A DNA stretch of 64,000 nucleotides from Ochrovirga pacifica (lineage in GTDB: Bacteria; Bacteroidota; Bacteroidia; Flavobacteriales; Flavobacteriaceae): NCBI RefSeq assembly GCF_000220525.1, contig NZ_AFPK01000029.1, positions 124,006-188,005 on the forward strand, read 5' to 3'. Positions within the stretch are counted from its first letter, which is position 1. Each line of letters starts with the position of its first letter. Below, one piece after another: positions 1 through 64,000 of the stretch. The translations under genes were made by a program, and so were the position numbers. Below the pieces are notes generated by a model, which did no database searches, was not told where the DNA came from, and saw nothing but the letters and a program-made list of their open reading frames with translations.

Positions 1-1228
1 CTTGTTCTACCACTACTCCACCCGATTTTTCTAACTCATACTCTGCAGGAGTAGCTGTTACATATATTACTTGATTTTGCAAAGCTTCAAACTCTTCAAA
101 CTTTAAAGGTCTGTTATCCATCGCTGCTGGTAGTCTAAAACCGTATTCTACTAAGTTTTCTTTTCTAGATCGATCGCCTCCGTACATGGCATGTGTTTGC
201 GGTACGGTTACATGGCTTTCGTCTATAACCATTAAAAAATCTTCTGGAAAAAAATCTAACAAACAGAAGGGTCGTGTTCCTGGTTCACGACCATCTAAAT
301 AACGAGAATAGTTTTCAATTCCGCTACAGTAGCCTAGTTCACGAATCATCTCTAAATCAAACTCTGTGCGTTCTTTTAATCTTTTGGCTTCTAATGGTTT
401 TCCTGTTTCTATAAAATAATCGTATTGTTTCATTAAATCCTCTTGAATTTGATGAATTGCATTTTGCAGAATTTCTGGTGAGGTTACAAATAAATTCGCC
501 GGATAAATATCCAATCTATCAAAACGTTCTACCACCAATTGATTTTCTAAATCATACGATTCTATTTCTTCTATCTCGTCACCAAAAAAATGAATGCGAT
601 ATGCATAATCTCCGTATGATGGAAACACGGTTACTGTATCTCCTTTTACTTTAAAATTTCCGCTTTTCATTTCCTCTTCTGTTCTTGCATACAAACTCTG
701 TACTAGCTGATGCAAAAACTTAGTTCTACTAATTGTTTGGTCGACTTCTATAGAAATGACATTCTTTTTAAACTCCTGCGGATTTCCAATTCCGTACAAA
801 CAGGAAACTGAAGCAACAACCAATACATCTCGTCTACCAGATAGTAAAGCCGAAGAAGTACTTAATCGCAATCGTTCAATTTCATCGTTTATAGACAAAT
901 CTTTTTCTATATATACTCCTGTGGTAGGGATGTAAGCTTCAGGTTGATAATAGTCGTAATACGACACAAAATACTCTACAGAATTTTCTGGAAAAAAGTT
1001 TTTAAATTCTGAGTATAGCTGAGCTGCCAATGTTTTGTTGTGAGCTAATACTAAAGTAGGTTTGTTAACCTCTTGTACTACGTTGGCAACAGTAAATGTT
1101 TTTCCTGACCCTGTAACACCTAACAACGTTTGGTATTGTTCTCCGTTTTCTATTCCTTGAGACAATTCCTTAATAGCATTGGGCTGATCTCCTGTGGGAG
1201 TGTATTTAGATACGACTTTAAAATCCAT
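1..1228 (-). CDS. uvrB: Excinuclease ABC subunit B, N-terminal part (cut by window edge)
   Basis: UvrB is the damage-verifying helicase-like subunit of the UvrABC nucleotide excision repair complex in the cytoplasm. The frame is open from the ATG at 1228 (protein begins MDFKVVSKYTPTGDQPNA) to the window start, giving about 409 of the usual roughly 660 residues. Visible are the Walker A motif GVTGSGKT near residue 37 and the UvrB beta-hairpin region YVSYYDYYQPEAY, with the motif VTATPAEYEL near the cut end. A TAATTTTG element ends about 7 bases before the ATG, so the mRNA may have almost no leader. The C-terminal helicase half and the UVR domain lie outside the window. The identification is very safe. 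Confidence 0.97.
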   Translation of the reverse strand, partial: MDFKVVSKYTPTGDQPNAIKELSQGIENGEQYQTLLGVTGSGKTFTVANVVQEVNKPTLVLAHNKTLAAQLYSEFKNFFPENSVEYFVSYYDYYQPEAYIPTTGVYIEKDLSINDEIERLRLSTSSALLSGRRDVLVVASVSCLYGIGNPQEFKKNVISIEVDQTISRTKFLHQLVQSLYARTEEEMKSGNFKVKGDTVTVFPSYGDYAYRIHFFGDEIEEIESYDLENQLVVERFDRLDIYPANLFVTSPEILQNAIHQIQEDLMKQYDYFIETGKPLEAKRLKERTEFDLEMIRELGYCSGIENYSRYLDGREPGTRPFCLLDFFPEDFLMVIDESHVTVPQTHAMYGGDRSRKENLVEYGFRLPAAMDNRPLKFEEFEALQNQVIYVTATPAEYELEKSGGVVVEQ

Positions 1229-1294
1229 ACAACAAAATTACACAAAATGGTTTACAGAGCACCTTGTAACCTCCCGCTTGTATTGTTATTTAAC

Positions 1295-2221
1295 TTATTG
1301 TTGTTGCTGCTGCTGCTGTTGCTGATTTTCTTCTTCAGCAGGTCGGATGTCTACAGAAACCTTTAATCGGCTTGCACCACTAGTATACAATACTCCTTTT
1401 AAGGGAGCTACGTCGTAATAGTCTCTTCCCCAAGCCACAATGATGTGTTGGTTTTTAGGAACTTGATTGTTGGTAGGATCAAAATCTACCCAACCAAATT
1501 CTGGTAAAAAAACAGAAAACCAAGCATGAGAGGCATCGGTACCAATCAACTTTTCTTTGCCAGGCGGTGGTAGTGTTTCTATATAGCCGCTTACATATCT
1601 GGCAGGTAATTTTACGGAACGTAAACACGCAATGGCCACGTGTGCAAAATCTTGACAAACTCCTTTTTTTTCTTTCATTACTTCCGAAATAGGAGTTGCT
1701 ACGTTGGTAAAACTAGTGTTGAATTCAAAGTCTTTAAAAATACGTTCCATCAACTCATAAGTTGCCTCATAAACAGATCGGTTAGGTTGAAAAGATTGCT
1801 CTGCATATTCTTTAATGTTTTTATCAATGTCATGTAACAAAACAGAATCTAACTGAAATTGCCTGGCATCTAAAATTGCAGGTTCATAACCTTTTAACAT
1901 AGCCAGTGTTTCTGTCAAAGTTCTGTTTTTTGCTTTCGGATGTACATCAATGTCTTTTTGTTGGGTATAGTCTCTACGTACCAAGCTTGTAGCCGTAACT
2001 TTTAATTGCTTGTGATGTTCTTGAATTGAAAAACGAGTAATGGTGTTCTTAAAAAAGTCTTCCCTTTCAGAAAACTCTGCTGGTTCTGGAGTAATTTCTA
2101 ACTGATAATCTACCAAAGCTTGCCCCTTTATGTCCTTGGGTTTTAGAACAGCCATGTTGTGACAAAAGGTTACTCCCTCATCATAATTGTACACAGTGGT
2201 ATGTATAACTCTGTAAAGCAT
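1295..2221 (-). CDS. Transglutaminase-like cysteine peptidase with polyglutamine tail
   Basis: This 308-residue protein has the bacterial transglutaminase N-terminal beta domain (about residues 1-90) followed by a transglutaminase-like core. The core shows a full putative triad: Cys189 in GVCQDFAH, His232 in DASHAW and Asp248 in FDPTN. No signal peptide is seen, so it is probably cytoplasmic. Proteins of this family accompany circularly permuted ATP-grasp and alpha-E proteins and are thought to cut or form amide bonds in a peptide-like product; the substrate is unknown. It is the last gene of a three-gene minus-strand operon and its ATG overlaps the stop of the upstream gene by one base. The protein ends in nine glutamines encoded by mixed CAA/CAG codons, a short trinucleotide repeat that could vary in length. 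Confidence 0.9.
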   Translation of the reverse strand: MLYRVIHTTVYNYDEGVTFCHNMAVLKPKDIKGQALVDYQLEITPEPAEFSEREDFFKNTITRFSIQEHHKQLKVTATSLVRRDYTQQKDIDVHPKAKNRTLTETLAMLKGYEPAILDARQFQLDSVLLHDIDKNIKEYAEQSFQPNRSVYEATYELMERIFKDFEFNTSFTNVATPISEVMKEKKGVCQDFAHVAIACLRSVKLPARYVSGYIETLPPPGKEKLIGTDASHAWFSVFLPEFGWVDFDPTNNQVPKNQHIIVAWGRDYYDVAPLKGVLYTSGASRLKVSVDIRPAEEENQQQQQQQQQ

Positions 2222-4776
2222 CAGACTTCTATTTTTTGTTGTACCATTTGAGTTTGTTGATAGGTATGATCAAAATACGTCGTGGCAATTGCCAACGATG
2301 TTTCGTGTAGCAAATCACTTAATTCCGACAAAGTTTGCTCTAACAACTCTCGTTCTTTGTTCTCTGCATTAGGGATTAGCATTTTTTGCACATCTACTTG
2401 TTGAATAATTTCGCAAGCAAGTCCTATTTTTTCTTGACACATAGCAAATCCTAAAGTATTCTCTGGCACAGGCAATCGTTGAATGTCTTTTTGCATTCTT
2501 CTTAACTGATAATGTAGCGATTTCTTAAACTCTCTATCTAACATAATCAGATTGATCACATTCTCCGTACTTAGATAAGATTGATAGCTATATCGATAAA
2601 TATTAAGACTTTCGTGACTGTTTAGCAACGATTCTAAAATTTGATAGTTCATTTGTTCTTCAAAATCAAAAACAATCATAGATCTAAATTTGGCTATATT
2701 CATAGAAGCTTGTTCCATTTGCAGGCCAATAAAATAGAGAATCAATCCCTGATTTACCATAATACTTTCTTCTATCAAAGCCATAAAAGCAACCAATCTA
2801 GTAATGGTTCTATCCAAAATACGAATTAGACTATTGATAGAATGTTGTTTATTGGTATCAATATCTCTCCACAACTTTTTAATGCTCTCAAACACTCTCC
2901 AAATGTCCTTAGACCACAAATTTCTTAGTCCATAATACGAGTTGTTAAAGCTCTGTAAAGTTTGTGCCAATGTTCCAATGCGATTTTTATCTAAAATTAC
3001 CGACTGCAATTCTTTTAACGGATTTTTTAATTTGGTTTCGCTTCCCTGTTCTACAAACCCAGGAAAAGTAGAAGTAATATTGGTTACTGTTTTAAACAAA
3101 TGCACCAGTATTTCTGTATCCATTCGTTTGGTATTGTAGTGTTCATTGTTCATGTTCTCTAGCACCATCCTCAAATACCTAGACGTTATAAGAGCACGTC
3201 CTAAATACCTACCAGACCAAAATAAATTTTCGGCCGTATTACTTGGCAAATCATTAATATTGGCTGCTCCTAAATTTTTGTTGATAGAAAAAACAGGTGG
3301 AGGCAATGCTTCTTTTTGATCGCTTACGACCCAACAATCTTTACTAATTCCACCTCTTTGATTGGACACACGCAATTCTTTTCGTTCTGAAGCTACCCTT
3401 ACCAAACCTCCCTGCATTACAGAATAGCCGCCAGCACTGTTTGCAATGCTAAACGTTCTACAAAGCACGTTTCTTGGTTCTAACTTGCCCTTGTGGTAAT
3501 TTGGTGCTGATGAAAAAGAAATTTTTTCTTGAGCTACAAATCGATATGGATGCTTATTGATCTCTATTGTTAGAGCATTTAGTTCTCCTTCTGATAAAAA
3601 TTCGCAGAAATAAATACTTTCTCTATTAGATCTGTCAATTCTTTTTACTACATAATTTTTTAGGTTCTTTAGAACAAAATCTTTTTCTTTTTGCTGACCA
3701 CACCACCATGATGCAATCTGTGGTAGAATTAAATCTTCTTTAAAATAATAATTACAAATAGCATTCATAAAAGGAGTCAGTCCAGAGTTTTCTATCACTC
3801 CGCTACCCACTGGATTTACAATAACTACTTTCTGATTTCTAACCACTTCTAACAAACCGGCAACTCCCAAGTAAGAATCCTCTCTTAGTTCTAACGGATC
3901 TACAAACACATCATCTACTCGTCTTAAAATTACGTCTACTTTTTTTAATCCTTTAAGGGATTTGATCCACACATATCCATTTCTAACAATTAAATCGTTT
4001 CCTTTTACCAAAGGATACCCTAACAAGGTAGACAAGTATGCGTGTTCAAAATAAGTTTCGTTATGGGGTCCTGGAGTTAAAATTACCACATTGCTATTTT
4101 CTTCTTCTGATGGAGAAGCTTCCATAAGCATTTGGTTGAATTCTTTTAAAAAATCAGACAACACTTTTACGTGGATGTTTTGAAACAAATCTGAAGCAAT
4201 TCTTCTTGTAGTAATTCTATTTTCTAAAGCATATCCCATTCCAGACGGAGCTTGGGTTCTGTCATTTACAATCCACATTCTTCCGTCGGGGCCTCTAGAC
4301 AATTCTGCCGAGTAAACCATTAAATTCTTTTGTGTAGGATATTGTATTTGATCACATTGTCTTAAAAAACCACGGTGTTCAAAAATCACTTCTGGGGGAA
4401 TGATTTTGTTCAAAATCAATTCTCTTTTTCCATAAATATCCTTCAGTACTAAGTTAAGCAACTCGGCTCTTTGCTGAATTCCTTTCTCTATAAACTTCCA
4501 TTCATTTTCATGAATCACAAAAGGAACCGCATTCAACTCCCACGGTCTGTTTAATCCATTAGGTTCGTTGTATACGTTGTATGTTACCCCATTTTCTGCC
4601 ATCAACCAGTTGATTTCTCTTTGCAAATCTTCTAGTTTTTGCATCCCAATAGCAGAAATGTTGGATAACAAAGGTTGCCAATTAGAGTTTATTCCCTTAT
4701 TGGGCTTTAATACCTCATCGTAGCTTTTAATTTCTGCTACGTAAGATGTTAGTAATTTATTGGAATCATCTATCAT
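2221..4776 (-). CDS. Circularly permuted ATP-grasp / alpha-E fusion protein
   Basis: This 851-residue protein joins a circularly permuted ATP-grasp ligase domain (about residues 20-495, DUF404/DUF407 type) to an alpha-E helical domain (about 510-851, DUF403, beginning with NLFWSGRYLGRA). Such proteins are predicted amidoligases that form peptide bonds with ATP; alpha-E is an uncharacterised helical partner. The motifs RRVDDVFVDPLEL and GGISKDCWV are kept. The segment matching the ESGGYG loop of the neighbouring single-domain paralogue (8539-10005) reads DRSNRESIYF here, and the EDNIRCPSG segment reads NDRTQAPSG. This may be a subfamily difference or loss of catalysis. The gene lies between two transglutaminase genes, 10 bases after one and overlapping the other by one base, so all three are probably co-transcribed. 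Confidence 0.88.
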   Translation of the reverse strand: MIDDSNKLLTSYVAEIKSYDEVLKPNKGINSNWQPLLSNISAIGMQKLEDLQREINWLMAENGVTYNVYNEPNGLNRPWELNAVPFVIHENEWKFIEKGIQQRAELLNLVLKDIYGKRELILNKIIPPEVIFEHRGFLRQCDQIQYPTQKNLMVYSAELSRGPDGRMWIVNDRTQAPSGMGYALENRITTRRIASDLFQNIHVKVLSDFLKEFNQMLMEASPSEEENSNVVILTPGPHNETYFEHAYLSTLLGYPLVKGNDLIVRNGYVWIKSLKGLKKVDVILRRVDDVFVDPLELREDSYLGVAGLLEVVRNQKVVIVNPVGSGVIENSGLTPFMNAICNYYFKEDLILPQIASWWCGQQKEKDFVLKNLKNYVVKRIDRSNRESIYFCEFLSEGELNALTIEINKHPYRFVAQEKISFSSAPNYHKGKLEPRNVLCRTFSIANSAGGYSVMQGGLVRVASERKELRVSNQRGGISKDCWVVSDQKEALPPPVFSINKNLGAANINDLPSNTAENLFWSGRYLGRALITSRYLRMVLENMNNEHYNTKRMDTEILVHLFKTVTNITSTFPGFVEQGSETKLKNPLKELQSVILDKNRIGTLAQTLQSFNNSYYGLRNLWSKDIWRVFESIKKLWRDIDTNKQHSINSLIRILDRTITRLVAFMALIEESIMVNQGLILYFIGLQMEQASMNIAKFRSMIVFDFEEQMNYQILESLLNSHESLNIYRYSYQSYLSTENVINLIMLDREFKKSLHYQLRRMQKDIQRLPVPENTLGFAMCQEKIGLACEIIQQVDVQKMLIPNAENKERELLEQTLSELSDLLHETSLAIATTYFDHTYQQTQMVQQKIEV

Positions 4777-4786
4777 TTACGATGTT

Positions 4787-7700
4787 CTATTTTTTACGCA
4801 AATCTAAGGTATTTGGAAATTCTGGATCAACAGGAATGGTAATATATGTATATTCTCCTTTCTTTTTTTGTTCTTGAATTGTAGCGGCTTGTACTTCTCT
4901 TTCTTCTTGAAGCGTATTCCTTTCAAAAGAACCGCTTGTTGTAGGTCGTGTTTCTCCTATATTCCAAAATCTATTGATTCTTCTAGACTCCGCTTCTAGG
5001 GTATTTACTGGGAATGTTTCATAAGACCTACCTCCTGGATGAGTTACAAAGTATTTACATCCTCCAATAGATTTTTTGTTCCAAGTATCTACAACGTCAA
5101 AAGCCAAAGGAGTATCTACTCCAATAGTAGGATGTAAGGCTGAATACGGATTCCATGCCTTGTATCTAATTCCAGCTACATATTCTCCCTTTATAGAAGT
5201 TGGCTGTAACTGAACTTTAACCCCATTACAGGTTAGCACATACCTTTCGTTTACAAAATTACTTACCTTAACTTGCAATCTTTCTAAAGAAGAATCTACA
5301 TAACGAGCAGTTCCTCCTCCTGTCATTTCTTCACCCAATACATTCCACGGCTCTATTCCTGCTCTTAATTCTAAATGAATATCATTGATATCAACCATTC
5401 CATGCAATGGAAATCTAAACTCAAAGAAGGGATCAAACCAGCTTTCTTCAAACTCGTATCCTGCCTCGTTTAGTTGTTCTACAATATCTTTAATATCTTC
5501 TCTTACAAAATGTTCTATTAAAAATTTATCATGCAATTGTGTTCCCCATCGAACTAAATTGTGCTCGTAAGGTTCTTTCCAAAACCAAGCAACAAGGGTT
5601 CTAACCAAAAGCATTTGTACCAAACTCATTTGCGGATGTGGTGGCATATCAAACCCTCTTAACTCCAAAATTCCCAACCTTCCTGAAGAAGAATCTGGCG
5701 AATACATTTTATCGATACAAAATTCTGCTCTGTGTGTATTTCCTGTAAGGTCTGTTAGCAAATGTCTAAACAAACGATCTGTTAACCAATACGGAACCTC
5801 TCCTCCTTTAGGAATTTGGCTAAAAGCAATTTCTAACTCGTATAAATTTTCCATCCTAGCTTCGTCTATTCTTGGTGCTTGGCTAGTTGCTCCTACAAAT
5901 GCTCCAGAAAACAAATAAGACAAACTAGGATGATGTTGCCAAAAGGTTAATAAGCTTCTTAACAAGCTAGGCTTTCTTAGCAAAGGGCTATCTGACGGAG
6001 TAACTCCTCCTAAAGTTACATGATTTCCACCACCTGTTCCCGTATGTTTTCCATCAATCATAAATTTTTTGGTTCCTAAACGAACCTGCTTTGCTTCATC
6101 GTACAAAGTCATGGTATTGTTTACCAAATCTTTCCAGGTTTTGGTAGGATGCACGTTAACTTCTATTACTCCTGGATCTGGAGTAATCTTCATAGATTCT
6201 ATTCTGTTATCGTGCGGTGGATTGTACCCTTCTATAATTACAGGAACGTTCAATTTTTTAGCTGTAGCTTCTATAGAAGCCATCAAATCTAAAAAATCAT
6301 CAATTGTGTTAAACGGAGGTAAAAACAAATACAGTTTGTCTTCTCTTATTTCAGTACACAAAGCTGTTTTTACAAAATACCTTGGCTTTTTGTTATCAAG
6401 TCCGTTTTCTTTAAAGTCTTTATAACGTTCTTTTACCAACTTTTGATAGTTTGGTAAAGGATTGTTTTCTTTAAACAAATCAGGTTGATAAAATGGAAAC
6501 ACACCATAGTCAGGGTCTGATAATAGAGATTCTAAAGGCAATCTTAACCCTACGGGAGATGTACCTGGGGTTAAAAACAAGTTTTTACGTCTAAACGACC
6601 ACTGGCTTGTAAACCATTTTTCTTGATGTCTATTTAAAGGCAATACATATCCTACAGCTTTATGTGTTCCTCTCTCTAAAATTTCCGCAATTCTTTTTCG
6701 AATCAGTTCCTCACTATTTTCTTTAGATATATCAATATCTGCAGGAAGCTGTCCTTCTTCCCACAACATATAAAAAGCATCTTCGTAAGCTGGGTTTATG
6801 TGTGATTTGTCTATGTTTAAATAATCACACAAGATTTCCATAAATTTTTTATCTGTACCTTTTGGTACCTTTGGATTGTCTGAAAAAGACGATAATAGCT
6901 TTTCGTTTTCCCAAATTACTTTTCCGTCTTTTCTCCAATAAATTTGTATTTCCCATCTTGGTAAAGGTTCTCCTGGGTACCATTTTCCTTGTGCGTGATG
7001 CAACATGCCTCCTTTACCAAATTTATGCAACAAACGCTCGGTTAAATCATTTGCCAACTTTCTTTTGTGTGCTCCATCGGCATCTGTATTCCATTGTTCA
7101 GACTCCATGTCGTCTATAGAAATAAACGTAGGCTCACCTCCCATAGTCAAACGAACATCACCTTCTTGTATGTCTTTTTCTACTTTATTACCCAACGCAT
7201 CAATCGCTTTCCATTGCTCTTCTGTGTATGGCTTGGTATCTCTTGGCGACTCTAAAATTCGAGTCACTGAATTCTCAAACTCAAATTCTACCTCACATTT
7301 ATCCGAAGCTCCTGTAACTGGGGCTGCACTTGCGTAATGTGGGGTACACGACAAAGGAATGTGACCCTCTCCTGCTAACAAACCTGATGTTGCATCAAAA
7401 CCAATCCACCCAGCACCTGGTAAATAAATTTCTGCCCAAGCATGCAAATCTGTAAAATCTTGTTCAGGTCCTGAAGGTCCATCTAGCGATTTTTCATCAG
7501 CGGTAAGCTGTACAATGTATCCTGATACAAATCTGGCTCCAAAGCCTAAATGTCTTGCTACTTGTACTAGCAACCACGCATAATCTCTACAAGATCCTGT
7601 TTTTAGTTGTATGGTTTCTTCACAAGTTTGTACGCCTGGTTCCATACGGATATTGTATTTTAAGAACTCATTTATTTTTCTATTGATATCTATTAAAAAG

Positions 7701-8128
7701 TAAATGGTCTTTCTAGGCGTAAAATCAATCGATTTGATAAAATCTATTAACAAAGGCCCTTTGTCGTTAATTTCTAAATAAGGAAGCAGTTCTTTTTTAA
7801 CCTCTTCTGTGTATTTAAAAGGGAATTCTTCTACACTTTCTTCTACAAAAAAATCAAATGGATTGATAGTTTTTAAATCTGCTACAATCTCTACATCAAT
7901 AGATAGTTCTTTGGTTTTTTCAGGAAAAACAACCCTTGCCTGATAGTTTCCAAAAGGATCTTGTTGCCAATTAAAAAAATGTTCTTCTGGTTGTATTTTT
8001 AACGAATAAGATTCTATTGGTGTTCTACTATGCGGTGCGGGTCTTAATCTAAATATATGTGGAGATAAACTTACCGAGCGATCATACTTGTACTTGGTTT
8101 TGTGAGATATTACAACTTTCAATGCCAT
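4787..8128 (-). CDS. Transglutaminase-like / DUF2126 fusion protein
   Basis: This 1113-residue cytoplasmic protein begins with a bacterial transglutaminase N domain and a transglutaminase-like core with Cys180 (TGSCRDYAW), His229 (DLHAW) and Asp245 (GFDATSG). The remaining 800 or so residues are DUF2126, which comparative studies have related to the glutamine-synthetase/GCS-like carboxylate-amine ligase fold. A GGGNH motif and the LELRGFDMPPHPQ stretch fit that fold. The protein therefore seems to carry a peptidase-like and a ligase-like module in one chain. It is the first gene of the minus-strand operon and is followed after 10 bases by the ATP-grasp/alpha-E fusion. Family assignment is secure; the reaction and substrate are not known. 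Confidence 0.88.
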   Translation of the reverse strand: MALKVVISHKTKYKYDRSVSLSPHIFRLRPAPHSRTPIESYSLKIQPEEHFFNWQQDPFGNYQARVVFPEKTKELSIDVEIVADLKTINPFDFFVEESVEEFPFKYTEEVKKELLPYLEINDKGPLLIDFIKSIDFTPRKTIYFLIDINRKINEFLKYNIRMEPGVQTCEETIQLKTGSCRDYAWLLVQVARHLGFGARFVSGYIVQLTADEKSLDGPSGPEQDFTDLHAWAEIYLPGAGWIGFDATSGLLAGEGHIPLSCTPHYASAAPVTGASDKCEVEFEFENSVTRILESPRDTKPYTEEQWKAIDALGNKVEKDIQEGDVRLTMGGEPTFISIDDMESEQWNTDADGAHKRKLANDLTERLLHKFGKGGMLHHAQGKWYPGEPLPRWEIQIYWRKDGKVIWENEKLLSSFSDNPKVPKGTDKKFMEILCDYLNIDKSHINPAYEDAFYMLWEEGQLPADIDISKENSEELIRKRIAEILERGTHKAVGYVLPLNRHQEKWFTSQWSFRRKNLFLTPGTSPVGLRLPLESLLSDPDYGVFPFYQPDLFKENNPLPNYQKLVKERYKDFKENGLDNKKPRYFVKTALCTEIREDKLYLFLPPFNTIDDFLDLMASIEATAKKLNVPVIIEGYNPPHDNRIESMKITPDPGVIEVNVHPTKTWKDLVNNTMTLYDEAKQVRLGTKKFMIDGKHTGTGGGNHVTLGGVTPSDSPLLRKPSLLRSLLTFWQHHPSLSYLFSGAFVGATSQAPRIDEARMENLYELEIAFSQIPKGGEVPYWLTDRLFRHLLTDLTGNTHRAEFCIDKMYSPDSSSGRLGILELRGFDMPPHPQMSLVQMLLVRTLVAWFWKEPYEHNLVRWGTQLHDKFLIEHFVREDIKDIVEQLNEAGYEFEESWFDPFFEFRFPLHGMVDINDIHLELRAGIEPWNVLGEEMTGGGTARYVDSSLERLQVKVSNFVNERYVLTCNGVKVQLQPTSIKGEYVAGIRYKAWNPYSALHPTIGVDTPLAFDVVDTWNKKSIGGCKYFVTHPGGRSYETFPVNTLEAESRRINRFWNIGETRPTTSGSFERNTLQEEREVQAATIQEQKKKGEYTYITIPVDPEFPNTLDLRKK

Positions 8129-8538
8129 TTTTTATTGTTTTTATAGTTGCTTCTTTACAAGCAATTCTTGGGTATCATAGTTAGACTAAATTACTAAAAT
8201 TCCTGTATGAAATTAGACCAATTTTTATCACTAGAAAGAATTAATAACATGTTCATTTTCAAACAATATCGTTTACGTTTTCTTAACATTAATACGCTTT
8301 TATTCCCTAATATTTTACTAGTATTAGTATAAAAAAGAGATGCTTAATGAAACTATTAAAATTGTCTATTTTAATAAGTAAAACTATAGGTTTAAACAAA
8401 GGGTACAGACAGCATTTTACGTATCTTAATGTGTTTTTTAGCAGTAATAGAACAGGTATAAAAACAGAGAAACTACACGCAAATGGGAACATTACATTCA
8501 ATTGTAATCTTTAACTTTCATGATATAAAAAATTAAAA
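8129..8538. promoter_or_regulatory. 410-base divergent intergenic region
   Basis: This very AT-rich spacer separates the two divergent halves of the ATP-grasp/transglutaminase locus, so it must hold both promoters. I see no convincing protein gene in it; the longest open frame (8307-8501, minus) has no recognisable features. I see no strong hairpin and no clear TAnnTTTG element with a matching -33 box that I would place with confidence. The sequence TTAGACCAAT at 8213 recurs at 23134 in another promoter region, but a match of that length is expected by chance. Confidence 0.5.
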
Positions 8539-10005
8539 ATGACTGAGTATAAAGAATTACCTATTTTTTCATCTTACGATCTTAACGACAGGTTCTATGA
8601 TGAGATATTTACCAAAGACAAAAAGGTGAGGTCTATTTACGAAACCTTATTTAATTTATTTAGTGAATATAAAATTGACGACTTCCAATTACTAAACGAG
8701 AAAGCCAAAGCTTCTTTTTTAAATCAGGGAATTACTTTTCAGGTTTATGGAGCAAAAGAAATTAAAGAAAAAGTTTTTCCTTTTGACTTGTTTCCAAGAA
8801 TAATTTCTGCCGACGAATGGGAACATTTAGAAGCCGGTGCACTGCAAAGAAGTGTAGCCCTTAACTTATTTTTAAAAGATTTATATCACGAAAAACTTAT
8901 CATAAAAGAAGGGGTAGTTCCTATAGAACTCATCAACTCTTCTGCCAATTATTTAAAACAAATGGAAGGCCTAAAACCTCCTGGCGGAATTTATAATCAT
9001 ATTTCAGGTACCGATTTAATCAAACACAATGACGGTAATTATTATGTGCTAGAAGACAACATAAGATGTCCTTCGGGTGTAAGCTACGTAATAAGCAACA
9101 GAGCTGCTCTAAAAAGAACTTTGTACGGTGCTTTTAATCATTATCCAGCTTATACTGTAGATAATTATGCCGAAAATTTATTGACCATTATGCAGTCGGT
9201 AAAACCTACAGGAGTAGATAACCCTACTTGTGTTGTTATTACTCCAGGAATTTATAATTCTGCATATTACGAGCACTCCTACTTAGCCAAAGCCATGGGA
9301 ATAGAACTGGTAGAAGGAAGAGATTTGTTTACAGAAAATGATTTTGTATACATGAAAACTATTTATGGACCTAAAAAAGTTGATGTTATTTACAGAAGAA
9401 TAGATGATGCCTTTATAGATCCGATGGAATTTAACCCTGATAGTGTTCTTGGAGTTAAAGGCTTGTTTAAATCTTATAAAAAGGGAAATGTTTGTTTGGT
9501 AAACGCACCAGGAACAGGAGTGGCAGACGACAAAGCTATTTATACTTATATGCCTCAAATTATAAAATACTATTTAGGCGAAGATCCTATTTTAAATAAT
9601 GTACACACTTACCATTGCAGCAACTCTAAAGAGCTAGATTACGTGCTAAATAACATTGCCAATTTGGTTATTAAACCTGTAGATGAATCTGGTGGATATG
9701 GTATCTCTATCGGAAATAAATTGAGCAAAGAGGAGATTGAAAAAGTAAAAGAAGTAATTAAAGAAAATCCTCGAAAATACATAGCGCAACCTATCATGTC
9801 GCTATCTACCCACGCCACTTATATTGATGAAGAACAAAATTTTGAACCTAGACACATAGACCTTAGAACATTTACTTTATTAGGACAAGACAAACAGTTT
9901 GTATTGAAAGGAGGGCTAACACGTGTAGCTTTAAAAAGAGGAAATTTAATTGTAAACTCTTCTCAAGGAGGAGGATCTAAGGATACTTGGGTCTTAAAAA
10001 AATAA
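8539..10005 (+). CDS. Circularly permuted ATP-grasp protein (stand-alone)
   Basis: This 488-residue protein is a circularly permuted type ATP-grasp ligase (DUF404/DUF407), predicted to activate a carboxylate with ATP and join it to an amine. The likely nucleotide and metal sites are well kept: LEDNIRCPSG near residue 174, YRRIDDAFIDPMEF near 285, IKPVDESGGYG near 378, FEPRHIDLRTF, and GGGSKDTWVL at the C-terminus. It ends just where the fused paralogue at 2221-4776 continues into alpha-E; here alpha-E is the next gene, 6 bases downstream. It is transcribed divergently from the fused copy. The locus therefore has two complete ATP-grasp/alpha-E pairs. No signal peptide is seen. The substrate is unknown. 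Confidence 0.9.
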   Translation: MTEYKELPIFSSYDLNDRFYDEIFTKDKKVRSIYETLFNLFSEYKIDDFQLLNEKAKASFLNQGITFQVYGAKEIKEKVFPFDLFPRIISADEWEHLEAGALQRSVALNLFLKDLYHEKLIIKEGVVPIELINSSANYLKQMEGLKPPGGIYNHISGTDLIKHNDGNYYVLEDNIRCPSGVSYVISNRAALKRTLYGAFNHYPAYTVDNYAENLLTIMQSVKPTGVDNPTCVVITPGIYNSAYYEHSYLAKAMGIELVEGRDLFTENDFVYMKTIYGPKKVDVIYRRIDDAFIDPMEFNPDSVLGVKGLFKSYKKGNVCLVNAPGTGVADDKAIYTYMPQIIKYYLGEDPILNNVHTYHCSNSKELDYVLNNIANLVIKPVDESGGYGISIGNKLSKEEIEKVKEVIKENPRKYIAQPIMSLSTHATYIDEEQNFEPRHIDLRTFTLLGQDKQFVLKGGLTRVALKRGNLIVNSSQGGGSKDTWVLKK

Positions 10006-10011
10006 GAAAAT

Positions 10012-10953
10012 ATGCTAGCTAGAGTTGCCAATAATCTATTTTGGATGGGAAGGTATTTGGAGCGAACAGAGCACATTGCTCGTTTTATGAATGTAAACTA
10101 CTTCTCTTCTTTAGATGCTCCCAGCGAAGTTTCGCAATCCAGAAATTTTGTATTAAAATCTATCTTATTTCTTGTAAGTGGAGAAATAGCCGAGGACAAG
10201 AATGTAACGGATGAAAAAAAAGTATTGTATGATGTTGGATTAAATCCCGATAATGACTTTTCTATACTTAATTGTTTTAAGTGTGCCAGAGAAAATGCAA
10301 GCGGCTCTAGAGACTTGCTTTCTACAGAGCTTTTTGAGTCTATTAACAGCTTACACCACTACATTACCAACTATCCAAGCGAACATTTTGTTGCCAATGG
10401 CCTAGACGAATTTACATCAGCAGTGTCTAGAGGAATTATTTTGCTACGTGGTAAAATTATTGAGACCCTTATTCACGACGAAGCTTTTGCCATTATTTCA
10501 TTGGGAATGAATTTAGAAAGAGCCTCTCAGGTAATCCGAATCATCAACACCAAATATGTGGATGCCAAATCATCAAAAACAGAATTCCACAATAGTTTTA
10601 CCAATAGCTTCGAGTGGACCACACTGCTAAAGTCCATTCAGTCTTTTGACATGATGAAACGCTATTATAAAAAAGCACCGACTAGTGCTGACACATTAGA
10701 CTTTTTAATTCTAAACCCAAGCTGTCCTCGTTCTGTAATGAGTAGTTTAAATAGTGCTGCCAAATACATAAAGATATTAACAAAAAATGAAAAAAGAGAC
10801 AGTTCCTCTTTTTTAATCAATAAAATTAGATGCGAATATAGTTACACTTCTATTGATGAAATTGAAGGACGTTTTGCAGATTTTATTGAAGAAATAATAG
10901 ATAAAATTACTGAAATCAGTATCCGAATAGAAGAAGAATTTTTTAGCTATTAA
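10012..10953 (+). CDS. Alpha-E domain protein
   Basis: This 313-residue, mostly helical protein is a stand-alone alpha-E (DUF403) domain, recognisable from its start MLARVANNLFWMGRYLERTE and from the NLERASQVIRI segment. Alpha-E proteins nearly always accompany circularly permuted ATP-grasp ligases, either fused to them or in the adjacent gene, and are presumed to be partners or regulators of the ligase. The gene starts 6 bases after the ATP-grasp stop codon and ends just before a strong hairpin terminator, so the two form a compact two-gene operon. I see no catalytic motif. The fused copy at 2221-4776 carries the homologous domain at its C-terminus. Confidence 0.9.
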   Translation: MLARVANNLFWMGRYLERTEHIARFMNVNYFSSLDAPSEVSQSRNFVLKSILFLVSGEIAEDKNVTDEKKVLYDVGLNPDNDFSILNCFKCARENASGSRDLLSTELFESINSLHHYITNYPSEHFVANGLDEFTSAVSRGIILLRGKIIETLIHDEAFAIISLGMNLERASQVIRIINTKYVDAKSSKTEFHNSFTNSFEWTTLLKSIQSFDMMKRYYKKAPTSADTLDFLILNPSCPRSVMSSLNSAAKYIKILTKNEKRDSSSFLINKIRCEYSYTSIDEIEGRFADFIEEIIDKITEISIRIEEEFFSY

Positions 10954-10989
10954 ATCTTATAACCAATACTATCTTTCTCCCACTTTTAA

Positions 10990-11023
10990 AACTCAAAGGA
11001 CTATTAGCCTTTGAGTTTTTTTT
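10990..11023 (+). terminator. Rho-independent terminator after the alpha-E gene
   Basis: A stem with arms AACTCAAAGG and CCTTTGAGTT is followed by an eight-base T run. It lies 37 bases after the alpha-E stop codon and 3 bases before the convergent acetyltransferase gene, so it may also slow transcription from the other side. Confidence 0.9.
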
Positions 11024-11025
11024 AA

Positions 11026-11505
11026 TTATATATGTTTGATATAATCGTCTAATTGTTGTTGGTTCATTTGTACTATTCTCCAATCTTCAAAAATATCAGC
11101 ACCAGAATTTTTATAAAATTCAACTGCGGGTGTGTTCCAGTTCAATACCGCCCACTCTACCCTACGCACCTGTAGTTGATGAGCATACTTTAAGACTTCA
11201 TTGTACAACAATCTCCCAACCCCCTTACCTCTTGCATCTTCTTTTACAATTAAATCTTCTAAATGAATCGTTTTTCCTTTCCAGGTAGAATAACGGTAAT
11301 AGAACAAGGCCATACCCAATACTTTCTCATTATTTTCTGCAATAAAGACTTCAAATTTTGGTTGCTCTCCAAAACCATCTTCTTCTAAATCTTGAACTGT
11401 AATTTCTACAGCTTCTGGTTCTTTTTCAAACACAGCCAATTCTTGTATTAAACTATAAATGGTGGGCACATCTTTACGTTTTGCTTTTCTAATGGTATAA
11501 TTCAT
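11026..11505 (-). CDS. GNAT acetyltransferase, diamine/spermidine acetyltransferase-like
   Basis: This 159-residue protein has the GNAT acetyl-CoA pyrophosphate loop ARGKGVGRLLYNE around residues 92-104. The surrounding pattern FYYRYSTWKGKTIHLEDL and the downstream NTPAVEFYKNSGA segment resemble the SSAT (diamine or thialysine N-acetyltransferase) branch, so a polyamine or similar small amine is a plausible substrate. The exact substrate cannot be read from sequence. The protein is complete and cytoplasmic. The gene stands alone, convergent with the alpha-E gene and separated from eno by a terminator. Confidence 0.85.
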   Translation of the reverse strand: MNYTIRKAKRKDVPTIYSLIQELAVFEKEPEAVEITVQDLEEDGFGEQPKFEVFIAENNEKVLGMALFYYRYSTWKGKTIHLEDLIVKEDARGKGVGRLLYNEVLKYAHQLQVRRVEWAVLNWNTPAVEFYKNSGADIFEDWRIVQMNQQQLDDYIKHI

Positions 11506-11574
11506 TCTTTTCTAATTTAACATGTATTCTTATTCAAAAAATAGATTTTTTCTAGATAAAGTACGAAAGTTAAC

Positions 11575-11604
11575 AAAAAAGCCTTCCTAAAAAGGAAGGC
11601 TTTG
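11575..11604 (-). terminator. Rho-independent terminator after eno
   Basis: A perfect stem with arms AAGCCTTCCT and AGGAAGGCTT is followed on the minus strand by a T run (six A on the plus strand at 11575-11580). It lies about 28 bases downstream of the enolase stop codon. Confidence 0.92.
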
Positions 11605-11631
11605 CTTTATTTTGATATTTTGTGGTAAAAA

Positions 11632-12957
<1,326 letters not shown>

Positions 12958-12966
12958 TTATGCTGT

Positions 12967-13000
12967 GCAAGATACACAACATGTAAAATGAAAAGTACAA
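12967..13000 (-). promoter_or_regulatory. Candidate promoter of eno
   Basis: On the minus strand a TATCTTGC element (12974 to 12967) lies about 43 bases before the eno ATG, with TTGT at 13000-12997, roughly 22 bases further upstream. This resembles the Bacteroidota TTTG / TAnnTTTG promoter but deviates in both boxes. Confidence 0.4.
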
Positions 13001-13054
13001 TAAAATTGAATTGTTTCGAAAACCTATTCGTTAACAATGTACTTGGTTGAAGAT

Positions 13055-13085
13055 AAAAAAAGGCAGTGAAAAATCACTGCCTTTT
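13055..13085 (-). terminator. Terminator of the ExbB/ExbD operon
   Basis: The arms AAAGGCAGTGA and TCACTGCCTTT form a strong stem; on the minus strand it is followed by a T run. It starts within a few bases of the stop codon of the last exbD gene. Confidence 0.92.
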
Positions 13086-13088
13086 AAA

Positions 13089-13562
13089 TTATTTAAAGTT
13101 GTTAGATACATCTCCTGTTCCGGATGAATAACTAATCTTTAAAGCATTTACTTCAATTAACTGATCTTTAATATCAGAAACAGTACCAACATTTGTTTTG
13201 ATATCTGCTTTGATAGAAGTAACCATTGCTTTTTGCTCTTCAGCATCGTGTTTATCTCTTTCTGAGTAGATAAAGTTAGTGACATCGTTTACAGTTGAAA
13301 TTTTATCATTTAACTGTATTTTGTCTCCTTTTCCTCCAGATGCATCTTTTGCTTTACCAACATAGATTGTACTAACCAAGCTTTTATGTTCTAACTTTTT
13401 TACCTCTGTTGCACTAGGCAATTTTGGTGCTTTAATTAAAAGTGTAGTTTCACGCATGGTCGTAGCAACCATAAAGAAGAATAAAAGCATAAATACAATA
13501 TCTGGTAAGGCTGCTGTGTTTACAGCAGGCACATCTTTTTTCTTTTTTCCAAACTTTGACAT
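13089..13562 (-). CDS. ExbD/TolR family biopolymer transport protein
   Basis: ExbD is the inner-membrane partner of ExbB that couples the proton gradient to TonB-dependent outer-membrane transport. This 157-residue protein has the usual layout: short basic cytoplasmic start, one membrane helix (about residues 19-37), then a periplasmic domain. The proton-linked aspartate is Asp21 in LPDIVFMLLFFF. It is the last of four genes; its ATG comes 10 bases after the stop of a second, larger ExbD. Two different ExbD proteins beside one ExbB is a known Bacteroidota arrangement. No TonB gene is adjacent in this window. Confidence 0.93.
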   Translation of the reverse strand: MSKFGKKKKDVPAVNTAALPDIVFMLLFFFMVATTMRETTLLIKAPKLPSATEVKKLEHKSLVSTIYVGKAKDASGGKGDKIQLNDKISTVNDVTNFIYSERDKHDAEEQKAMVTSIKADIKTNVGTVSDIKDQLIEVNALKISYSSGTGDVSNNFK

Positions 13563-13572
13563 ACGCTTCTAA

Positions 13573-14193
13573 TTATTTAATTGGTTTTGCATCGGCTAAA
13601 ATCTCTGGGTAAGCTTTCTTTACCTTTTCGATTGCAGCTTTTACATCTAAATTTTCTTTATCAGCTTTCTGAATTTTTAACAAGTCTTCGTAAGATAAAC
13701 CTCTATACTTTCCTGTTAAATATTTTCTTGCATATCTATTTCTTAATTCTGTATACGCAGCCAACAATTCATTTTGTACAGAAATATACATTCCGTAAGA
13801 AGTTGTTTGTGCTGTTTGAACAGAAATAATTGCCTTTGCGGGATGCTCTGAAGAAGACTCCTCTTTTGCTCCTTCACAGTAATCACAAATTTTTCCTTCT
13901 GCACTTCTTCCTGCACCGTTGTCTATAAAATCAATAGCCATTTGTCTTACGTCTGTAATCTTAGCGGGCTCGTCTTCTATTAACAATTCGTCAAAACGGT
14001 TGATGTTTACCTCAAAGATATTTCTTTGTTTAACATCGGGTTTTGGTGCATTTGGATCTGGTTTTTCAGGTAATTTTCTAAAGACACCCGAATCGGTATC
14101 CATAGTAGTTGTTACCAAGAAAAAGATAAGTAGCAAGAAAGCAATATCTGCCATAGAACCTGCATTGATTTCTGGTATATCTCTCTTTGCCAT
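13573..14193 (-). CDS. ExbD/TolR family protein, larger form with Cys-pair insertion
   Basis: This second ExbD homologue (206 residues) has one membrane helix with the functional aspartate Asp16 in MADIAFLLLIFFLV. Its periplasmic part is longer than the 157-residue neighbour's and contains an extra segment with a CDYC pair around residues 103-106 that could form a disulfide or bind metal. It lies 12 bases after the small membrane protein gene and 10 bases before the second exbD. Together with ExbB it should energise TonB-dependent uptake, or possibly another envelope process. Family assignment is secure. Confidence 0.92.
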   Translation of the reverse strand: MAKRDIPEINAGSMADIAFLLLIFFLVTTTMDTDSGVFRKLPEKPDPNAPKPDVKQRNIFEVNINRFDELLIEDEPAKITDVRQMAIDFIDNGAGRSAEGKICDYCEGAKEESSSEHPAKAIISVQTAQTTSYGMYISVQNELLAAYTELRNRYARKYLTGKYRGLSYEDLLKIQKADKENLDVKAAIEKVKKAYPEILADAKPIK

Positions 14194-14205
14194 ATCTGTT
14201 TATTA

Positions 14206-14646
14206 TTATTTAATTGCTGATTTAATTCCTCCAAATCCTACTGCTGCTAAGGCAATAGCTCCTAAATACACACTGTAGTTAATAATGGTACTTATTAATT
14301 TTGAAGTTGATCCTGCCTCTCCACCTTCTAATACCTGTCCTTGAACGTCAAGTACAGCAGCATCAGATGCAGTGACATAAGCAATTACATAAACAATAGC
14401 TAAAAAGACAACATTGATTGCAATCTTTTTCAAATCTTCTGGAGATTTGAAAATGTTAACTACAGCAAATACTACAGTTATTGCACCTGCAATGTATAGC
14501 AACCATGCTGAAAACTCAACCATTGGGCTTACACTACCTGCTACAGCATCTTCATCTGCGGTTAATACACCTGCAAATAAAACGATACCAATAATCGCAA
14601 TAACTAGTATTACAGCAGTTAATATTTTTGATAAATTACTACTCAT
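14206..14646 (-). CDS. Small integral membrane protein of the ExbB/ExbD operon
   Basis: This 146-residue protein has about four hydrophobic helices (near residues 8-28, 43-63, 73-91 and 118-142) and no recognised catalytic motif. It sits between exbB and the first exbD, 8 and 12 bases from its neighbours, so it is surely co-transcribed. A protein of this size at this position is typical of flavobacterial proton-channel operons. It may be an accessory of the motor complex. Its function is not known. Confidence 0.85.
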   Translation of the reverse strand: MSSNLSKILTAVILVIAIIGIVLFAGVLTADEDAVAGSVSPMVEFSAWLLYIAGAITVVFAVVNIFKSPEDLKKIAINVVFLAIVYVIAYVTASDAAVLDVQGQVLEGGEAGSTSKLISTIINYSVYLGAIALAAVGFGGIKSAIK

Positions 14647-14654
14647 AATACTTC

Positions 14655-15464
14655 TTATTTTTTGTATTTCACTAATAAATCGATTAAAGAAATAGATGCA
14701 TCTTCCATTTTGTTTACAATGCTATCTACTTTTGCAATGATGATATTGTAGAAAATCTGTAAGATAATTGCTACAACCAATCCAAATACAGTAGTTAATA
14801 AGGCTACTTTAATACCTCCTGCTACTACAGCTGGGTTAATATCCCCTGCTACTTGAATTGCATCAAACGCATCAATCATACCAATAACTGTTCCCATGAA
14901 CCCTAACATTGGTGCCAATGCGATAAATAAAGACAACCAAGAGATGTTTTTCTCTAACAATCCCATTTGAACTCCTCCGTAACCAACTACAGCTTTTTCA
15001 GCAGCATCGATTCCCTCAGTAGATCTGTCTAAACCTTGGTAAAAAATAGAAGCGATAGGCCCTTTTGTATTTCTACAAATGTCTTTAGCTGCCTCAACTC
15101 CTCCAGAAGCTAATGCTTCGTCTACTTTTGCTACTAATTTCTTCGTGTTAGTAGTTGCTAAGTTTAAATAAATAATTCTTTCAATTGCAATTGCCAATCC
15201 TAAGATTAATGCAACCAATACAATCCCCATAAATCCAGCACCCCCTTCAATAAAACGTTGCTTTAAAATCTGGTGAAAAGTTGCTTCAGCTTCTGGTTGA
15301 GCTTCTTCAACAACTGGAGCTTCTTCTTGTGGCTCTTCAGCTACAGTTTCGGTTGCTGCTACGCTTGTAGAGTCTACAGTAGCTTCTTCTTCTTGTGCAA
15401 ATGCATTTGAAGTTCCTAAAAACATTAATCCTGCAATAGCTAGGATACTAAAAACTTTTTTCAT
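14655..15464 (-). CDS. exbB: MotA/TolQ/ExbB proton channel family protein
   Basis: ExbB forms the pentameric proton channel that with ExbD drives TonB. The 269-residue protein begins with a signal-like segment (MKKVFSILAIAGLMFLGTSNAFA), followed by an acidic, alanine- and proline-rich periplasmic stretch to about residue 62. A membrane helix and the MotA/TolQ/ExbB domain follow, with a helix pair near residues 170-240. The N-terminal extension is common in Bacteroidota ExbB. It is the first gene of the exbB - membrane protein - exbD - exbD operon. Confidence 0.93.
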   Translation of the reverse strand: MKKVFSILAIAGLMFLGTSNAFAQEEEATVDSTSVAATETVAEEPQEEAPVVEEAQPEAEATFHQILKQRFIEGGAGFMGIVLVALILGLAIAIERIIYLNLATTNTKKLVAKVDEALASGGVEAAKDICRNTKGPIASIFYQGLDRSTEGIDAAEKAVVGYGGVQMGLLEKNISWLSLFIALAPMLGFMGTVIGMIDAFDAIQVAGDINPAVVAGGIKVALLTTVFGLVVAIILQIFYNIIIAKVDSIVNKMEDASISLIDLLVKYKK

Positions 15465-15573
15465 TTCTATTCTAATTAAATACTATTAATGATAATTGAT
15501 AAACGATGAGCAAGTAACAAAAAAATGTTTACTTTAAAAAATATTCTATCATTAAATATTCTTAACATTATTA

Positions 15574-16530
15574 TCACTCTCCTCTCAATGATTCTTCAAA
15601 GAAAGCTTGAAATTGTTGACAATTTAGCTCTTTTGTTGATAAGTATAATGCCTTTGCCAATGCGGACTCTGTTGTTAATTTACCTCCGTTTGCAAATCCT
15701 AAAGATTCGGATACCAAACTGGATGCGTACCTTCCTAATTGAATTCCACCCCTTAAGCACTGAGTTACAATTACTACTCTAAATCCTTTAGAAATTTTTT
15801 CTTTAAAAAGCTGTTTTAATTCCATATCAAAGTCGGGTAAATTACCTGCTCCAAACACTTCTAAAACGATACCATCTAAAATATTTAATTCTAAAATTTT
15901 CTTTAAATAATTATTACTATTAAATGGATTTAATTTAAAAATAGCGAACTCTGCTTCTATTTTTTTTTGAATTTTAAACTCCATTTTTGACAAATCTATC
16001 TCTCTTTTGTTAGGATTTGGAGCAATATAAGCTTCTAAATTCTGTGTTTCAACCTTGGTAGATAGCACTGCACGCCTCCATTGATGATGAAAATAGATTC
16101 CAACTTCGTTTAAAAACTGCTGATTTAGCAATCCTAAAACAGCTTCTTTTAGATTGTCTTTACTATCAGATTTTTCTGAGAGTAACGGTAACTGCCCTCC
16201 TGTAAATACAATGGGTTTAGACAGTCCTTCTGTACAATAGCTTAGCAAAGAACTAACATAAGCCATAGTATCTGTTCCCATCAAAATTAAAAAAGCATCA
16301 AAATAATGATACTCTTGTTCTACCATCAAGGCCAATTCGCTAAATCTTTCTTTGGTAAAATCTGAAGAGTCTATAGGTGTCTTTGTACTAAAAAATGAAA
16401 TGTTTTTCTTAGAAAACTCTTGCATTACAAATTTCTGAATCGCTTCTATACCTCTTGGTTGCAGAGAATTACTTATTGGATCTTTTTCCATACCAATAGT
16501 TCCTCCTGTGTAAATAATTGCTATTTTCAT
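15574..16530 (-). CDS. ansA: Type I (cytoplasmic) L-asparaginase
   Basis: This 318-residue protein belongs to the AnsA-type asparaginase family that hydrolyses L-asparagine to aspartate and ammonia. The first catalytic threonine lies in YTGGTIGME (residues 7-15) and the second in LMGTDTMAY. A lysine in LSTKVETQNLEAY matches the third catalytic position. The usual histidine before GTDT is methionine here, and the protein is slightly shorter than the E. coli enzyme, so it is a divergent member. There is no signal peptide. A terminator lies just upstream, so it has its own promoter in 16531-16601. Confidence 0.88.
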   Translation of the reverse strand: MKIAIIYTGGTIGMEKDPISNSLQPRGIEAIQKFVMQEFSKKNISFFSTKTPIDSSDFTKERFSELALMVEQEYHYFDAFLILMGTDTMAYVSSLLSYCTEGLSKPIVFTGGQLPLLSEKSDSKDNLKEAVLGLLNQQFLNEVGIYFHHQWRRAVLSTKVETQNLEAYIAPNPNKREIDLSKMEFKIQKKIEAEFAIFKLNPFNSNNYLKKILELNILDGIVLEVFGAGNLPDFDMELKQLFKEKISKGFRVVIVTQCLRGGIQLGRYASSLVSESLGFANGGKLTTESALAKALYLSTKELNCQQFQAFFEESLRGE

Positions 16531-16544
16531 ACAAATGAAACTAA

Positions 16545-16578
16545 TAAAAAAATGAGAGCTTTAAAAGCTCTCATTTTC
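16545..16578 (-). terminator. Terminator after accC
   Basis: The arms AAAATGAGAGCTTT and AAAGCTCTCATTTT form a nearly perfect palindrome about 25 bases after the accC stop codon, with T-rich sequence following on the minus strand. Confidence 0.9.
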
Positions 16579-16601
16579 TAATTTATGTATATACTCTTTT
16601 T

Positions 16602-17954
16602 TTAAGATACAGCTGGTTTTTCTATCACGAAGTCTTCCATAAACTTAGTTGTATAGTTTCCTGCAACATAATCAGGATGGTCCATTAGCTGACGATGAAA
16701 AGGAATGGTTGTTTTAATTCCTTCAATAATAAACTCATCCAAAGCTCTTTTCATTTTTCCGATTGCTTCTTCTCTAGTTTGTGCAGTACAAATTAACTTT
16801 GCAATCATAGAGTCGTAGTTTGGCGGAATGGTATAACCTGCATATACGTGTGTATCCAATCGAACTCCGTGTCCTCCTGGTGCATGAAAAGAAGTTATTC
16901 TTCCTGGAGCTGGTCTAAATCCATTAAAAGGATCTTCGGCATTAATTCTACACTCTATAGAATGTAACTTTGGATAATAATTTTTACCCGAAATTGGAAT
17001 TCCTGCAGCTACCGATATTTGTTCACGAATTAAGTCGTAATCTACTACTTCTTCAGTAATAGGGTGTTCTACTTGAATACGTGTATTCATTTCCATAAAG
17101 TAAAAGTTTCTATGTTTGTCTACCAAAAACTCTACTGTACCTGCTCCTTCGTATTTAATATATTCTGCGGCTGCAACAGCTGCTTTTCCCATTGCCTCTC
17201 TTAACTCATCGGTCATAAAAGGAGAAGGTGTTTCTTCTGTTAACTTTTGATGACGTCGTTGTACAGAACAATCTCTTTCTGATAAGTGACATGCTTTACC
17301 AAATGCATCACCTACAACTTGGATTTCGATATGTCTTGGCTCTTCAATTAGCTTTTCCATATACATATCATTGTTTCCAAAAGCAGCTTTTGATTCCATT
17401 CTAGCAGAATCCCAAGCATCTTTTAAATCTTCTGGTTTCCAAACAGCACGCATTCCTTTTCCTCCACCTCCGGCAGAAGCTTTTAACATTACTGGATACC
17501 CTACTTCTACAGCCAATTTTTCACATTGTTCAAAATCCTGAATGACTCCTTCACTTCCAGGCACACATGGCACACCAGCAGCAATCATAGTAGATTTAGC
17601 ATTGGCTTTATCTCCCATTTTATTAATCATTTCTGGAGAGGCTCCAATAAATTTAATATCATGATCTTGACAAAGTTTAGAAAACTTAGCATTTTCTGAT
17701 AAAAAACCGTATCCTGGATGAATTGCATCAGCATTGGTAATTTCTGCTGCCGCAATAATATTTGCCATTTTTAAGTAAGAGTCTGTACTTGGTGCTGGTC
17801 CTATACAAACTGCTTCGTCAGCAAAACGTACATGCAAACTTTCTGCATCTGCAGTTGAATATACTGCTACCGTTTTAATCCCCATTTCTCTACATGTTCT
17901 AATCACACGCAAAGCAATCTCACCTCTGTTGGCTATTAATATCTTTTTAAACAT
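16602..17954 (-). CDS. accC: Biotin carboxylase subunit of acetyl-CoA carboxylase
   Basis: AccC carboxylates the biotin carried by AccB, using ATP and bicarbonate, in the first step of fatty acid synthesis. The 450-residue protein is the normal length. It has the start [18 protein letters not shown], the ATP-grasp glycine loop [13 protein letters not shown] (about residues 160-172), and [17 protein letters not shown] in the active site. It follows accB by 49 bases and is the last gene before a terminator, giving a fabH-accB-accC order of transcription. Confidence 0.97.
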
Positions 17955-18003
17955 TTGTTACTTTTTAGAAAATTTGTACTTAGACTTTAACTAAATCTAT
18001 TTC

Positions 18004-18498
18004 TTAAGATGGATCTACCAAAAATAATGGTTGTCCAAACTCTACTGGAGTACTATCTTCTACTAAAACTTTTACAATTTTACCTGAAACTTCAGATTCA
18101 ATTTCATTAAACAACTTCATCGCTTCAATCACACAAACAATTGAGTCTGGTTGAACGTTATCTCCTACCTCTACAAACAATGGTTTATCTGGAGATGGTT
18201 TTCTATAAAATGTACCGATCATTGGTGAAGTAATGGTTACATATTTAGAGTTCTCATCATTAGATGCAGGTGCTGCTGGTGTTGCTTCAGCTGCTGCAGG
18301 AGCTTGTGTCGAAGCTACAGGTGTAGGTGCTGCTGCCATAGGCATAGGTGCCGCTTGGTGCAAAATGGTAGTTTCTGTTTTACCATCTGCTGCTCCTGTT
18401 TTAATGGTTATTTTAACATCTTCCATTTCTAACTTTACTTCGTTTGCTCCAGACTTAGCAACGAATTTTATCAAATTTTGAATGTCCTTTAATTCCAT
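18004..18498 (-). CDS. accB: Biotin carboxyl carrier protein of acetyl-CoA carboxylase
   Basis: AccB carries the biotin that shuttles CO2 between biotin carboxylase and carboxyltransferase. The C-terminal biotinyl domain has the motif VIEAMKLFNEI with biotin-acceptor Lys128. An alanine/proline-rich flexible linker (about residues 48-78) joins it to the N-terminal domain. I chose the ATG at 18498 (MELKDIQNLI); an in-frame TTG two codons upstream is less likely. The gene lies 55 bases after fabH and 49 before accC, so the three are probably one transcript. Confidence 0.96.
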   Translation of the reverse strand: MELKDIQNLIKFVAKSGANEVKLEMEDVKITIKTGAADGKTETTILHQAAPMPMAAAPTPVASTQAPAAAEATPAAPASNDENSKYVTITSPMIGTFYRKPSPDKPLFVEVGDNVQPDSIVCVIEAMKLFNEIESEVSGKIVKVLVEDSTPVEFGQPLFLVDPS

Positions 18499-18553
18499 AA
18501 TCAATAGATAATTAAGTAAGTGTTGTTTTTATAATTTATACTGTATGCATCTT

Positions 18554-19549
18554 TTAAGAGTTGTACGCCCATTTTAAATAAATAGACCCCCAGGTAAATC
18601 CTCCTCCAAAAGCTGCAAATAGGATATTATCTCCTTTTTTTAATTGCTTTTCGTAATCTGCCAGCAGTAGTGGTAAAGTTCCAGAGGTTGTGTTTCCGTA
18701 ATTTTGAATATTCATCATTACTTTTTCTTTATCCAGTCCTACTCTGTTTGCTGTGGCATCAATAATTCTTGTGTTTGCTTGGTGTGCTGCTAACCAATTA
18801 ATATCATCTTTGGTTAGGTTGTTTCTTTGCATAATTTGCTCGGCTGCATTTGCCATATTAGATACTGCGTATTTAAATACAGTTCTACCTTCTTGTCTTA
18901 TAAAGTGTTGTTTGTTGTCTACTGTTTCGTGGCTTGCTGGTAAAAGTGAACCTCCTGCTTCCATTTTCAAGAATTCTCTTCCTACACCATCACTTCGTAA
19001 ATATTCATCTTGTAATCCTAAGCCTTCTTCATTAGGTTCAAAAAGTGCAGCTCCTGCACCGTCTCCAAAGATAATACATGTCGTTCTATCTTCGTAATCT
19101 ATGATAGAAGACATTTTATCCGCTCCTATAATCAATACTTTCTTATACCTTCCCGATTCTATATAAGCTGCTGCTGTAGACATTGCATACAAAAAACTAG
19201 AACAAGCTGCTTGTAAGTCGTAACCAAATGCATTGGTAGCTCCAATTTCTGTAGCCACGTAAACGGCTGTAGAGGCAACATTCATGTCTGGAGTAGCTGT
19301 TCCTACCAAAACCAAATCTATTTCTTTAGGATCTAATCCTTTTTTCTGAATTAAATCTTCTGCAGCTTTAATTGCCAAATAAGATGTTGGTTTGTTTTTA
19401 TCTTTTAAAATTCTACGTTCTTTAATACCTGTTCGGGTAGTAATCCATTCGTCATTGGTGTCAACAATTGTTTCTAACTCCTTATTAGTTAACACATAAT
19501 CAGGAACGTATTTTCCAACAGCTGTAATCGCAGCACTTATTTTTGCCAT
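18554..19549 (-). CDS. fabH: Beta-ketoacyl-ACP synthase III
   Basis: FabH condenses an acyl-CoA primer with malonyl-ACP to start fatty acid chains; in Bacteroidota it usually accepts branched primers. The 331-residue protein shows the Cys-His-Asn triad in LQAACSSFLYA, AAHQANTRIID and NIQNYGNTTSG. It lies between a terminator that ends the rpmF transcript and accB, so it probably has its own promoter in 19550-19660 and heads a fabH-accB-accC unit. The start matches the family N-terminus. Confidence 0.97.
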   Translation of the reverse strand: MAKISAAITAVGKYVPDYVLTNKELETIVDTNDEWITTRTGIKERRILKDKNKPTSYLAIKAAEDLIQKKGLDPKEIDLVLVGTATPDMNVASTAVYVATEIGATNAFGYDLQAACSSFLYAMSTAAAYIESGRYKKVLIIGADKMSSIIDYEDRTTCIIFGDGAGAALFEPNEEGLGLQDEYLRSDGVGREFLKMEAGGSLLPASHETVDNKQHFIRQEGRTVFKYAVSNMANAAEQIMQRNNLTKDDINWLAAHQANTRIIDATANRVGLDKEKVMMNIQNYGNTTSGTLPLLLADYEKQLKKGDNILFAAFGGGFTWGSIYLKWAYNS

Positions 19550-19660
19550 AAAATGATTGTTAAGAAATCTTTAACCAAAATCGTGAGCCAAAGTAATAAA
19601 ATTTATTTCTAAATGAAGATTAAAAAAGCTCCTTTTTTTGTTTTCTTTAATTGAATTTAA

Positions 19661-19690
19661 CAAAGAAACCCTCATAAAATGAGGGTTTTA
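19661..19690 (-). terminator. Terminator between rpmF and fabH
   Basis: The arms AAACCCTCAT and ATGAGGGTTT form a strong stem 25 bases after the rpmF stop codon. On the minus strand the downstream sequence is TTTCTTTG, a short U-rich tail. Confidence 0.85.
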
Positions 19691-19712
19691 TAAAATATAT
19701 AACAGAGATATC

Positions 19713-19907
19713 TTATGCTTCAGCTTCGGTCGCATCGATAACAACTTGTCCTCTGTAGTATAATTTTCCTTCGTTCCAGTGTGCTCTGTGGTATAAGTGT
19801 GCTTCTCCAGTTGTTGGATCTACAGCAACTTGAGGAGCGACAGCTTTGTAGTGAGTTCTTCTTTTATCTCTTCTTGTTTTTGAGATTTTTCTCTTTGGAT
19901 GTGCCAT
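19713..19907 (-). CDS. rpmF: 50S ribosomal protein L32
   Basis: This 64-residue protein has the L32 signature [22 protein letters not shown]. It lacks the CxxC pair of zinc-binding L32 forms, so it is the zinc-independent type. It starts 12 bases after the DUF177 gene, a conserved pairing in bacteria (yceD-rpmF). A terminator follows, isolating it from fabH. Confidence 0.97.
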
Positions 19908-19919
19908 TGCTATAAATTT

Positions 19920-20453
19920 TTATTTTTTATCTAATAATTGTTTTAATTGATCCCATCTAGGATCTGTACTTTTTTCTTTGGACTCTTCTTTTGATTGTTT
20001 TTTTAACGATGCTTCTAACTCTTCGGCATCTGCTAATAAATTTCTCTCTACTTCTGGTTTTACTCTTTTTTGGGGCACGGACAATACAATTAGTTCATAG
20101 ATGTATTGCTGCACCTCTATTTGATAAGCTTCTTGTGGTAATATTAGCAAATCATCGTGCTCATCATTGTAAGCATCTCCAAACTTTACTACCAAAGACA
20201 GTTTCCCATTTACAGGCAAATCAAAATCATCACCTGTTACATCACAAGGAACTTTTACCGAACCATTTGCTTCAAAATCCAACTCTAACAATGTTGTTTT
20301 TTTATTTAACAACAGGGTTACATTAAAATCTGCATCTTGAAACTCATCGTATCCAAAAGCATCAAAGAACTTTTTATCAATCTGAAAATCAAACTGATGA
20401 ATTCCTTCTTTTAAACCAACAAAAGGTATTTTATACTCTTTAAACTGTCTCAT
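19920..20453 (-). CDS. DUF177 (YceD-like) protein
   Basis: This 177-residue protein belongs to the DUF177/YceD family, which is almost always encoded directly upstream of rpmF and is implicated in 23S rRNA or large-subunit assembly. Recognisable points are the VPCDVTGDDFDLPV segment near residues 67-80 and the acidic central region. The C-terminal tail is charged. Its stop lies 12 bases before rpmF. The molecular role in this phylum is not established. Confidence 0.88.
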   Translation of the reverse strand: MRQFKEYKIPFVGLKEGIHQFDFQIDKKFFDAFGYDEFQDADFNVTLLLNKKTTLLELDFEANGSVKVPCDVTGDDFDLPVNGKLSLVVKFGDAYNDEHDDLLILPQEAYQIEVQQYIYELIVLSVPQKRVKPEVERNLLADAEELEASLKKQSKEESKEKSTDPRWDQLKQLLDKK

Positions 20454-20526
20454 CTAAAAAACATCAATTTGAGCCTGCGAAGATATAAAACATTTCTTTT
20501 TAAACAAAGCTTAAACTTCTAATTTA

Positions 20527-21564
20527 TTATTTTTTAGGCTTTAGCGAATTTTTTGTCAATTCTTGGTACTGTTTTCTACTTCTACAAATAGCAATACCTT
20601 GCTCTAAAGCTTCTTTAAAAGAATCTGCATTGGCCAATCCTTTTCCTGTCAAATCAAAAGCAGTTCCATGGTCTGGAGATACTCTTACTTTCTCCAAACC
20701 TGCTGTAAAATTAACTCCTTTACCAAAAGACACCGCTTTAAAACCTACCAGTCCCTGATCATGATACATGGAAATAACTCCATCAAAATTAAGGTAGCTT
20801 TTGTTTCCAAAAAAGCCATCTGCTGCATAAGGCCCGTAGATTAACTTTCCTTGTTCTTGATACGATGTTAAAATAGGTTTTATCAGTTCATCATCTTCGG
20901 TACCTATAACGCCATGATCACCACAATGAGGATTGAGACCTAAAACGGCTATCTTGGGTCTAGCTATGGCAAAATCTTGTAACAGGGATTGATACATTAT
21001 ATCAACCTTTTTTTGGATTAATTCTGCATTTAGAGACTTGCTTACCTCCGACACAGGAATATGTCCTGTTACCAATCCTATTTTTAAGTCTTCTGACATT
21101 AAAATCATCAAACTTTCTCCTGCTATTTTAGATTCTAAATACTCTGTATGTCCAGGAAAATTAAAACTTTCAGACTGTATGTTTTCCTTACTAATGGGTG
21201 CAGTAAGCAACACATCTACTTGATTATTTTTTAAAGCTTCAGTAGCTGCTTCTAGTGATTGAAATGCTTTTTGTCCTGATACTTCTGTTGGGGTTCCTGG
21301 CTGAATATCTACAAACTCCGTCCATGCATTTACTATATTTAACTTTCCTTCTTGCAGTTTGGATGCATCCGAGGTTACATGTACTGGGTGGTTGTGCTTT
21401 AGCTCTTTTTTATAATAAGTTATTACTTTATCTGAAGCAAAAACTATGGGTGTACATAGCTCAAACATACGTTTGTCTTCAAAGGTTTTTAATATCAACT
21501 CTACTCCTATTCCATTCAAATCTCCTGTAGAAATTCCAACGCGAATTGTATCTATTTCTTGCAT
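20527..21564 (-). CDS. pdxA: 4-hydroxythreonine-4-phosphate dehydrogenase
   Basis: PdxA oxidises 4-phosphohydroxy-L-threonine in the pyridoxal 5'-phosphate pathway. The 345-residue protein has the start GISTGDLNGIGVE and the metal-ligand histidines in FPGHTEYL, LNPHCGDHGVIGTED and MYHDQGLVGFK, all typical of the family. It precedes the DUF177-rpmF pair by 73 bases on the same strand and is divergent from the riboflavin synthase gene, with a 53-base shared promoter region. The assignment is secure. Confidence 0.97.
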   Translation of the reverse strand: MQEIDTIRVGISTGDLNGIGVELILKTFEDKRMFELCTPIVFASDKVITYYKKELKHNHPVHVTSDASKLQEGKLNIVNAWTEFVDIQPGTPTEVSGQKAFQSLEAATEALKNNQVDVLLTAPISKENIQSESFNFPGHTEYLESKIAGESLMILMSEDLKIGLVTGHIPVSEVSKSLNAELIQKKVDIMYQSLLQDFAIARPKIAVLGLNPHCGDHGVIGTEDDELIKPILTSYQEQGKLIYGPYAADGFFGNKSYLNFDGVISMYHDQGLVGFKAVSFGKGVNFTAGLEKVRVSPDHGTAFDLTGKGLANADSFKEALEQGIAICRSRKQYQELTKNSLKPKK

Positions 21565-21617
21565 TATAATATTACTTTTGGGTTTTCAAAATTAGTCATT
21601 TAAAACAAATCCATATC

Positions 21618-22202
21618 ATGTTTACAGGAATTATTGAATCCAAAGGAATTGTAGCCAACCTTCGTAAAGAGAACACTAATTTACACATTACTGTAACATC
21701 AGATATAACGAGCGAGTTAAAAATTGATCAAAGTGTTGCTCACAATGGTGTTTGCCTCACAGTTGTTGCCATTGATCAAAATAACTATACCGTTACAGCC
21801 ATCGAAGAAACTTTAGAAAAAACCAATTTAAACGAATTAAAGGTAGGAGACGAAGTTAACTTAGAAAGAGCTATGAAGCTAGGCGATCGATTAGATGGAC
21901 ACATTGTTCAGGGACATGTAGATCAAGTAGCTACATGTACTCGTATAGAAAACAAAGACGGGAGTTACATTTTTAGTTTTGAGTACGATGCTAGCCTAAA
22001 CAATATTACTATAGAAAAAGGCTCTATTACAATTGATGGAACTAGCTTAACTGTAGTAAACTCTGGCAAGAATACTTTTAGTGTTGCTATTATACCATAC
22101 ACTTATGAGCACACTCGTTTTAAACATTACCAATCAGGAACTATTGTGAATCTTGAATTTGATGTGATTGGGAAGTATGTAGCTAAAATTACAACATTGT
22201 AA
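21618..22202 (+). CDS. ribE: Riboflavin synthase, alpha subunit
   Basis: Riboflavin synthase dismutates two 6,7-dimethyl-8-ribityllumazine molecules to riboflavin. The 194-residue protein starts MFTGIIESKG and consists of two repeated lumazine-binding domains; the NGVCLTV and DGTSLTVV motifs occur in the first and second. It is a single gene divergent from pdxA and closed by a terminator. No FMN riboswitch is seen in the short 53-base upstream region. Confidence 0.97.
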   Translation: MFTGIIESKGIVANLRKENTNLHITVTSDITSELKIDQSVAHNGVCLTVVAIDQNNYTVTAIEETLEKTNLNELKVGDEVNLERAMKLGDRLDGHIVQGHVDQVATCTRIENKDGSYIFSFEYDASLNNITIEKGSITIDGTSLTVVNSGKNTFSVAIIPYTYEHTRFKHYQSGTIVNLEFDVIGKYVAKITTL

Positions 22203-22214
22203 AATTTTAAACCA

Positions 22215-22256
22215 TAAAAAAACCGAGGTAGTCACTGTAACTATCCTCGGTTTTTA
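22215..22256. terminator. Bidirectional terminator between ribE and the GT2 gene
   Basis: The arms AACCGAGG and CCTCGGTT, with an inner TAG/CTA pairing, are flanked by A6 on the left and T5 on the right. The hairpin can end transcription from both convergent genes. Confidence 0.9.
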
Positions 22257-22273
22257 TTGAATAAAAATGAAAA

Positions 22274-23041
22274 TTAATTTGCTGAAAACACTACTGATGT
22301 TGTTGGTTTTAAGATGCTGTATGCAACCCAAATGCTAAGTAATTTGTATGGAATTTGAATGGCATCTTTCATTCCTAATTTAGAATCGTCCATGTGTACC
22401 CATCTTGTTAAAGGTTGTTCGTGCATTTTATGCATTACCTCCGAAGATCCGTAGAATTTTTTTAATCGGATAAAAATCTCTACATCAAACAACCAACGAG
22501 TTAAGAATTTCTCTGCATAAGCAACTCCTATAATCTCTTTTCTAAATACTTTTGCTCCACACTGCGTATCTTCTATTGGCAACCCTAAGATTAAGAAAAC
22601 AATACTTTTTACTATTTTAGAAAAAACGTTGCGGAAAAAATTTCTTTTGATTTCTCCTTCTCCCTTTCCTCTTGATCCGTATACAAAAGTCAAATCGTCG
22701 TTTTTCTTTAAGGTAGTTACCAAGCTCTTAAAGTCCTCAAAATCTGTACTTAAATCAGCATCAATAAATCCGATAAACTCTATAGAATCATCTTGGCTTA
22801 ACACCTTTACTCCTGTTCGTACTGCGGCTGCTTTTCCTGCGTTGATTTTTACATCGACCACACTAATATTTTCTGGTGATTGAGCAGCTACAGATTCTAA
22901 AACTTCTAAAGTATGATCTGCACTTCCATCGTTTACAAAACAAACATGGTAATCTGCATGAGACTTTGCAAAGTTTACAAAAGCTTCTTGGTTTAATCTT
23001 GTCGCTTCGTTGTAGCATGGGATGATGATTCCAGTTTTCAT
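22274..23041 (-). CDS. Family 2 glycosyltransferase (dolichyl-phosphate glucosyltransferase-like)
   Basis: This 255-residue protein has the GT-A fold of family 2 glycosyltransferases. It shows IIPCYNEATRL at the start, NDGSADHT for nucleotide-sugar binding, the metal-binding IDADLSTDF, and DTQCGAKVFRKE, the pattern of ALG5/DPM1-like enzymes. It probably moves a sugar from a nucleotide donor to a polyprenyl phosphate at the inner membrane. No transmembrane anchor is obvious beyond a hydrophobic stretch near residues 142-156. It is divergent from the large PTPS-related membrane protein gene and probably belongs to the same glycan locus. Confidence 0.88.
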   Translation of the reverse strand: MKTGIIIPCYNEATRLNQEAFVNFAKSHADYHVCFVNDGSADHTLEVLESVAAQSPENISVVDVKINAGKAAAVRTGVKVLSQDDSIEFIGFIDADLSTDFEDFKSLVTTLKKNDDLTFVYGSRGKGEGEIKRNFFRNVFSKIVKSIVFLILGLPIEDTQCGAKVFRKEIIGVAYAEKFLTRWLFDVEIFIRLKKFYGSSEVMHKMHEQPLTRWVHMDDSKLGMKDAIQIPYKLLSIWVAYSILKPTTSVVFSAN

Positions 23042-23075
23042 AATATTTAGGGTTTGTTGGTTACTAATTACACTT

Positions 23076-23083
23076 CAAAGGTA
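23076..23083 (-). promoter_or_regulatory. Candidate -7 element of the GT2 gene
   Basis: On the minus strand TACCTTTG fits TAnnTTTG and lies about 35 bases before the GT2 ATG. I do not see a clear -33 TTTG at the expected distance. Confidence 0.45.
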
Positions 23084-23156
23084 CGTTCGCAATCACCCTA
23101 TTTTTCAGCTTTTTAGACTAGACAACCTCCTCTTTAGACCAATATTAAACTTAAAA

Positions 23157-23174
23157 CGATAAAACCTTTTATCG
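23157..23174. repeat. 18-base perfect inverted repeat in the GT2 / membrane protein promoter region
   Basis: Arms CGATAAAA and TTTTATCG are separated by two bases, and a further ATAAAA follows immediately, giving an overlapping palindrome centred at 23173-23174. It lies between the two divergent genes of the glycan locus, about 50 bases upstream of the 23226 start, where an operator could act on both. No regulator is assigned. Confidence 0.55.
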
Positions 23175-23225
23175 ATAAAAACAATATTCTATATTTAGAT
23201 GAACGGTTAGACGAATGGATTTTTA

Positions 23226-26200
23226 ATGAAACAAAGCACCAACAAATACTTAATTACAGCACTCTTAATTGGTTTGATCTTTCATGGGGCTGCCATGTTT
23301 TTTACTATTGAGAAAACTTACGATGCGTTAATTCACTTATTTTTTGCGGAGCATTACGCCAACAGTTGGTTTGAGCCTTGGAATTTTAAATGGTACACAG
23401 GTTTTACAGTTATGAGCTATCCGCCATTAGTACATCAAAGCATAGCATTGCTTTCTTACATAGGTGGTTTTAAATTTGGTTTGTTTACCGTTACGTTAAT
23501 TGCTGTTGTTTTATTTGTTACGGGTGCGTACCGATTTTCTTTATTGATTACTGCCAACAGATCTTCAGCAGGGTTTGCTGCCATTATCGCTACCTTATCT
23601 TCTACATTTATAGAAACGCTACATATTTTTGGGCAACTCCCTAGTATTGTAGGAATTTCTATCCTACTTCACTCCCTACCTGAAATCTATTTGTGGCTAA
23701 AAAAAGGGAGAATTAAATATTTTTTCACATCTACCTCATTAATTGCTGTTACGGTAACCTCACACCATGTAACTCCTATTTTTGGAATGGTCTTTTTTAT
23801 TTTTCCGTTAATCGGAACTACGATTATAGACTATGCTGCAGAAAAAAAAGGATCTGTGATGAAAATAAATTTTTGGGATTTTTTAATAGGATTCAAAACT
23901 TTGTTTCCAAGAATTATCTCTTTTGGACTTACTTCATTATTTATCATTATATTCTGTATGCTCCCATACTGGATCAATTCTAAAAATAATCCTATAACCC
24001 AAGTTCCCATTCCGCATGGATCTAGAGACAATTTTTTAGAAATAACCTCATCTGGTCTTGCTTTTTTTCTAATACCATGGGGAGCCGTATTGTTTTTATT
24101 GCCTTACATTTTTTACAGGTATTATAGTAAAAGATACATTTGCTTTGGTTTGTCTATTTCTATGTTAACCTTATTGGGTACCGGAGGCACCACTCCACTC
24201 CCTAAAATGATTCTAGGTGCCAACGCTTTTAACATACTTACTTTAGATAGATTTACTTTATGGGCAGCCATCATGTCCATCCCTTTGATTGGTGAATTTA
24301 TTTATCGATTTACACTTACCGATATTAAGGAGCTATTTCAAAAAAAACTAGGTTCTATCTACCATCGATTTGCTGGTGCATTTCTAGCCTTGTGTTTTTT
24401 GGCCATGGCAATTTTTACCATTAGTCTTGGTTATTTTAGACCTACCCAACCCAAAAAAATAAAAATGCTGCCCATTATTAATTTTTTAAACCAAGATCAT
24501 CACGATCAGTGGAGGTATTTAACCCTTGGGTTTGGAGATCAAATGGCTTGGCTATCAACCAACACAAAAGCATTAACAGTAGATGGAAACTATCATTCTG
24601 CTAGAAGATTGCCCGAACTAACCACCCGAGCTGTTGAACGTTTAGAAAATTCTAAATTTCTTGGAATTGAAGGAATTGGTTCTTTGCAGCAATTTTTAAC
24701 AGTTCCTGACAAATACAACCTAAAGTATGTGTTTTCTAACGATAAATTTTACGACCCTTTGTTGTATTTCTGTGGATGGCAACGTTTAAGGCAGTTAGAC
24801 AATGGAGTTATGGTTTGGGAAAAACTCAACGTTCCTCCCTTAAGTGTTATTTTACCAAGATTAGATGTTGCTACTTGGCAAAAAATACATTGGGGAACAG
24901 TTCCTGTAAGTACTGTAATATTCGCCTTGCTTCTAAATATACGATCGGTATTAACACGAACCTTAAAAACTAAAAAAACAAGCAACAACGAATATCTCAA
25001 AGAAGAATATGTTGCTCGTAAAATTCCTTGGTTCTTAATTGTATTTAAACACCTTTGGGCTGTTCTAATTATTATTATTTCTTTTTATGCTTGCTATGTT
25101 TTTTATATTAAAAACGACTCACAAAAAAATCCAGAAAATGCCATTTTAACTTATTACGATGCCTTGGACTTTAAACGATTTGAAAAAGCACACAGCCTAC
25201 TAAATCCAGAACACAAAATTTCTATAGCTCAGTACATGTTGCAAATTGCTGTTACCGATGGATTGTACAGTTCCTATGCTAAGTTAGATAGCATACACAT
25301 TACAACCTTAAAACAAACCGACTCTACCGCCACTGTTAGAGTAAAAACAGAATGGATTACTTCTTTGCAAAAAATTAAAGACAGTTGCATTCATACCTTG
25401 TCAAAAAAGAAACATCAATGGTATGTAAACCCCGAAGAACAAAGTAAAGATTTACCTCCTGATCAGTTGTTTGTAGAAAACAAACCTATTTTTTTCAACC
25501 AAGGAAGAAGAAGGGTTACTACAGAACAAACTTATCACGAAGATGTTTTAAAACAACCTGTATTAGAAATTTTAAACGCCAAACTTATCAAACACAATAA
25601 CCGATATTCTATAATTGGAGAAGTACAAAACATAGACAATGTTCCTGCCGATGTAGTGCTAAAAGGAACACTTTACAATATTTTTGATGAAGAAGTTGCC
25701 ACTTACAATGCAAAAGACCAAACTAAGCACAAGCTAATGCCCAAAGAAACATCTTCTTTTAAAATTGATTTTGAAGGAACTGCATGGGTTAACTTAGACG
25801 AAAAAGCTCCAGCTACTTTTGATCCTGATTTATTTACAGAGATAGACACCACTAAAGTACCTGTTAAGTTTAACCTACAAGCTACAGGAAACGTTTCTGG
25901 TTCTGATTTGTATAAAAAAGTAGCCATTTCTGATTTAAAAATAACCGATCAACTAATTTCTGGAACTTTATTCAATGCAGGTACAGCACAATCAACCATA
26001 CCTCAAATTCTTATTTCTTATTACGATGAACATCAAAACATATGCTTTGTAGAGGATTATTATTTAACCGAAGGAATTAGACAACAACGAAAAGCTTTTT
26101 TCTCTTACAATATCAATCAAAAAGAAGCAGAACTTATTAACCATGATATGAAAAACTGTTTTGTAAACGGACTTCCTAACAAATCAATTGTACAAAGCAT

Positions 26201-26309
26201 CCAAAAATACAGAGGAATTTCAACAAACCTACATCTACAAAAAATACAACACCCAATATACAAGTACGCAAAAATTGAAGTAAACAACTATACAGGTGTT
26301 CCTTATTAA
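23226..26309 (+). CDS. Large PTPS-related-type integral membrane protein
   Basis: This 1027-residue protein begins with about ten membrane helices (residues 1-400). Its start (KTYDALIHLFFAEHYANSW) resembles the 6-pyruvoyl-tetrahydropterin-synthase-related membrane family (PF10131), which has a GT-C-like layout with acidic residues in the first external loop. A soluble region follows to about 555, then one or two more helices (near 556-572 and 603-630). Next comes an NTF2-like domain (about 634-735) and two beta-rich domains of FxLYD type (about 777-855 and 896-963). Its position among glycosyltransferases, a hydrolase and a flippase suggests a role in glycan polymerisation or transfer; that is inference. 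It is two bases from the next gene. Confidence 0.75.
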   Translation: MKQSTNKYLITALLIGLIFHGAAMFFTIEKTYDALIHLFFAEHYANSWFEPWNFKWYTGFTVMSYPPLVHQSIALLSYIGGFKFGLFTVTLIAVVLFVTGAYRFSLLITANRSSAGFAAIIATLSSTFIETLHIFGQLPSIVGISILLHSLPEIYLWLKKGRIKYFFTSTSLIAVTVTSHHVTPIFGMVFFIFPLIGTTIIDYAAEKKGSVMKINFWDFLIGFKTLFPRIISFGLTSLFIIIFCMLPYWINSKNNPITQVPIPHGSRDNFLEITSSGLAFFLIPWGAVLFLLPYIFYRYYSKRYICFGLSISMLTLLGTGGTTPLPKMILGANAFNILTLDRFTLWAAIMSIPLIGEFIYRFTLTDIKELFQKKLGSIYHRFAGAFLALCFLAMAIFTISLGYFRPTQPKKIKMLPIINFLNQDHHDQWRYLTLGFGDQMAWLSTNTKALTVDGNYHSARRLPELTTRAVERLENSKFLGIEGIGSLQQFLTVPDKYNLKYVFSNDKFYDPLLYFCGWQRLRQLDNGVMVWEKLNVPPLSVILPRLDVATWQKIHWGTVPVSTVIFALLLNIRSVLTRTLKTKKTSNNEYLKEEYVARKIPWFLIVFKHLWAVLIIIISFYACYVFYIKNDSQKNPENAILTYYDALDFKRFEKAHSLLNPEHKISIAQYMLQIAVTDGLYSSYAKLDSIHITTLKQTDSTATVRVKTEWITSLQKIKDSCIHTLSKKKHQWYVNPEEQSKDLPPDQLFVENKPIFFNQGRRRVTTEQTYHEDVLKQPVLEILNAKLIKHNNRYSIIGEVQNIDNVPADVVLKGTLYNIFDEEVATYNAKDQTKHKLMPKETSSFKIDFEGTAWVNLDEKAPATFDPDLFTEIDTTKVPVKFNLQATGNVSGSDLYKKVAISDLKITDQLISGTLFNAGTAQSTIPQILISYYDEHQNICFVEDYYLTEGIRQQRKAFFSYNINQKEAELINHDMKNCFVNGLPNKSIVQSIQKYRGISTNLHLQKIQHPIYKYAKIEVNNYTGVPY

Positions 26310-26311
26310 TC

Positions 26312-27508
26312 ATGAAGTTTATTTTACGTTACATATTGTTCTTTTTTTTATTTAGCAGTACCGCTTATACACAGCAGATACAGCTTCTTTCTCCGCAACA
26401 AACCTATGTGGCTGGAAGCAACATTACACTAAAGTTTAAAAATCTAAAGAACACTTCTGCTCGTCTGTACATCAGCAACAGTTATGCTAATACAATAGTA
26501 GCTCCTACTGTAATCAACACTATGACTACCTATGCTCTTCCCAGCTTTATTACTAAAAAATCAGGATGGCTGTATTGGCGACTACAGACAGACCAACAAA
26601 CTATTGAAGGAAATTTAAAAATTCTTCCTGTTCAATTTACACATAAAATTGAGACTTATTTAGGTCCGCCTAGTATTGTTGTAGGTTTTGATGACAAGTC
26701 TATGTTAGTTACCATTCCATCCGACAGCCTTAACAATCCACTACTTCCCAACACAGCGGTAACAATTAAAAAAAGACTGCACAATCGTTTAGATTCTACA
26801 AACGTAAAAACAGACGGAATGATTGCTTATAAATACATTTACGGAAGTACCAAAGCGGGTAGAGCTTTATTAAGTGCCGAATGTCTTAACTTGACATCTA
26901 AAGAAATGAGTTTGGAAATTTTACCTGCTCCTCCTGTTGATTTTACTATTTCTTACCAAAGGGTTCACGAATATGCAGATGGAAACCAAATTACCAATTT
27001 TGAAACCGAGCCAATAACAGACCTATATGGCAATACAATTGCCGATGGAACGTTGGTAAACTTTAGCATAAAAAACAAAAGCGGAGTTTTGCTACAAACA
27101 CAAGCACCGACTATAAATGGAGTAGCCAATAGTCAATTAATACATCCAGACCATGAAGATTTATGGAATGTAAAGGCTTTTGTTGATGGCTTTAGTCAAA
27201 GTAATTTGCTAGAAATTCCATTTAAAAAGGCAATTGAGGATTTTAAAGCAATTTATCATCCTCATAAAAAATCTGTGACTGTAGGACCTTTTAAAAGCTT
27301 TATGAATCAAGTTTTGCCCGACGGATTGATTGTTCACTTGACATTATCTCACAAAAATCAACTTTTAAAAACCTTTACCCAACAATCTGAAAAAGGATTT
27401 GTTACTTTTAATCTAAAAAATTTTGTTGGCCCCAATAAACAATACAACATCCGTATAGAAACTGCGGAACTAGTAAAACATTTAGAGATTGAAACCTATG
27501 ACAATTAG
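26312..27508 (+). CDS. Secreted Ig-like (invasin/Big_1-like) protein
   Basis: This 398-residue protein has a signal peptide (cleavage probably after residue 20-21, before QQIQLLSP) and then appears all-beta. One segment, TDLYGNTIADGTLVNFSI near residues 236-253, looks like a bacterial Ig-like domain of the invasin/Big_1 type. There is no lipobox cysteine and no sorting domain, so it is probably periplasmic. It starts two bases after the giant membrane protein gene and overlaps the GH5-like gene by 11 bases, so the three are co-transcribed. It may bind or guide a glycan chain. The function is unknown. Confidence 0.7.
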   Translation: MKFILRYILFFFLFSSTAYTQQIQLLSPQQTYVAGSNITLKFKNLKNTSARLYISNSYANTIVAPTVINTMTTYALPSFITKKSGWLYWRLQTDQQTIEGNLKILPVQFTHKIETYLGPPSIVVGFDDKSMLVTIPSDSLNNPLLPNTAVTIKKRLHNRLDSTNVKTDGMIAYKYIYGSTKAGRALLSAECLNLTSKEMSLEILPAPPVDFTISYQRVHEYADGNQITNFETEPITDLYGNTIADGTLVNFSIKNKSGVLLQTQAPTINGVANSQLIHPDHEDLWNVKAFVDGFSQSNLLEIPFKKAIEDFKAIYHPHKKSVTVGPFKSFMNQVLPDGLIVHLTLSHKNQLLKTFTQQSEKGFVTFNLKNFVGPNKQYNIRIETAELVKHLEIETYDN

Positions 27509-29018
27509 CCTTCATAAAAACGCCATAAAAGCCTTGTTAGTTTTAAGTTACATTAGCCTATCTATGGTAATTGTAGTAGGGTTAAGTGCAGTGCTTACCT
27601 ACCTAAATACTGGAGCAGATAGGAATATTATGCTACATAATAAAATCCACGAAACCATCCATTACCAACCCACTATTCAATGGAACACTGAGCACAACTT
27701 AGGAAGAGCAATGGATGATTTTACCCTACAAAAAATTGAAAAAGATTATTTAAACGCATGGTATGTAAAACACATTGCTTTTTATAAAAACACCTCTAAA
27801 GGACTAAAAGATTATTATACCAAGAGTGCTTTACAAACTTTATTGTCTGGTATTGAGTTCAACCAACAAAACAATATTCACATCAATGCAACGACTTTAA
27901 ACCACCATACAACTCTAGATTTTTTTAGTGAAGACGGACAGCTTGTCGTATTAACAGATCACAACGTAAAGGAATTTAAGCAAGTTTATACTGATAACCA
28001 AATTCAGACCAACACTACAGAAATTAACACCTATAAAGTTCTACTGCTTTTAGAAGATGCTTTTTGGAGAATTAGACACATTGTAAAAGTACAACCCACC
28101 CAACAGCATATAAGTCAGCATCCAACTGTAAAAATAGATTACAATATAAAGGGGATTAATTACTACCCACAAAATACTCCTTGGGACATGTTTGGTGATG
28201 AATTTGATCCAAAAATTATTGCTAAAGATTTTGATATTATTCGACAAGCAGGCTTAAATACCATCCGTATTTTTATACAATATGAAGATTTTGGAAAATC
28301 CGAAGTCCTTTCTGATAAAATTAAAAAACTACAAACGGTATTAAATCTTGCCGATCAAAAGCAGTTAAAAGTAATTCCTACTTTGTTTGATTTTTATGGA
28401 AATTACGATGTATTGGACTGGACACTAAACAACAAACATGCAAAAACAATTGTTAAAGCCTGTAAAGACTATAGTGCTCTATTGGCTTGGGATATTAAAA
28501 ACGAACCCAATCTAGATTTTGAATCTAGAGGAAAAGAACGTGTTTTGGCGTGGTTGGCACAAATGATTGCTGTGGTAAAAAATGAAGACTCTGTTCATCC
28601 AGTAACCATTGGATGGTCTAATGTAAAAAGTGCTACTCTTTTAGCAGACAAGGTAGATTTGGTAACTTTTCATTACTACGAAGATTTAAACTCACTAGCC
28701 ACAAAACACCAACAGTTACAAAAAGAAATTCCCCATAAAAAAATAATTTTAGGGGAATTTGGTCTTTCTTCTTATCGTGGTTTGTGGAATCCTTTAGGAC
28801 ATTCTGAAACAGACCAAGCAGAGTACCACAAAAAATTTCAGGAAATAGCCCAACAAAATGGTATTGATTTTCTTTCTTGGACTTTGTACGATTTCACCAA
28901 AGTTCCTAGTTCGGTTGTAGGAAAACTTCCTTGGCGAAAACATCAGCAAAAACATTTTGGTTTTATTGACAAAAACAAAAAACAAAAAAAATCATTTCAA
29001 TACATTGCTAAACCTTAG
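27498..29018 (+). CDS. Membrane-anchored GH5-like glycoside hydrolase with NTF2-like domain
   Basis: This protein has 506 residues from the ATG at 27498; a TTG three codons upstream is less likely. It has one membrane helix (about residues 11-36), an NTF2-like domain (about 75-200), and a TIM-barrel glycosidase domain of the GH5/clan GH-A type (about 215-506). The acid/base is probably Glu336 in KNEPN and the nucleophile Glu420 in ILGEFG. The enzyme should face the periplasm. Polysaccharide export loci often contain a glycosidase that trims or releases the polymer, which would suit this context. The linkage cut cannot be deduced. The stop codon overlaps the stop of the convergent GT4 gene by four bases. 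Confidence 0.82.
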   Translation: MTISLHKNAIKALLVLSYISLSMVIVVGLSAVLTYLNTGADRNIMLHNKIHETIHYQPTIQWNTEHNLGRAMDDFTLQKIEKDYLNAWYVKHIAFYKNTSKGLKDYYTKSALQTLLSGIEFNQQNNIHINATTLNHHTTLDFFSEDGQLVVLTDHNVKEFKQVYTDNQIQTNTTEINTYKVLLLLEDAFWRIRHIVKVQPTQQHISQHPTVKIDYNIKGINYYPQNTPWDMFGDEFDPKIIAKDFDIIRQAGLNTIRIFIQYEDFGKSEVLSDKIKKLQTVLNLADQKQLKVIPTLFDFYGNYDVLDWTLNNKHAKTIVKACKDYSALLAWDIKNEPNLDFESRGKERVLAWLAQMIAVVKNEDSVHPVTIGWSNVKSATLLADKVDLVTFHYYEDLNSLATKHQQLQKEIPHKKIILGEFGLSSYRGLWNPLGHSETDQAEYHKKFQEIAQQNGIDFLSWTLYDFTKVPSSVVGKLPWRKHQQKHFGFIDKNKKQKKSFQYIAKP

Positions 29019-30193
29019 CCTTTGCTTTTTATTTTTTTAAAGTTTTGCACATACATATCTGCAATGGTGGTCATAGGATACGCTGTAGCTGCTTGGTAAT
29101 TGGCTTTTCCTAATGCTATTCTATACGATTGATCTTCTGCGATTTTTTGAATCGCATCTGCCAAACTGCTTACATCGGTAGGATTAAAAAATTCTCCTTT
29201 GTAACCTTCGTCTTTTATTAACAAAGCCAAATCACCTAAATCTGGCATCACTACTGCTTTCCCATAACTCCCCGCTTGATGCAAAACTCCAGAACTTCCT
29301 GTGGTAGAGGTATATGGAAACACCACCACTGCACTGTTTTGAAAAAGAGGAGCTACTTGATTTTCTTCTACATAGCCTGTAAAACGCAAACCTGAAACAT
29401 TTTTGTATTGCTCTTGTACTCCTGCCAAATACCCAGGTACATTAGGGTTATCTGTTCCTGCAATCACAACTTCCAAATCCAAATTGGTTCTTTTCCTTAT
29501 CATTTCTACAGCTTCAATCATCATTTCTACTTTTTTGTAGGTTCCAAATTTTCCAAAAGCCATTATCTGCAATGGTCCCTCGGGTGTATGATACGTAGGT
29601 GTTTCGGGAATTTCAAAAGTTCCATGCGGAATTAAAATCACGTTGTTTACTTTGTACTTTGCTGTTAACACATCTACATATTTTTTTATGGTTACAGCAA
29701 CCATATCTGCTTGTAAAATAAGTTTGGTTAGCGTAGTACCTATAAATCCATAAATAGATTGCATTAACTTATTAGAAGTAAATCCTGCAGTTCCTAAATC
29801 TACTTCTTCCATAATGTTATGTAACAAAACCATTGTAGGAATTTTTTTCATTTTTAAAAACCATGGCAACATTAACCCCATGGCTGCTACTACTTTTTTA
29901 TCACCAAACTTCATAAACTGTAAGTTGAACAATACAGCATCGGGTTTGGTTTCTTTTACTGCTTTTTTTACCGTTTTAATATTTCCATAACTATTAAATT
30001 CCCAACATTCTTTTACCGTAATTTTACAGCCAGATTCCTTAAAATCTAAATCCTTGGGTTCCGTAGTTGTATCTGTTAACAAAATTAATTCTGATAGTTC
30101 TTGGTGTTGTCTAAAACTCTTTACTAAATGGTAAGCATACTCATTCAACGTAATTTTACTAGGTGGATAGGCAGTTACAATAGCTAATTTCAT
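29015..30193 (-). CDS. Family 4 glycosyltransferase
   Basis: This 392-residue protein has the GT-B layout of family 4 glycosyltransferases: N-terminal MKLAIVTAYPPSKITLNEYA, the donor-site segment AFGKFGTYKKVEMMIEA near residues 212-228, and the later VVFPYTSTTGSSGVLHQAGSYG with its acceptor/donor loop. It probably adds a hexose to a lipid-linked glycan on the cytoplasmic face. It lies downstream of the flippase gene (97-base gap) on the same strand. Its stop overlaps the GH5-like gene's stop in a shared TTAG. Confidence 0.9.
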   Translation of the reverse strand: MKLAIVTAYPPSKITLNEYAYHLVKSFRQHQELSELILLTDTTTEPKDLDFKESGCKITVKECWEFNSYGNIKTVKKAVKETKPDAVLFNLQFMKFGDKKVVAAMGLMLPWFLKMKKIPTMVLLHNIMEEVDLGTAGFTSNKLMQSIYGFIGTTLTKLILQADMVAVTIKKYVDVLTAKYKVNNVILIPHGTFEIPETPTYHTPEGPLQIMAFGKFGTYKKVEMMIEAVEMIRKRTNLDLEVVIAGTDNPNVPGYLAGVQEQYKNVSGLRFTGYVEENQVAPLFQNSAVVVFPYTSTTGSSGVLHQAGSYGKAVVMPDLGDLALLIKDEGYKGEFFNPTDVSSLADAIQKIAEDQSYRIALGKANYQAATAYPMTTIADMYVQNFKKIKSKG

Positions 30194-30290
30194 ATGTGTG
30201 TTTATTTTTTTTTTCTAAAATTAAAATGTTTGTTTAACCCGGAGTTTTCTACTCGACTAAATGCTATTTATTATAGATGAACAGAAAGTA

Positions 30291-31538
30291 TCAAGCGTTT
30301 TTTTTAACTTGCTGTGTACTATCCCAAGTAAAAAAGAGTAGTTGAATCAGCAACAAAGAAAACATAGCAATCATCTGCATATGCACTACTTGCTCTAAGG
30401 TATTGTGATATAAAAAAATTAACAAAACTTGCAATCCACCAAAAACAGCAGAAACAACAACAGGTAAGTACCGATCTAACGATAAAAAGTAGTAAGCAAA
30501 AATATTTGCTACAGCAAAAACTCCTGTAGCAAAAGCATATTTCCACATTAAAGGGGCTATAGACACATAAGCATTTCCAAACAATAATTGCACTATTAAC
30601 ACCGGATACAACTTACACACTATAATAATTAAAAACGCAATAACCGAAATATAAACCACATATTTGGCCAGAACTTTTGCTGTTTTCTTACCTTCTTTTT
30701 TTAGTTGTACTACAGTGGGTAACAACAACATTACAAACATCCAAGCAATAAAGTATACAATTCTACCAATCAACGCTAAAGAAGCATATAGCCCGGCCGC
30801 ATGAGGTTCAAAATAATGTTTTACTAGTAAGATATCACTATTGTTTATAATAATTTGAGACAGTTCATAAAAAGCGGTAATTGCAAAAAAATGCCTGATG
30901 TTCTTAAATTCCTCTACTGGAAAATTTGCTTTAAATTTAAAATAGTTCTGATTGAATTTAAATGGAAACAAACCCACAAACAAAGAAATTAAAACCCCTA
31001 AAGCAATTACCTCTGATGAACGATTAGGAAACAAAAACACCAACAAAAGCGTAATTCCTAATCTCGAAAGCATTTCTGTTTGATATGTGATAGACAGCAA
31101 TTTGAACTCTTTTTTCCCTTGATACATCCCTCTGTTTACACTCATAAAAAAATACAAAGGGATTCCTATTCCAAAAATGGTAAACATATTTGCTGTTGTG
31201 GTATGAAAAAGTTCTTGCAATTGCGGAGCAAATACTACTACCATTGCTCCACAAAAAATGCCTACTATGGCTGCATTTTTATAGACCTTACTTACAAAAA
31301 CATCAAAATAATCTGTAGGAATGGTTACCGAAAACTTGGCAACCACCAACTGAAATGTCATGGCTACAAAAGAAAGAATCAAGAGCATCGTAATGAGAAT
31401 GGCAGCATCAGAAAATTGTGCGGGACCTAGAATTCTTCCTAACAAAAGATTGTACAGATAATTTCCTCCATTCACCACCAAGGCACTTAACATAAATAAG
31501 TTTTCCTGGCTTAGAATTTTGCTTTTTGTAGACAACAT
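30291..31538 (-). CDS. Oligosaccharide flippase-type membrane protein (Wzx/MOP superfamily)
   Basis: This 415-residue protein is strongly hydrophobic, with about twelve membrane helices, and resembles polysaccharide flippases that move lipid-linked or nascent glycans across the inner membrane. The N-terminal region NGGNYLYNLLLGRILGPAQFSD is typical of the family. It precedes the GT4 gene and is divergent from the TPR/beta-barrel gene, with 157 bases between them. The combination of flippase, GT4 and a TPR-barrel exporter recalls the Pel-type layout (PelG, PelF, PelB), but I cannot claim homology to those proteins. Confidence 0.85.
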   Translation of the reverse strand: MLSTKSKILSQENLFMLSALVVNGGNYLYNLLLGRILGPAQFSDAAILITMLLILSFVAMTFQLVVAKFSVTIPTDYFDVFVSKVYKNAAIVGIFCGAMVVVFAPQLQELFHTTTANMFTIFGIGIPLYFFMSVNRGMYQGKKEFKLLSITYQTEMLSRLGITLLLVFLFPNRSSEVIALGVLISLFVGLFPFKFNQNYFKFKANFPVEEFKNIRHFFAITAFYELSQIIINNSDILLVKHYFEPHAAGLYASLALIGRIVYFIAWMFVMLLLPTVVQLKKEGKKTAKVLAKYVVYISVIAFLIIIVCKLYPVLIVQLLFGNAYVSIAPLMWKYAFATGVFAVANIFAYYFLSLDRYLPVVVSAVFGGLQVLLIFLYHNTLEQVVHMQMIAMFSLLLIQLLFFTWDSTQQVKKNA

Positions 31539-31695
31539 AGCAAGCTTTTTTTATTTTTAGTTCTAAATTTACAACAAAGATTTTTTATTTCTAGGTGATT
31601 TTTTTTGATATTCGTTAAACTGTAATTTTTACCCGACGAGTTACTTATTTCCCTTAGATATATGTAAATTGTTTCAAAAAAGAAACCCAAGCCCT

Positions 31696-33786
31696 ATGAA
31701 AAAAGCTCCTATTATTTTTTTCCTATTTTCTTTGATTTTCACCTCTGGATTTTCTCAAAACATGAAGCAAGGTTTTACTTATTTAGAGACAGGAAAATAC
31801 GCACTTGCAGAAACTTTTTTTGAAAAAACTCTTAAAGAATATCCCAATAACAAAACTGCTAAACTCTGTTACGGTAGAGCCGTAGGTTTAAACGGCAATG
31901 CCAATAAGGCTGTAGGTATTTTTACAGAAATGTTAGCAACCTATCCTAACGACTTTGAAATTGAGCTTAATTATGCAGAATCTTTATTATGGAGCAAACA
32001 ATACAACAAAGCTGAAAGTTATTATCAAACACTAGTTGCTAAAGACTCCAAAAGTTTTGCAGCACTTTTAGGATATGCAAATACCCTTTCTAACCTAAAA
32101 AAATACAATGATGCTCTTAACTATGTAAACAAAGCCCTAGAAGTATTACCAGGAAACCCGAACGCTTTGGTCTCTAAAAAATACATGTATTTGGGATTGG
32201 CTAATGAACAAGCACAAAATCAAAATTACCAAGAAGCAATTGCCACCTTAAAAAAAGATTTACTATTGTTTCCTAATGACAAAGATATCCTATTAAATTT
32301 AGCCAATATATACATTATAGCAAAGGAGTACAACCAAGCCGAAAGCTTGTATGTAGCAATGAAAAAAGACAGTTCTTTATATTTTACTGCTAAAAACAGT
32401 TTGTCTTTGGTAGCACACCTTAAGGAAAAGGATAAAAAAGCACTGAAAATTAGTGATGAGACATTAAAAGAGTTAACAGAAAACACTAATGAAAAGGATA
32501 CAAAACAAACGCAAGAAAGATATGCTCAGGCATTGATATGGAATGGACAATACCGAAAAGCCAAAGAATATATTCATAAAATCGAGTATGGAAAAGAAAA
32601 CGAAAATTGGATTTTGGGTTTAAAAGCTACACTTTATACTTACACAGGAGATTTTGCCAACAGCTTAGACTTGTACAATCAAATTTTAAAAAATGATATT
32701 GCTTCCTTCGACGGAAACCTAGGTAAAGCCAATGCATTAAAAGCCAACAACAAAATAAAACTTGCATTATCAGCTGCCGAAACTACTTTGGAACATTTTC
32801 CGAATCAAAAGGATGCATTAAACTTTATCAAACAAGTAAAAATAAACTATCTGCCTACGTTACACACCAGAGTTAGTCATAGTTTTGATAATGGAGAAAG
32901 TAAAAACAACACCTATCAACTTGCTCTAAATTTGCCTGTAAGTATAAAAACAGAAATTATTGCTTCTTTGGAACAAAAAGATGCTAAAAATGATGTTACA
33001 GATAACGAAAGCACCTCCGAAACCATTAATCTTGGGCTTTCATATCAATTATTCCCAAAAGTAAACCTATCAGGAACACTGGGAGTTAATCGTGTAGAAG
33101 GAACCGCTAAAGGCATTAAAAATGAATACGAACAAACTACTGCTTTGATTCAATTTAAAACAACTCCTTTTAAACGTCAATTGCTAGATTTTGGTTACAA
33201 AAGAGAAACGCAAAACTTTAACGCAGAGTTATTGAATCAAGAAATTGTTCAAAACAACCTGTTCTTAAACTACAATCTAAACACGACTTTTAGATTGGGT
33301 TGGTTTACGCAGTATTTCTATACTTTTCAAAACGATTCTAACAAAAGAAATCTTTTGTTTACATCCTTGTATTACAATTTTGTTAAAAAACCTGCTATTA
33401 AGGGGGGAATTAACTTTCAGTATTTAACGTTTAAAAATCAGGTACCTACAGTGTACTTTAGCCCTTCCTCATTTAAGGCTGTAGAATTGTTTATTAACCT
33501 TATAAAAGACAAGGCTATTGCCAAAGACAATCAACTTTTTTACGGATTAACAGCTGCTTATGGTTATCAATATACAGAGCAAAATCCCAAAACAAGCTCT
33601 TACCGTGTGCAAAGCAATCTTGGCTACAAGTTTAATGACTTCTGCTATTTAGAAGCATATCATACCATAAGTAGTATAGCTCCTATTGCGGCTGTAGATA
33701 GCTCCAATGGGTTTGAGTACAACGAACTTGGACTTAAGTTTTTATGGAAATTTACCGAAAAACCTCTATTTAGGTCACTACAGTAG
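31696..33786 (+). CDS. TPR-repeat protein with C-terminal outer-membrane beta-barrel
   Basis: This 696-residue protein (ATG at 31696; an in-frame TTG at 31669 is rejected because the signal peptide starts at 31696) has a signal peptide ending near SGFSQ. About ten tetratricopeptide repeats follow (residues 23-390; for example GFTYLETGKYALAETFFEKT). The C-terminal 310 residues form alternating beta strands like a porin. This is the architecture of polysaccharide exporters such as BcsC, PgaA and PelB: a periplasmic TPR scaffold and an outer-membrane pore. It is therefore the likely exit channel of the glycan locus. Its 3' end overlaps the convergent LytTR gene by 9 bases. Confidence 0.82.
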   Translation: MKKAPIIFFLFSLIFTSGFSQNMKQGFTYLETGKYALAETFFEKTLKEYPNNKTAKLCYGRAVGLNGNANKAVGIFTEMLATYPNDFEIELNYAESLLWSKQYNKAESYYQTLVAKDSKSFAALLGYANTLSNLKKYNDALNYVNKALEVLPGNPNALVSKKYMYLGLANEQAQNQNYQEAIATLKKDLLLFPNDKDILLNLANIYIIAKEYNQAESLYVAMKKDSSLYFTAKNSLSLVAHLKEKDKKALKISDETLKELTENTNEKDTKQTQERYAQALIWNGQYRKAKEYIHKIEYGKENENWILGLKATLYTYTGDFANSLDLYNQILKNDIASFDGNLGKANALKANNKIKLALSAAETTLEHFPNQKDALNFIKQVKINYLPTLHTRVSHSFDNGESKNNTYQLALNLPVSIKTEIIASLEQKDAKNDVTDNESTSETINLGLSYQLFPKVNLSGTLGVNRVEGTAKGIKNEYEQTTALIQFKTTPFKRQLLDFGYKRETQNFNAELLNQEIVQNNLFLNYNLNTTFRLGWFTQYFYTFQNDSNKRNLLFTSLYYNFVKKPAIKGGINFQYLTFKNQVPTVYFSPSSFKAVELFINLIKDKAIAKDNQLFYGLTAAYGYQYTEQNPKTSSYRVQSNLGYKFNDFCYLEAYHTISSIAPIAAVDSSNGFEYNELGLKFLWKFTEKPLFRSLQ

Positions 33787-34551
33787 ATTAAGTCTTTTCA
33801 TCAGCTCAGGTCTGTTAGATCTGCTTACAGGAACTACATCTTTCTTTATCAATACACTATTATCTTCAATATCAATAATCTTTTTGGTATTGATAATGTA
33901 AGACCTATGTACTTTTAAGAACAAATCCTCAGGAAGTTTTTCTTCTATTTTTTTCATGGTAGAATGCACCACGTAGTTTTTTTCCTCTGTTTTAATTTGG
34001 ATGTAATCCCCTTTTGCTTCCACCAAATAAATACTTGAAATATTAATTTTCACCAACCTTCTATCAATATTTACATACAGGTCTTTTCCTGGTGATTTGC
34101 TATGTTGAGAAACATCAGCCGTTCCTTCATCGGCCACTATGTTAATGTCTGCAGATTTTACTGATGGCTGTACTACAGGTTCTGTTTGTTGAACTGCATT
34201 AGATATTTTCTGTACTTTTTGAATCGCTTTTAAAAATCTAGGCAATTCTAACGGCTTTACAATATAATCTACAATACAATCGTATTCAAAAGCATCTATT
34301 GCAAAATTTCTATCAGAAGTTATTAAAATAATTTGAGGTGGATTTTTTATGGTTTGGATAAAATCAAAACCTGTAAAATCTGGCATATGAATGTCCAGAA
34401 AAATCAAATCAACATGATTTTGATTTAAAAATTTAATTGCCTGAATAGCATTTGGAAATTCTTCTAAAACTGTTAAATTTTCTTGTACACCACAAAGTTT
34501 TCTTATCAGTAATCTAGACGTTGCATCGTCATCAATAATAATACAGTTCAT
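33778..34551 (-). CDS. LytTR-family response regulator
   Basis: This 257-residue protein has an N-terminal receiver domain (about residues 1-120; acidic pocket DDD at 7-9, phospho-acceptor Asp53 in FLDIHMPDF, Lys in YIVKPLELP) and a C-terminal LytTR DNA-binding domain (about 158-257). It should bind DNA when phosphorylated. It is the last gene of the seven-gene sensor operon, 9 bases after the Hpt gene, and is the natural output of the phosphorelay. Its end overlaps the TPR-barrel gene of the glycan locus. Target promoters are not known; see the inverted repeat near 40116-40172. Confidence 0.93.
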   Translation of the reverse strand: MNCIIIDDDATSRLLIRKLCGVQENLTVLEEFPNAIQAIKFLNQNHVDLIFLDIHMPDFTGFDFIQTIKNPPQIILITSDRNFAIDAFEYDCIVDYIVKPLELPRFLKAIQKVQKISNAVQQTEPVVQPSVKSADINIVADEGTADVSQHSKSPGKDLYVNIDRRLVKINISSIYLVEAKGDYIQIKTEEKNYVVHSTMKKIEEKLPEDLFLKVHRSYIINTKKIIDIEDNSVLIKKDVVPVSRSNRPELMKRLNLL

Positions 34552-34560
34552 ATATTTTTT

Positions 34561-34878
34561 TTAGAGCGATGCCAAAAAGTCCGTCATGTTTTGTAGCGTT
34601 TTTTCAAACTCCGCTTGTTTTTCAAAACTATGCTCTCTTAAATTTTCTTCGTAGACCATCGCAGTTTTATAACTTTCTTCTAAACCCAATATACTAATTT
34701 TATGTTTAATTTTATGAACTATTTCTGCAATACCTCTGTAGTCTTTTACTGCTAGTGTTTGATGGTATGTAGCTACCTCTGTTGGAAATTCTTTTTGGAT
34801 TACCTGAATCATTTCTTTTTGAAAATCAGCATCTCCGCCAGAAATTTCTTTGATATAATTTAGGTTAGGCTGTTCCAT
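34561..34878 (-). CDS. Stand-alone Hpt phosphotransfer protein
   Basis: This 105-residue helical protein has the histidine phosphotransfer signature around IVHKIKHKISILGLEES, with His55 the likely phospho-site. Hpt proteins pass phosphate between two receiver domains. Neither kinase in the operon has its own receiver, so the Hpt would work between the free CheY-like receiver (39603-40016) and the LytTR regulator. It starts 3 bases after the kinase gene and is followed by the LytTR gene after 9 bases. Confidence 0.88.
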   Translation of the reverse strand: MEQPNLNYIKEISGGDADFQKEMIQVIQKEFPTEVATYHQTLAVKDYRGIAEIVHKIKHKISILGLEESYKTAMVYEENLREHSFEKQAEFEKTLQNMTDFLASL

Positions 34879-34881
34879 GTT

Positions 34882-35925
34882 TTATTTTTTTAGTGTAAAA
34901 AAGAAAGTAGTTCCTTTATCCAATTCAGATTCCGAACGAATTGTTCCTCCATACAACTCTACAATTCTCTTTACAATAGAGAGTCCAAGTCCTATAGATT
35001 CTGGATTGTTCTCAAGCTTAAAAAAGGCTTTAAAAATTTTATCTAAGTAAGGGGCTTCTATTCCTTTTCCGTTATCTTTTACGTAAAATTCGTACAAGTT
35101 TATCTTGTCATTAAACCCAATTTCAATAACCCCTCTTTCTTTATCATTGTAGTTGATAGCGTTTACAATTAAGTTCTGAAACAATTGCTGCATACGGTGT
35201 CTATCTCCATTAACTATCGGTAACTTTTTAGGTATTTTTATCTGAATATGATTAGGTAAATCTACATAAGTTAGCAGTTCTCTTACCAACAAATCTAAAT
35301 CTACATCATAGGTTTTATGATCGCTTTTACTTACAGTAGAATACTCTAAAATTCCTGTAATTAAAGCATCCATTTTTTCTACATTTTTTCTAATCAACCC
35401 TAAAGTTTCTCTTCCGTTCTCATCCAACACTTCTGAATAGTCTTCTATCAACCATGAAGCTAAAGCATCTACACTTCTTAAAGGAGATTTTAAATCGTGA
35501 GAAACAACATGAGCATACTCGTTTAATTCCGTATTTTGATGCTCTAATTCCTTTAACAACTGATCTCTTTTTTTGTTAATATGCACAATTTCTTTGGCTT
35601 GTTGTTCTATTAAGCTAGACAAATCGTTATGATGGCTGTTTTCCTCTAACTCTTCTTCATCTGCCCCTTTTAGAACACCTATGACACGTTTTAGCTGTTG
35701 TATAATTTCTTGTTGCTTTTCCGCATCTAGTTTTAGTTGCTCGTTGGCATCGTTCAGTTCGTTAGAGCTTAACATCATCGCCCTTTGTAACATACCAAAC
35801 TGTTCTTCGTAATTTTCGTAAGATTTACTGATAGCGTCAACAAACTTTTTAAATCCCGGATTCTCATCCAAGTTCAGCTCGTCTATTCCGTATTGTTTTA
35901 ATTGTCTTCTTAGTAATGAATTCAT
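34882..35925 (-). CDS. Cytoplasmic HisKA histidine kinase next to FIST
   Basis: This 347-residue kinase has no membrane helix and no PAS domain. Its first 130 residues are predicted coiled coil. The HisKA box is SHDLKSPLR with His143, followed by N-box NLIVNAINY, G1 DNGKGI and G2 ESIGLGLSI, so it looks active. From the His to the C-terminus it is exactly as long (205 residues) as the PAS kinase at 37067-39043, indicating duplication. Its ATG overlaps the stop of the FIST gene by one base. Soluble kinases encoded beside FIST/NosP proteins are often controlled by them, so regulation by the neighbour is a reasonable inference. Confidence 0.93.
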   Translation of the reverse strand: MNSLLRRQLKQYGIDELNLDENPGFKKFVDAISKSYENYEEQFGMLQRAMMLSSNELNDANEQLKLDAEKQQEIIQQLKRVIGVLKGADEEELEENSHHNDLSSLIEQQAKEIVHINKKRDQLLKELEHQNTELNEYAHVVSHDLKSPLRSVDALASWLIEDYSEVLDENGRETLGLIRKNVEKMDALITGILEYSTVSKSDHKTYDVDLDLLVRELLTYVDLPNHIQIKIPKKLPIVNGDRHRMQQLFQNLIVNAINYNDKERGVIEIGFNDKINLYEFYVKDNGKGIEAPYLDKIFKAFFKLENNPESIGLGLSIVKRIVELYGGTIRSESELDKGTTFFFTLKK

Positions 35926-37058
35926 TATTCGCTCAGTAGTGTAAGGGTGATGGTTTGATTGTGAAGTTTACATTTAGACTCTCCGTTAAAAGGAACTATT
36001 TCTCCGTAGGAATAAAAACCACAGAGCACTGTGTCTTTTTCTACACCGTTTTTTACATTTTCCATCTCCTCTTCTACTCGTTGATCTAAGACCAATTTAC
36101 GCCCTATACAACTTACAAAAAGAACCATTTCTGCTTTTTGCGTTCTTCCCATATTAGCAAGTTCTATGGCTTTTTCGGATGCATAAGCCAAATTATCTAC
36201 ATTGCTCATCATCAAATGGACTTTGGACTGCTCTTTTATATCTCCTGCTAGAATAATAGATTTTTCTGCTTCATCAACCCCTAAAACACTTCTTACAATA
36301 GATTGTTCTTCCTCACTGGTTAGAACATCTAACGGATATAGTAGTGCCGAACTAGGCAACTCTTTAGACTTATCACCTAAATACATCTTATAAAGATCTA
36401 GGGCCGGCTTTCCATCTAACTCGTACAACACATTTCCTTTTGATTTGGTTACAATTCTCTGAGGTCCAAATCGTGTCCAACCTCCTGAACTAGAAAAAGA
36501 AACCTCTAAAGATTCTCCGTACAAACCAACAGCAACAATTTCTCCTTCTTTTGCCTCTTGATTGTAAGACACCAATGTTTTTTCAAAGCGATCTGCATCC
36601 CCACACATACCTCCTGTTACCAAAGCTTTTTCTGTGTTTTCAGATTCAATTCCTTCTGTTAAACTACTCCCATTAACAAAACTTCCTTCGGAAATAATAA
36701 TTACATGCTTTAGTCCTTCTTTAGGAAACTGTTCCATAAGCTCTTTTCCTGCTTTGTAACTATCTTCTTCAAAATCTAGGATGTTACTTGTTTTGATTAG
36801 AAATGTTGATTTTTCAAACTCAATTGCTGTCGCAATAGGATTGTTTTCTTCTAATGCATTGTTAGAAACTTGTCCACAGGCAGAACCTATAACAATGTGT
36901 CCATTGGGATATATTTCTTTAAGCTCTTTGCACACTGGATTCGCTTCTAAAACTTTGCGATCTCCAAAAACTAAAATCAAAGGTTCTTTTAAAACTTGCT
37001 TGTTTCCTATAAAGTCCCATGTTCCTTTACTGCTTCTTTTTAGTTGTGCTTTTTTCAT
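35925..37058 (-). CDS. FIST-domain sensor protein (NosP-like architecture)
   Basis: This 377-residue soluble protein consists of FIST_N (about residues 25-220, with IVIGSACGQVSNNALEENNP and TGGMCGDADRF) and FIST_C (about 222-370, ending GFYSYGEIVPFNGESKCKLH). FIST is a small-ligand sensory module. Some FIST proteins, called NosP, bind heme and nitric oxide and regulate an adjacent histidine kinase. Here the gene lies between two histidine kinase genes and in the same operon as an H-NOX protein. Whether this particular FIST binds heme cannot be read from sequence; it could bind another ligand. It starts 8 bases after the PAS kinase. Confidence 0.9.
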   Translation of the reverse strand: MKKAQLKRSSKGTWDFIGNKQVLKEPLILVFGDRKVLEANPVCKELKEIYPNGHIVIGSACGQVSNNALEENNPIATAIEFEKSTFLIKTSNILDFEEDSYKAGKELMEQFPKEGLKHVIIISEGSFVNGSSLTEGIESENTEKALVTGGMCGDADRFEKTLVSYNQEAKEGEIVAVGLYGESLEVSFSSSGGWTRFGPQRIVTKSKGNVLYELDGKPALDLYKMYLGDKSKELPSSALLYPLDVLTSEEEQSIVRSVLGVDEAEKSIILAGDIKEQSKVHLMMSNVDNLAYASEKAIELANMGRTQKAEMVLFVSCIGRKLVLDQRVEEEMENVKNGVEKDTVLCGFYSYGEIVPFNGESKCKLHNQTITLTLLSE

Positions 37059-37066
37059 ACTTAAAG

Positions 37067-39043
37067 TTACTTTTTTAGTGTAAAAAAGAAAGTTGTTCCT
37101 TTCCCTAACTCACTCTTTAACCATATTTTACCTTTGTGTAATTCTACAATCTTTTTTACTATAGAAAGGCCTATCCCAGAGGAATCTTTTCTTTTGTGTA
37201 AAGAATTAAAAATCTCAAATATTTTATCAAAATAAGCTTTGTCAATCCCTATTCCATTGTCTTGAACAGAAAACTGATGGTAATCTCCTACCTCTTTGTA
37301 AGCAATGTTTACAATACCTTGTTCTTTATCACTAAATTTGATGGCATTGCTTAATATGTTCTGAAACACCTGTTGCAATTTTACTCGATCCCCCATTACT
37401 TTAGGGAAACTTGTATCAAATTGTACCTGAATATGTTCTGGAATATATAGAATTGTAATTAAATCATCTAATAACAACTGAATGTCTACATTTTGATCTA
37501 ACTCTAAATTTGCACCTACACTAGAATATGCCAACACATCAGAAATTAAGCATTCCATCTTTTCTAACGTTTTTTCAACCAAATCAAAGTTTTGAAGTGT
37601 CATTTCGTCTAACTTTCCTTGGTTATCTTCCTTAATCCAAGTGATTAGTGCATCTATACTTCTTAATGGTGATTTTAAATCGTGGGATACCACATGTGCG
37701 TACTCCTGTAGATTTTCATTACTTTTTTCAAGTTCGTTTAACAATTCTTCTTTTTGATTTTCTAGAGCTTTTAAATTGGTGATGTCGTAATTAATACCAA
37801 TAGTTCCTATAAAATCTCCGTTTAAATTGTAGTTAGGTGCCCCACTAAACAGCCAGTATCTTTTTTCTCTTTTTTTATTTAGAACTACAATCTCAAAAGA
37901 ATCAGAAAGTCCGTCTTTTCTTTTTCCAACGTAATCTTTTTGGTCTGCAGCTCCAAGCAATAGTTTTACTCCGTTTTTACCAATCAATTCTTTTTTGCTG
38001 TAGCCAGACATATCCATAAAGCCTTGGTTTACAAAAACAATATCGTTATTTAGGTCAAACTCTACCAAGCCTAAATTCATATTATTGATAATGTTGCTGT
38101 ATTTTTGCCTTTCGGCTTCTAAACTTTTTTGGTATTTTCTATGCAGTGTAATGTCTCTAAAGTTCCACAAATGTCCTTTGTAAGTGTTGTCTTTTATAAT
38201 AGGTACATATTGTCTTTTGTAAATGCTTCCGTTAGCAAACTCCACTTCATCTTCAAAAAGTTGTTCTTTATTTTGAATGGTGTGATTGGTTTCCGTTAAA
38301 AAATTTGGAGACACTCTTTTTAAAACTCCTGAAGCCAAAATAACCTCCATGTAACTTTTTCCAATCAGATCTTCTAAATCGTCTTCAATTCCCAATAAAT
38401 TACAAAAATTTTGGTTGGTAAGTACAATTTCATCGTGTTCGTTTTCTAACAAAACACTGGTTTCCAAATTCATTAGCAAAGTAGACATTCTTGCTTCAGA
38501 TTCTATCAAATCTAACTCCGCTGCATTTTGCATCGTAATGTCTCTTAAAATACCTTGGGCTGCAATCGGTTTATTGTTCTCGTCATAAATAATACTCGCA
38601 TTTACTTGAGCTAGTATTTTTTTATTTTTTTTTGTGACAAGTTTCGTTCTAAAGTTTGTAATTCTACCTGTATTATATAATATCTGAAAAGAATTTGCAA
38701 TGTGTTCATATTCTTCAGGAAGCGTTAGTTTCATTAAATTTAACACACCATCTTCGTTAATCTTATAGCCTAAGACTCCTTCGGCAGCTGCGTTCATTTT
38801 TATAACATTCCCAAATAAATCCATCATAATGTATGGATCTACAATATTTTCAAAAACTCCTTTAAGCTCAGAGTTTTTTATTTTTAATAGTGCTTCTACT
38901 TTTTCTTTAGAATCTTTGTGCTTTTTATTAAGTTCGTATAGTTCTGCAGATTTTTTTTCTAGAATTTCTTCAGCCTGTTTTCTTGCTGTACGTTCTCTGG
39001 CAAGTGCTCTTTTTAATACTTCAATTTCATTATTAGCAATCAT
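37067..39043 (-). CDS. PAS-domain sensor histidine kinase next to H-NOX
   Basis: This 658-residue soluble kinase has an N-terminal coiled coil (about residues 1-52), three PAS domains (about 55-175, 180-300 and 312-430) and a HisKA/HATPase core. The core shows SHDLKSPLRSI with His454, N-box NILSNAIKF, G1 DNGIGI and G2 SGIGLSIVKK, all intact. H-NOX proteins commonly inhibit or control a co-encoded kinase; this gene starts 15 bases after the H-NOX gene, so it is the likely partner. Its FIST neighbour follows after 8 bases. No membrane segment is visible, so the complex should be cytoplasmic. Confidence 0.94.
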   Translation of the reverse strand: MIANNEIEVLKRALARERTARKQAEEILEKKSAELYELNKKHKDSKEKVEALLKIKNSELKGVFENIVDPYIMMDLFGNVIKMNAAAEGVLGYKINEDGVLNLMKLTLPEEYEHIANSFQILYNTGRITNFRTKLVTKKNKKILAQVNASIIYDENNKPIAAQGILRDITMQNAAELDLIESEARMSTLLMNLETSVLLENEHDEIVLTNQNFCNLLGIEDDLEDLIGKSYMEVILASGVLKRVSPNFLTETNHTIQNKEQLFEDEVEFANGSIYKRQYVPIIKDNTYKGHLWNFRDITLHRKYQKSLEAERQKYSNIINNMNLGLVEFDLNNDIVFVNQGFMDMSGYSKKELIGKNGVKLLLGAADQKDYVGKRKDGLSDSFEIVVLNKKREKRYWLFSGAPNYNLNGDFIGTIGINYDITNLKALENQKEELLNELEKSNENLQEYAHVVSHDLKSPLRSIDALITWIKEDNQGKLDEMTLQNFDLVEKTLEKMECLISDVLAYSSVGANLELDQNVDIQLLLDDLITILYIPEHIQVQFDTSFPKVMGDRVKLQQVFQNILSNAIKFSDKEQGIVNIAYKEVGDYHQFSVQDNGIGIDKAYFDKIFEIFNSLHKRKDSSGIGLSIVKKIVELHKGKIWLKSELGKGTTFFFTLKK

Positions 39044-39058
39044 AAAATAACTCGGGTT

Positions 39059-39595
39059 CTATCGGATTACTATAAATTTCACCTCCGTACCGTCTTCCTT
39101 AAGTTTTTCACAGGTTATTTCTGCTTCTTGTCCAAAAACCTTAAAGGTTTGCTGCATCAAACCTTTTCCTAACATGTATAAACCTTTGTCCGATTTGTAT
39201 ATCATTTCTAATCTATTGTCTGATTTATCTACAATCTCAAAAGTTGGAAGCTGAGCATCTGGATATATTTTTTGAACCTCTACATGAATATGTCCTTCAA
39301 TAGATGCTAATAAATCCATAGGATCTTTGTAGTGTTTAACCAAGTCTGGATGAGATTTAGTAAGCCCTGCAAACAAGTGTTCTGAAAAGACCATAAGCAA
39401 GTCATCGGCAGGAATTGAAGTGTTTTGGCTTAAGTTGGTTAGCAATTGTAACATTTCGGAAAAGTCATAAGTACCAATAGATGTATACGCACCTCCCGAC
39501 TCTAATTCTGATTGGTTGATAATTTGGTCAACCATAGTCAGACCAAATTTTTCTTCAACAAGTTCTAAAAATTCAGTAAAAATGATTCCTTTCAT
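39059..39595 (-). CDS. H-NOX (heme-NO-binding) domain protein
   Basis: This 178-residue protein is a stand-alone H-NOX sensor, the bacterial relative of the soluble guanylate cyclase heme domain. The proximal heme ligand is His104 in HIHVEVQKIYP, seven residues before Tyr111 as in the family. The heme-propionate motif YxSxR appears as YKSDK (Tyr133, Ser135, Lys137), with lysine in place of arginine. It should bind b-type heme and NO and pass the signal to the PAS kinase encoded 15 bases downstream. It starts 7 bases after the CheY-like gene. Family assignment is strong; ligand selectivity is inferred. Confidence 0.92.
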   Translation of the reverse strand: MKGIIFTEFLELVEEKFGLTMVDQIINQSELESGGAYTSIGTYDFSEMLQLLTNLSQNTSIPADDLLMVFSEHLFAGLTKSHPDLVKHYKDPMDLLASIEGHIHVEVQKIYPDAQLPTFEIVDKSDNRLEMIYKSDKGLYMLGKGLMQQTFKVFGQEAEITCEKLKEDGTEVKFIVIR

Positions 39596-39602
39596 AGCTA
39601 TA

Positions 39603-40016
39603 TTATACGCTGATTAATTGATTTTCACTCCAATAAGATATCAATACTTTTATTTTAGAAACATAATCTTCATATTTTAAAGGCTTTATAACATACCCCG
39701 CTATTCCAATTTTATAACACTCTAGCAAATCTTTTTTGTTATTAGAAGTACTTAATATAATAGTAGGTATGTACCTTAAAACTTCGTCCTTTTTTAGTAT
39801 TGATAAAAATTCTATACCATTAATTTTTGGCATATTTAAATCTAGCAAAATAATATTAGGCAGCCTATCTTTTTGCTCTAAAAATTTCAGAGCTTCTTCA
39901 CCATTAGCAGCATTATGGACCTTGTGATTTAAGTCCAGTACAGACAAAGCTCTTTTGAACTTCATCACCTCAATAGTATCGTCTTCAATAAGAAGTATAT
40001 TTAACAATGGCTTCAT
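39603..40016 (-). CDS. CheY-like single-domain response regulator
   Basis: This 137-residue receiver (from the ATG at 40016) has the acidic pocket EDD at residues 11-13, phospho-acceptor Asp59 in LLDLNMPKI, and Lys in VIKPLKYED; there is no output domain. I prefer the start at 40016 over an in-frame ATG at 40100. The domain begins exactly there, and a TATTTTTG promoter element at 40041-40048 lies downstream of 40100. It is the first gene of the H-NOX/FIST operon and may be the intermediate receiver between the kinases and the Hpt protein. Confidence 0.92.
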   Translation of the reverse strand: MKPLLNILLIEDDTIEVMKFKRALSVLDLNHKVHNAANGEEALKFLEQKDRLPNIILLDLNMPKINGIEFLSILKKDEVLRYIPTIILSTSNNKKDLLECYKIGIAGYVIKPLKYEDYVSKIKVLISYWSENQLISV

Positions 40017-40040
40017 GTGATTTGCTTTATGATTGATTGT

Positions 40041-40048
40041 CAAAAATA
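40041..40048 (-). promoter_or_regulatory. Probable -7 element of the seven-gene sensor operon
   Basis: On the minus strand TATTTTTG fits the Bacteroidota TAnnTTTG box and would start transcription about 18-20 bases before the ATG at 40016. No perfect -33 TTTG is seen at the usual spacing, so the promoter may need an activator. Confidence 0.5.
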
Positions 40049-40115
40049 AATATAGAATGGCAATATTGTATCTTTTATCGATATCACCAGCATAAACCAT
40101 AGACGAAATGCATTT

Positions 40116-40172
40116 ATCTGTCGACGAATGAATTTCTCATCATTTAAAGACTAAAAATTCGTTTGTCGATAG
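40116..40172. repeat. Imperfect long inverted repeat upstream of the sensor operon
   Basis: The left arm TCGACGAATGAATTT (40121-40135) matches the reverse complement of the right-hand segment at about 40154-40168 at 13 of 15 positions. A related GACGAAATG copy at 40102 lies 21 bases before the left arm. Half-site spacing of about two helical turns is usual for LytTR regulators, and TTCGTTTGT at 40158 fits the published degenerate LytTR nine-mer at eight of nine positions. Binding is unproven. Confidence 0.45.
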
Positions 40173-40288
40173 TTTTTTACCAATAGACCAACAAAGACCT
40201 GTAATGAACTAAAATCTGAAAATAAAAAAGGATGTTTAAACGACCTTTGGGGTATCGAAAATAATTCACCCACGAAATATAAAGTAAT

Positions 40289-40444
40289 ATGAAAAAATTA
40301 ACCTACACTCAGTACTTTGAAATTATTCAAAAAGCAAAACAACACAACCCTTATTTGTACGTATCTACCTACAAAGAAGCAAAAAAGAATCTTATTCCAG
40401 AGCAGTTTGTTTTGCTGCAAGAAAAAATATCAGCGGTTGCCTAA
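40289..40444 (+). CDS. Short 51-residue protein
   Basis: A small open frame starts at ATG 40289 and encodes 51 residues beginning MKKLTYTQYFEIIQKAKQ, basic and predicted helical, with no signal peptide, cysteine pair or known motif. It is directly followed by a strong terminator, which supports its being a real transcribed gene. Its start is preceded by AAATATAAAGTAAT with no Shine-Dalgarno sequence, like other genes here. It is divergent from the NO-sensor operon. I do not recognise the family. Confidence 0.6.
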   Translation: MKKLTYTQYFEIIQKAKQHNPYLYVSTYKEAKKNLIPEQFVLLQEKISAVA

Positions 40445-40451
40445 AAACAAA

Positions 40452-40482
40452 AACACTTCAATTAATTGAGGTGTTTTTTTTT
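40452..40482 (+). terminator. Terminator after the 51-residue ORF
   Basis: The arms AACACTTCAATT and AATTGAGGTGTT (one G-T pair) are followed by a nine-base T run 8 bases after the stop codon of the short gene. Confidence 0.9.
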
Positions 40483-40572
40483 AGTTGCTTCTTAATTTAC
40501 TATTTCTCTACAAATTTACTTCAGTTTATCGCTGCAATCTTTTTAATACAGGGTTCTAACTAAAAGTTTCGC

Positions 40573-40605
40573 AAAAAAAAGCCCCACTATAGTAGTGAAG
40601 CTTTT
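40573..40605 (-). terminator. Probable terminator after the tRNA gene
   Basis: On the minus strand AAGC and CACT pair with AGTG and GCTT around an ACTATAG loop, followed by eight T. It lies 13 bases after the 3' end of the tRNA. The stem contains a mismatch. Confidence 0.55.
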
Positions 40606-40617
40606 AGCTTTAGGTAG

Positions 40618-40691
40618 TGGTCCCACTTGGGCTCGAACCAAGGACCCCCTGATTATGAGTCAGGTGCTCTAACCAGCTGAGCTATGAGACC
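40618..40691 (-). tRNA. tRNA with CAU anticodon (Met elongator or Ile2)
   Basis: On the minus strand the 74-base cloverleaf has acceptor arms GGTCTCA and TGGGACC, D arm AGCTCAGCTGGTTAGAGC, anticodon stem CCTGA/TCAGG with loop CTCATAA (anticodon CAT), and T arm TTGGTTCGAGCCCAA. The discriminator is A and no CCA is encoded. CAU may read AUG (elongator methionine) or, after lysidine modification, AUA (Ile2). Three Gs or more are not expected in an initiator with this acceptor stem, so it is not tRNA-fMet. Confidence 0.93.
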
Positions 40692-40701
40692 TAAAGCGGA
40701 T

Positions 40702-40733
40702 GCAAATTTACTATATTTTTGCTTTCACACAAA
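40702..40733 (-). promoter_or_regulatory. Promoter of the tRNA gene
   Basis: On the minus strand TTTG (40733-40730), a 19-base spacer and TAAATTTGC (40710-40702) match the Bacteroidota consensus TTTG-N19-TAnnTTTG. It ends 11 bases before the mature tRNA 5' end. Confidence 0.8.
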
Positions 40734-40750
40734 TATTTTAACAGATAATC

Positions 40751-41722
40751 CTAAACGGTTCTTCCCATTAAATGATTACCAAAATCAATCAACTGATTTT
40801 TAGCCTCTTGTGTCATGTTTATTTTTTCTAAAACCTGAAAAGATTTTTGAGTATAGTTATTTATTTCTTGTTGAATTGCTGTAACTGCACCACTTTTTTT
40901 AAAAAATCTCTTTACTTCCCTAATTTTTTCTACCTCATCACAATCCGATGTACTGTAATAGGTTTTAAATTTAAGAGCCTCTGCCCCAGTTAAAGATTGT
41001 TGAGCCTTTAAGACCAAAAAAGTCTTTTTATTTTCTATAATATCACCTCCTACTTTTTTCCCAAAAGTTTTAGAATCTCCAAAGGCATCTAAATAATCGT
41101 CTTGTAACTGAAATGCCAATCCTAGATTTAAACCAAATTGATAAAAAGCATCTTGTTCCTCTTCGGTTGCTTGGGCAATAATAGCTCCCATTTGCAAAGC
41201 TGCCGCTATTAGTACAGATGTTTTTAGTCGTATCATTTCTATGTACTCTTCTAAAGTTACATCCGTTCTGGTTTCAAAATCCATATCGTATTGTTGTCCT
41301 TCACAAACTTCTATGGCTGTTTTTTGAAACAACTGCATCAAACTTTTATAAACCTTGGCATCGTAAACCTCTAAACATTGATTCGCCAAAATCATCATGG
41401 CATCCCCTGATAAAATTGCAGTGTTTACATCCCACTTTTTATGAACAGTTTCCTTTCCTCTTCTTATCGGAGCTTCATCCATAATATCATCATGCAACAG
41501 CGTAAAATTATGAAACACCTCTACCGCCAAAGCCGCATGCAATCCTTGTTTATAATCCTTTTCTAACGCGTGTAAACTCATCAAAACCAATAAAGGTCTA
41601 ATTCGTTTTCCACCTAAATTAAGTATGTAGTCTACAGGCTGATACAGGTTTAAAGGCTGTTTTGTTTTTATCTTTTGTTTTAAAAAAGCTAAAAACTCCT
41701 CTCTATAAGCTGATAAATCCAT
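40751..41722 (-). CDS. Polyprenyl diphosphate synthase
   Basis: This 323-residue isoprenyl synthase condenses isopentenyl diphosphate with allylic diphosphates. The two aspartate-rich motifs are LLHDDIMDEAPIRRG (about residues 75-89) and LQDDYLDAFGD (about 211-221); GGKRIRPLL lies near the N-terminus. The product chain length (C20 versus longer quinone side chains) cannot be settled, but the family supplies precursors for menaquinone or carotenoid pathways in Flavobacteriaceae. It is a single gene, divergent from the tetR gene with 138 bases between them. Confidence 0.92.
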   Translation of the reverse strand: MDLSAYREEFLAFLKQKIKTKQPLNLYQPVDYILNLGGKRIRPLLVLMSLHALEKDYKQGLHAALAVEVFHNFTLLHDDIMDEAPIRRGKETVHKKWDVNTAILSGDAMMILANQCLEVYDAKVYKSLMQLFQKTAIEVCEGQQYDMDFETRTDVTLEEYIEMIRLKTSVLIAAALQMGAIIAQATEEEQDAFYQFGLNLGLAFQLQDDYLDAFGDSKTFGKKVGGDIIENKKTFLVLKAQQSLTGAEALKFKTYYSTSDCDEVEKIREVKRFFKKSGAVTAIQQEINNYTQKSFQVLEKINMTQEAKNQLIDFGNHLMGRTV

Positions 41723-41798
41723 GGGTTGCTTTTTTTGCTGTAAATGTATAACAATGATTGACTTTACAAAAACCTAACTTTAAATTTAAATTAAACTA

Positions 41799-41819
41799 AG
41801 GAAACTTTTTTTGTTTCCT
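41799..41819. promoter_or_regulatory. Candidate TetR operator
   Basis: Perfect arms AGGAAAC and GTTTCCT surround a T7 spacer, and a third GTTTCC half follows at 41822-41827. The palindrome overlaps the -33 box of the promoter in front of the tetR-efflux operon, the usual place for an autorepressor site. Confidence 0.55.
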
Positions 41820-41841
41820 AAGTTTCCATTTGTATATTTGC
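41810..41841 (+). promoter_or_regulatory. Promoter of the tetR-efflux operon
   Basis: TTTG (41810-41813), a 19-base spacer and TATATTTGC (41833-41841) match the Bacteroidota consensus exactly. Transcription would begin about 15 bases upstream of the tetR ATG at 41861. Confidence 0.82.
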
Positions 41842-41860
41842 TCTCGAAAATTAGATCAAC

Positions 41861-42460
41861 ATGAAGGATAAAATTGTACAAAAGGCCACCGAAATGTTTT
41901 TAAACTATGGATTTAAAAGCGTTACTATGGACGATATATCCAAAGCATTAGGGATCTCTAAAAAAACATTATATACACACTTTAACAACAAAACACAATT
42001 GGTAAAAGAAGCAACCTCTTGCTTGCACGAACATACTGAGTGTGAAATTAGTGAAATTTTTAAACGAGATTTAAACGCTATACAAGAGCTATTTGAAGTA
42101 AAACGCTTTGTATTGTCCATTATTAAAGACGATGAGAGTTCACCACACTTTCAATTACAAAAGTTTTTCCCCGATATTCATGAAGAATTAAAAAAGAAAC
42201 AATTATCAGCAATGATTAATAGTATCCTTAACAATATTGACAAGGGAATTAAAGAAGGTGTGTATAGAACCGAGATTCATAAAGAACTAATTGCTAGAAT
42301 TTACTTTACGACCATGAGCGGAATTAAAGATGATGAAGTTTTTCCGTCTAAGCTATTTAAAAAACAAGAATTACTAGAAGCCGTTCTCGATTATCATATT
42401 AGAGCCATTGCAACCCCAAAAGGGCTAACCATATTAAATCAATTTACAAACAACCAATAA
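41861..42460 (+). CDS. TetR-family transcriptional regulator
   Basis: This 199-residue protein has an N-terminal TetR helix-turn-helix (about residues 5-52: ATEMFLNYGFKSVTMDDISKA and ISKKTLYTHFNNK) and a helical C-terminal ligand domain of typical length. It is the first gene of a four-gene efflux operon (15 bases before the TolC-like gene), so it probably represses the pump genes and itself until a toxic ligand binds. A palindrome overlaps its promoter. The ligand is unknown. Confidence 0.92.
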   Translation: MKDKIVQKATEMFLNYGFKSVTMDDISKALGISKKTLYTHFNNKTQLVKEATSCLHEHTECEISEIFKRDLNAIQELFEVKRFVLSIIKDDESSPHFQLQKFFPDIHEELKKKQLSAMINSILNNIDKGIKEGVYRTEIHKELIARIYFTTMSGIKDDEVFPSKLFKKQELLEAVLDYHIRAIATPKGLTILNQFTNNQ

Positions 42461-42474
42461 AACAATCACCAAAA

Positions 42475-43809
42475 ATGAAAAAATCTTTTTTCCAAATAGT
42501 ATGTACACTTGCATACATGCTATTTCCCATACTGGGATACACCCAAGAGAAAAAAAGCTTTTCTCTACAAGAAGCCATTGATTATGCACTTAAAAACAAT
42601 ACTTCTGTAAAAAACGCTAGTTTAGACATACAAGAAGCTAAATGGAAAAAGTGGGAAACCATTGCTACAGGTTTGCCACAAATAGACGGTAAAATAGAAT
42701 ATACCAACAACGTTATTCTACCTGACGAATTTAGTCAAGCAGCTCCAAGTGAAGATGGTGGCCCAAACTTACTATCGTTTTTGTTTCCTAAACAGCAAAT
42801 GAAACCAAGTGTTACCGTAACTCAATTAATTTTTGATGGAACTTACATTGTTGGTTTGCAATCTGCAAAAGTGTTTTTAGAAATTTCTAAAAATGCAAAA
42901 ATTAAAACCGATAAAGAAATTACTAAAACCATTACTAGTGCTTACGGAAATGTTTTGCTAAACACAGAAAGTCTACTAATTATAAACAACAACATAAAAA
43001 ACATAGAAGATACGCTAAAAGAAAGTCAAAAACTTTTTGACAACGGTTTGGCCGAGGAAGAAGATTTAGAGCAATTAAAAATTACCTTAAACGATTTAAA
43101 AAACAACAAAGTTAGATTAGAACAATATCTTGATTTTTCTAAAGGTTTGTTAAAAATGTTGATGGGCTTAGAAGAAAGTGCAACTTTAGAAATTTCTGAC
43201 TCTCTTGAAGACCTATCTGAAAACACTTTAGAACTTAAAGGATTTGGTGATAATTTTTCTGTATTTCAAAATATAGATTACCAAATATCTTTAAACAATG
43301 TAGAATCAAATCGTTTGTTATACAAGGCAGAACAAGCGAGAAGATTGCCCAGTCTCGCAGGATTTTTTAACCTAGGAAGCCAAGGTTTTGCTCAAGAGTT
43401 TGGAGACTTTCATAGCAACCAATGGTATACAACAGGAGCTATTGGAGTTAGCTTAGACATTCCTATTTTCACTTCTTTTCAAGGAACTGCTAAAAGAAAA
43501 CAAGCAAAGCTAAACTGGGAACAAGCTGAAAACGAATTGGAAGAAGCGAAAATTAAAATTGGTTTGGATATTAAAAATGCAAAAGCAGATTTTCAGTTGG
43601 CTAAAAACACGTTAATCAACAAAAAAGACAACTTAAATTTAGCAGAACGTATTGAAAAGAAAAACAACGTAAAATACAAAGAAGGGGTTGCTACCAGTTT
43701 TGAACTAAGACAAGCACAAATGCAATTGTACACTAGTCAAAGTGAATATTTACAAGCAATGGTAGAAGTCATCAACAAAAAAGCAGAACTACAATCATTA
43801 ACAAAATAA
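42475..43809 (+). CDS. TolC-family outer-membrane efflux protein
   Basis: This 444-residue protein has a signal peptide (cleaved near ILGYTQ) and two repeats of the outer-membrane efflux domain with long coiled-coil helices (for example LQEAIDYALKNNTSVKNA and the C-terminal FELRQAQMQLYTSQSEYLQA). It forms the outer-membrane channel of a tripartite RND pump. It follows tetR by 14 bases and precedes the adaptor gene by 15. Confidence 0.93.
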   Translation: MKKSFFQIVCTLAYMLFPILGYTQEKKSFSLQEAIDYALKNNTSVKNASLDIQEAKWKKWETIATGLPQIDGKIEYTNNVILPDEFSQAAPSEDGGPNLLSFLFPKQQMKPSVTVTQLIFDGTYIVGLQSAKVFLEISKNAKIKTDKEITKTITSAYGNVLLNTESLLIINNNIKNIEDTLKESQKLFDNGLAEEEDLEQLKITLNDLKNNKVRLEQYLDFSKGLLKMLMGLEESATLEISDSLEDLSENTLELKGFGDNFSVFQNIDYQISLNNVESNRLLYKAEQARRLPSLAGFFNLGSQGFAQEFGDFHSNQWYTTGAIGVSLDIPIFTSFQGTAKRKQAKLNWEQAENELEEAKIKIGLDIKNAKADFQLAKNTLINKKDNLNLAERIEKKNNVKYKEGVATSFELRQAQMQLYTSQSEYLQAMVEVINKKAELQSLTK

Positions 43810-43824
43810 AACAACCATACCACC

Positions 43825-44961
43825 ATGAAAAAAGGAATAACTATTACTGGAATTGCACTCGTTTTACTTGTTGCATGTCAGCCAAAAGCAAGCTCTACTG
43901 CAGATATAATTGCTAGTAATAACCTAAAAGATATCAAATCGCACAGAATTCAGTTGTTAAATGAAGTTGCTACACTAGAACAAGCAATCGAAAAATTAGA
44001 TACAGTAAAAAAACTTGCTTTGGTATCGACCTTAAAAGTAGAAAACGAAGATTTTTACCACACCTTTGAAGTACAAGGAAACGTAGAAACAGAACAAAAT
44101 ATTCTAATTCAACCAGAGTTTAGCGGGAACTTACAAAGGATTTTGGTTAAAGAAGGACAGCGTGTTCAAAAAGGACAAGTTATTGCTATAATTGACGATG
44201 CTGGTATGAAAAATCAGTTAGCTCAGTTAGAAGCGGCTGCAGCCTTGTCTAAAACTACGTATGAAAGACAACAACGCTTATGGGATCAAAAAATTGGTTC
44301 TGAAATTCAGTTTTTACAAGCCAAAACCAACTATTTATCTCAAAAAAATCAAGTAGCACAGCTAAAAGCTCAGTTAGATAAAGTAAATGTAAGAGCTCCA
44401 TTTTCGGGAGTTATTGATGACATTATTACCGACGAAGGTTCTTTGGTTAGTCCTGGTACAACTCCCATAGCTAGAATTGTTAACTTAGACAATATGACCA
44501 TTACAGCTCAGATTCCTGAGATTTACATCACTTCGGTTACCGAAGGTAAAATGGTTAAAGCTTATTTTCCTGTATTAAACGTATCTGCAGAAACAAAAGT
44601 AACCCAAGCGGGTAATTTTATCAATCCAGCAAGCAGAAACTTTAAAGTAGAAATGGATGTTCCTAAAGAAGTTAACGCCAAACCAAACATGACTGTTAAA
44701 TTAAACGTTAACGATTACCATAACGAACAAGCAATATTAATTCCTCAAAGCGTAATTTCAGAAAACGAACACAACCAACAATATGTGTATGTAATTGCAA
44801 AAAAAGGAAAAGATGCTATTGCTAAAAGGACGTTTGTAGAAACAGGTAAAACTCAAGGAGATTTAATAGAAGTTTTAAAAGGATTGTCAGAAGGAGATCA
44901 AGTAATTATAGAAGGTGCTAGATCGGTTAAGGATGATCAAGAAGTTTCAATCATCAAGTAA
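43825..44961 (+). CDS. RND efflux periplasmic adaptor (lipoprotein)
   Basis: This 378-residue membrane fusion protein has a lipoprotein signal peptide with lipobox LVACQ (Cys18), a coiled-coil hairpin (about residues 120-185) inside a biotinyl-lipoyl-like domain (GNLQRILVKEGQRVQKGQ and RAPFSGVIDDIITDEG), and a beta-barrel domain. It links the RND permease to the TolC-like channel. It begins 15 bases after the channel gene and 10 bases before the permease gene. Confidence 0.93.
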   Translation: MKKGITITGIALVLLVACQPKASSTADIIASNNLKDIKSHRIQLLNEVATLEQAIEKLDTVKKLALVSTLKVENEDFYHTFEVQGNVETEQNILIQPEFSGNLQRILVKEGQRVQKGQVIAIIDDAGMKNQLAQLEAAAALSKTTYERQQRLWDQKIGSEIQFLQAKTNYLSQKNQVAQLKAQLDKVNVRAPFSGVIDDIITDEGSLVSPGTTPIARIVNLDNMTITAQIPEIYITSVTEGKMVKAYFPVLNVSAETKVTQAGNFINPASRNFKVEMDVPKEVNAKPNMTVKLNVNDYHNEQAILIPQSVISENEHNQQYVYVIAKKGKDAIAKRTFVETGKTQGDLIEVLKGLSEGDQVIIEGARSVKDDQEVSIIK

Positions 44962-44971
44962 AAAACACATC

Positions 44972-47900
44972 ATGAATACAAATAAAACCATCAAGGAATT
45001 TGTGCTATCCTCATGGGCGATCAATAACAAGACGACCATGTATGTTTTGATTGCACTAATTTTTATCTTGGGATTATCGGCCTATGTTAATTTGCCTAGA
45101 GAAGATTTCCCAGAAATTAAAGAAACCAAAATATACGTTAATGCCATTTACCCAGGTAACACGGCAGAAGATATAGAACGTTTGATTGTTGATCCTTTGG
45201 AAGAAGAACTAAAGGGAATTAGCAATGTTACCGAAATCACCTCTACTTCTCAGGAAGATGTAGCCATTATTGTTATTGAATTTGACGAGAAACTAACTGT
45301 AGAACAAGCAAAAATCAAAGTAAAAGACGAAGTTGATGGTGTAAAAGCAGGTGAAGACTGGCCAACTTTTAATGGTGCTAAGGTAGACCCGCAGGTGTTT
45401 GATCTGAATATTGCAGAAGAAACTCCAATCATGAACATTAATATTTCTGGTGATTATCCTGTAGAAAAGTTAAAAGAGTATGCAGAAATTATTCAAGATA
45501 AAGTAGAAGAAATTCAAGAAATTAAAGCAGCCGATATTCGTGGAGCTCAAGATAGAGAAGTACAAGTTGCTGTAGATATTTATAAAATGATGGCTGCTCA
45601 AATTAGTTTTGATGATATTTTGAATGCTATCAGACAAGAAAACGTAACAACATCGGCTGGGAACCTAATTGCCAGCGGACAACGTAGAACGATTCGTGTA
45701 TTAGGAGAAATTGAAAATCCTAAAGAGTTAGAAAATATTGTCATCAAAACTCAGGGAGGTACAGTATACTTGCAAAACATTGCTGAAGTTACTTTTCAAG
45801 AAGAAGAAAAAACAACATTTGCACGCGAGTGGGGACACAATGTTGTAATGCTTGATGTAAAAAAACGTAGTGGTACCAATATGGTTGCAGCTACGCAACA
45901 AGTAAAAGAAGTTCTAAAAACAGCTCAAGAAAAATTATTACCATCAGACTTAACTATCAGTATCTCTAACGATACCTCTAACAAAACATTAAGTCAAGTA
46001 GACGAATTGGTAAACAACATCATCTTTGGTATTTTGTTGGTAGTTACCGTACTAATGTTCTTTTTAGGATTCCGTAATGCATTGTTTGTTGGTTTTGCTA
46101 TTCCTATGTCTATGTTTATGTCTTTTATGCTAATAGAAGCTTTTGGATACACCATGAACACCATGATTTTATTTGGAATGATTATGGGATTAGGAATGCT
46201 TGTAGACAACGGAATTGTAGTAGTAGAAAATGTGTATAGATTGATGGAAGACGAAGGAATGACCAGATTAGAGGCTGCCAAAAAAGGGATTGGAGAAATT
46301 GCCTTTCCTATTATCATCTCTACTTTAACAACAGTTGCTGCCTTTGTTCCTTTAGGATTATGGCCAGGGGTTATGGGGCAGTTTATGAAATACTTTCCAA
46401 TTACACTTTCCATTGTACTAGGTTCTTCGTTGTTTGTTGCTTTGTTCTTTAACTCGGTCTTGGTATCGCAGTTTATGAATATTGACCAAAAAATCTTATC
46501 GGTAAAACAGCTGATTCGTTTAACGATTATTTTAGGTGTTTTTGGTATTCCTATTTTACTATTTGGGGGCCCTGCAAGAGGATTGGGTAGTGTTATGTTG
46601 GTAACAATAGTGCTATTTTGGGCTTATAAGTACGCTATTAAAGGGGCAGCTATTTGGTTTCAAGAAAAAGCATTGGAATGGTTTGAAAATATTTATGAAA
46701 AATTCTTACGCTTTGCATTAACTAGCTGGAGACCTTACGTGTTCTTAATTGGTACTTTTATCTTGTTAATTGCATCGTTTATAGTGTTTGGTGCTTCTGT
46801 AGGATCTGGTAGAACAAAAGTTGAATTTTTCCCAGATAACAAGCCTAATCAAATTATTGTGTACCTAGAATATCCTGAAGGTACAGATATCGAAAAAACC
46901 AATAAGGTTACTAAAAAAATTGAAAAAGATGTATTTGCTGTGTTAAATGACAATTTATACATGGATGGTGATCATAACTTTATGGTAGAATCTGCCGTTT
47001 CTCAAGTAGGTATGGGAGCAGGAAATCCTCAAACCGATAGTGGTACTACTGAAATGCCACATCGTGGAAAAATTACTGCTTCGTTACGCGAATTTAAATA
47101 CCGTAGAGGATTGGATTCTGAAGAGTTACGCATTAAAGTACAAAAAGCCCTACGCAACAAATATCCAGGATTGTCTATCTCTGTAGAAAAAGAAGCCGTA
47201 GGACCTCCAGCAGGATACCCTATCAATATTGAAATTCAAGGAGAGGATTATGATGAGTTGATTTCCGTAGCCAACAAAATGCAACGTTTTATTGCTGCCA
47301 AAAATGTACCTGGTGTTGATGAGCTTAAAGTGGATGTTAATAAGCAAAAGCCGGCTTTAGAAGTAATGGTAGATCGTAAAAAAGCAGGAGCTTTGGGAGT
47401 ACCTGTTGGAATGGTAGCCAATCAGTTACGTAGATCTATTTTTGGAGAAAAAGCTGGAGTTTACAAAGAAAACGGAGAAGATTACGACATTTATGTACGT
47501 TTTAATGAAGAAGATAAAAACAACACAAGTGCCATCTTTAACCAAAACATTACTTTCCGTAGTCAGATTGATGGCCAAATAAAAGAAGTACCCGTTTCTG
47601 CGGTAACTACCCGAAAAAACACTTCTTCTTTTAGTGCCATTAAACACAAAAATGGAAAACGAACAGTAGTAGTGTACTCTGCCTTAACTCCAGGTTTTAC
47701 AGATGCACAAGCTGTCGTGAATCAAATTATTGCAGAAATGGCTGATTTTGATGCTCCAGATACGGTTGAGTTTGATTTTACAGGACAGATTGAGGAACAA
47801 AACAAACAAATGGCTTTCTTAATGGGAGCCTTAATGACTGGTTTAGGATTGATTGCTTTTATCTTGGTATTCCAATTCAATTCTGTTACCAAACCTGCCA

Positions 47901-48418
47901 TTATTATGTTTGCTATTTTCTTAAGCTTTACCGGAGTATTTTTTGGTATTATTGGTGCCAACATGAGTTTTGTAATTATGATGACCATGATGGGAATTAT
48001 CTCTTTGGCTGGAATTGTGGTAAACAACGGAGTAGTATTGCTAGATTATACACAATTGTTGTTTGACCGTCGTGCCGAAGAATTACAATTACCCGAAGGA
48101 AATGTAATTAGTGTAGCCGATGCTTTTGAAGCTATTGTAAAAGGAGGAAAGGCTCGTTTAAGACCTGTAATTCTAACAGCCATTACTACTGTTATAGGAC
48201 TGATTCCATTAGCTCAAGGAATTAATATTGATTTCTTTGGTTTGTTTAACGAAGGGGATGCACATATTTATGTAGGAGGAGATAACGTAATCTTTTGGGG
48301 ACCTTTAGCGTGGACGGTAATTTTTGGACTGACCTTTGCTACATTCCTTACCTTAATTATTGTACCTGTTATGTTCTATTTATTGCACAAAATAAAAGTG
48401 AGAATAAAGAATAAATAA
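44972..48418 (+). CDS. RND efflux permease (HAE1-like)
   Basis: This 1148-residue inner-membrane proton antiporter (start ATG 44972; a longer frame from 44915 would overlap the adaptor gene) has two halves, each with one helix, a large periplasmic domain, and a cluster of helices. The proton-relay motif in helix 4 is GMLVDNGIVVVENVYR. The second half has GIVVNNGVVLLDY. The substrate is unknown; the linked TetR suggests a small toxic compound. It ends the operon and is followed by a terminator. Confidence 0.94.
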   Translation: MNTNKTIKEFVLSSWAINNKTTMYVLIALIFILGLSAYVNLPREDFPEIKETKIYVNAIYPGNTAEDIERLIVDPLEEELKGISNVTEITSTSQEDVAIIVIEFDEKLTVEQAKIKVKDEVDGVKAGEDWPTFNGAKVDPQVFDLNIAEETPIMNINISGDYPVEKLKEYAEIIQDKVEEIQEIKAADIRGAQDREVQVAVDIYKMMAAQISFDDILNAIRQENVTTSAGNLIASGQRRTIRVLGEIENPKELENIVIKTQGGTVYLQNIAEVTFQEEEKTTFAREWGHNVVMLDVKKRSGTNMVAATQQVKEVLKTAQEKLLPSDLTISISNDTSNKTLSQVDELVNNIIFGILLVVTVLMFFLGFRNALFVGFAIPMSMFMSFMLIEAFGYTMNTMILFGMIMGLGMLVDNGIVVVENVYRLMEDEGMTRLEAAKKGIGEIAFPIIISTLTTVAAFVPLGLWPGVMGQFMKYFPITLSIVLGSSLFVALFFNSVLVSQFMNIDQKILSVKQLIRLTIILGVFGIPILLFGGPARGLGSVMLVTIVLFWAYKYAIKGAAIWFQEKALEWFENIYEKFLRFALTSWRPYVFLIGTFILLIASFIVFGASVGSGRTKVEFFPDNKPNQIIVYLEYPEGTDIEKTNKVTKKIEKDVFAVLNDNLYMDGDHNFMVESAVSQVGMGAGNPQTDSGTTEMPHRGKITASLREFKYRRGLDSEELRIKVQKALRNKYPGLSISVEKEAVGPPAGYPINIEIQGEDYDELISVANKMQRFIAAKNVPGVDELKVDVNKQKPALEVMVDRKKAGALGVPVGMVANQLRRSIFGEKAGVYKENGEDYDIYVRFNEEDKNNTSAIFNQNITFRSQIDGQIKEVPVSAVTTRKNTSSFSAIKHKNGKRTVVVYSALTPGFTDAQAVVNQIIAEMADFDAPDTVEFDFTGQIEEQNKQMAFLMGALMTGLGLIAFILVFQFNSVTKPAIIMFAIFLSFTGVFFGIIGANMSFVIMMTMMGIISLAGIVVNNGVVLLDYTQLLFDRRAEELQLPEGNVISVADAFEAIVKGGKARLRPVILTAITTVIGLIPLAQGINIDFFGLFNEGDAHIYVGGDNVIFWGPLAWTVIFGLTFATFLTLIIVPVMFYLLHKIKVRIKNK

Positions 48419-48441
48419 GTTTTAGTTTATCTTAAATTTTT

Positions 48442-48471
48442 AAAAGCTGTGGGTGTCCACAGCTTTTTTTG
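48442..48471 (+). terminator. Terminator of the efflux operon
   Basis: The arms AAAGCTGTGG and CCACAGCTTT are followed by a T run, 24 bases after the permease stop codon. Confidence 0.93.
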
Positions 48472-48517
48472 TTTATATAATTTAATACTTTATTAACATT
48501 TATAAATAACAATTACC

Positions 48518-48526
48518 TATTTTTGC
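48518..48526 (+). promoter_or_regulatory. Probable -7 element of the porin-like gene
   Basis: TATTTTTGC ends 4 bases before the ATG at 48531. Transcription would start at or next to the ATG, implying a leaderless or nearly leaderless mRNA. Confidence 0.55.
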
Positions 48527-48530
48527 TGCC

Positions 48531-49124
48531 ATGAAAAAATTACTATGGATTGCAGCAGCTGTACTAGGTATAAGCACTGCACAATCTCAGGAAAACAAAA
48601 CAAGTTTAATTGCTGGTTACACCAATGCCAATCTTAAGTCTAAAGTTGAAGCCTTTGACGAAACTGAAAGCGAAAACATTAAGTCTAACGGTTTTTTTGT
48701 AGGTTTAACACACCAAATTGACTTAAGCAATCAAGTAAGTTTTGTTCCTGGTTTTATTTACACACAGGTCAAAGCAGAAGAAGCTGATGAGTCTGACAAC
48801 TATATTCAGGTTCCTTTGTTTTTAAGATATAGAGTGGCTGATAAGATTGCCTTTTTAGCAGGCCCTAAATTCGAATACTTAACAAATCTTGATGAGGAAT
48901 TAGAAGATTACATTAACGAACTTTCTTTTGGTTTAGGTTTGGGAGTTGAAATTACAATTATTGAACATTTATCCTTTTTAGCAAACTACTCTTTTCAACT
49001 AAACAACTCTTATACAGAAGATTTTGAAAAAGAAGTAGCATCACAAGCAGGAATTAGTTCTTCTGAATTAGACATTACTGCCAAGCATCAATTTATCAAC
49101 TTAGGTTTAGCTTACAAGTTTTAA
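48531..49124 (+). CDS. Outer-membrane beta-barrel (porin-like) protein
   Basis: This 197-residue protein has a signal peptide (cleaved near AQSQ) and about eight predicted beta strands ending in FINLGLAYKF, the aromatic C-terminus of outer-membrane barrels. It belongs to the small OmpA-like/porin-family barrels common in Flavobacteriaceae. The function (pore, adhesion or structural) cannot be told. It is a single gene with a promoter element next to the start codon and a terminator after it. Confidence 0.85.
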   Translation: MKKLLWIAAAVLGISTAQSQENKTSLIAGYTNANLKSKVEAFDETESENIKSNGFFVGLTHQIDLSNQVSFVPGFIYTQVKAEEADESDNYIQVPLFLRYRVADKIAFLAGPKFEYLTNLDEELEDYINELSFGLGLGVEITIIEHLSFLANYSFQLNNSYTEDFEKEVASQAGISSSELDITAKHQFINLGLAYKF

Positions 49125-49150
49125 ACCAACACTAATACATCATTAATCTC

Positions 49151-49178
49151 AAGCCTATTTGTGTAAACAGATAGGCTT
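49151..49178 (+). terminator. Terminator after the porin-like gene
   Basis: The arms AAGCCTATTTG and CAGATAGGCTT form a stem with one mismatch 27 bases after the stop codon. The T run that follows is short. Confidence 0.7.
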
Positions 49179-49181
49179 TGT

Positions 49182-49190
49182 TAATTTTGC
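49182..49190 (+). promoter_or_regulatory. Candidate -7 element of recX
   Basis: TAATTTTGC fits TAnnTTTG and lies 17 bases before the recX ATG, directly after the preceding terminator. There is no clear -33 box. Confidence 0.5.
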
Positions 49191-49207
49191 AGAGAATCTT
49201 TTTATGA

Positions 49208-49681
49208 ATGAAGCCTACCAAAACTTATACTGTAGAAGAAGCCAAAAGAGCTTTAGAAAACTATTGTGTCTATCAAGATCGATGTCACAAGGAAGTAGAA
49301 GAAAAATTGGTAAAAATGAACATGATTCCACAAGCACAAGAAGTAATTCTACTCCATTTAATGGAGCACAACTTTTTAAATGAAGAACGTTTTTCAAAAA
49401 GTTTTGCCAGAGGTAAATTCAGAATAAAAAAATACGGTAAGGTTCGAATTGTTCAAGAATTAAAATACCGTGGCATTTCTGAATACAACATCAAATCTGC
49501 ATTAAAAGAAATCTCTTCGGAAGAATATACTAACACCTTAAACGAACTTAGTCATCAAAAATGGGCACAAACCAAAGAGCCTAATTTTTATAAAAAAAAG
49601 AAAAAAGTAGTCGATTTTTTAATCAGAAAAGGCTACGAATATCATTTAATTTTAGAAAACTTACAGGTTTACGATTTATAG
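49208..49681 (+). CDS. recX: Regulatory protein RecX
   Basis: RecX modulates RecA filaments in recombination and SOS repair. The 157-residue protein has the repeated three-helix pattern: EAKRALENYCVYQDRCHKEVEEKL, then FLNEERFSKSFARGKFRIKKYG and LKYRGISEYNIKSAL. I chose the ATG at 49208; an overlapping frame from 49159 is out of frame. The gene is convergent with a lipoprotein gene and the ends are 2 bases apart. RecA is not in the window. Confidence 0.92.
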   Translation: MKPTKTYTVEEAKRALENYCVYQDRCHKEVEEKLVKMNMIPQAQEVILLHLMEHNFLNEERFSKSFARGKFRIKKYGKVRIVQELKYRGISEYNIKSALKEISSEEYTNTLNELSHQKWAQTKEPNFYKKKKKVVDFLIRKGYEYHLILENLQVYDL

Positions 49682-49683
49682 TT

Positions 49684-50238
49684 TTATTGAATTGAATCTA
49701 TTTTTGAAAAGATAAAATCTTCTTGTAACATTTCTTTCTCAAAATCTTGCTTTCTATAAATTGCATTCGCTTTTCTATTTATCATCCTAAAAATAACAAA
49801 CAGCCCTTGGGTTTGCTTTTTTACTTCAGGAATGGTAATGGCTGGAATACTTTTCATTTCCTGCAAACGCAAAGCCTGATTGTACAGTGCATTGATTCTA
49901 GCCCTCATTCCCTTTTCATCCAAAGTCTTTACAGTAATAGAATCCCTCATTAAAGTTACGTTTTCTACCAATTGCTCAGATAAACTCAACACTTCATTTG
50001 TTGTATTTTTTTTCATCAACTTTAGAGTCTCTTGCACTTTATGATACCCTTTCCAGTTTATAATAGAGTCTTTGTATACCAATTTTACACCAACAACAGT
50101 GTCAAACACTTGTTGGCTGTCTTTAGGACTAGCATACTTATTTTCTAATGAAACCGTTTTGTCATCAGACTCTTTTTTTTCTGATTGACAAGCCACAAGA
50201 ATCACAACAATACAACTGATTAAAAGAATATTTTTCAT
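49684..50238 (-). CDS. Hypothetical lipoprotein
   Basis: This 184-residue protein has a lipoprotein signal peptide with lipobox LVACQ (Cys17), followed by a charged spacer and a helical region without known motifs. It should be anchored in the envelope. It is convergent with recX and divergent from the thioredoxin-like gene. I do not recognise the family. No cofactor-binding residues are apparent. Confidence 0.7.
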   Translation of the reverse strand: MKNILLISCIVVILVACQSEKKESDDKTVSLENKYASPKDSQQVFDTVVGVKLVYKDSIINWKGYHKVQETLKLMKKNTTNEVLSLSEQLVENVTLMRDSITVKTLDEKGMRARINALYNQALRLQEMKSIPAITIPEVKKQTQGLFVIFRMINRKANAIYRKQDFEKEMLQEDFIFSKIDSIQ

Positions 50239-50325
50239 GGTATCAAATATAACAAGAATCTTGCCTTTTTAAGGTGTAAGTATTTAAATTAGTAACGTCT
50301 AACGTAGGTAATAAAACTGAAAATC

Positions 50326-50964
50326 ATGAACGTACCTAAACCCCTTATTTCAAAAGCTCTTAAGCAGTCTTTTGATTATGAAAACTATCTAGAGCAAATG
50401 CGAAACTTTATGAAAAATAAAGCTACCTCTGGAGTTCAACAAACCGAAGAATTAATTTCGTACACCAAGCTGAACCAAGTCCGAATGAAACGTTTGACCA
50501 AAACAACACAGTTAAACGATGCCATAATAAACACTTTAGGCCAGCTAAACGACTCCTATACTTGGTTAATACTTACAGAAAGTTGGTGCGGAGATGCAGC
50601 TCAATCTTTACCAATTCTTAATAAAATAGCAGAACAATCAGATCTTATTGACCTAAAAATTGCTTACCGTGATGAAAACTCAGAACTAATGCAATATTTT
50701 TTAACCAACGGTGGTGAAGCAATTCCAAAACTTATTGTTATTAACCAAGAGCAAAAAGTACTTGCCGATTGGGGACCAAGACCTAGTACTGTTTCCAAAA
50801 TGGTAAAAGCATACAAAGAAAAATACGGAAAACTACAGCCCGAATTTAAAGAACAGCTACAAGTTTGGTACAATAAAAATAAAGGAGCAGATATTATAGA
50901 TGACATCAACGTTATTTTGCTAAACATTATTCTACAATACGAAAACGTGATTTTAAATAAATAA
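50326..50964 (+). CDS. Thioredoxin-like family protein with single active-site Cys
   Basis: This 212-residue protein has a thioredoxin fold core (about residues 65-170: YTWLILTESWCGDAAQSLPIL, EAIPKLIVINQEQKVLADWG with the cis-proline). The active site reads WCGDA, so only Cys88 is present and the second cysteine of CxxC is replaced by Ala91. It can therefore not cycle a disulfide by itself and may be a monothiol enzyme or a bacillithiol/thiol partner. There is no signal peptide. It is common in Flavobacteriaceae. The function is not established. Confidence 0.85.
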   Translation: MNVPKPLISKALKQSFDYENYLEQMRNFMKNKATSGVQQTEELISYTKLNQVRMKRLTKTTQLNDAIINTLGQLNDSYTWLILTESWCGDAAQSLPILNKIAEQSDLIDLKIAYRDENSELMQYFLTNGGEAIPKLIVINQEQKVLADWGPRPSTVSKMVKAYKEKYGKLQPEFKEQLQVWYNKNKGADIIDDINVILLNIILQYENVILNK

Positions 50965-50988
50965 GTACCATAATTGGCCGATAGCTAA

Positions 50989-50997
50989 TATATTTGC
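50989..50997 (+). promoter_or_regulatory. Candidate -7 element of the 51014 gene
   Basis: TATATTTGC fits TAnnTTTG(C) and lies 16 bases before the ATG at 51014. No clear -33 box is seen. Confidence 0.5.
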
Positions 50998-51013
50998 ATC
51001 AAAAGTTTTTTGT

Positions 51014-51490
51014 ATGCTAGTTACATTTGATGATTTAGAAGATTTGGCTAAGGTGTTTTTATACCCTAGTAGTAAAAAATTCTATCCAGAACTATTGCAT
51101 CAAATAGAAGAATCCGTTCGTGATTTTGTAGAAAACTGGTCTAAAAAACACGATTTTGAAGCTGGATACAAAATCGTGTACCAACGTTTTTTAATTGTAG
51201 CAATCAATCCCAATGCAAAGGTAACAACCTTAGTAATAGACGAGTTGGTTTCTTTTATTTTCAAACTACAATCTGAACATGAAATAGAGCTACTAGACAA
51301 ACTAAATGTTTGTTTTAAACAAGGAGAACACGTTCAATATAAAGAAGTAAAAGAGTTTAAAAAACTTATTAAAAACAAAAGCGTTACCAAAAACACCGTT
51401 GTTTTTAACAACCTCATCAACACCAAAGCAGAATTAGAATCTGACTGGGAATTACCAGCTGAAGACACTTGGTATAATAGAATGTTTTAG
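51014..51490 (+). CDS. Conserved flavobacterial protein of unknown function
   Basis: This 158-residue protein resembles a family often labelled ABC transporter ATPase in flavobacterial genomes, but it has no Walker A, Walker B or ABC signature, so that label is not supported. It contains the conserved-looking stretches FVENWSKKHDFEAGYKIVYQRF and TVVFNNLINTKAELESDWELPAE. There is no signal peptide, so it is probably cytoplasmic. Its stop shares a TTAG with the convergent YwqK-repeat gene (4-base overlap). The function is unknown. Confidence 0.75.
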   Translation: MLVTFDDLEDLAKVFLYPSSKKFYPELLHQIEESVRDFVENWSKKHDFEAGYKIVYQRFLIVAINPNAKVTTLVIDELVSFIFKLQSEHEIELLDKLNVCFKQGEHVQYKEVKEFKKLIKNKSVTKNTVVFNNLINTKAELESDWELPAEDTWYNRMF

Positions 51491-52836
51491 AAACGTTTTG
51501 TAGATGATTCTAATCCTACAAAGGAATCTTTTTCACTACTAGACTTAACTCTAAATCTTAATGGCAAAGAAAATAATATATTTACGGGTCTATCGTTATG
51601 AAATACGGGTATGAACGTAGGCAAACCACTTAAGACTCTTCTAAATTCATCTTCTAAGATTTTATACTTCGACCTAACCTTAATATCACTCACTTCACCT
51701 AAAGTATTTATTTTAAAAATCGCTGCTAATTTAAATATCTCATCTTTGCCCTTAGAAACATTTAATGATTCTGCTAAACCTGTATTAAAGTTCTCAGCAA
51801 CATAGTTATTTATTGCGTCTGAAAAAGCTTTTTTAGAACTTGAAACTTTTTTACCATCATGTTCCATTAAAAGACTTTGACTTTTTATGGATGCAAAAGG
51901 CACATCTTTTTTCTCTTTTATTTTATTCGCTAAAGATTCCCAATACGCTATTGTTCCTCTTTTTTCATCAATCTCATAAGTCTTTTCAATATACTTATTC
52001 TTCTTAGAAAGCCACAATCTCCACACGCCTATCCTCTTATTTTTATGCCTCATTCCCGACTGAATTAGCTTTCCCTCTAGATTATATTGTAAGTACATTC
52101 CAAACGGCACACTGTCTTTATAGGTTGTTGCACTTTGAACCTTAAACTGTCCTTTTATTAAAGGATTAGGAAAATAATTTAGGAAAACTCCTTTACCATC
52201 TAAAAATTTTACTTTTTTTTCTATTTCACCGTTTTTTTTGTAAATATCCGAAAGTGAATATAACTTACCGTGTTCGTACTTTCTTTCCTGAAATAGCTCA
52301 CCATTAGGATATAATACTTTTAAAACACCGTGATATTTAGTCAACGAATCTGCTTCATACTCCATTACAAAACCAGTACTCATGATCTTTCTACCCTTAC
52401 CTACCCCAATCGATTTATCATATTGGAATTCTTCCGTCACTCCTCCCTCCTTATTATATGCTTTATAACTACTCAAAGTATTATTCATTGTATAAATACA
52501 TTCAAATCTTCTTTTACCATCTTCATATATTTCCCAAAATCCAATCTCCTTACCTTCTAAAAAACTTCCTTTTTGTAAATAACTACCTTTAGGACCTTTG
52601 TATGTCCAATCTCCACTTTTTTCCCCCATCCTATACTCTCCTTCTACAATCATTTTTTTTTTATAATATTCTTTATAAATACCATGCTTAATTTCTGGCT
52701 GTTCTTTCAAAACATAATACTCTTTTGTAGTTTTCTTAAATCCTTTAACTTTTTCTATAACTTTTTGAGTATCTAAATCCTGACTAAAAGCTACAATACA
52801 GAACAACAAAGTAAATAGTGAGATCAATCTTTTCAT
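51487..52836 (-). CDS. YwqK-repeat protein with TonB-C-like domain
   Basis: This protein has 449 residues from the ATG at 52836, chosen because the signal peptide MKRLISLFTLLFCIVAFSQ begins there; the frame extends 18 codons further upstream into the truB terminator. Residues about 45-285 hold MORN/YwqK-like repeats of the pattern G-x-Y-x-x-G-x-K-x-G-x-W (GEYRMGEKSGDWTYKGPKGS). The C-terminal 90 residues resemble a TonB C-terminal domain (FKINTLGEVSDIKVRSK, then FSLPLRFRV). The protein is secreted or periplasmic and has no membrane anchor besides the signal. The role is unknown. Confidence 0.78.
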   Translation of the reverse strand: MKRLISLFTLLFCIVAFSQDLDTQKVIEKVKGFKKTTKEYYVLKEQPEIKHGIYKEYYKKKMIVEGEYRMGEKSGDWTYKGPKGSYLQKGSFLEGKEIGFWEIYEDGKRRFECIYTMNNTLSSYKAYNKEGGVTEEFQYDKSIGVGKGRKIMSTGFVMEYEADSLTKYHGVLKVLYPNGELFQERKYEHGKLYSLSDIYKKNGEIEKKVKFLDGKGVFLNYFPNPLIKGQFKVQSATTYKDSVPFGMYLQYNLEGKLIQSGMRHKNKRIGVWRLWLSKKNKYIEKTYEIDEKRGTIAYWESLANKIKEKKDVPFASIKSQSLLMEHDGKKVSSSKKAFSDAINNYVAENFNTGLAESLNVSKGKDEIFKLAAIFKINTLGEVSDIKVRSKYKILEDEFRRVLSGLPTFIPVFHNDRPVNILFSLPLRFRVKSSSEKDSFVGLESSTKRF

Positions 52837-52879
52837 AATATTAATTTTTAAGCCCTTTAAATATAATTCATACAGCACA

Positions 52880-52904
52880 AAAAAAGTCATACTATAGTAT
52901 GACT
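52880..52904 (-). terminator. Terminator after truB
   Basis: The perfect palindrome AGTCATACTATAGTATGACT is followed on the minus strand by a T run. It lies 30 bases after the truB stop codon and upstream of the YwqK-repeat gene. Confidence 0.9.
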
Positions 52905-52933
52905 CTTTTGTGTTTTTTTATTTAAATCGAATT

Positions 52934-53638
52934 TCAATTTTCTTCTACAATACCAAAATCCTTTAAGAACTCTGTAACTGAAACACTATTATCAACATTA
53001 AAATCTCCAATTTTAGTTCTTCGTAGTGCAGATAAATGAGAACCTGAATTCAATGCCAATCCAAAATCGTAAGCGAGAGATCGGATATAGGTTCCTTTGC
53101 TACATGCTACTCTAAACTCTACATTTGGCAACTCTATTTTGGTGATTTCAAATTCTGAAATCGTAATTTTTCTTGATTTTATTTCTGTGGTTTTACCTTC
53201 TCTAGCCAATTCATACAAACGTTTTCCTTCTTTTTTGATGGCTGAAAAAATTGGAGGTTTCTGATCTATTTCTCCTACAAATTTTTTGGTTGTAGCATGT
53301 ATCAAAGCTTCGGTTATGTGATTTATAGAATAAGTTTGGTCTATATCCGTTTCCAAGTCGTAACTAGGTGTTGTTGCTCCTAAGGTAATAGTACCTGTAT
53401 ACTCTTTATGCTGAGCTTGATAAGTTTCTATTTTTTTTGTGAATTTACCTGTGCATAAAATCAACAAACCTGTAGCTAAAGGATCTAAAGTGCCTGCATG
53501 TCCTACTTTAATGTTTTTTATACCATAGTGTTGTTTAATTGCCCATCTAAGTTTGTTTACCACCTGAAAACTTGTCCAATGCAAAGGTTTGTCAATCAAC
53601 AATACCTGCCCTTCTTTATATGCTTCTAAACTCTTCAT
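52934..53638 (-). CDS. truB: tRNA pseudouridine-55 synthase
   Basis: TruB makes pseudouridine 55 in the T loop of tRNAs. The 234-residue protein has the catalytic Asp52 in VGHAGTLDPLATG and the start LIDKPLHWTSFQVVNKLR. The C-terminal PUA domain seen in longer TruB forms is reduced. It starts 3 bases after uppP, with uppP, DUF3098 and ftsX upstream on the same strand, forming an ftsX-DUF3098-uppP-truB operon. Confidence 0.97.
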   Translation of the reverse strand: MKSLEAYKEGQVLLIDKPLHWTSFQVVNKLRWAIKQHYGIKNIKVGHAGTLDPLATGLLILCTGKFTKKIETYQAQHKEYTGTITLGATTPSYDLETDIDQTYSINHITEALIHATTKKFVGEIDQKPPIFSAIKKEGKRLYELAREGKTTEIKSRKITISEFEITKIELPNVEFRVACSKGTYIRSLAYDFGLALNSGSHLSALRRTKIGDFNVDNSVSVTEFLKDFGIVEEN

Positions 53639-53641
53639 GTA

Positions 53642-54436
53642 TTATTTTGCGTAGGTATATACAATAGCAACAACCCCTACAAAAGCACAATAAACAGAAA
53701 AGTATGTCAATTTACTTTTTCTTACCAAAGCAATCATCCACTGACAAGCTAAAAGTCCAGCTACAAAAGCAGCCACAAATCCTACTCCCATAGGAACGGC
53801 TTCTGCAGAGGTAAAATGAATATCTCCTCCTAAAACATCTTTAGCTATTTTTCCAAAAATTAAAGGAATTACCATTAAAAAAGAAAACCTTGCCGCTTTG
53901 CTTCTATCAATCCCCAATAAAACAGAGGTAGAAATAGTAGCCCCTGAACGAGAAATCCCTGGTAGCATAGCTATAGCTTGCGAAACTCCTACAATTACAG
54001 ATCCTATAATAGAGACATCTTTTTCTGTTGTTTTTGCTTTATCTGCTAGCAGTAGTAGAATTGCAGTTACAATTAACATACATCCCACAAAAAAGATGTT
54101 TCCTCCAAAAAAAGACTCTAACTGTTTTTCAAACAGCAAACCTACAACGACTGCAGGAACCATTGATAGCACAATTTTTATAGAGAACTGCAACTCTTGA
54201 TTATTTTTAAACTGAAACAGGCCTCTTAGAATTTCTCCTATATCTTTTCTAAAAATAACAATCGTACTCAGTGCTGTTGCAAAATGCAATACCACAGTAT
54301 AAGTTAAACTTTCTTCTGGCACAGAATGATCTCCTAAAAGAAATTTTGCCAATTCTAAATGCCCACTAGAAGAAACGGGTAAAAATTCGGTTAATCCCTG
54401 AATAATTCCTAAAATAATTGCTTCGATAATTCCCAT
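53642..54436 (-). CDS. uppP: Undecaprenyl-diphosphatase
   Basis: UppP (BacA) dephosphorylates undecaprenyl diphosphate to recycle the lipid carrier of peptidoglycan and other glycans. The 264-residue integral membrane protein has about seven or eight helices and the motifs GLTEFLPVSSSGHLELA and MLPGISRSGATIS that hold the active-site residues. It is in the ftsX-DUF3098-uppP-truB operon, 5 bases from DUF3098 and 3 from truB. The enzyme also confers some bacitracin resistance in other bacteria. Confidence 0.97.
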   Translation of the reverse strand: MGIIEAIILGIIQGLTEFLPVSSSGHLELAKFLLGDHSVPEESLTYTVVLHFATALSTIVIFRKDIGEILRGLFQFKNNQELQFSIKIVLSMVPAVVVGLLFEKQLESFFGGNIFFVGCMLIVTAILLLLADKAKTTEKDVSIIGSVIVGVSQAIAMLPGISRSGATISTSVLLGIDRSKAARFSFLMVIPLIFGKIAKDVLGGDIHFTSAEAVPMGVGFVAAFVAGLLACQWMIALVRKSKLTYFSVYCAFVGVVAIVYTYAK

Positions 54437-54441
54437 GATAT

Positions 54442-54678
54442 TTACTTAGTTGGTTTTGTTAAAATAGCCCAAATTTCAATTCCAAAACCCAACAATACTA
54501 AAGTAGGTGCTAAGCGAATTCTTCTAAAATTGTACATTGCTTGGTTAAAAACTTCTGGGTCATCAGAGCCACCTCCAGACATTAGAACAAAACCAACAGC
54601 AATAAACACCAGCCCTATAATCATCAATTGGTAGTTTCTTTTTCCAAACACAAAATCTTGTGCAAATTTTTGTTTCAT
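54442..54678 (-). CDS. DUF3098 two-helix membrane protein
   Basis: This 78-residue protein has two hydrophobic helices (about residues 17-34 and 55-73) separated by a short SGGGSDDPEVFN loop, the pattern of DUF3098. The family sits between ftsX and uppP in many Bacteroidota and may assist cell-wall or division proteins, but no function is shown. It lies 3 bases after ftsX and 5 before uppP. Confidence 0.88.
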   Translation of the reverse strand: MKQKFAQDFVFGKRNYQLMIIGLVFIAVGFVLMSGGGSDDPEVFNQAMYNFRRIRLAPTLVLLGFGIEIWAILTKPTK

Positions 54679-54681
54679 ATC

Positions 54682-55560
54682 TTAAAAATAAAGTTGATCT
54701 GTTTTTAATCGCAAAAAGCGTTGGGTAGCTAAAAAAGAGCTAATGGCCGTAATAACAAATGCTACAGCAAAAATTCCACCAATAACAATGGCTAAAACTT
54801 CTACATCTTCCATTAGAGACAGTACTGGCAGTTTGTGATCTACCTTGTAACACAAAGTCAGAATAATAACAGATGCCAAAAAAGCACCTAACAAGCCTAA
54901 ACGAACACTACCCCATATAAACGGTTTTCTAATAAAAGATTTTGTTGCACCCACCATTTGCATGGTTTTAATAGTAAATCTTTTAGAGTATATTGACAAC
55001 CGTATAGAGCTGTTAAGTAATAACACAGCAATAAACGAAAGCACCGATGCTCCTACCAACAACCAAAAACCAATTGTTTTGATATTCTTGGTTAGCAAAT
55101 CTACCAAAGGAGCATCATAAGCTGCTTCTGTAATATATGCATTTTTTTCCAAGTCTTTGGTAATAAAAATCAATTGTGAGGGACTTACAAAATCTGCTTT
55201 CAGTTTAATTTCGTAATAGCTTTTAAGCGGATTATCACCTAAAAAAGTAAGAAAATCTTCTCCTATTTCTTTACTAAAGTCTTTGGCTGCCTGATCTTTT
55301 GATACAAAGTGATAAGTATTGACAAATTCCTTTTCTTTTAAAAATTTTTCCAATCCCTTTTTTTCAGTTTCAGATAAATTATTTTTTAGATATAACGTAA
55401 CCGAAATCTTTTCTTTAAAGTAGCCACTAAGCTTACTGTATTTTAATACTGCCAACCCTAAAAATCCAACCAACATTAACACCAATGTAATACTTAGTAC
55501 TACAGAAAGATATGAGGCTTTTAATCGTCTTTTCTGATATTTTTCAAAAGATTTAGACAT
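54682..55560 (-). CDS. ftsX: Cell division protein FtsX
   Basis: FtsX is the membrane subunit of the FtsEX complex that controls septal peptidoglycan hydrolases. The 292-residue protein has four membrane helices (one near residues 20-42, three near 170-285) and an extracellular domain between the first and second. The motif FTIKTMQMVGATKSFIRKPF is typical. FtsE is not adjacent, as is usual in this phylum. It is the first gene of the four-gene operon that continues with DUF3098, uppP and truB. Confidence 0.93.
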   Translation of the reverse strand: MSKSFEKYQKRRLKASYLSVVLSITLVLMLVGFLGLAVLKYSKLSGYFKEKISVTLYLKNNLSETEKKGLEKFLKEKEFVNTYHFVSKDQAAKDFSKEIGEDFLTFLGDNPLKSYYEIKLKADFVSPSQLIFITKDLEKNAYITEAAYDAPLVDLLTKNIKTIGFWLLVGASVLSFIAVLLLNSSIRLSIYSKRFTIKTMQMVGATKSFIRKPFIWGSVRLGLLGAFLASVIILTLCYKVDHKLPVLSLMEDVEVLAIVIGGIFAVAFVITAISSFLATQRFLRLKTDQLYF

Positions 55561-55698
55561 CTACTATTTTGTTGATTTTTGAGTTGCAAGGTAGTATTTC
55601 GCAAGTAACTATGCAATTTTGATGTACACCTTTGCATTGTGTTTTCTGCTTTTATTTTTGTTTGATACAATTCGCTCTTAATCTCCGCGTGAATTCTT

Positions 55699-55707
55699 TA
55701 TCTTTGC
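55699..55707 (+). promoter_or_regulatory. Candidate -7 element of rbfA
   Basis: TATCTTTGC ends 3 bases before the rbfA ATG at 55711, so the transcript would begin at about the start codon (leaderless). No clear -33 box is seen. Confidence 0.55.
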
Positions 55708-55710
55708 AAC

Positions 55711-56106
55711 ATGGAAGAAACTAATAGACAGAAAAAAATAGCTGGGGTCATTCAAAAAGATTTGGCCGAAGTACTACAAGCAGATGCTAGAAACGGAATG
55801 CGTGGTGTAATTATTTCTGTATCTAAGGTACAAGTAACAGCAGATTTAGGACAAGCTAAAGCTTATTTAAGCGTTTTCCCATCCGAAAAAAGAGAGGAAA
55901 TTATCAAAGCGGTTACCAAAAACACTCCTGCAATTCGTCATGAGCTAGCACAACGTACCAAACATCAATTAAGACGTATGCCCAACTTACTTTTTTATGG
56001 TGATGATACGCTAGACTATATAGAAAACTTAGACAATTCTTTAGGCGGAAAAGACACCAACCCAATTCAGAATCCTGAAATTCTTGACAAAAGAAAAAAA
56101 CTGTAA
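55711..56106 (+). CDS. rbfA: Ribosome-binding factor A
   Basis: RbfA helps mature the 30S subunit by binding near the 5' end of 16S rRNA. The 131-residue protein has the KH-like core: RQKKIAGVIQKDLAEVLQ, then VIISVSKVQVTADLGQAKAYLSVF and LRRMPNLLFYGDDTLDY. It is divergent from ftsX and followed after 11 bases by a LolC/E-like permease gene on the same strand. Confidence 0.96.
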   Translation: MEETNRQKKIAGVIQKDLAEVLQADARNGMRGVIISVSKVQVTADLGQAKAYLSVFPSEKREEIIKAVTKNTPAIRHELAQRTKHQLRRMPNLLFYGDDTLDYIENLDNSLGGKDTNPIQNPEILDKRKKL

Positions 56107-56117
56107 TCATTCCCCTT

Positions 56118-57317
56118 TTGAAGTTTCCGTTCTACATTGCACAACGTTATCTTAAATCTAAAAGTGGTAACAATATTATCAACATTGTAACCATTTTGGC
56201 TTGCTTGGGTGTAGTAGCCGGAACCATGGCTTTGTTTATTGTGCTATCGGTATTTTCTGGCATTAAAAGTTACAGTGCGCAAATGTTGCAGAGCAATACA
56301 CCCGATATTAGAATATATCCCTCTAAAGGAAAAACCTTTGCTGTATCTTCTGACTTTTTAAAAAAATTAGAACAAAGCCCATCAAACATAAGGTACGCAA
56401 AAGTATTAGAAGAACGTGCTTTTTTTAAAAATGGTGAAAAAGAAGAAATTGCCTATATCAAAGGGGTAGACTCGGTTTTTAACAAAGTGGTTCCCATAGA
56501 TTCTTTAATGATTTTAGGAAATTGGTTTGCTTCAGAAAGCAAAAACACTTGCATTGTCAGTTACCAGCTCTATCGTCAGCTAGACTTAAACATCTTTACA
56601 GATCGATTAGACACCTATGTTCCCAAAGCAGGGAAAGGATATATTAGCAATCCTAAAAATGCTTTCCGAGAAGTATTTCCGCAAGTAATCGGAGTTTTGA
56701 GCAGTCCTAACGAAGAAGATAAAAAATACATTTATGCTCCTTTACAGTTAACTCAAAACTTACTAGACAAACAAAAAAATGAAGTAAGCTATGTTGATGT
56801 AAAAGTAGCTGACTTAAAACAACTGAATTCTGTTGTTTTGTTTTTACAAAAACAATTGCCTGATTATAGAATTCTAAAGAATGAAGAAATTAACAGTTCT
56901 TTTTATAAAATTCTAAATTCCGAAAAACTTATTGCGTATTTGGTTTCTCTTCTGGTCGTGGTAATGGTTTTATCTAATACTAGCGGAACCATTATTATGG
57001 TAATTGTAGACAAAAAAGAAAATATTAAAACTTTGCTAAATATAGGAGCGTCCTTAAAAAGTGTAAGACGAATTTTTGCACTTTATGGTTTTCTTCTCAA
57101 TCTCTTTGGTATGTTTTTCGGACTGCTACTTGGTGGATTTCTTGTATGGATTCAATTACATTTTGAACTTATAATGATAACACCAAACATAGCTTATCCG
57201 GTAGGCTTTGAATGGCAAAATGTTATTTTAGTTTGCTGCACTATTGTAACTTTTGGAGCATTGGCTAGTTTGTTAGCTAGCGGAAGAATTTCAAAAAGAT
57301 TTGTAAAAAAACACTAA
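56118..57317 (+). CDS. LolC/LolE/MacB-type ABC transporter permease (TTG start)
   Basis: This 399-residue membrane protein has a first helix near residues 21-45 (NIINIVTILACLGVVAGTMALF), a large periplasmic domain, and three C-terminal helices with the FtsX-like permease pattern. It resembles LolC/LolE lipoprotein-releasing permeases, which act with a LolD ATPase not seen here. The start must be TTG at 56118: an in-frame ATG occurs only after the first membrane helix and would destroy it. It follows rbfA by 11 bases, a common Bacteroidota pairing. The substrate is inferred, not proven. Confidence 0.9.
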   Translation: MKFPFYIAQRYLKSKSGNNIINIVTILACLGVVAGTMALFIVLSVFSGIKSYSAQMLQSNTPDIRIYPSKGKTFAVSSDFLKKLEQSPSNIRYAKVLEERAFFKNGEKEEIAYIKGVDSVFNKVVPIDSLMILGNWFASESKNTCIVSYQLYRQLDLNIFTDRLDTYVPKAGKGYISNPKNAFREVFPQVIGVLSSPNEEDKKYIYAPLQLTQNLLDKQKNEVSYVDVKVADLKQLNSVVLFLQKQLPDYRILKNEEINSSFYKILNSEKLIAYLVSLLVVVMVLSNTSGTIIMVIVDKKENIKTLLNIGASLKSVRRIFALYGFLLNLFGMFFGLLLGGFLVWIQLHFELIMITPNIAYPVGFEWQNVILVCCTIVTFGALASLLASGRISKRFVKKH

Positions 57318-57366
57318 ACACTAGTTCAAAAAGATTCTTACGCTAACTAGTTTGAAATTACCACTA

Positions 57367-58371
57367 TTATTTTTGCATAAAATTTTCTAGGTTTCCAAAA
57401 CGCTCTAAGATTTCATCCATTACGCTAAAAACTCCAGCAGCGGTATCTTCGGTAACCAATCGGTTTCTGTATTCTTTTACATCACGAATTCCTTTAAAAT
57501 AGTTGGCATAATGTCTACGTGTTTCCATCACTGCCTGACGTTCACTTTCTTTCCAATCAATTTCCATTTGCAAATGCCTGCGAGCTACTTCTACACGATC
57601 TGCAATAGATGCCGTTGGCAAATGCTTTCCTGTTGCAATAAAGTGCTTTACCTCTTTAAAAAACCATGGGTTTCCAATACTTGCACGTCCAATCATAGCT
57701 CCGTCCAGTCCATATTCGTCTCTCATTTCAATAGCACGTTCGGGCGTATTTACATCACCATTTCCAAAAACAGGAATGTGCATTCTTTGGTTATTTTTAA
57801 CAGCAGCAATTCTTGTCCAATCAGCATTTCCTTTGTACATCTGGGCACGTGTCCTTCCGTGTATAGAAATGGCTGCACACCCTACATCTTGCAAACGCTC
57901 TGCTACCTCTTCAATCATAATAGAATTCTCATCCCAACCTAGCCTAGTCTTTACTGTTACAGGCAATTTAGTGTGCTTTACCATTGCATCTGTCAACTTA
58001 ACCATCAGGTCTATATCTTTTAAAATTCCTGCTCCTGCTCCTCTACTTACCACTTTTTTTACTGGACAACCAAAGTTGATGTCAATAATATCTGGCTTAG
58101 AAGCCTCTACAATTTCTACCGTTCTAAGCATCGATTCTAGATTGGCACCAAAAATTTGTATTCCAACAGGACGTTCTTTTTCGTAAATATCTAATTTTTT
58201 AACACTTTTGGCAGCATCTCTAATCAATCCTTCTGATGAAATAAATTCTGTATACACCACATCTGCTCCTTGTTCCTTACACAAAGCTCTAAATGGTGGA
58301 TCGCTAACATCCTCCATAGGAGCTAGTAACAACGGAAAATCTCCCAATTCTATATTGCTAATTTTTACCAT
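57367..58371 (-). CDS. dusB: tRNA-dihydrouridine synthase
   Basis: This 334-residue flavoenzyme reduces uridine to dihydrouridine in tRNA D loops. It has LLLAPMEDVSDPPFRALC for FMN binding, the catalytic-Cys motif NFGCPVKKVVSRGAGAG, and VKTRLGWDENS, typical of the DusB branch. It is a single gene with its own promoter at 58394-58402, between two hairpins. Convergent with the permease gene. Confidence 0.95.
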   Translation of the reverse strand: MVKISNIELGDFPLLLAPMEDVSDPPFRALCKEQGADVVYTEFISSEGLIRDAAKSVKKLDIYEKERPVGIQIFGANLESMLRTVEIVEASKPDIIDINFGCPVKKVVSRGAGAGILKDIDLMVKLTDAMVKHTKLPVTVKTRLGWDENSIMIEEVAERLQDVGCAAISIHGRTRAQMYKGNADWTRIAAVKNNQRMHIPVFGNGDVNTPERAIEMRDEYGLDGAMIGRASIGNPWFFKEVKHFIATGKHLPTASIADRVEVARRHLQMEIDWKESERQAVMETRRHYANYFKGIRDVKEYRNRLVTEDTAAGVFSVMDEILERFGNLENFMQK

Positions 58372-58393
58372 AATCGTTTGATTTTAAAGGGTT

Positions 58394-58402
58394 GCAAAGA
58401 TA
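58394..58402 (-). promoter_or_regulatory. Probable -7 element of dusB
   Basis: On the minus strand TATCTTTGC lies about 23 bases before the dusB ATG and directly after the ferredoxin terminator, fitting the Bacteroidota TAnnTTTG box. Confidence 0.6.
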
Positions 58403-58403
58403 C

Positions 58404-58437
58404 AAAAAAGTCCTTCTTAAAAAGCATTAAGAAGGAC
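58404..58437 (-). terminator. Terminator after the ferredoxin gene
   Basis: The arms GTCCTTCTTAA and TTAAGAAGGAC are followed on the minus strand by a T run, 23 bases after the ferredoxin stop codon. Confidence 0.93.
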
Positions 58438-58459
58438 CTTCTGTATATTTAGATATTTT

Positions 58460-58786
58460 TTAGACTTCAGATTCTGGGGCCAATTCTATTTCCAACCCAT
58501 CCAAATCTTCTGTGATGGGAATTTGACATCCTAAACGAGAATTGTCTTCTACATAAAAAGCTTGATCTAACATATCTTCTTCAGCATCTTGCATTTCTGG
58601 CAACTGATGCTCTGACAATACATAACACTGACAAGAAGCACACATAGCCATTCCTCCGCAAGTTCCCTCTACTGGCAACTCATAGGCTTTACACAATTCC
58701 ATAAGATTCATTCCCATATCCGTAGGGGCCTGCAACTCATGAATTTCTCCTTCTCTATCTTTTATTTTTATGGTAATATCAGACAT
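58460..58786 (-). CDS. 2Fe-2S ferredoxin, adrenodoxin type
   Basis: This 108-residue electron carrier has four cluster cysteines, Cys43, Cys49, Cys52 and Cys87 (C-x5-C-x2-C ... C), in GTCGGMAMCASCQC and RLGCQI. This spacing is typical of adrenodoxin-like 2Fe-2S ferredoxins. The partner (for example a P450 or cluster-assembly system) is unknown. A TATCTTTGC element lies about 37 bases upstream of the ATG. It forms a single-gene unit. Confidence 0.95.
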   Translation of the reverse strand: MSDITIKIKDREGEIHELQAPTDMGMNLMELCKAYELPVEGTCGGMAMCASCQCYVLSEHQLPEMQDAEEDMLDQAFYVEDNSRLGCQIPITEDLDGLEIELAPESEV

Positions 58787-58822
58787 AGTCCAAACTTTTT
58801 ATGATGTACTAAAAATTAGTTC

Positions 58823-58831
58823 GCAAAGATA
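58823..58831 (-). promoter_or_regulatory. Candidate -7 element of the ferredoxin gene
   Basis: On the minus strand TATCTTTGC lies 37-45 bases before the ATG at 58786 and matches the Bacteroidota box. A -33 TTTG is not obvious. Confidence 0.5.
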
Positions 58832-59038
58832 CAATCAATTCCTTATAGATAAAAGAATCTTATTGATTAAAAATCATCCACAACTTGACTAAGAACAACA
58901 TCTACTAAACAATAACAAACATTAACCTTAAAAAAATTGACAGAAATCACCTTTAATCCAAAAAAATAGTTATTTTTACGTTGTATGAATGTTATTCATT
59001 ATACACTAGTTATTTATTATACCCCAAATTGCTTTAAA

Positions 59039-60178
59039 ATGACTAAGTTAAATTACAATGTTTTTGACAAAATGATAGAAGGTGTTCAGGTTTTAAGTGA
59101 AAATCTAGAATATCTTTACGTCAATGAATCTATGGTAGAACAAAGCAAAAATAGAAAAGAAGATTTGCTAGGTTATACCGTGATGGAAAAGTATCCTGGT
59201 TTTGAAAAAAGCAAAGCCTACGATTTTTTTATAGAGGTTTTAAAAAATCAAAAGCCACATTCTTTTATAAATGAATTTGAGTTTCCGGACGGAAGCAGGG
59301 CATGGTACGATTTAAGAGTTCATCCTGTTGAGGATGGAATTCTTGTTTTAACTTTTGATATTACTGAACAAAAACGTTTGGAAAAAGAACTACAACAGCT
59401 AAACGAAATACTCGAATTTAAAGTTACTGAAAGAAATAAAGAGCTGTTAGAAGCTTTGGCTCGTGAAAAAAAATTAAATGCTATGAAAACTGATTTTGTT
59501 TCTATGGCATCCCATGAATTTAAAACTCCTTTAACTGCCATTATGTCTAGCTTATCTTTAATTGAAAAATATTATGAAATTAATGATTTTGCTAAATGTG
59601 AAAAGCATTATCAAAGAATCAAAACATCGGCTCATAATCTTACGCATATACTAAACGGTTTCTTGTCTTTGGATCAGCATCAAAAAGGAAAAACAACAAG
59701 TTCTGAAGAAGTATTTAATGTAAAAGCTTTTTTTATTGAGACTCTTACACAACTAGACGGAATTAGAAAGAAAAAACAAAACATACAATTTACACACACA
59801 GGAGACGATTTAGTTTCTTTGGATAAAAGATATTTAAGAAACATTGTATTTAATTTAGTTTCCAACGCTATAAAATATTCAAATCAGGACATAACAATAC
59901 AAAGCATAATTGATCATGAAAAGTTTTCAATATGCATTGAAGATCAAGGAATAGGTATTCCAGAAGAACAACAAAAAGAATTATTTAATAAGTTTTTTAG
60001 AGCCTCTAATAGCAATCAAATAGAAGGTACTGGCCTTGGAATGAATATTGTAAAACATTACTTAGAAATTATGAATGGTAAAATAACTTTTGAAAGCAAA
60101 GTTAACCAAGGAACTAAATTTACTGTTATCTTCCCTAAAAATAAATCAAACTGTTTTCAAAATGCAGCAACCGCCTAA
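59039..60178 (+). CDS. PAS-domain histidine kinase (intact)
   Basis: This kinase has 379 residues from the ATG at 59039, chosen by alignment with the paralogue at 60246; an in-frame ATG at 58985 would add 18 hydrophobic residues. It has one PAS domain (about residues 5-112), a coiled coil, and a HisKA core with His159 in SHEFKTPL, N-box FNLVSNAIKYS, G1 EDQGIGI and G2 GTGLGMN. No membrane helix is seen, so it is cytoplasmic. It is followed after 67 bases by a second, degenerate paralogue, and a receiver protein is encoded convergently. This kinase is the likely phosphate donor. Confidence 0.9.
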   Translation: MTKLNYNVFDKMIEGVQVLSENLEYLYVNESMVEQSKNRKEDLLGYTVMEKYPGFEKSKAYDFFIEVLKNQKPHSFINEFEFPDGSRAWYDLRVHPVEDGILVLTFDITEQKRLEKELQQLNEILEFKVTERNKELLEALAREKKLNAMKTDFVSMASHEFKTPLTAIMSSLSLIEKYYEINDFAKCEKHYQRIKTSAHNLTHILNGFLSLDQHQKGKTTSSEEVFNVKAFFIETLTQLDGIRKKKQNIQFTHTGDDLVSLDKRYLRNIVFNLVSNAIKYSNQDITIQSIIDHEKFSICIEDQGIGIPEEQQKELFNKFFRASNSNQIEGTGLGMNIVKHYLEIMNGKITFESKVNQGTKFTVIFPKNKSNCFQNAATA

Positions 60179-60245
60179 TAATATATACTACTGCCAATAA
60201 GACAAACAACTACCTAAACTACAACCCTAACTCTCCCCTTGCCAC

Positions 60246-61412
60246 ATGAATAAAGCCCTATCAAACCAAAACGATTACCGTGTTTTTGATAACATGATGG
60301 AAGGTGTACATGTATTAACTCCAGAATGGAATTATTACTATCTAAATGAAGCAGTTATAAAACAAAGTAAGCTTGATAGAGAAACTCTTGAGAGCGGGAC
60401 AATGTTAGAGATTTTTAAAGGGATTGAAAATCTGCCTGTTTATAAATTTTACTATGATTGTATGCATACCAGAGTCCCTATGAGCATGATAAATGAATTT
60501 GAACACCCTGATGGCAGTATTGGTTGGTTTGAATTAAGAGTCGAACCTGTCCCAGAGGGGATACTGGTAAGATCTTATGATATTACGGAACAAAAAAAAC
60601 TAGAAAAAGAATTCAGTAAACTGAATGATATATTAGAATTTGAAGTTTCTGAAAGAAATAGAGAATTATTATGGGCACTTGAAAGAGAAAAACATTTAAA
60701 CAAACAAAAATCTGAGTTTGTTACCATGGCTTCTCACAACTTTAAAACACCATTAACAGCCATTTTATCAAGCTTGGCTTTGATAGAACGATACAGTAAA
60801 ACCAATGAAATAGAAAACTGTATCAAACATTTTAAAAGAATAACTTCTTCTGTACATAATTTATCACATATTCTAAACAATTATTTATCTTTAGACGAAC
60901 ATCAAAAAGGAGTCAAAAAAAATAACCTCGAAAAGTTCTACACTCTTTCTTTTTTTAAGGAAATCATTTTACAATTAGAAGGAATTACAAAAAAAAATCA
61001 AACAGTTATTTTTAATCAAAAAAAAGACTGTTTTGTTCTTCTCAATAAAAAAATATTAAAGAATATAATTTTTACACTTATATCAAACGCTATTAAATAT
61101 TCCAATAAAGATATTGTTGTAACTACATTGGTTCAGAAAAATAATTTAACTATATCTATTGAGGATAAAGGTGTTGGAATACCTGAAGAAAAACAAAAAC
61201 AACTATTTATTGAATTCTATAGGAAATCTAGCACCCAGACTCTTCCATCGTCTGCTCTAGGCTTAAACATTGTAAAGCATTATGTTGATTTATTGGGTGG
61301 TAAAATTTCTTTTACAAGCGAAATAGACAAAGGTACTAAATTTACGATTGCCCTTCAGAATTGCGTTATTAACGAAAACATCGGAAAAGATGAAGATTTA
61401 ATTTACGCTTAG
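60246..61412 (+). CDS. PAS-domain histidine kinase paralogue with altered catalytic residues
   Basis: This 388-residue paralogue of the preceding kinase has one PAS domain (about residues 8-114) and a HisKA/HATPase core. Three catalytic elements differ. The residue after His164 is Asn (SHNFKTPL instead of SHEFKTPL), the first N-box Asn is Thr277 (FTLISNA), and the G2 loop GTGLG is SSALG (residues 335-339). The D-box Asp307 (DKGVGIP) and Asn281 are kept. It may have reduced kinase activity and act as a phosphatase or a dimer partner. It ends in a four-base overlap with the convergent receiver gene. Confidence 0.88.
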   Translation: MNKALSNQNDYRVFDNMMEGVHVLTPEWNYYYLNEAVIKQSKLDRETLESGTMLEIFKGIENLPVYKFYYDCMHTRVPMSMINEFEHPDGSIGWFELRVEPVPEGILVRSYDITEQKKLEKEFSKLNDILEFEVSERNRELLWALEREKHLNKQKSEFVTMASHNFKTPLTAILSSLALIERYSKTNEIENCIKHFKRITSSVHNLSHILNNYLSLDEHQKGVKKNNLEKFYTLSFFKEIILQLEGITKKNQTVIFNQKKDCFVLLNKKILKNIIFTLISNAIKYSNKDIVVTTLVQKNNLTISIEDKGVGIPEEKQKQLFIEFYRKSSTQTLPSSALGLNIVKHYVDLLGGKISFTSEIDKGTKFTIALQNCVINENIGKDEDLIYA

Positions 61413-61771
61413 TTTAATAATCTTTTCATTATATCTAATAGCTCTGAACACTCAAATGGTTTCAGTAAATAATCATCCGCACCTAAATCTAATCCTTTAA
61501 AAACACTCATTTTTTCAGACTTAGCTGTTAAAAATATAAAAGGTATTTTAGCAGTCTTTGGGCTCGACTTTAATTGTTTTAGTACATCATAACCATTCAA
61601 TTTTGGCATCATGACATCGCATATAATCAAATCAGGACAAAATTTTTTGACAACCTCAAGGCCTTTTAAACCATCCTCAGCAATTTCAATCTGGTAACCA
61701 TAAACCTCTATAAGTTCAGAAATATTTTCTCTTATTAAAAAATCATCTTCAATGATCAGGATCTTTTTCAT
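61409..61771 (-). CDS. CheY-like receiver protein
   Basis: This 120-residue single-domain receiver (from the ATG at 61771; an in-frame ATG at 61810 adds 13 residues before the domain) has EDD at residues 8-10, phospho-acceptor Asp52 in IICDVMMPK, and Lys in LLKPFECSE. There is no output domain. It is convergent with the two PAS kinases and probably their partner. Convergent kinase and receiver genes with overlapping stops are unusual, since they usually share an operon. Confidence 0.9.
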   Translation of the reverse strand: MKKILIIEDDFLIRENISELIEVYGYQIEIAEDGLKGLEVVKKFCPDLIICDVMMPKLNGYDVLKQLKSSPKTAKIPFIFLTAKSEKMSVFKGLDLGADDYLLKPFECSELLDIMKRLLN

Positions 61772-61913
61772 AATCGATGAATTATACATAGCAATAGTGT
61801 AAATATACATTAAAAAGTTGTAATTAAAACTAAATCATTTGTTACAAAATATGCCAGTATACAACAACACCATTCTTAAAATTAACATTGTTTTATAACA
61901 AAACAAATATATA

Positions 61914-61949
61914 AAAAAACCTTTATTACTCGTAATAAGCAATAAAGGT
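61914..61949 (-). terminator. Terminator after yebC
   Basis: The arms ACCTTTATT and AATAAAGGT, with inner pairing ATTACT-like arms, are followed on the minus strand by a T run. The hairpin lies 27 bases after the yebC stop codon. Confidence 0.88.
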
Positions 61950-61975
61950 CGTATATTTTTATAAATTCTGTAATT

Positions 61976-62689
61976 TTATGCCATTGAATGATATACGTTT
62001 TGAACATCGTCATCATCCTCTAGTTTTTCTAAAAGCTTTTCAACTTCAGCTTGTTGCTCTTCATTTAGTTCTGTGGTAGTGGTTGGAATTCTCTCAAAAC
62101 CAGAAGACAATATTTCAATATTATTTTCTTCCAAATACTTTTGAATGTTTCCAAACTGACCAAACTCTCCATAAATTAAAATCCCATCTTCTTCTTCAAA
62201 GACTTCTTCAACCTCAAAATCTAACAATTCTAATTCTAGCTCTTCTAAATCCATAGCTACCGTTTCTGGATTTATTCTAAAATTACAAGTATGATCAAAC
62301 ATAAATGCTACCGAACCAGAAGTTCCTAAATTTCCATTGCATTTATTAAATGCAGCTCTAACATTGGCCACTGTTCTATTATTGTTGTCTGTAGCAGTTT
62401 CTACCAAAATGGCTATTCCATGAGGAGCATATCCTTCAAACAAAGTCTCTTTATAGTTAGCAGTATCTTTATCAGAAGCTTTTTTAATGGCTCTTTCTAC
62501 ATTATCTTTGGGCATGTTAGCTGCCTTAGCATTCTGAATTACTGCACGAAGTCTAGAGTTGGTATCAGGATTTGGACCTCCTTCTTTAACTGCCATTACG
62601 ATGTCCTTTCCAATTCTTGTAAATGTCTTGGCCATTGCAGACCAGCGTTTCATTTTTCTCGCTTTTCTAAATTCAAATGCTCTACCCAT
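61976..62689 (-). CDS. YebC/PmpR-family transcriptional regulator or translation factor
   Basis: This 237-residue protein has the TACO1/YebC fold. It shows GRAFEFRKARKMKRWSAMAK, GGPNPDTNSRLRAVIQNAK and NMPKDNVERAIKKA, followed by the GYAPHGIAILVETATDNNNRT stretch. Family members act as DNA-binding regulators or help translation of proline-rich stretches; which applies here is not known. It is a single gene closed by a terminator. Confidence 0.94.
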   Translation of the reverse strand: MGRAFEFRKARKMKRWSAMAKTFTRIGKDIVMAVKEGGPNPDTNSRLRAVIQNAKAANMPKDNVERAIKKASDKDTANYKETLFEGYAPHGIAILVETATDNNNRTVANVRAAFNKCNGNLGTSGSVAFMFDHTCNFRINPETVAMDLEELELELLDFEVEEVFEEEDGILIYGEFGQFGNIQKYLEENNIEILSSGFERIPTTTTELNEEQQAEVEKLLEKLEDDDDVQNVYHSMA

Positions 62690-62839
62690 TTTATGACTGA
62701 TTTAATATTAAAATTGAAGCTGTAAAACGTATCAAACTTCAATTGTTATTTTATGATTTAGGAATGTAAAAATATTATTTTTTGACGAAGCTATAAAACC
62801 CTATAAAAAATTTATCTCACTGTAATTTACTATCACTAA

Positions 62840-64000
62840 TTATACCTGGATAACTCCTAAATTAAAAGGAGTATCTATAGGTGCATGGTTGGCTGCTTCT
62901 ATTCCCATGTCAATCCATTTTCTGGTTTCTAAAGGATCTATTACAGCATCTGTCCATAATCTGGCCGCAGCATAGTAAGGAGAGGTTTGCGCATCGTAGC
63001 TGGCTTCTATTTTAGACAAAATTTCGGCGTGTCTTTCTGGAGTAATTTCTTCTCCTTTTCTTTTAAGCGTTGCTTCTTCTATTTGTGCCAACACTTTGGC
63101 TGCCTGAGAACCTCCCATAACCGCTAGTCTTGCCGATGGCCATGCCACCATAAACCTAGGATCAAATGCTTTTCCACACATGGCATAATTTCCTGCTCCG
63201 TAAGAGTTTCCTATTACAATAGTAAATTTTGGAACCACAGAATTGGCAACAGCGTTTACCAATTTTGCCCCATCTTTTATAATTCCTCCATGCTCACTTT
63301 TACTTCCCACCATAAATCCTGTTACATCTTGCAAAAACACCAATGGAACTTTTTTCTGATTGCAATTGGCAATAAAACGAGTAGCTTTGTCAGCAGAATC
63401 GGAATAAATAACACCACCAAACTGCATTTCTCCCTTTTTACTTTTGATGACTTTTCTTTGATTCGCCACGATTCCAACCGCCCATCCTTTGATTCTTGCA
63501 TAACCACAAATAATACTTTCTCCGTATCCGTTTTTGTAAGCTTCAAATTCAGAATTATCTACCAATCGCTCTATGATTTGATTCATATCGTATTGATCTG
63601 CACGAGATTTAGGTAAAATTCCATAAATCTCTTCTTGTAACTCCCTTGGCTCTGCCGCTTCTTTTTTGCTAAATCCTGCTTTTGTATATGCTCCTATTTT
63701 ATCTACAATATTCTGAATTGTAGTTAAACAATCTTTATCATCTTCTGATTTGTAATCTGTAACCCCAGAAATTTCGCAATGGGTGGTAGCCCCTCCGAGG
63801 GTTTCGTTATCAATATCTTCACCAATAGCAGCTTTTACCAAGTAACTTCCTGCTAAAAAAATACTTCCCGTTTTGTTTACAATTAAAGCTTCATCACTCA
63901 TAATAGGCAAATAAGCTCCTCCTGCCACACAGCTTCCCATCACAGCAGCTATTTGAGTAATTCCCATACTACTCATTTTGGCATTGTTCCTAAAAATACG
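62840..64000 (-). CDS. Acyl-CoA carboxylase beta subunit, methylcrotonyl type (partial)
   Basis: The frame is open through the right window edge, giving the C-terminal 386 or so residues of a roughly 540-residue carboxyltransferase. The motifs RIFRNNAKMSSMGITQIAAV and GSCVAGGAYLPIMSDEA are those of the beta subunit of methylcrotonyl-CoA carboxylase; related propionyl-CoA enzymes differ here. It transfers the carboxyl group from biotin to an acyl-CoA in leucine breakdown. The likely start lies beyond position 64000. The alpha subunit is not in the window. The assignment to methylcrotonyl type is likely but not certain. Confidence 0.88.
   Translation of the reverse strand, partial: RIFRNNAKMSSMGITQIAAVMGSCVAGGAYLPIMSDEALIVNKTGSIFLAGSYLVKAAIGEDIDNETLGGATTHCEISGVTDYKSEDDKDCLTTIQNIVDKIGAYTKAGFSKKEAAEPRELQEEIYGILPKSRADQYDMNQIIERLVDNSEFEAYKNGYGESIICGYARIKGWAVGIVANQRKVIKSKKGEMQFGGVIYSDSADKATRFIANCNQKKVPLVFLQDVTGFMVGSKSEHGGIIKDGAKLVNAVANSVVPKFTIVIGNSYGAGNYAMCGKAFDPRFMVAWPSARLAVMGGSQAAKVLAQIEEATLKRKGEEITPERHAEILSKIEASYDAQTSPYYAAARLWTDAVIDPLETRKWIDMGIEAANHAPIDTPFNLGVIQV

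Follow-up and report, generated by a model that had tools for sequence, protein, structure and literature searches.

A predicted two-input phosphorelay links H-NOX and FIST sensors to a LytTR output in Flavobacteriaceae

In Ochrovirga pacifica, one minus-strand operon joins an H-NOX protein and a FIST protein to one Hpt protein and one LytTR regulator. The two are candidate nitric-oxide sensors of unrelated families, and a kinase of its own lies behind each. We consider it probable (roughly 70%) that this operon encodes a soluble, modular two-input phosphorelay, with a LytTR output directed to the operon itself, a secreted protein and polysaccharide genes. The operon lies in a 64,000-nucleotide stretch of DNA, analysed here as a whole and termed the window. 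As the initial annotation stated, positions 33778-40016 hold seven intact genes with gaps of at most 15 bases (intergenic distances 7, 15, 8, -1, 3 and 9), and their coordinates and Pfam matches give the order RR, H-NOX, HK1, FIST, HK2, Hpt, RR-LytTR:

39603..40016, minus strand: stand-alone CheY-like response regulator (RR; Response_reg 78 bits), predicted first Asp of the relay
39059..39595, minus strand: H-NOX sensor (Pfam HNOB 127.4 bits, cut-off 25.5)
37067..39043, minus strand: HK1, soluble histidine kinase, partner of H-NOX (Pfam PAS, HisKA and HATPase_c)
38894..39043, minus strand: n1, N-terminal module of HK1, putative H-NOX-type reader (limits approximate; profile from 113 HK1 proteins)
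35925..37058, minus strand: FIST sensor (Pfam FIST 134 bits, FIST_C 110.4 bits)
34882..35925, minus strand: HK2, soluble histidine kinase without a PAS match, partner of FIST (HisKA and HATPase_c)
35581..35925, minus strand: n2, N-terminal module of HK2, putative FIST-type reader (limits approximate; profile from HK2 proteins)
34561..34878, minus strand: Hpt phosphotransfer protein (Pfam Hpt 25.5, barely over the cut-off of 24.6)
33778..34551, minus strand: REC-LytTR response regulator, predicted output (LytTR 75.6 bits, Response_reg 67.4 bits)

For the first gene the open reading frame listing gives a start at 40100; we chose 40016, which is consistent with the distance to the operator described below.

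This arrangement, including a kinase behind each sensor and a single Hpt and LytTR regulator, is clearly kept in relatives, conservation of gene order being one of the points on which the initial annotation had staked its proposal. Among 299 genomes of Flavobacteriaceae, the exact seven-gene order occurs at 48 of 108 H-NOX sites, and a five-gene version, in the same order minus FIST and HK2, at a further 35 of the 108. Because the exact order recurs at this rate it is not a product of chance, and the census rules out a one-off assembly of unrelated parts. FIST genes are present in 67/104 genomes with H-NOX and in 19/195 others (odds ratio 16.8), an association whose p-value overstates independence, since the genomes are related. 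Among 100 operons with an Hpt gene in the sampled genomes, a count free of the duplicate loci L025, L027 and L029, a kinase directly follows FIST in 58/58 operons that contain FIST. As HK2 is defined as the kinase behind FIST, the converse was rechecked separately: an n2-type kinase is absent from the stretch in 41 of the 42 Hpt operons without FIST and present in one (L054). On the H-NOX tree, FIST presence takes 24 changes, at least 4 of them forced by well-supported branches, compared with a shuffled mean of 35.4; by this tree, FIST is repeatedly lost or gained, and FIST-HK2 would be an optional cassette. In counts given here out of 107, 111, 113 or 137 loci, L025, L027 and L029 are counted twice, as they repeat L075, L116 and L046, with contigs of identical length; L248 was left out of the analysis. 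A link to denitrification was considered and rejected: genes just upstream of the operon in relatives resembled a nos cluster by size, but those of L024 encode RuvC, HemN-like, cyclase, DUF4230 and YjbR proteins. NosZ is not enriched with H-NOX in these genomes (39/104 with H-NOX, 103/195 without; odds ratio 0.54).

The ligand of the H-NOX protein is most likely NO. Its predicted heme ligand, His104, is conserved at 135/137 loci. YxSxR, the propionate motif of H-NOX proteins, reads YKSDK in the window protein, with Lys in place of Arg (position 137 is Arg in 123 and Lys in 12 of the 137), and position 71, which we take to be the hinge position, is Ser where 123/137 have Gly or Ala. These two substitutions, Ser71 and the Lys, set it apart from its best PDB match and closest solved relative by sequence, 6bdd/6bde, presumably the H-NOX of Kordia algicida. 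A Kordia H-NOX is named in PMC7356049.

The FIST protein carries both the N-terminal FIST and the FIST_C domain (Pfam). Calling it NosP-type, as was originally done, goes too far: it scores 52.5 bits against the cut-off of 450 of the NosP equivalog (NCBIfam NF041558), under which five unlinked FIST proteins also fall (66.7-90.4 bits), and it belongs to a clade separate from the sampled FIST proteins linked to hybrid kinases. We would expect it to sense NO, heme or another small ligand. A reading that we find less probable, while still taking it seriously, is that FIST is no gas sensor at all, and that the operon integrates NO, through H-NOX, with a different signal in the form of heme or a small metabolite. 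The score far under the NosP cut-off points this way, as do the predicted fold (AlphaFold model, pLDDT 93.1, pTM 0.91), which matches FBXO22 best and ring-hydrolase folds as well, the concern with heme detection announced in the title of a Burkholderia NosP paper, and an NKT, noted by eye, that the three divergent FIST proteins of the operons have in place of the HNQT of the others. Against it, heme-binding, NO-sensing FIST proteins have been reported (PMC12570481), and Cys317, Cys363 and His366 do not vary across an alignment of 54 operon and unlinked FIST proteins, which left out the three divergent proteins and L170.

How the two sensors could converge is suggested by the modular build of the kinases. 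The n1 profile, trained on 113 HK1 proteins, matches 12 of 18 further kinases adjoining H-NOX, and the n2 profile, trained on HK2 proteins, matches 14 of 15 kinases that follow FIST genes in loci L158-L172, 12 of them hybrid kinases; n2 occurs in no operon HK1, and n1 in no HK2. Since the profiles were trained on operon kinases, the whole-set figures (125/131 for n1, 65/66 for n2) hold mostly by construction, and the untrained kinases alone serve as evidence here (L079 and L132 belonged to the n2 training set; L063, a fragment, and L161, which reaches a contig end with FIST only, yielded no kinase). Judged by these matches, the N-terminus of a kinase goes with the type of its sensor. The catalytic cores, by comparison, are of one kind: the best paralogue of the HK2 core in the genome is HK1, at 215.5 bits, the next of 18 matching places scoring 121.6. 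HK1 and HK2 cores form one group in the kinase tree (92/85, node not starred), with separate sub-clades within it, and a single clade of HK2 with 12 FIST-linked hybrid kinases is rejected (p-AU 0.0006). Two trees were built. The first, of 117 rows, sampled 32 of the 66 operons with FIST and 15 of the 48 without. The second had 71 rows from 16 operons; 11 long rows were removed by name, L026 and L091 were not sampled, and neither HK1 from FIST-less operons nor unrelated kinases of the loci were included. A natural exchange of HK1 and HK2 cores, proposed from the tree for L069 and L139, was abandoned when BLAST scores disagreed; only L085 and L118 look odd by these scores, and marginally. Sensor-matched N-termini on a common core that FIST-linked hybrid kinases lack thus support the dual input into one output that had been put forward for this operon.

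The relay itself is complete in its predicted residues. The kinase His motif is found in 112/113 HK1 and 66/66 HK2 proteins, the phospho-Asp position of the stand-alone RR is conserved in 125/125, Hpt carries its phospho-His at His55 in 113/113 and the LytTR regulator its phospho-Asp at Asp53 in 110/110, so that all four acceptor sites of a His-Asp-His-Asp relay are present, including a receiver besides the LytTR one. The stand-alone RR accompanies 111/113 operons with an Hpt gene, none of which (0/113) has a hybrid HK1, and the 6 loci that do have a hybrid HK1 contain no Hpt gene. We propose that H-NOX governs how active HK1 is, through n1, and that FIST does so for HK2 through the different module n2, and, because of their one common kind of core, that both kinases would phosphorylate the same stand-alone RR. 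From there, in the direction we infer, the phosphoryl group would pass to Hpt and on to REC-LytTR. Other kinases or Hpt partners may exist elsewhere in the genome. An alternative is that the operon holds two insulated pathways with little convergence, in which HK1 serves the stand-alone RR and HK2 the Hpt-LytTR branch, or the reverse. Kinases of one operon can be insulated, the two cores fall in separate sub-clades, and co-evolution of HK1 and HK2 within operons gave no clear signal: HK1 scores 218.6 bits with the HK2 of its own operon and 214.7 bits with those of other operons, hardly a difference (median rank fraction 0.35). We nevertheless regard insulation as unlikely, for in the five-gene operons HK1 is the only kinase and yet RR, Hpt and LytTR are kept, a hint that it uses all three, and HK2 has an HK1-like core and no receiver of its own.

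An output for the shared relay is predicted from a tandem repeat before the operon:

40094..40132, minus strand: predicted LytTR operator of the operon, direct repeat with a 21-bp period (unit 1 intact, unit 2 degenerate)

This site scores 28.7 with our position weight matrix (PWM, threshold 10), the next best place in the window scoring 3.1 and the best in 8 of 20 shuffled windows 7.6; since the matrix was built from operon operators, their own scores are partly circular. At up to 3 mismatches, the operator pattern matches once in the window and 0 times in 100 shuffles, and 21-bp self-matches upstream of operons number 252, compared with 23 when shuffled (shuffling used two-base blocks or single bases rather than full dinucleotide chains). 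The operator has the 9-12-9 bp direct-repeat format used by LytTR regulatory systems (PMC6193735), and the regulator combines REC and LytTR domains with such 9-bp repeats, 12 bp apart, upstream, from which binding is predicted. The operator precedes 106/107 operons with LytTR, 7/18 without it and 0/575 internal operon genes, and in three genomes that lack both LytTR and operator at the operon, an RR-LytTR pair elsewhere has a strong operator. Phosphorylated LytTR would be expected, on our model, to bind the repeats before its own operon and so regulate itself.

The association extends beyond the operon. Operator pairs occur in 74/104 H-NOX genomes and 18/195 others, a partly circular comparison; in a fairer count, of pairs away from the operon's own promoter, the figures are 43/104 and 18/195, and with same-strand pairs up to 40 kb downstream or 20 kb upstream also removed, 24/104 and 18/195 (p 0.0015), kinship of the genomes being ignored in both cases. 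That the repeat belongs to another regulator, its link with LytTR being incidental, would fit its presence in those 18 genomes without H-NOX and its retention at 7 of 18 H-NOX loci without LytTR. We think this very improbable: 5 of 8 genomes examined from those 18 hold such a LytTR gene beside RR, kinase or Hpt genes, absence of the operator goes with absence of LytTR, and both repeat length and spacing are those of LytTR systems (PMC6193735). Within the window genome, a relaxed genome-wide regulon search by pattern (3 mismatches) found 5 operator pairs, as did its reversed control; its candidates (C44, C7, C49:39219) are not claimed.

In the window, the operon is adjoined by a predicted polysaccharide locus:

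31669..33786, plus strand: TPR protein (TPR matches) whose C-terminal part resembles a barrel by eye, with a predicted role in polysaccharide export
30291..31538, minus strand: polysaccharide flippase (Polysacc_synt_3 60.6 bits), homologues predicted regulon members
29015..30193, minus strand: GT4 glycosyltransferase (Glyco_trans_1_4 72.8 bits), homologues predicted regulon members
30247..30285, minus strand: weak candidate operator lying 92 bp upstream of the glycosyltransferase start (PWM 0.4, below the threshold of 10)
23226..29018, plus strand: three further genes of the predicted locus (1027, 398 and 509 aa; no Pfam match)

In relatives, the operator stands before 40/45 secreted-protein genes, 14/25 GT4 homologues, 8/12 UDP-Glc dehydrogenase genes, and 9/31 flippase homologues, compared with 49/583 other genes, rates that are descriptive because these families were first noticed through operators before their members. 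The best homologue of the secreted protein in the window genome has an operator about 109 bp upstream; the second has no pair over the threshold on its own strand (best -3.3). No operator exceeds the threshold before the window flippase, and the 92 bp of the weak glycosyltransferase site is close to the family median of 100.5. The TPR protein matches PgaA weakly (53.2 bits, cut-off 366.65) and has a homologue near 59/113 operon loci, with the operator before 0/43 homologues; the 509-aa protein weakly resembles a glycosidase (23.9 bits) and has homologues near 23/113 loci. Together, operator and polysaccharide targets, which the initial annotation missed, give the system a predicted output, in which phosphorylated LytTR would also bind before the secreted T9SS protein and polysaccharide genes. 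By analogy with known H-NOX and NosP kinases, NO-bound sensors would inhibit the kinases, leaving less phosphorylated LytTR and less polysaccharide, a sign that could equally be the opposite.

Partial precedents are in print. In Vibrio, H-NOX/HqsK and NosP/VpsS feed LuxU-LuxO (PMC6769237); as proposed here, soluble sensors act on soluble kinases, several of which share a single Hpt and a single transcription regulator. There, however, the kinases are hybrid, the Hpt is common to quorum-sensing kinases, and LuxU is described as receiving its input from H-NOX in V. harveyi and from NosP in V. cholerae, whereas in the window a single operon encodes both sensors together with a separate receiver, Hpt and LytTR. 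Single genomes of V. cholerae and Legionella hold both H-NOX and NosP (PMC8738867); Legionella, with two H-NOX and one NosP, resembles our case in this, but its sensor genes and pathways are reported as separate and the characterised ones have c-di-GMP outputs (PMC8738867). NosP-NahK of Pseudomonas and NosP-NosK of Burkholderia likewise place a FIST protein beside a kinase, NosK having no recognised sensor domain and Pseudomonas an Hpt downstream (PMC12997753, PMC12570481); the window differs from what is described there in its non-hybrid, HK1-like kinase core, its LytTR output and a FIST under the NosP cut-off. LytTR regulatory systems share repeat length, 12-bp spacing, ACC start and autoregulation, but their regulators are described as controlled by a membrane inhibitor rather than a phosphorelay (PMC6193735). 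The suggestion of an undescribed system holds in part: FIST near hnox is already reported as a neighbourhood statistic, in group 1 of the H-NOX genome-neighbourhood network (PMC8738867, section 10), which includes the Bacteroidota Cellulophaga and Runella (PMC7108781). That section goes into neither the anatomy of an operon nor modules, an operator or targets, and neither relay, modules nor regulon were found in the literature searched.

For the H-NOX and FIST proteins of Flavobacteriaceae, the analysis adds a predicted circuit, an operator and candidate targets, none of which we found in that literature. Across the roughly 100 operons sampled, sensors are present, absent, relocated or apparently exchanged, which opens both sensor-kinase pairing and core sharing to direct tests, and the short operator does the same for the output. 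It is about an even bet that Flavobacteriaceae and their relatives run a direct transcriptional NO/heme relay over surface polysaccharide and a secreted protein, to which a chimeric kinase, joining a FIST-reading N-terminus to a duplicated core of the H-NOX kinase, added a second input, and that FIST-HK2 acts as a plug-in open to loss, relocation or replacement by another FIST subtype while the output stays untouched. Such a relay would point to transcription as a way for NO-type signals to act on polysaccharide, alongside the routes through c-di-GMP that are known from Proteobacteria.

In the 3.4 Mb window genome (77 contigs), the only H-NOX match and the only FIST match fall within a single run of seven intact genes:

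33778-40016, minus strand: RR, H-NOX, HK1 (PAS kinase), FIST, HK2 (PAS-less kinase behind FIST), Hpt and RR-LytTR

The nearest named H-NOX relative found was from Wenyingzhuangia (78% identity), and the genome probably belongs to Flavobacteriaceae. Among 299 genomes of the family, H-NOX was present in 104, FIST in 86 and both in 67, with a same-strand FIST gene within 12 kb at 57/108 H-NOX sites; 56 of these 57 lay 1.3-2.7 kb downstream of H-NOX. Annotating the loci with profiles grown from the window's own genes, we found that the gene order in which the initial annotation had joined both sensors is kept in relatives, being exact at 48/108 H-NOX sites of the family and complete except for FIST and HK2 at a further 35. 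Seventeen additional sites from a phylum-wide sample included three with the exact order and two with the exact order plus an extra kinase. An alternative architecture, in genome G275 (L129:7470-14198), has in a row an NtrC-type regulator, FIST, H-NOX and a single HNOBA-PAS-kinase-REC-Hpt protein, so that both sensor genes stand in front of one kinase.

Receiver domains are absent from both HK1 and HK2 (Pfam), and a stand-alone RR is present in 111/113 Hpt operons. HK1 is non-hybrid in all 113, and none of the six loci with a hybrid HK1 has an Hpt gene. In standard phosphorelay chemistry a receiver stands between kinase and Hpt; combined with the receiver-less kinases and the co-occurrence of RR and Hpt, this places the stand-alone RR as the predicted step between the kinases and Hpt.

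FIST and HK2 behave as a cassette. Among 100 Hpt-containing operons of sampled genomes, FIST was present in 58, directly followed by a kinase in every case, and a kinase with an HK2-type N-terminus was kept in only 1 of the 42 FIST-less operons (L054, genome G080). The H-NOX of that operon carries Tyr at the heme-ligand position, and the system is possibly decaying. In the FIST tree, 63/66 operon proteins form one clade, within which the relocated copies L165 and L166 nest, and the remaining three (L026, L079, L132) lie far outside. In the genomes that carry these two relocated FIST-kinase pairs (G073, G002), the H-NOX operon has no FIST gene. Clusters of 3-4 FIST genes of ~380 residues each also occur in genomes with no H-NOX match (G247:C68:172600-176945, G092:C15, G283:C7, G124:C1, G101:C1).

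The HK2 core matches 18 places in the window genome; HK1 ranks directly after HK2 itself (215.5 bits), followed by a match of 121.6 bits. A tree of 71 kinase cores joined HK1 and HK2 (support 92/85) and kept them separate from both the 12 FIST-hybrid kinases and a further 16 window-genome kinases, and a grouping of HK2 with the FIST-hybrid kinases was rejected (p-AU 0.0006). Taken together, the paralogue ranking, tree and AU test suggest that HK2 combines a FIST-type reader with a core resembling that of HK1.

The N-terminal modules of HK1 (n1, H-NOX-type reader) and HK2 (n2, FIST-type reader) were profiled from operon kinases, so matches within those kinases are expected. Outside the training set, n1 matched 12/18 kinases adjoining H-NOX in other architectures, and n2 matched 14/15 kinases behind FIST genes (L158-L172; 12 are hybrid kinases), with the L167 kinase matching n2 and, weakly, n1. 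At L026, L079 and L132, FIST belongs to another subfamily and the HK2 N-terminus differs by eye, with n2 scores of none, 29.6 and 40.7 bits versus 126.2 bits in the window, yet L079 and L132 belonged to the training set. In the kinase-core tree, L026 and L079 nonetheless group with HK2 (L132 was not drawn). We read these loci as cases where sensor and reader may have been exchanged together, the least tested of the points on cassette and modules.

The heme-ligand His is present in the window H-NOX and conserved in 135/137 H-NOX proteins. Tyr and Ser of the YxSxR motif are conserved in 136 of 137, and Lys replaces Arg in the window protein, as in 12/137. The window FIST has Cys317, Cys363 and His366, invariant across 54 aligned operon and unlinked FIST proteins, an alignment omitting three divergent operon FIST proteins and L170. 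Structure prediction gave a confident model with FBXO22 as best fold matches, and a sequence search at E 0.001 found no PDB relative. The window FIST falls below the NosP cut-off, as do five unlinked FIST proteins.

Upstream of the operons we detected a LytTR-type direct repeat. The word CCATTCGTC precedes 54/111 operons versus ~0.1 expected, and six-letter self-matches upstream of the 111 operons peak at 21 bp (252 versus 23 shuffled), giving a repeat unit of approximately ACCATTCGTC(G/T)ACACTTA. The layout of two 9-bp repeats, 12 bp apart and starting ACC, is the one that PMC6193735 reports for LytTR regulators. The window has one copy before the operon:

40094-40132: operator, predicted by pattern and PWM

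Operators precede 106/107 operons whose gene run includes LytTR, 7/18 H-NOX loci without LytTR (two of the seven, L073 and L139, run off the contig) and 0/575 internal operon genes. Three genomes have neither LytTR nor operator at their operon and carry, at another site, an RR-LytTR pair with a strong operator upstream (L229-L231). Across the 299 genomes, the strict pair pattern occurred at 145 places versus 3 for a reversed control. Eight of 18 H-NOX-less genomes with operator pairs were fetched; five have a LytTR gene of the operon kind within the fetched stretch, and in two of the remaining three, flippase and GT4 genes have operators upstream. Two genomes with no H-NOX or FIST match carry an RR-kinase-Hpt-LytTR relay with operator (L237, G138; L238, G005).

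Outside the operons, operators precede genes for a secreted DUF6923/T9SS protein (40/45), a TolC-like protein (named by eye; 3/4), UDP-glucose dehydrogenase (8/12), CAP protein (4/6), GT4 (14/25), chain-length protein (6/14), STAS protein (5/15) and flippase (9/31), versus 49/583 other genes, rates that are descriptive since the families were first noticed through operators preceding members. GT4 and flippase homologues adjoin the window operon, as does a TPR export-type protein, also found near 59/113 loci, whose homologues are preceded by an operator in 0/43 cases. At the glycosyltransferase of the window itself, the candidate site is weak. The window genome's secreted-protein homologues provide one test not selected by operator: of two clear homologues, the better (830.6 bits) is preceded at ~109 bp by an operator scoring 13.6, and the second (278 bits) lacks a site above threshold on its own strand. 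On this reading, the relay has a LytTR-type operator, and genes for polysaccharide and a secreted protein are its candidate targets. Beside the window flippase and glycosyltransferase, three genes without Pfam match (23226-29018) include one with many membrane-like segments and one glycosidase-like by eye. A ~395-residue receiver protein of another family, starting MK(I/V)LAIDDQQLVLLPL, has an operator ~120 bp upstream (L244:2348-3526, L246:3859-5043, L235:3-953) and is possibly an additional regulator among the targets.

Joint control by NosP and H-NOX has reportedly been studied in Shewanella. Sections of published accounts describe H-NOX or NosP kinases converging on LuxU in Vibrio (PMC6769237), NosP-NahK-HptB in Pseudomonas (PMC12997753), NosP-NosK in Burkholderia (PMC12570481), and single genomes holding both H-NOX and NosP sensors, with FIST in the hnox neighbourhood as a statistic (PMC8738867, the latter in its section 10). 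An account of the operon, its modules, operator or targets was not found in the open-access literature searched. We conclude that the system varies on known sensor-kinase-Hpt circuits and, as read from sequence, is a conserved, modular two-sensor phosphorelay with predicted ligands, phosphotransfer and sign.
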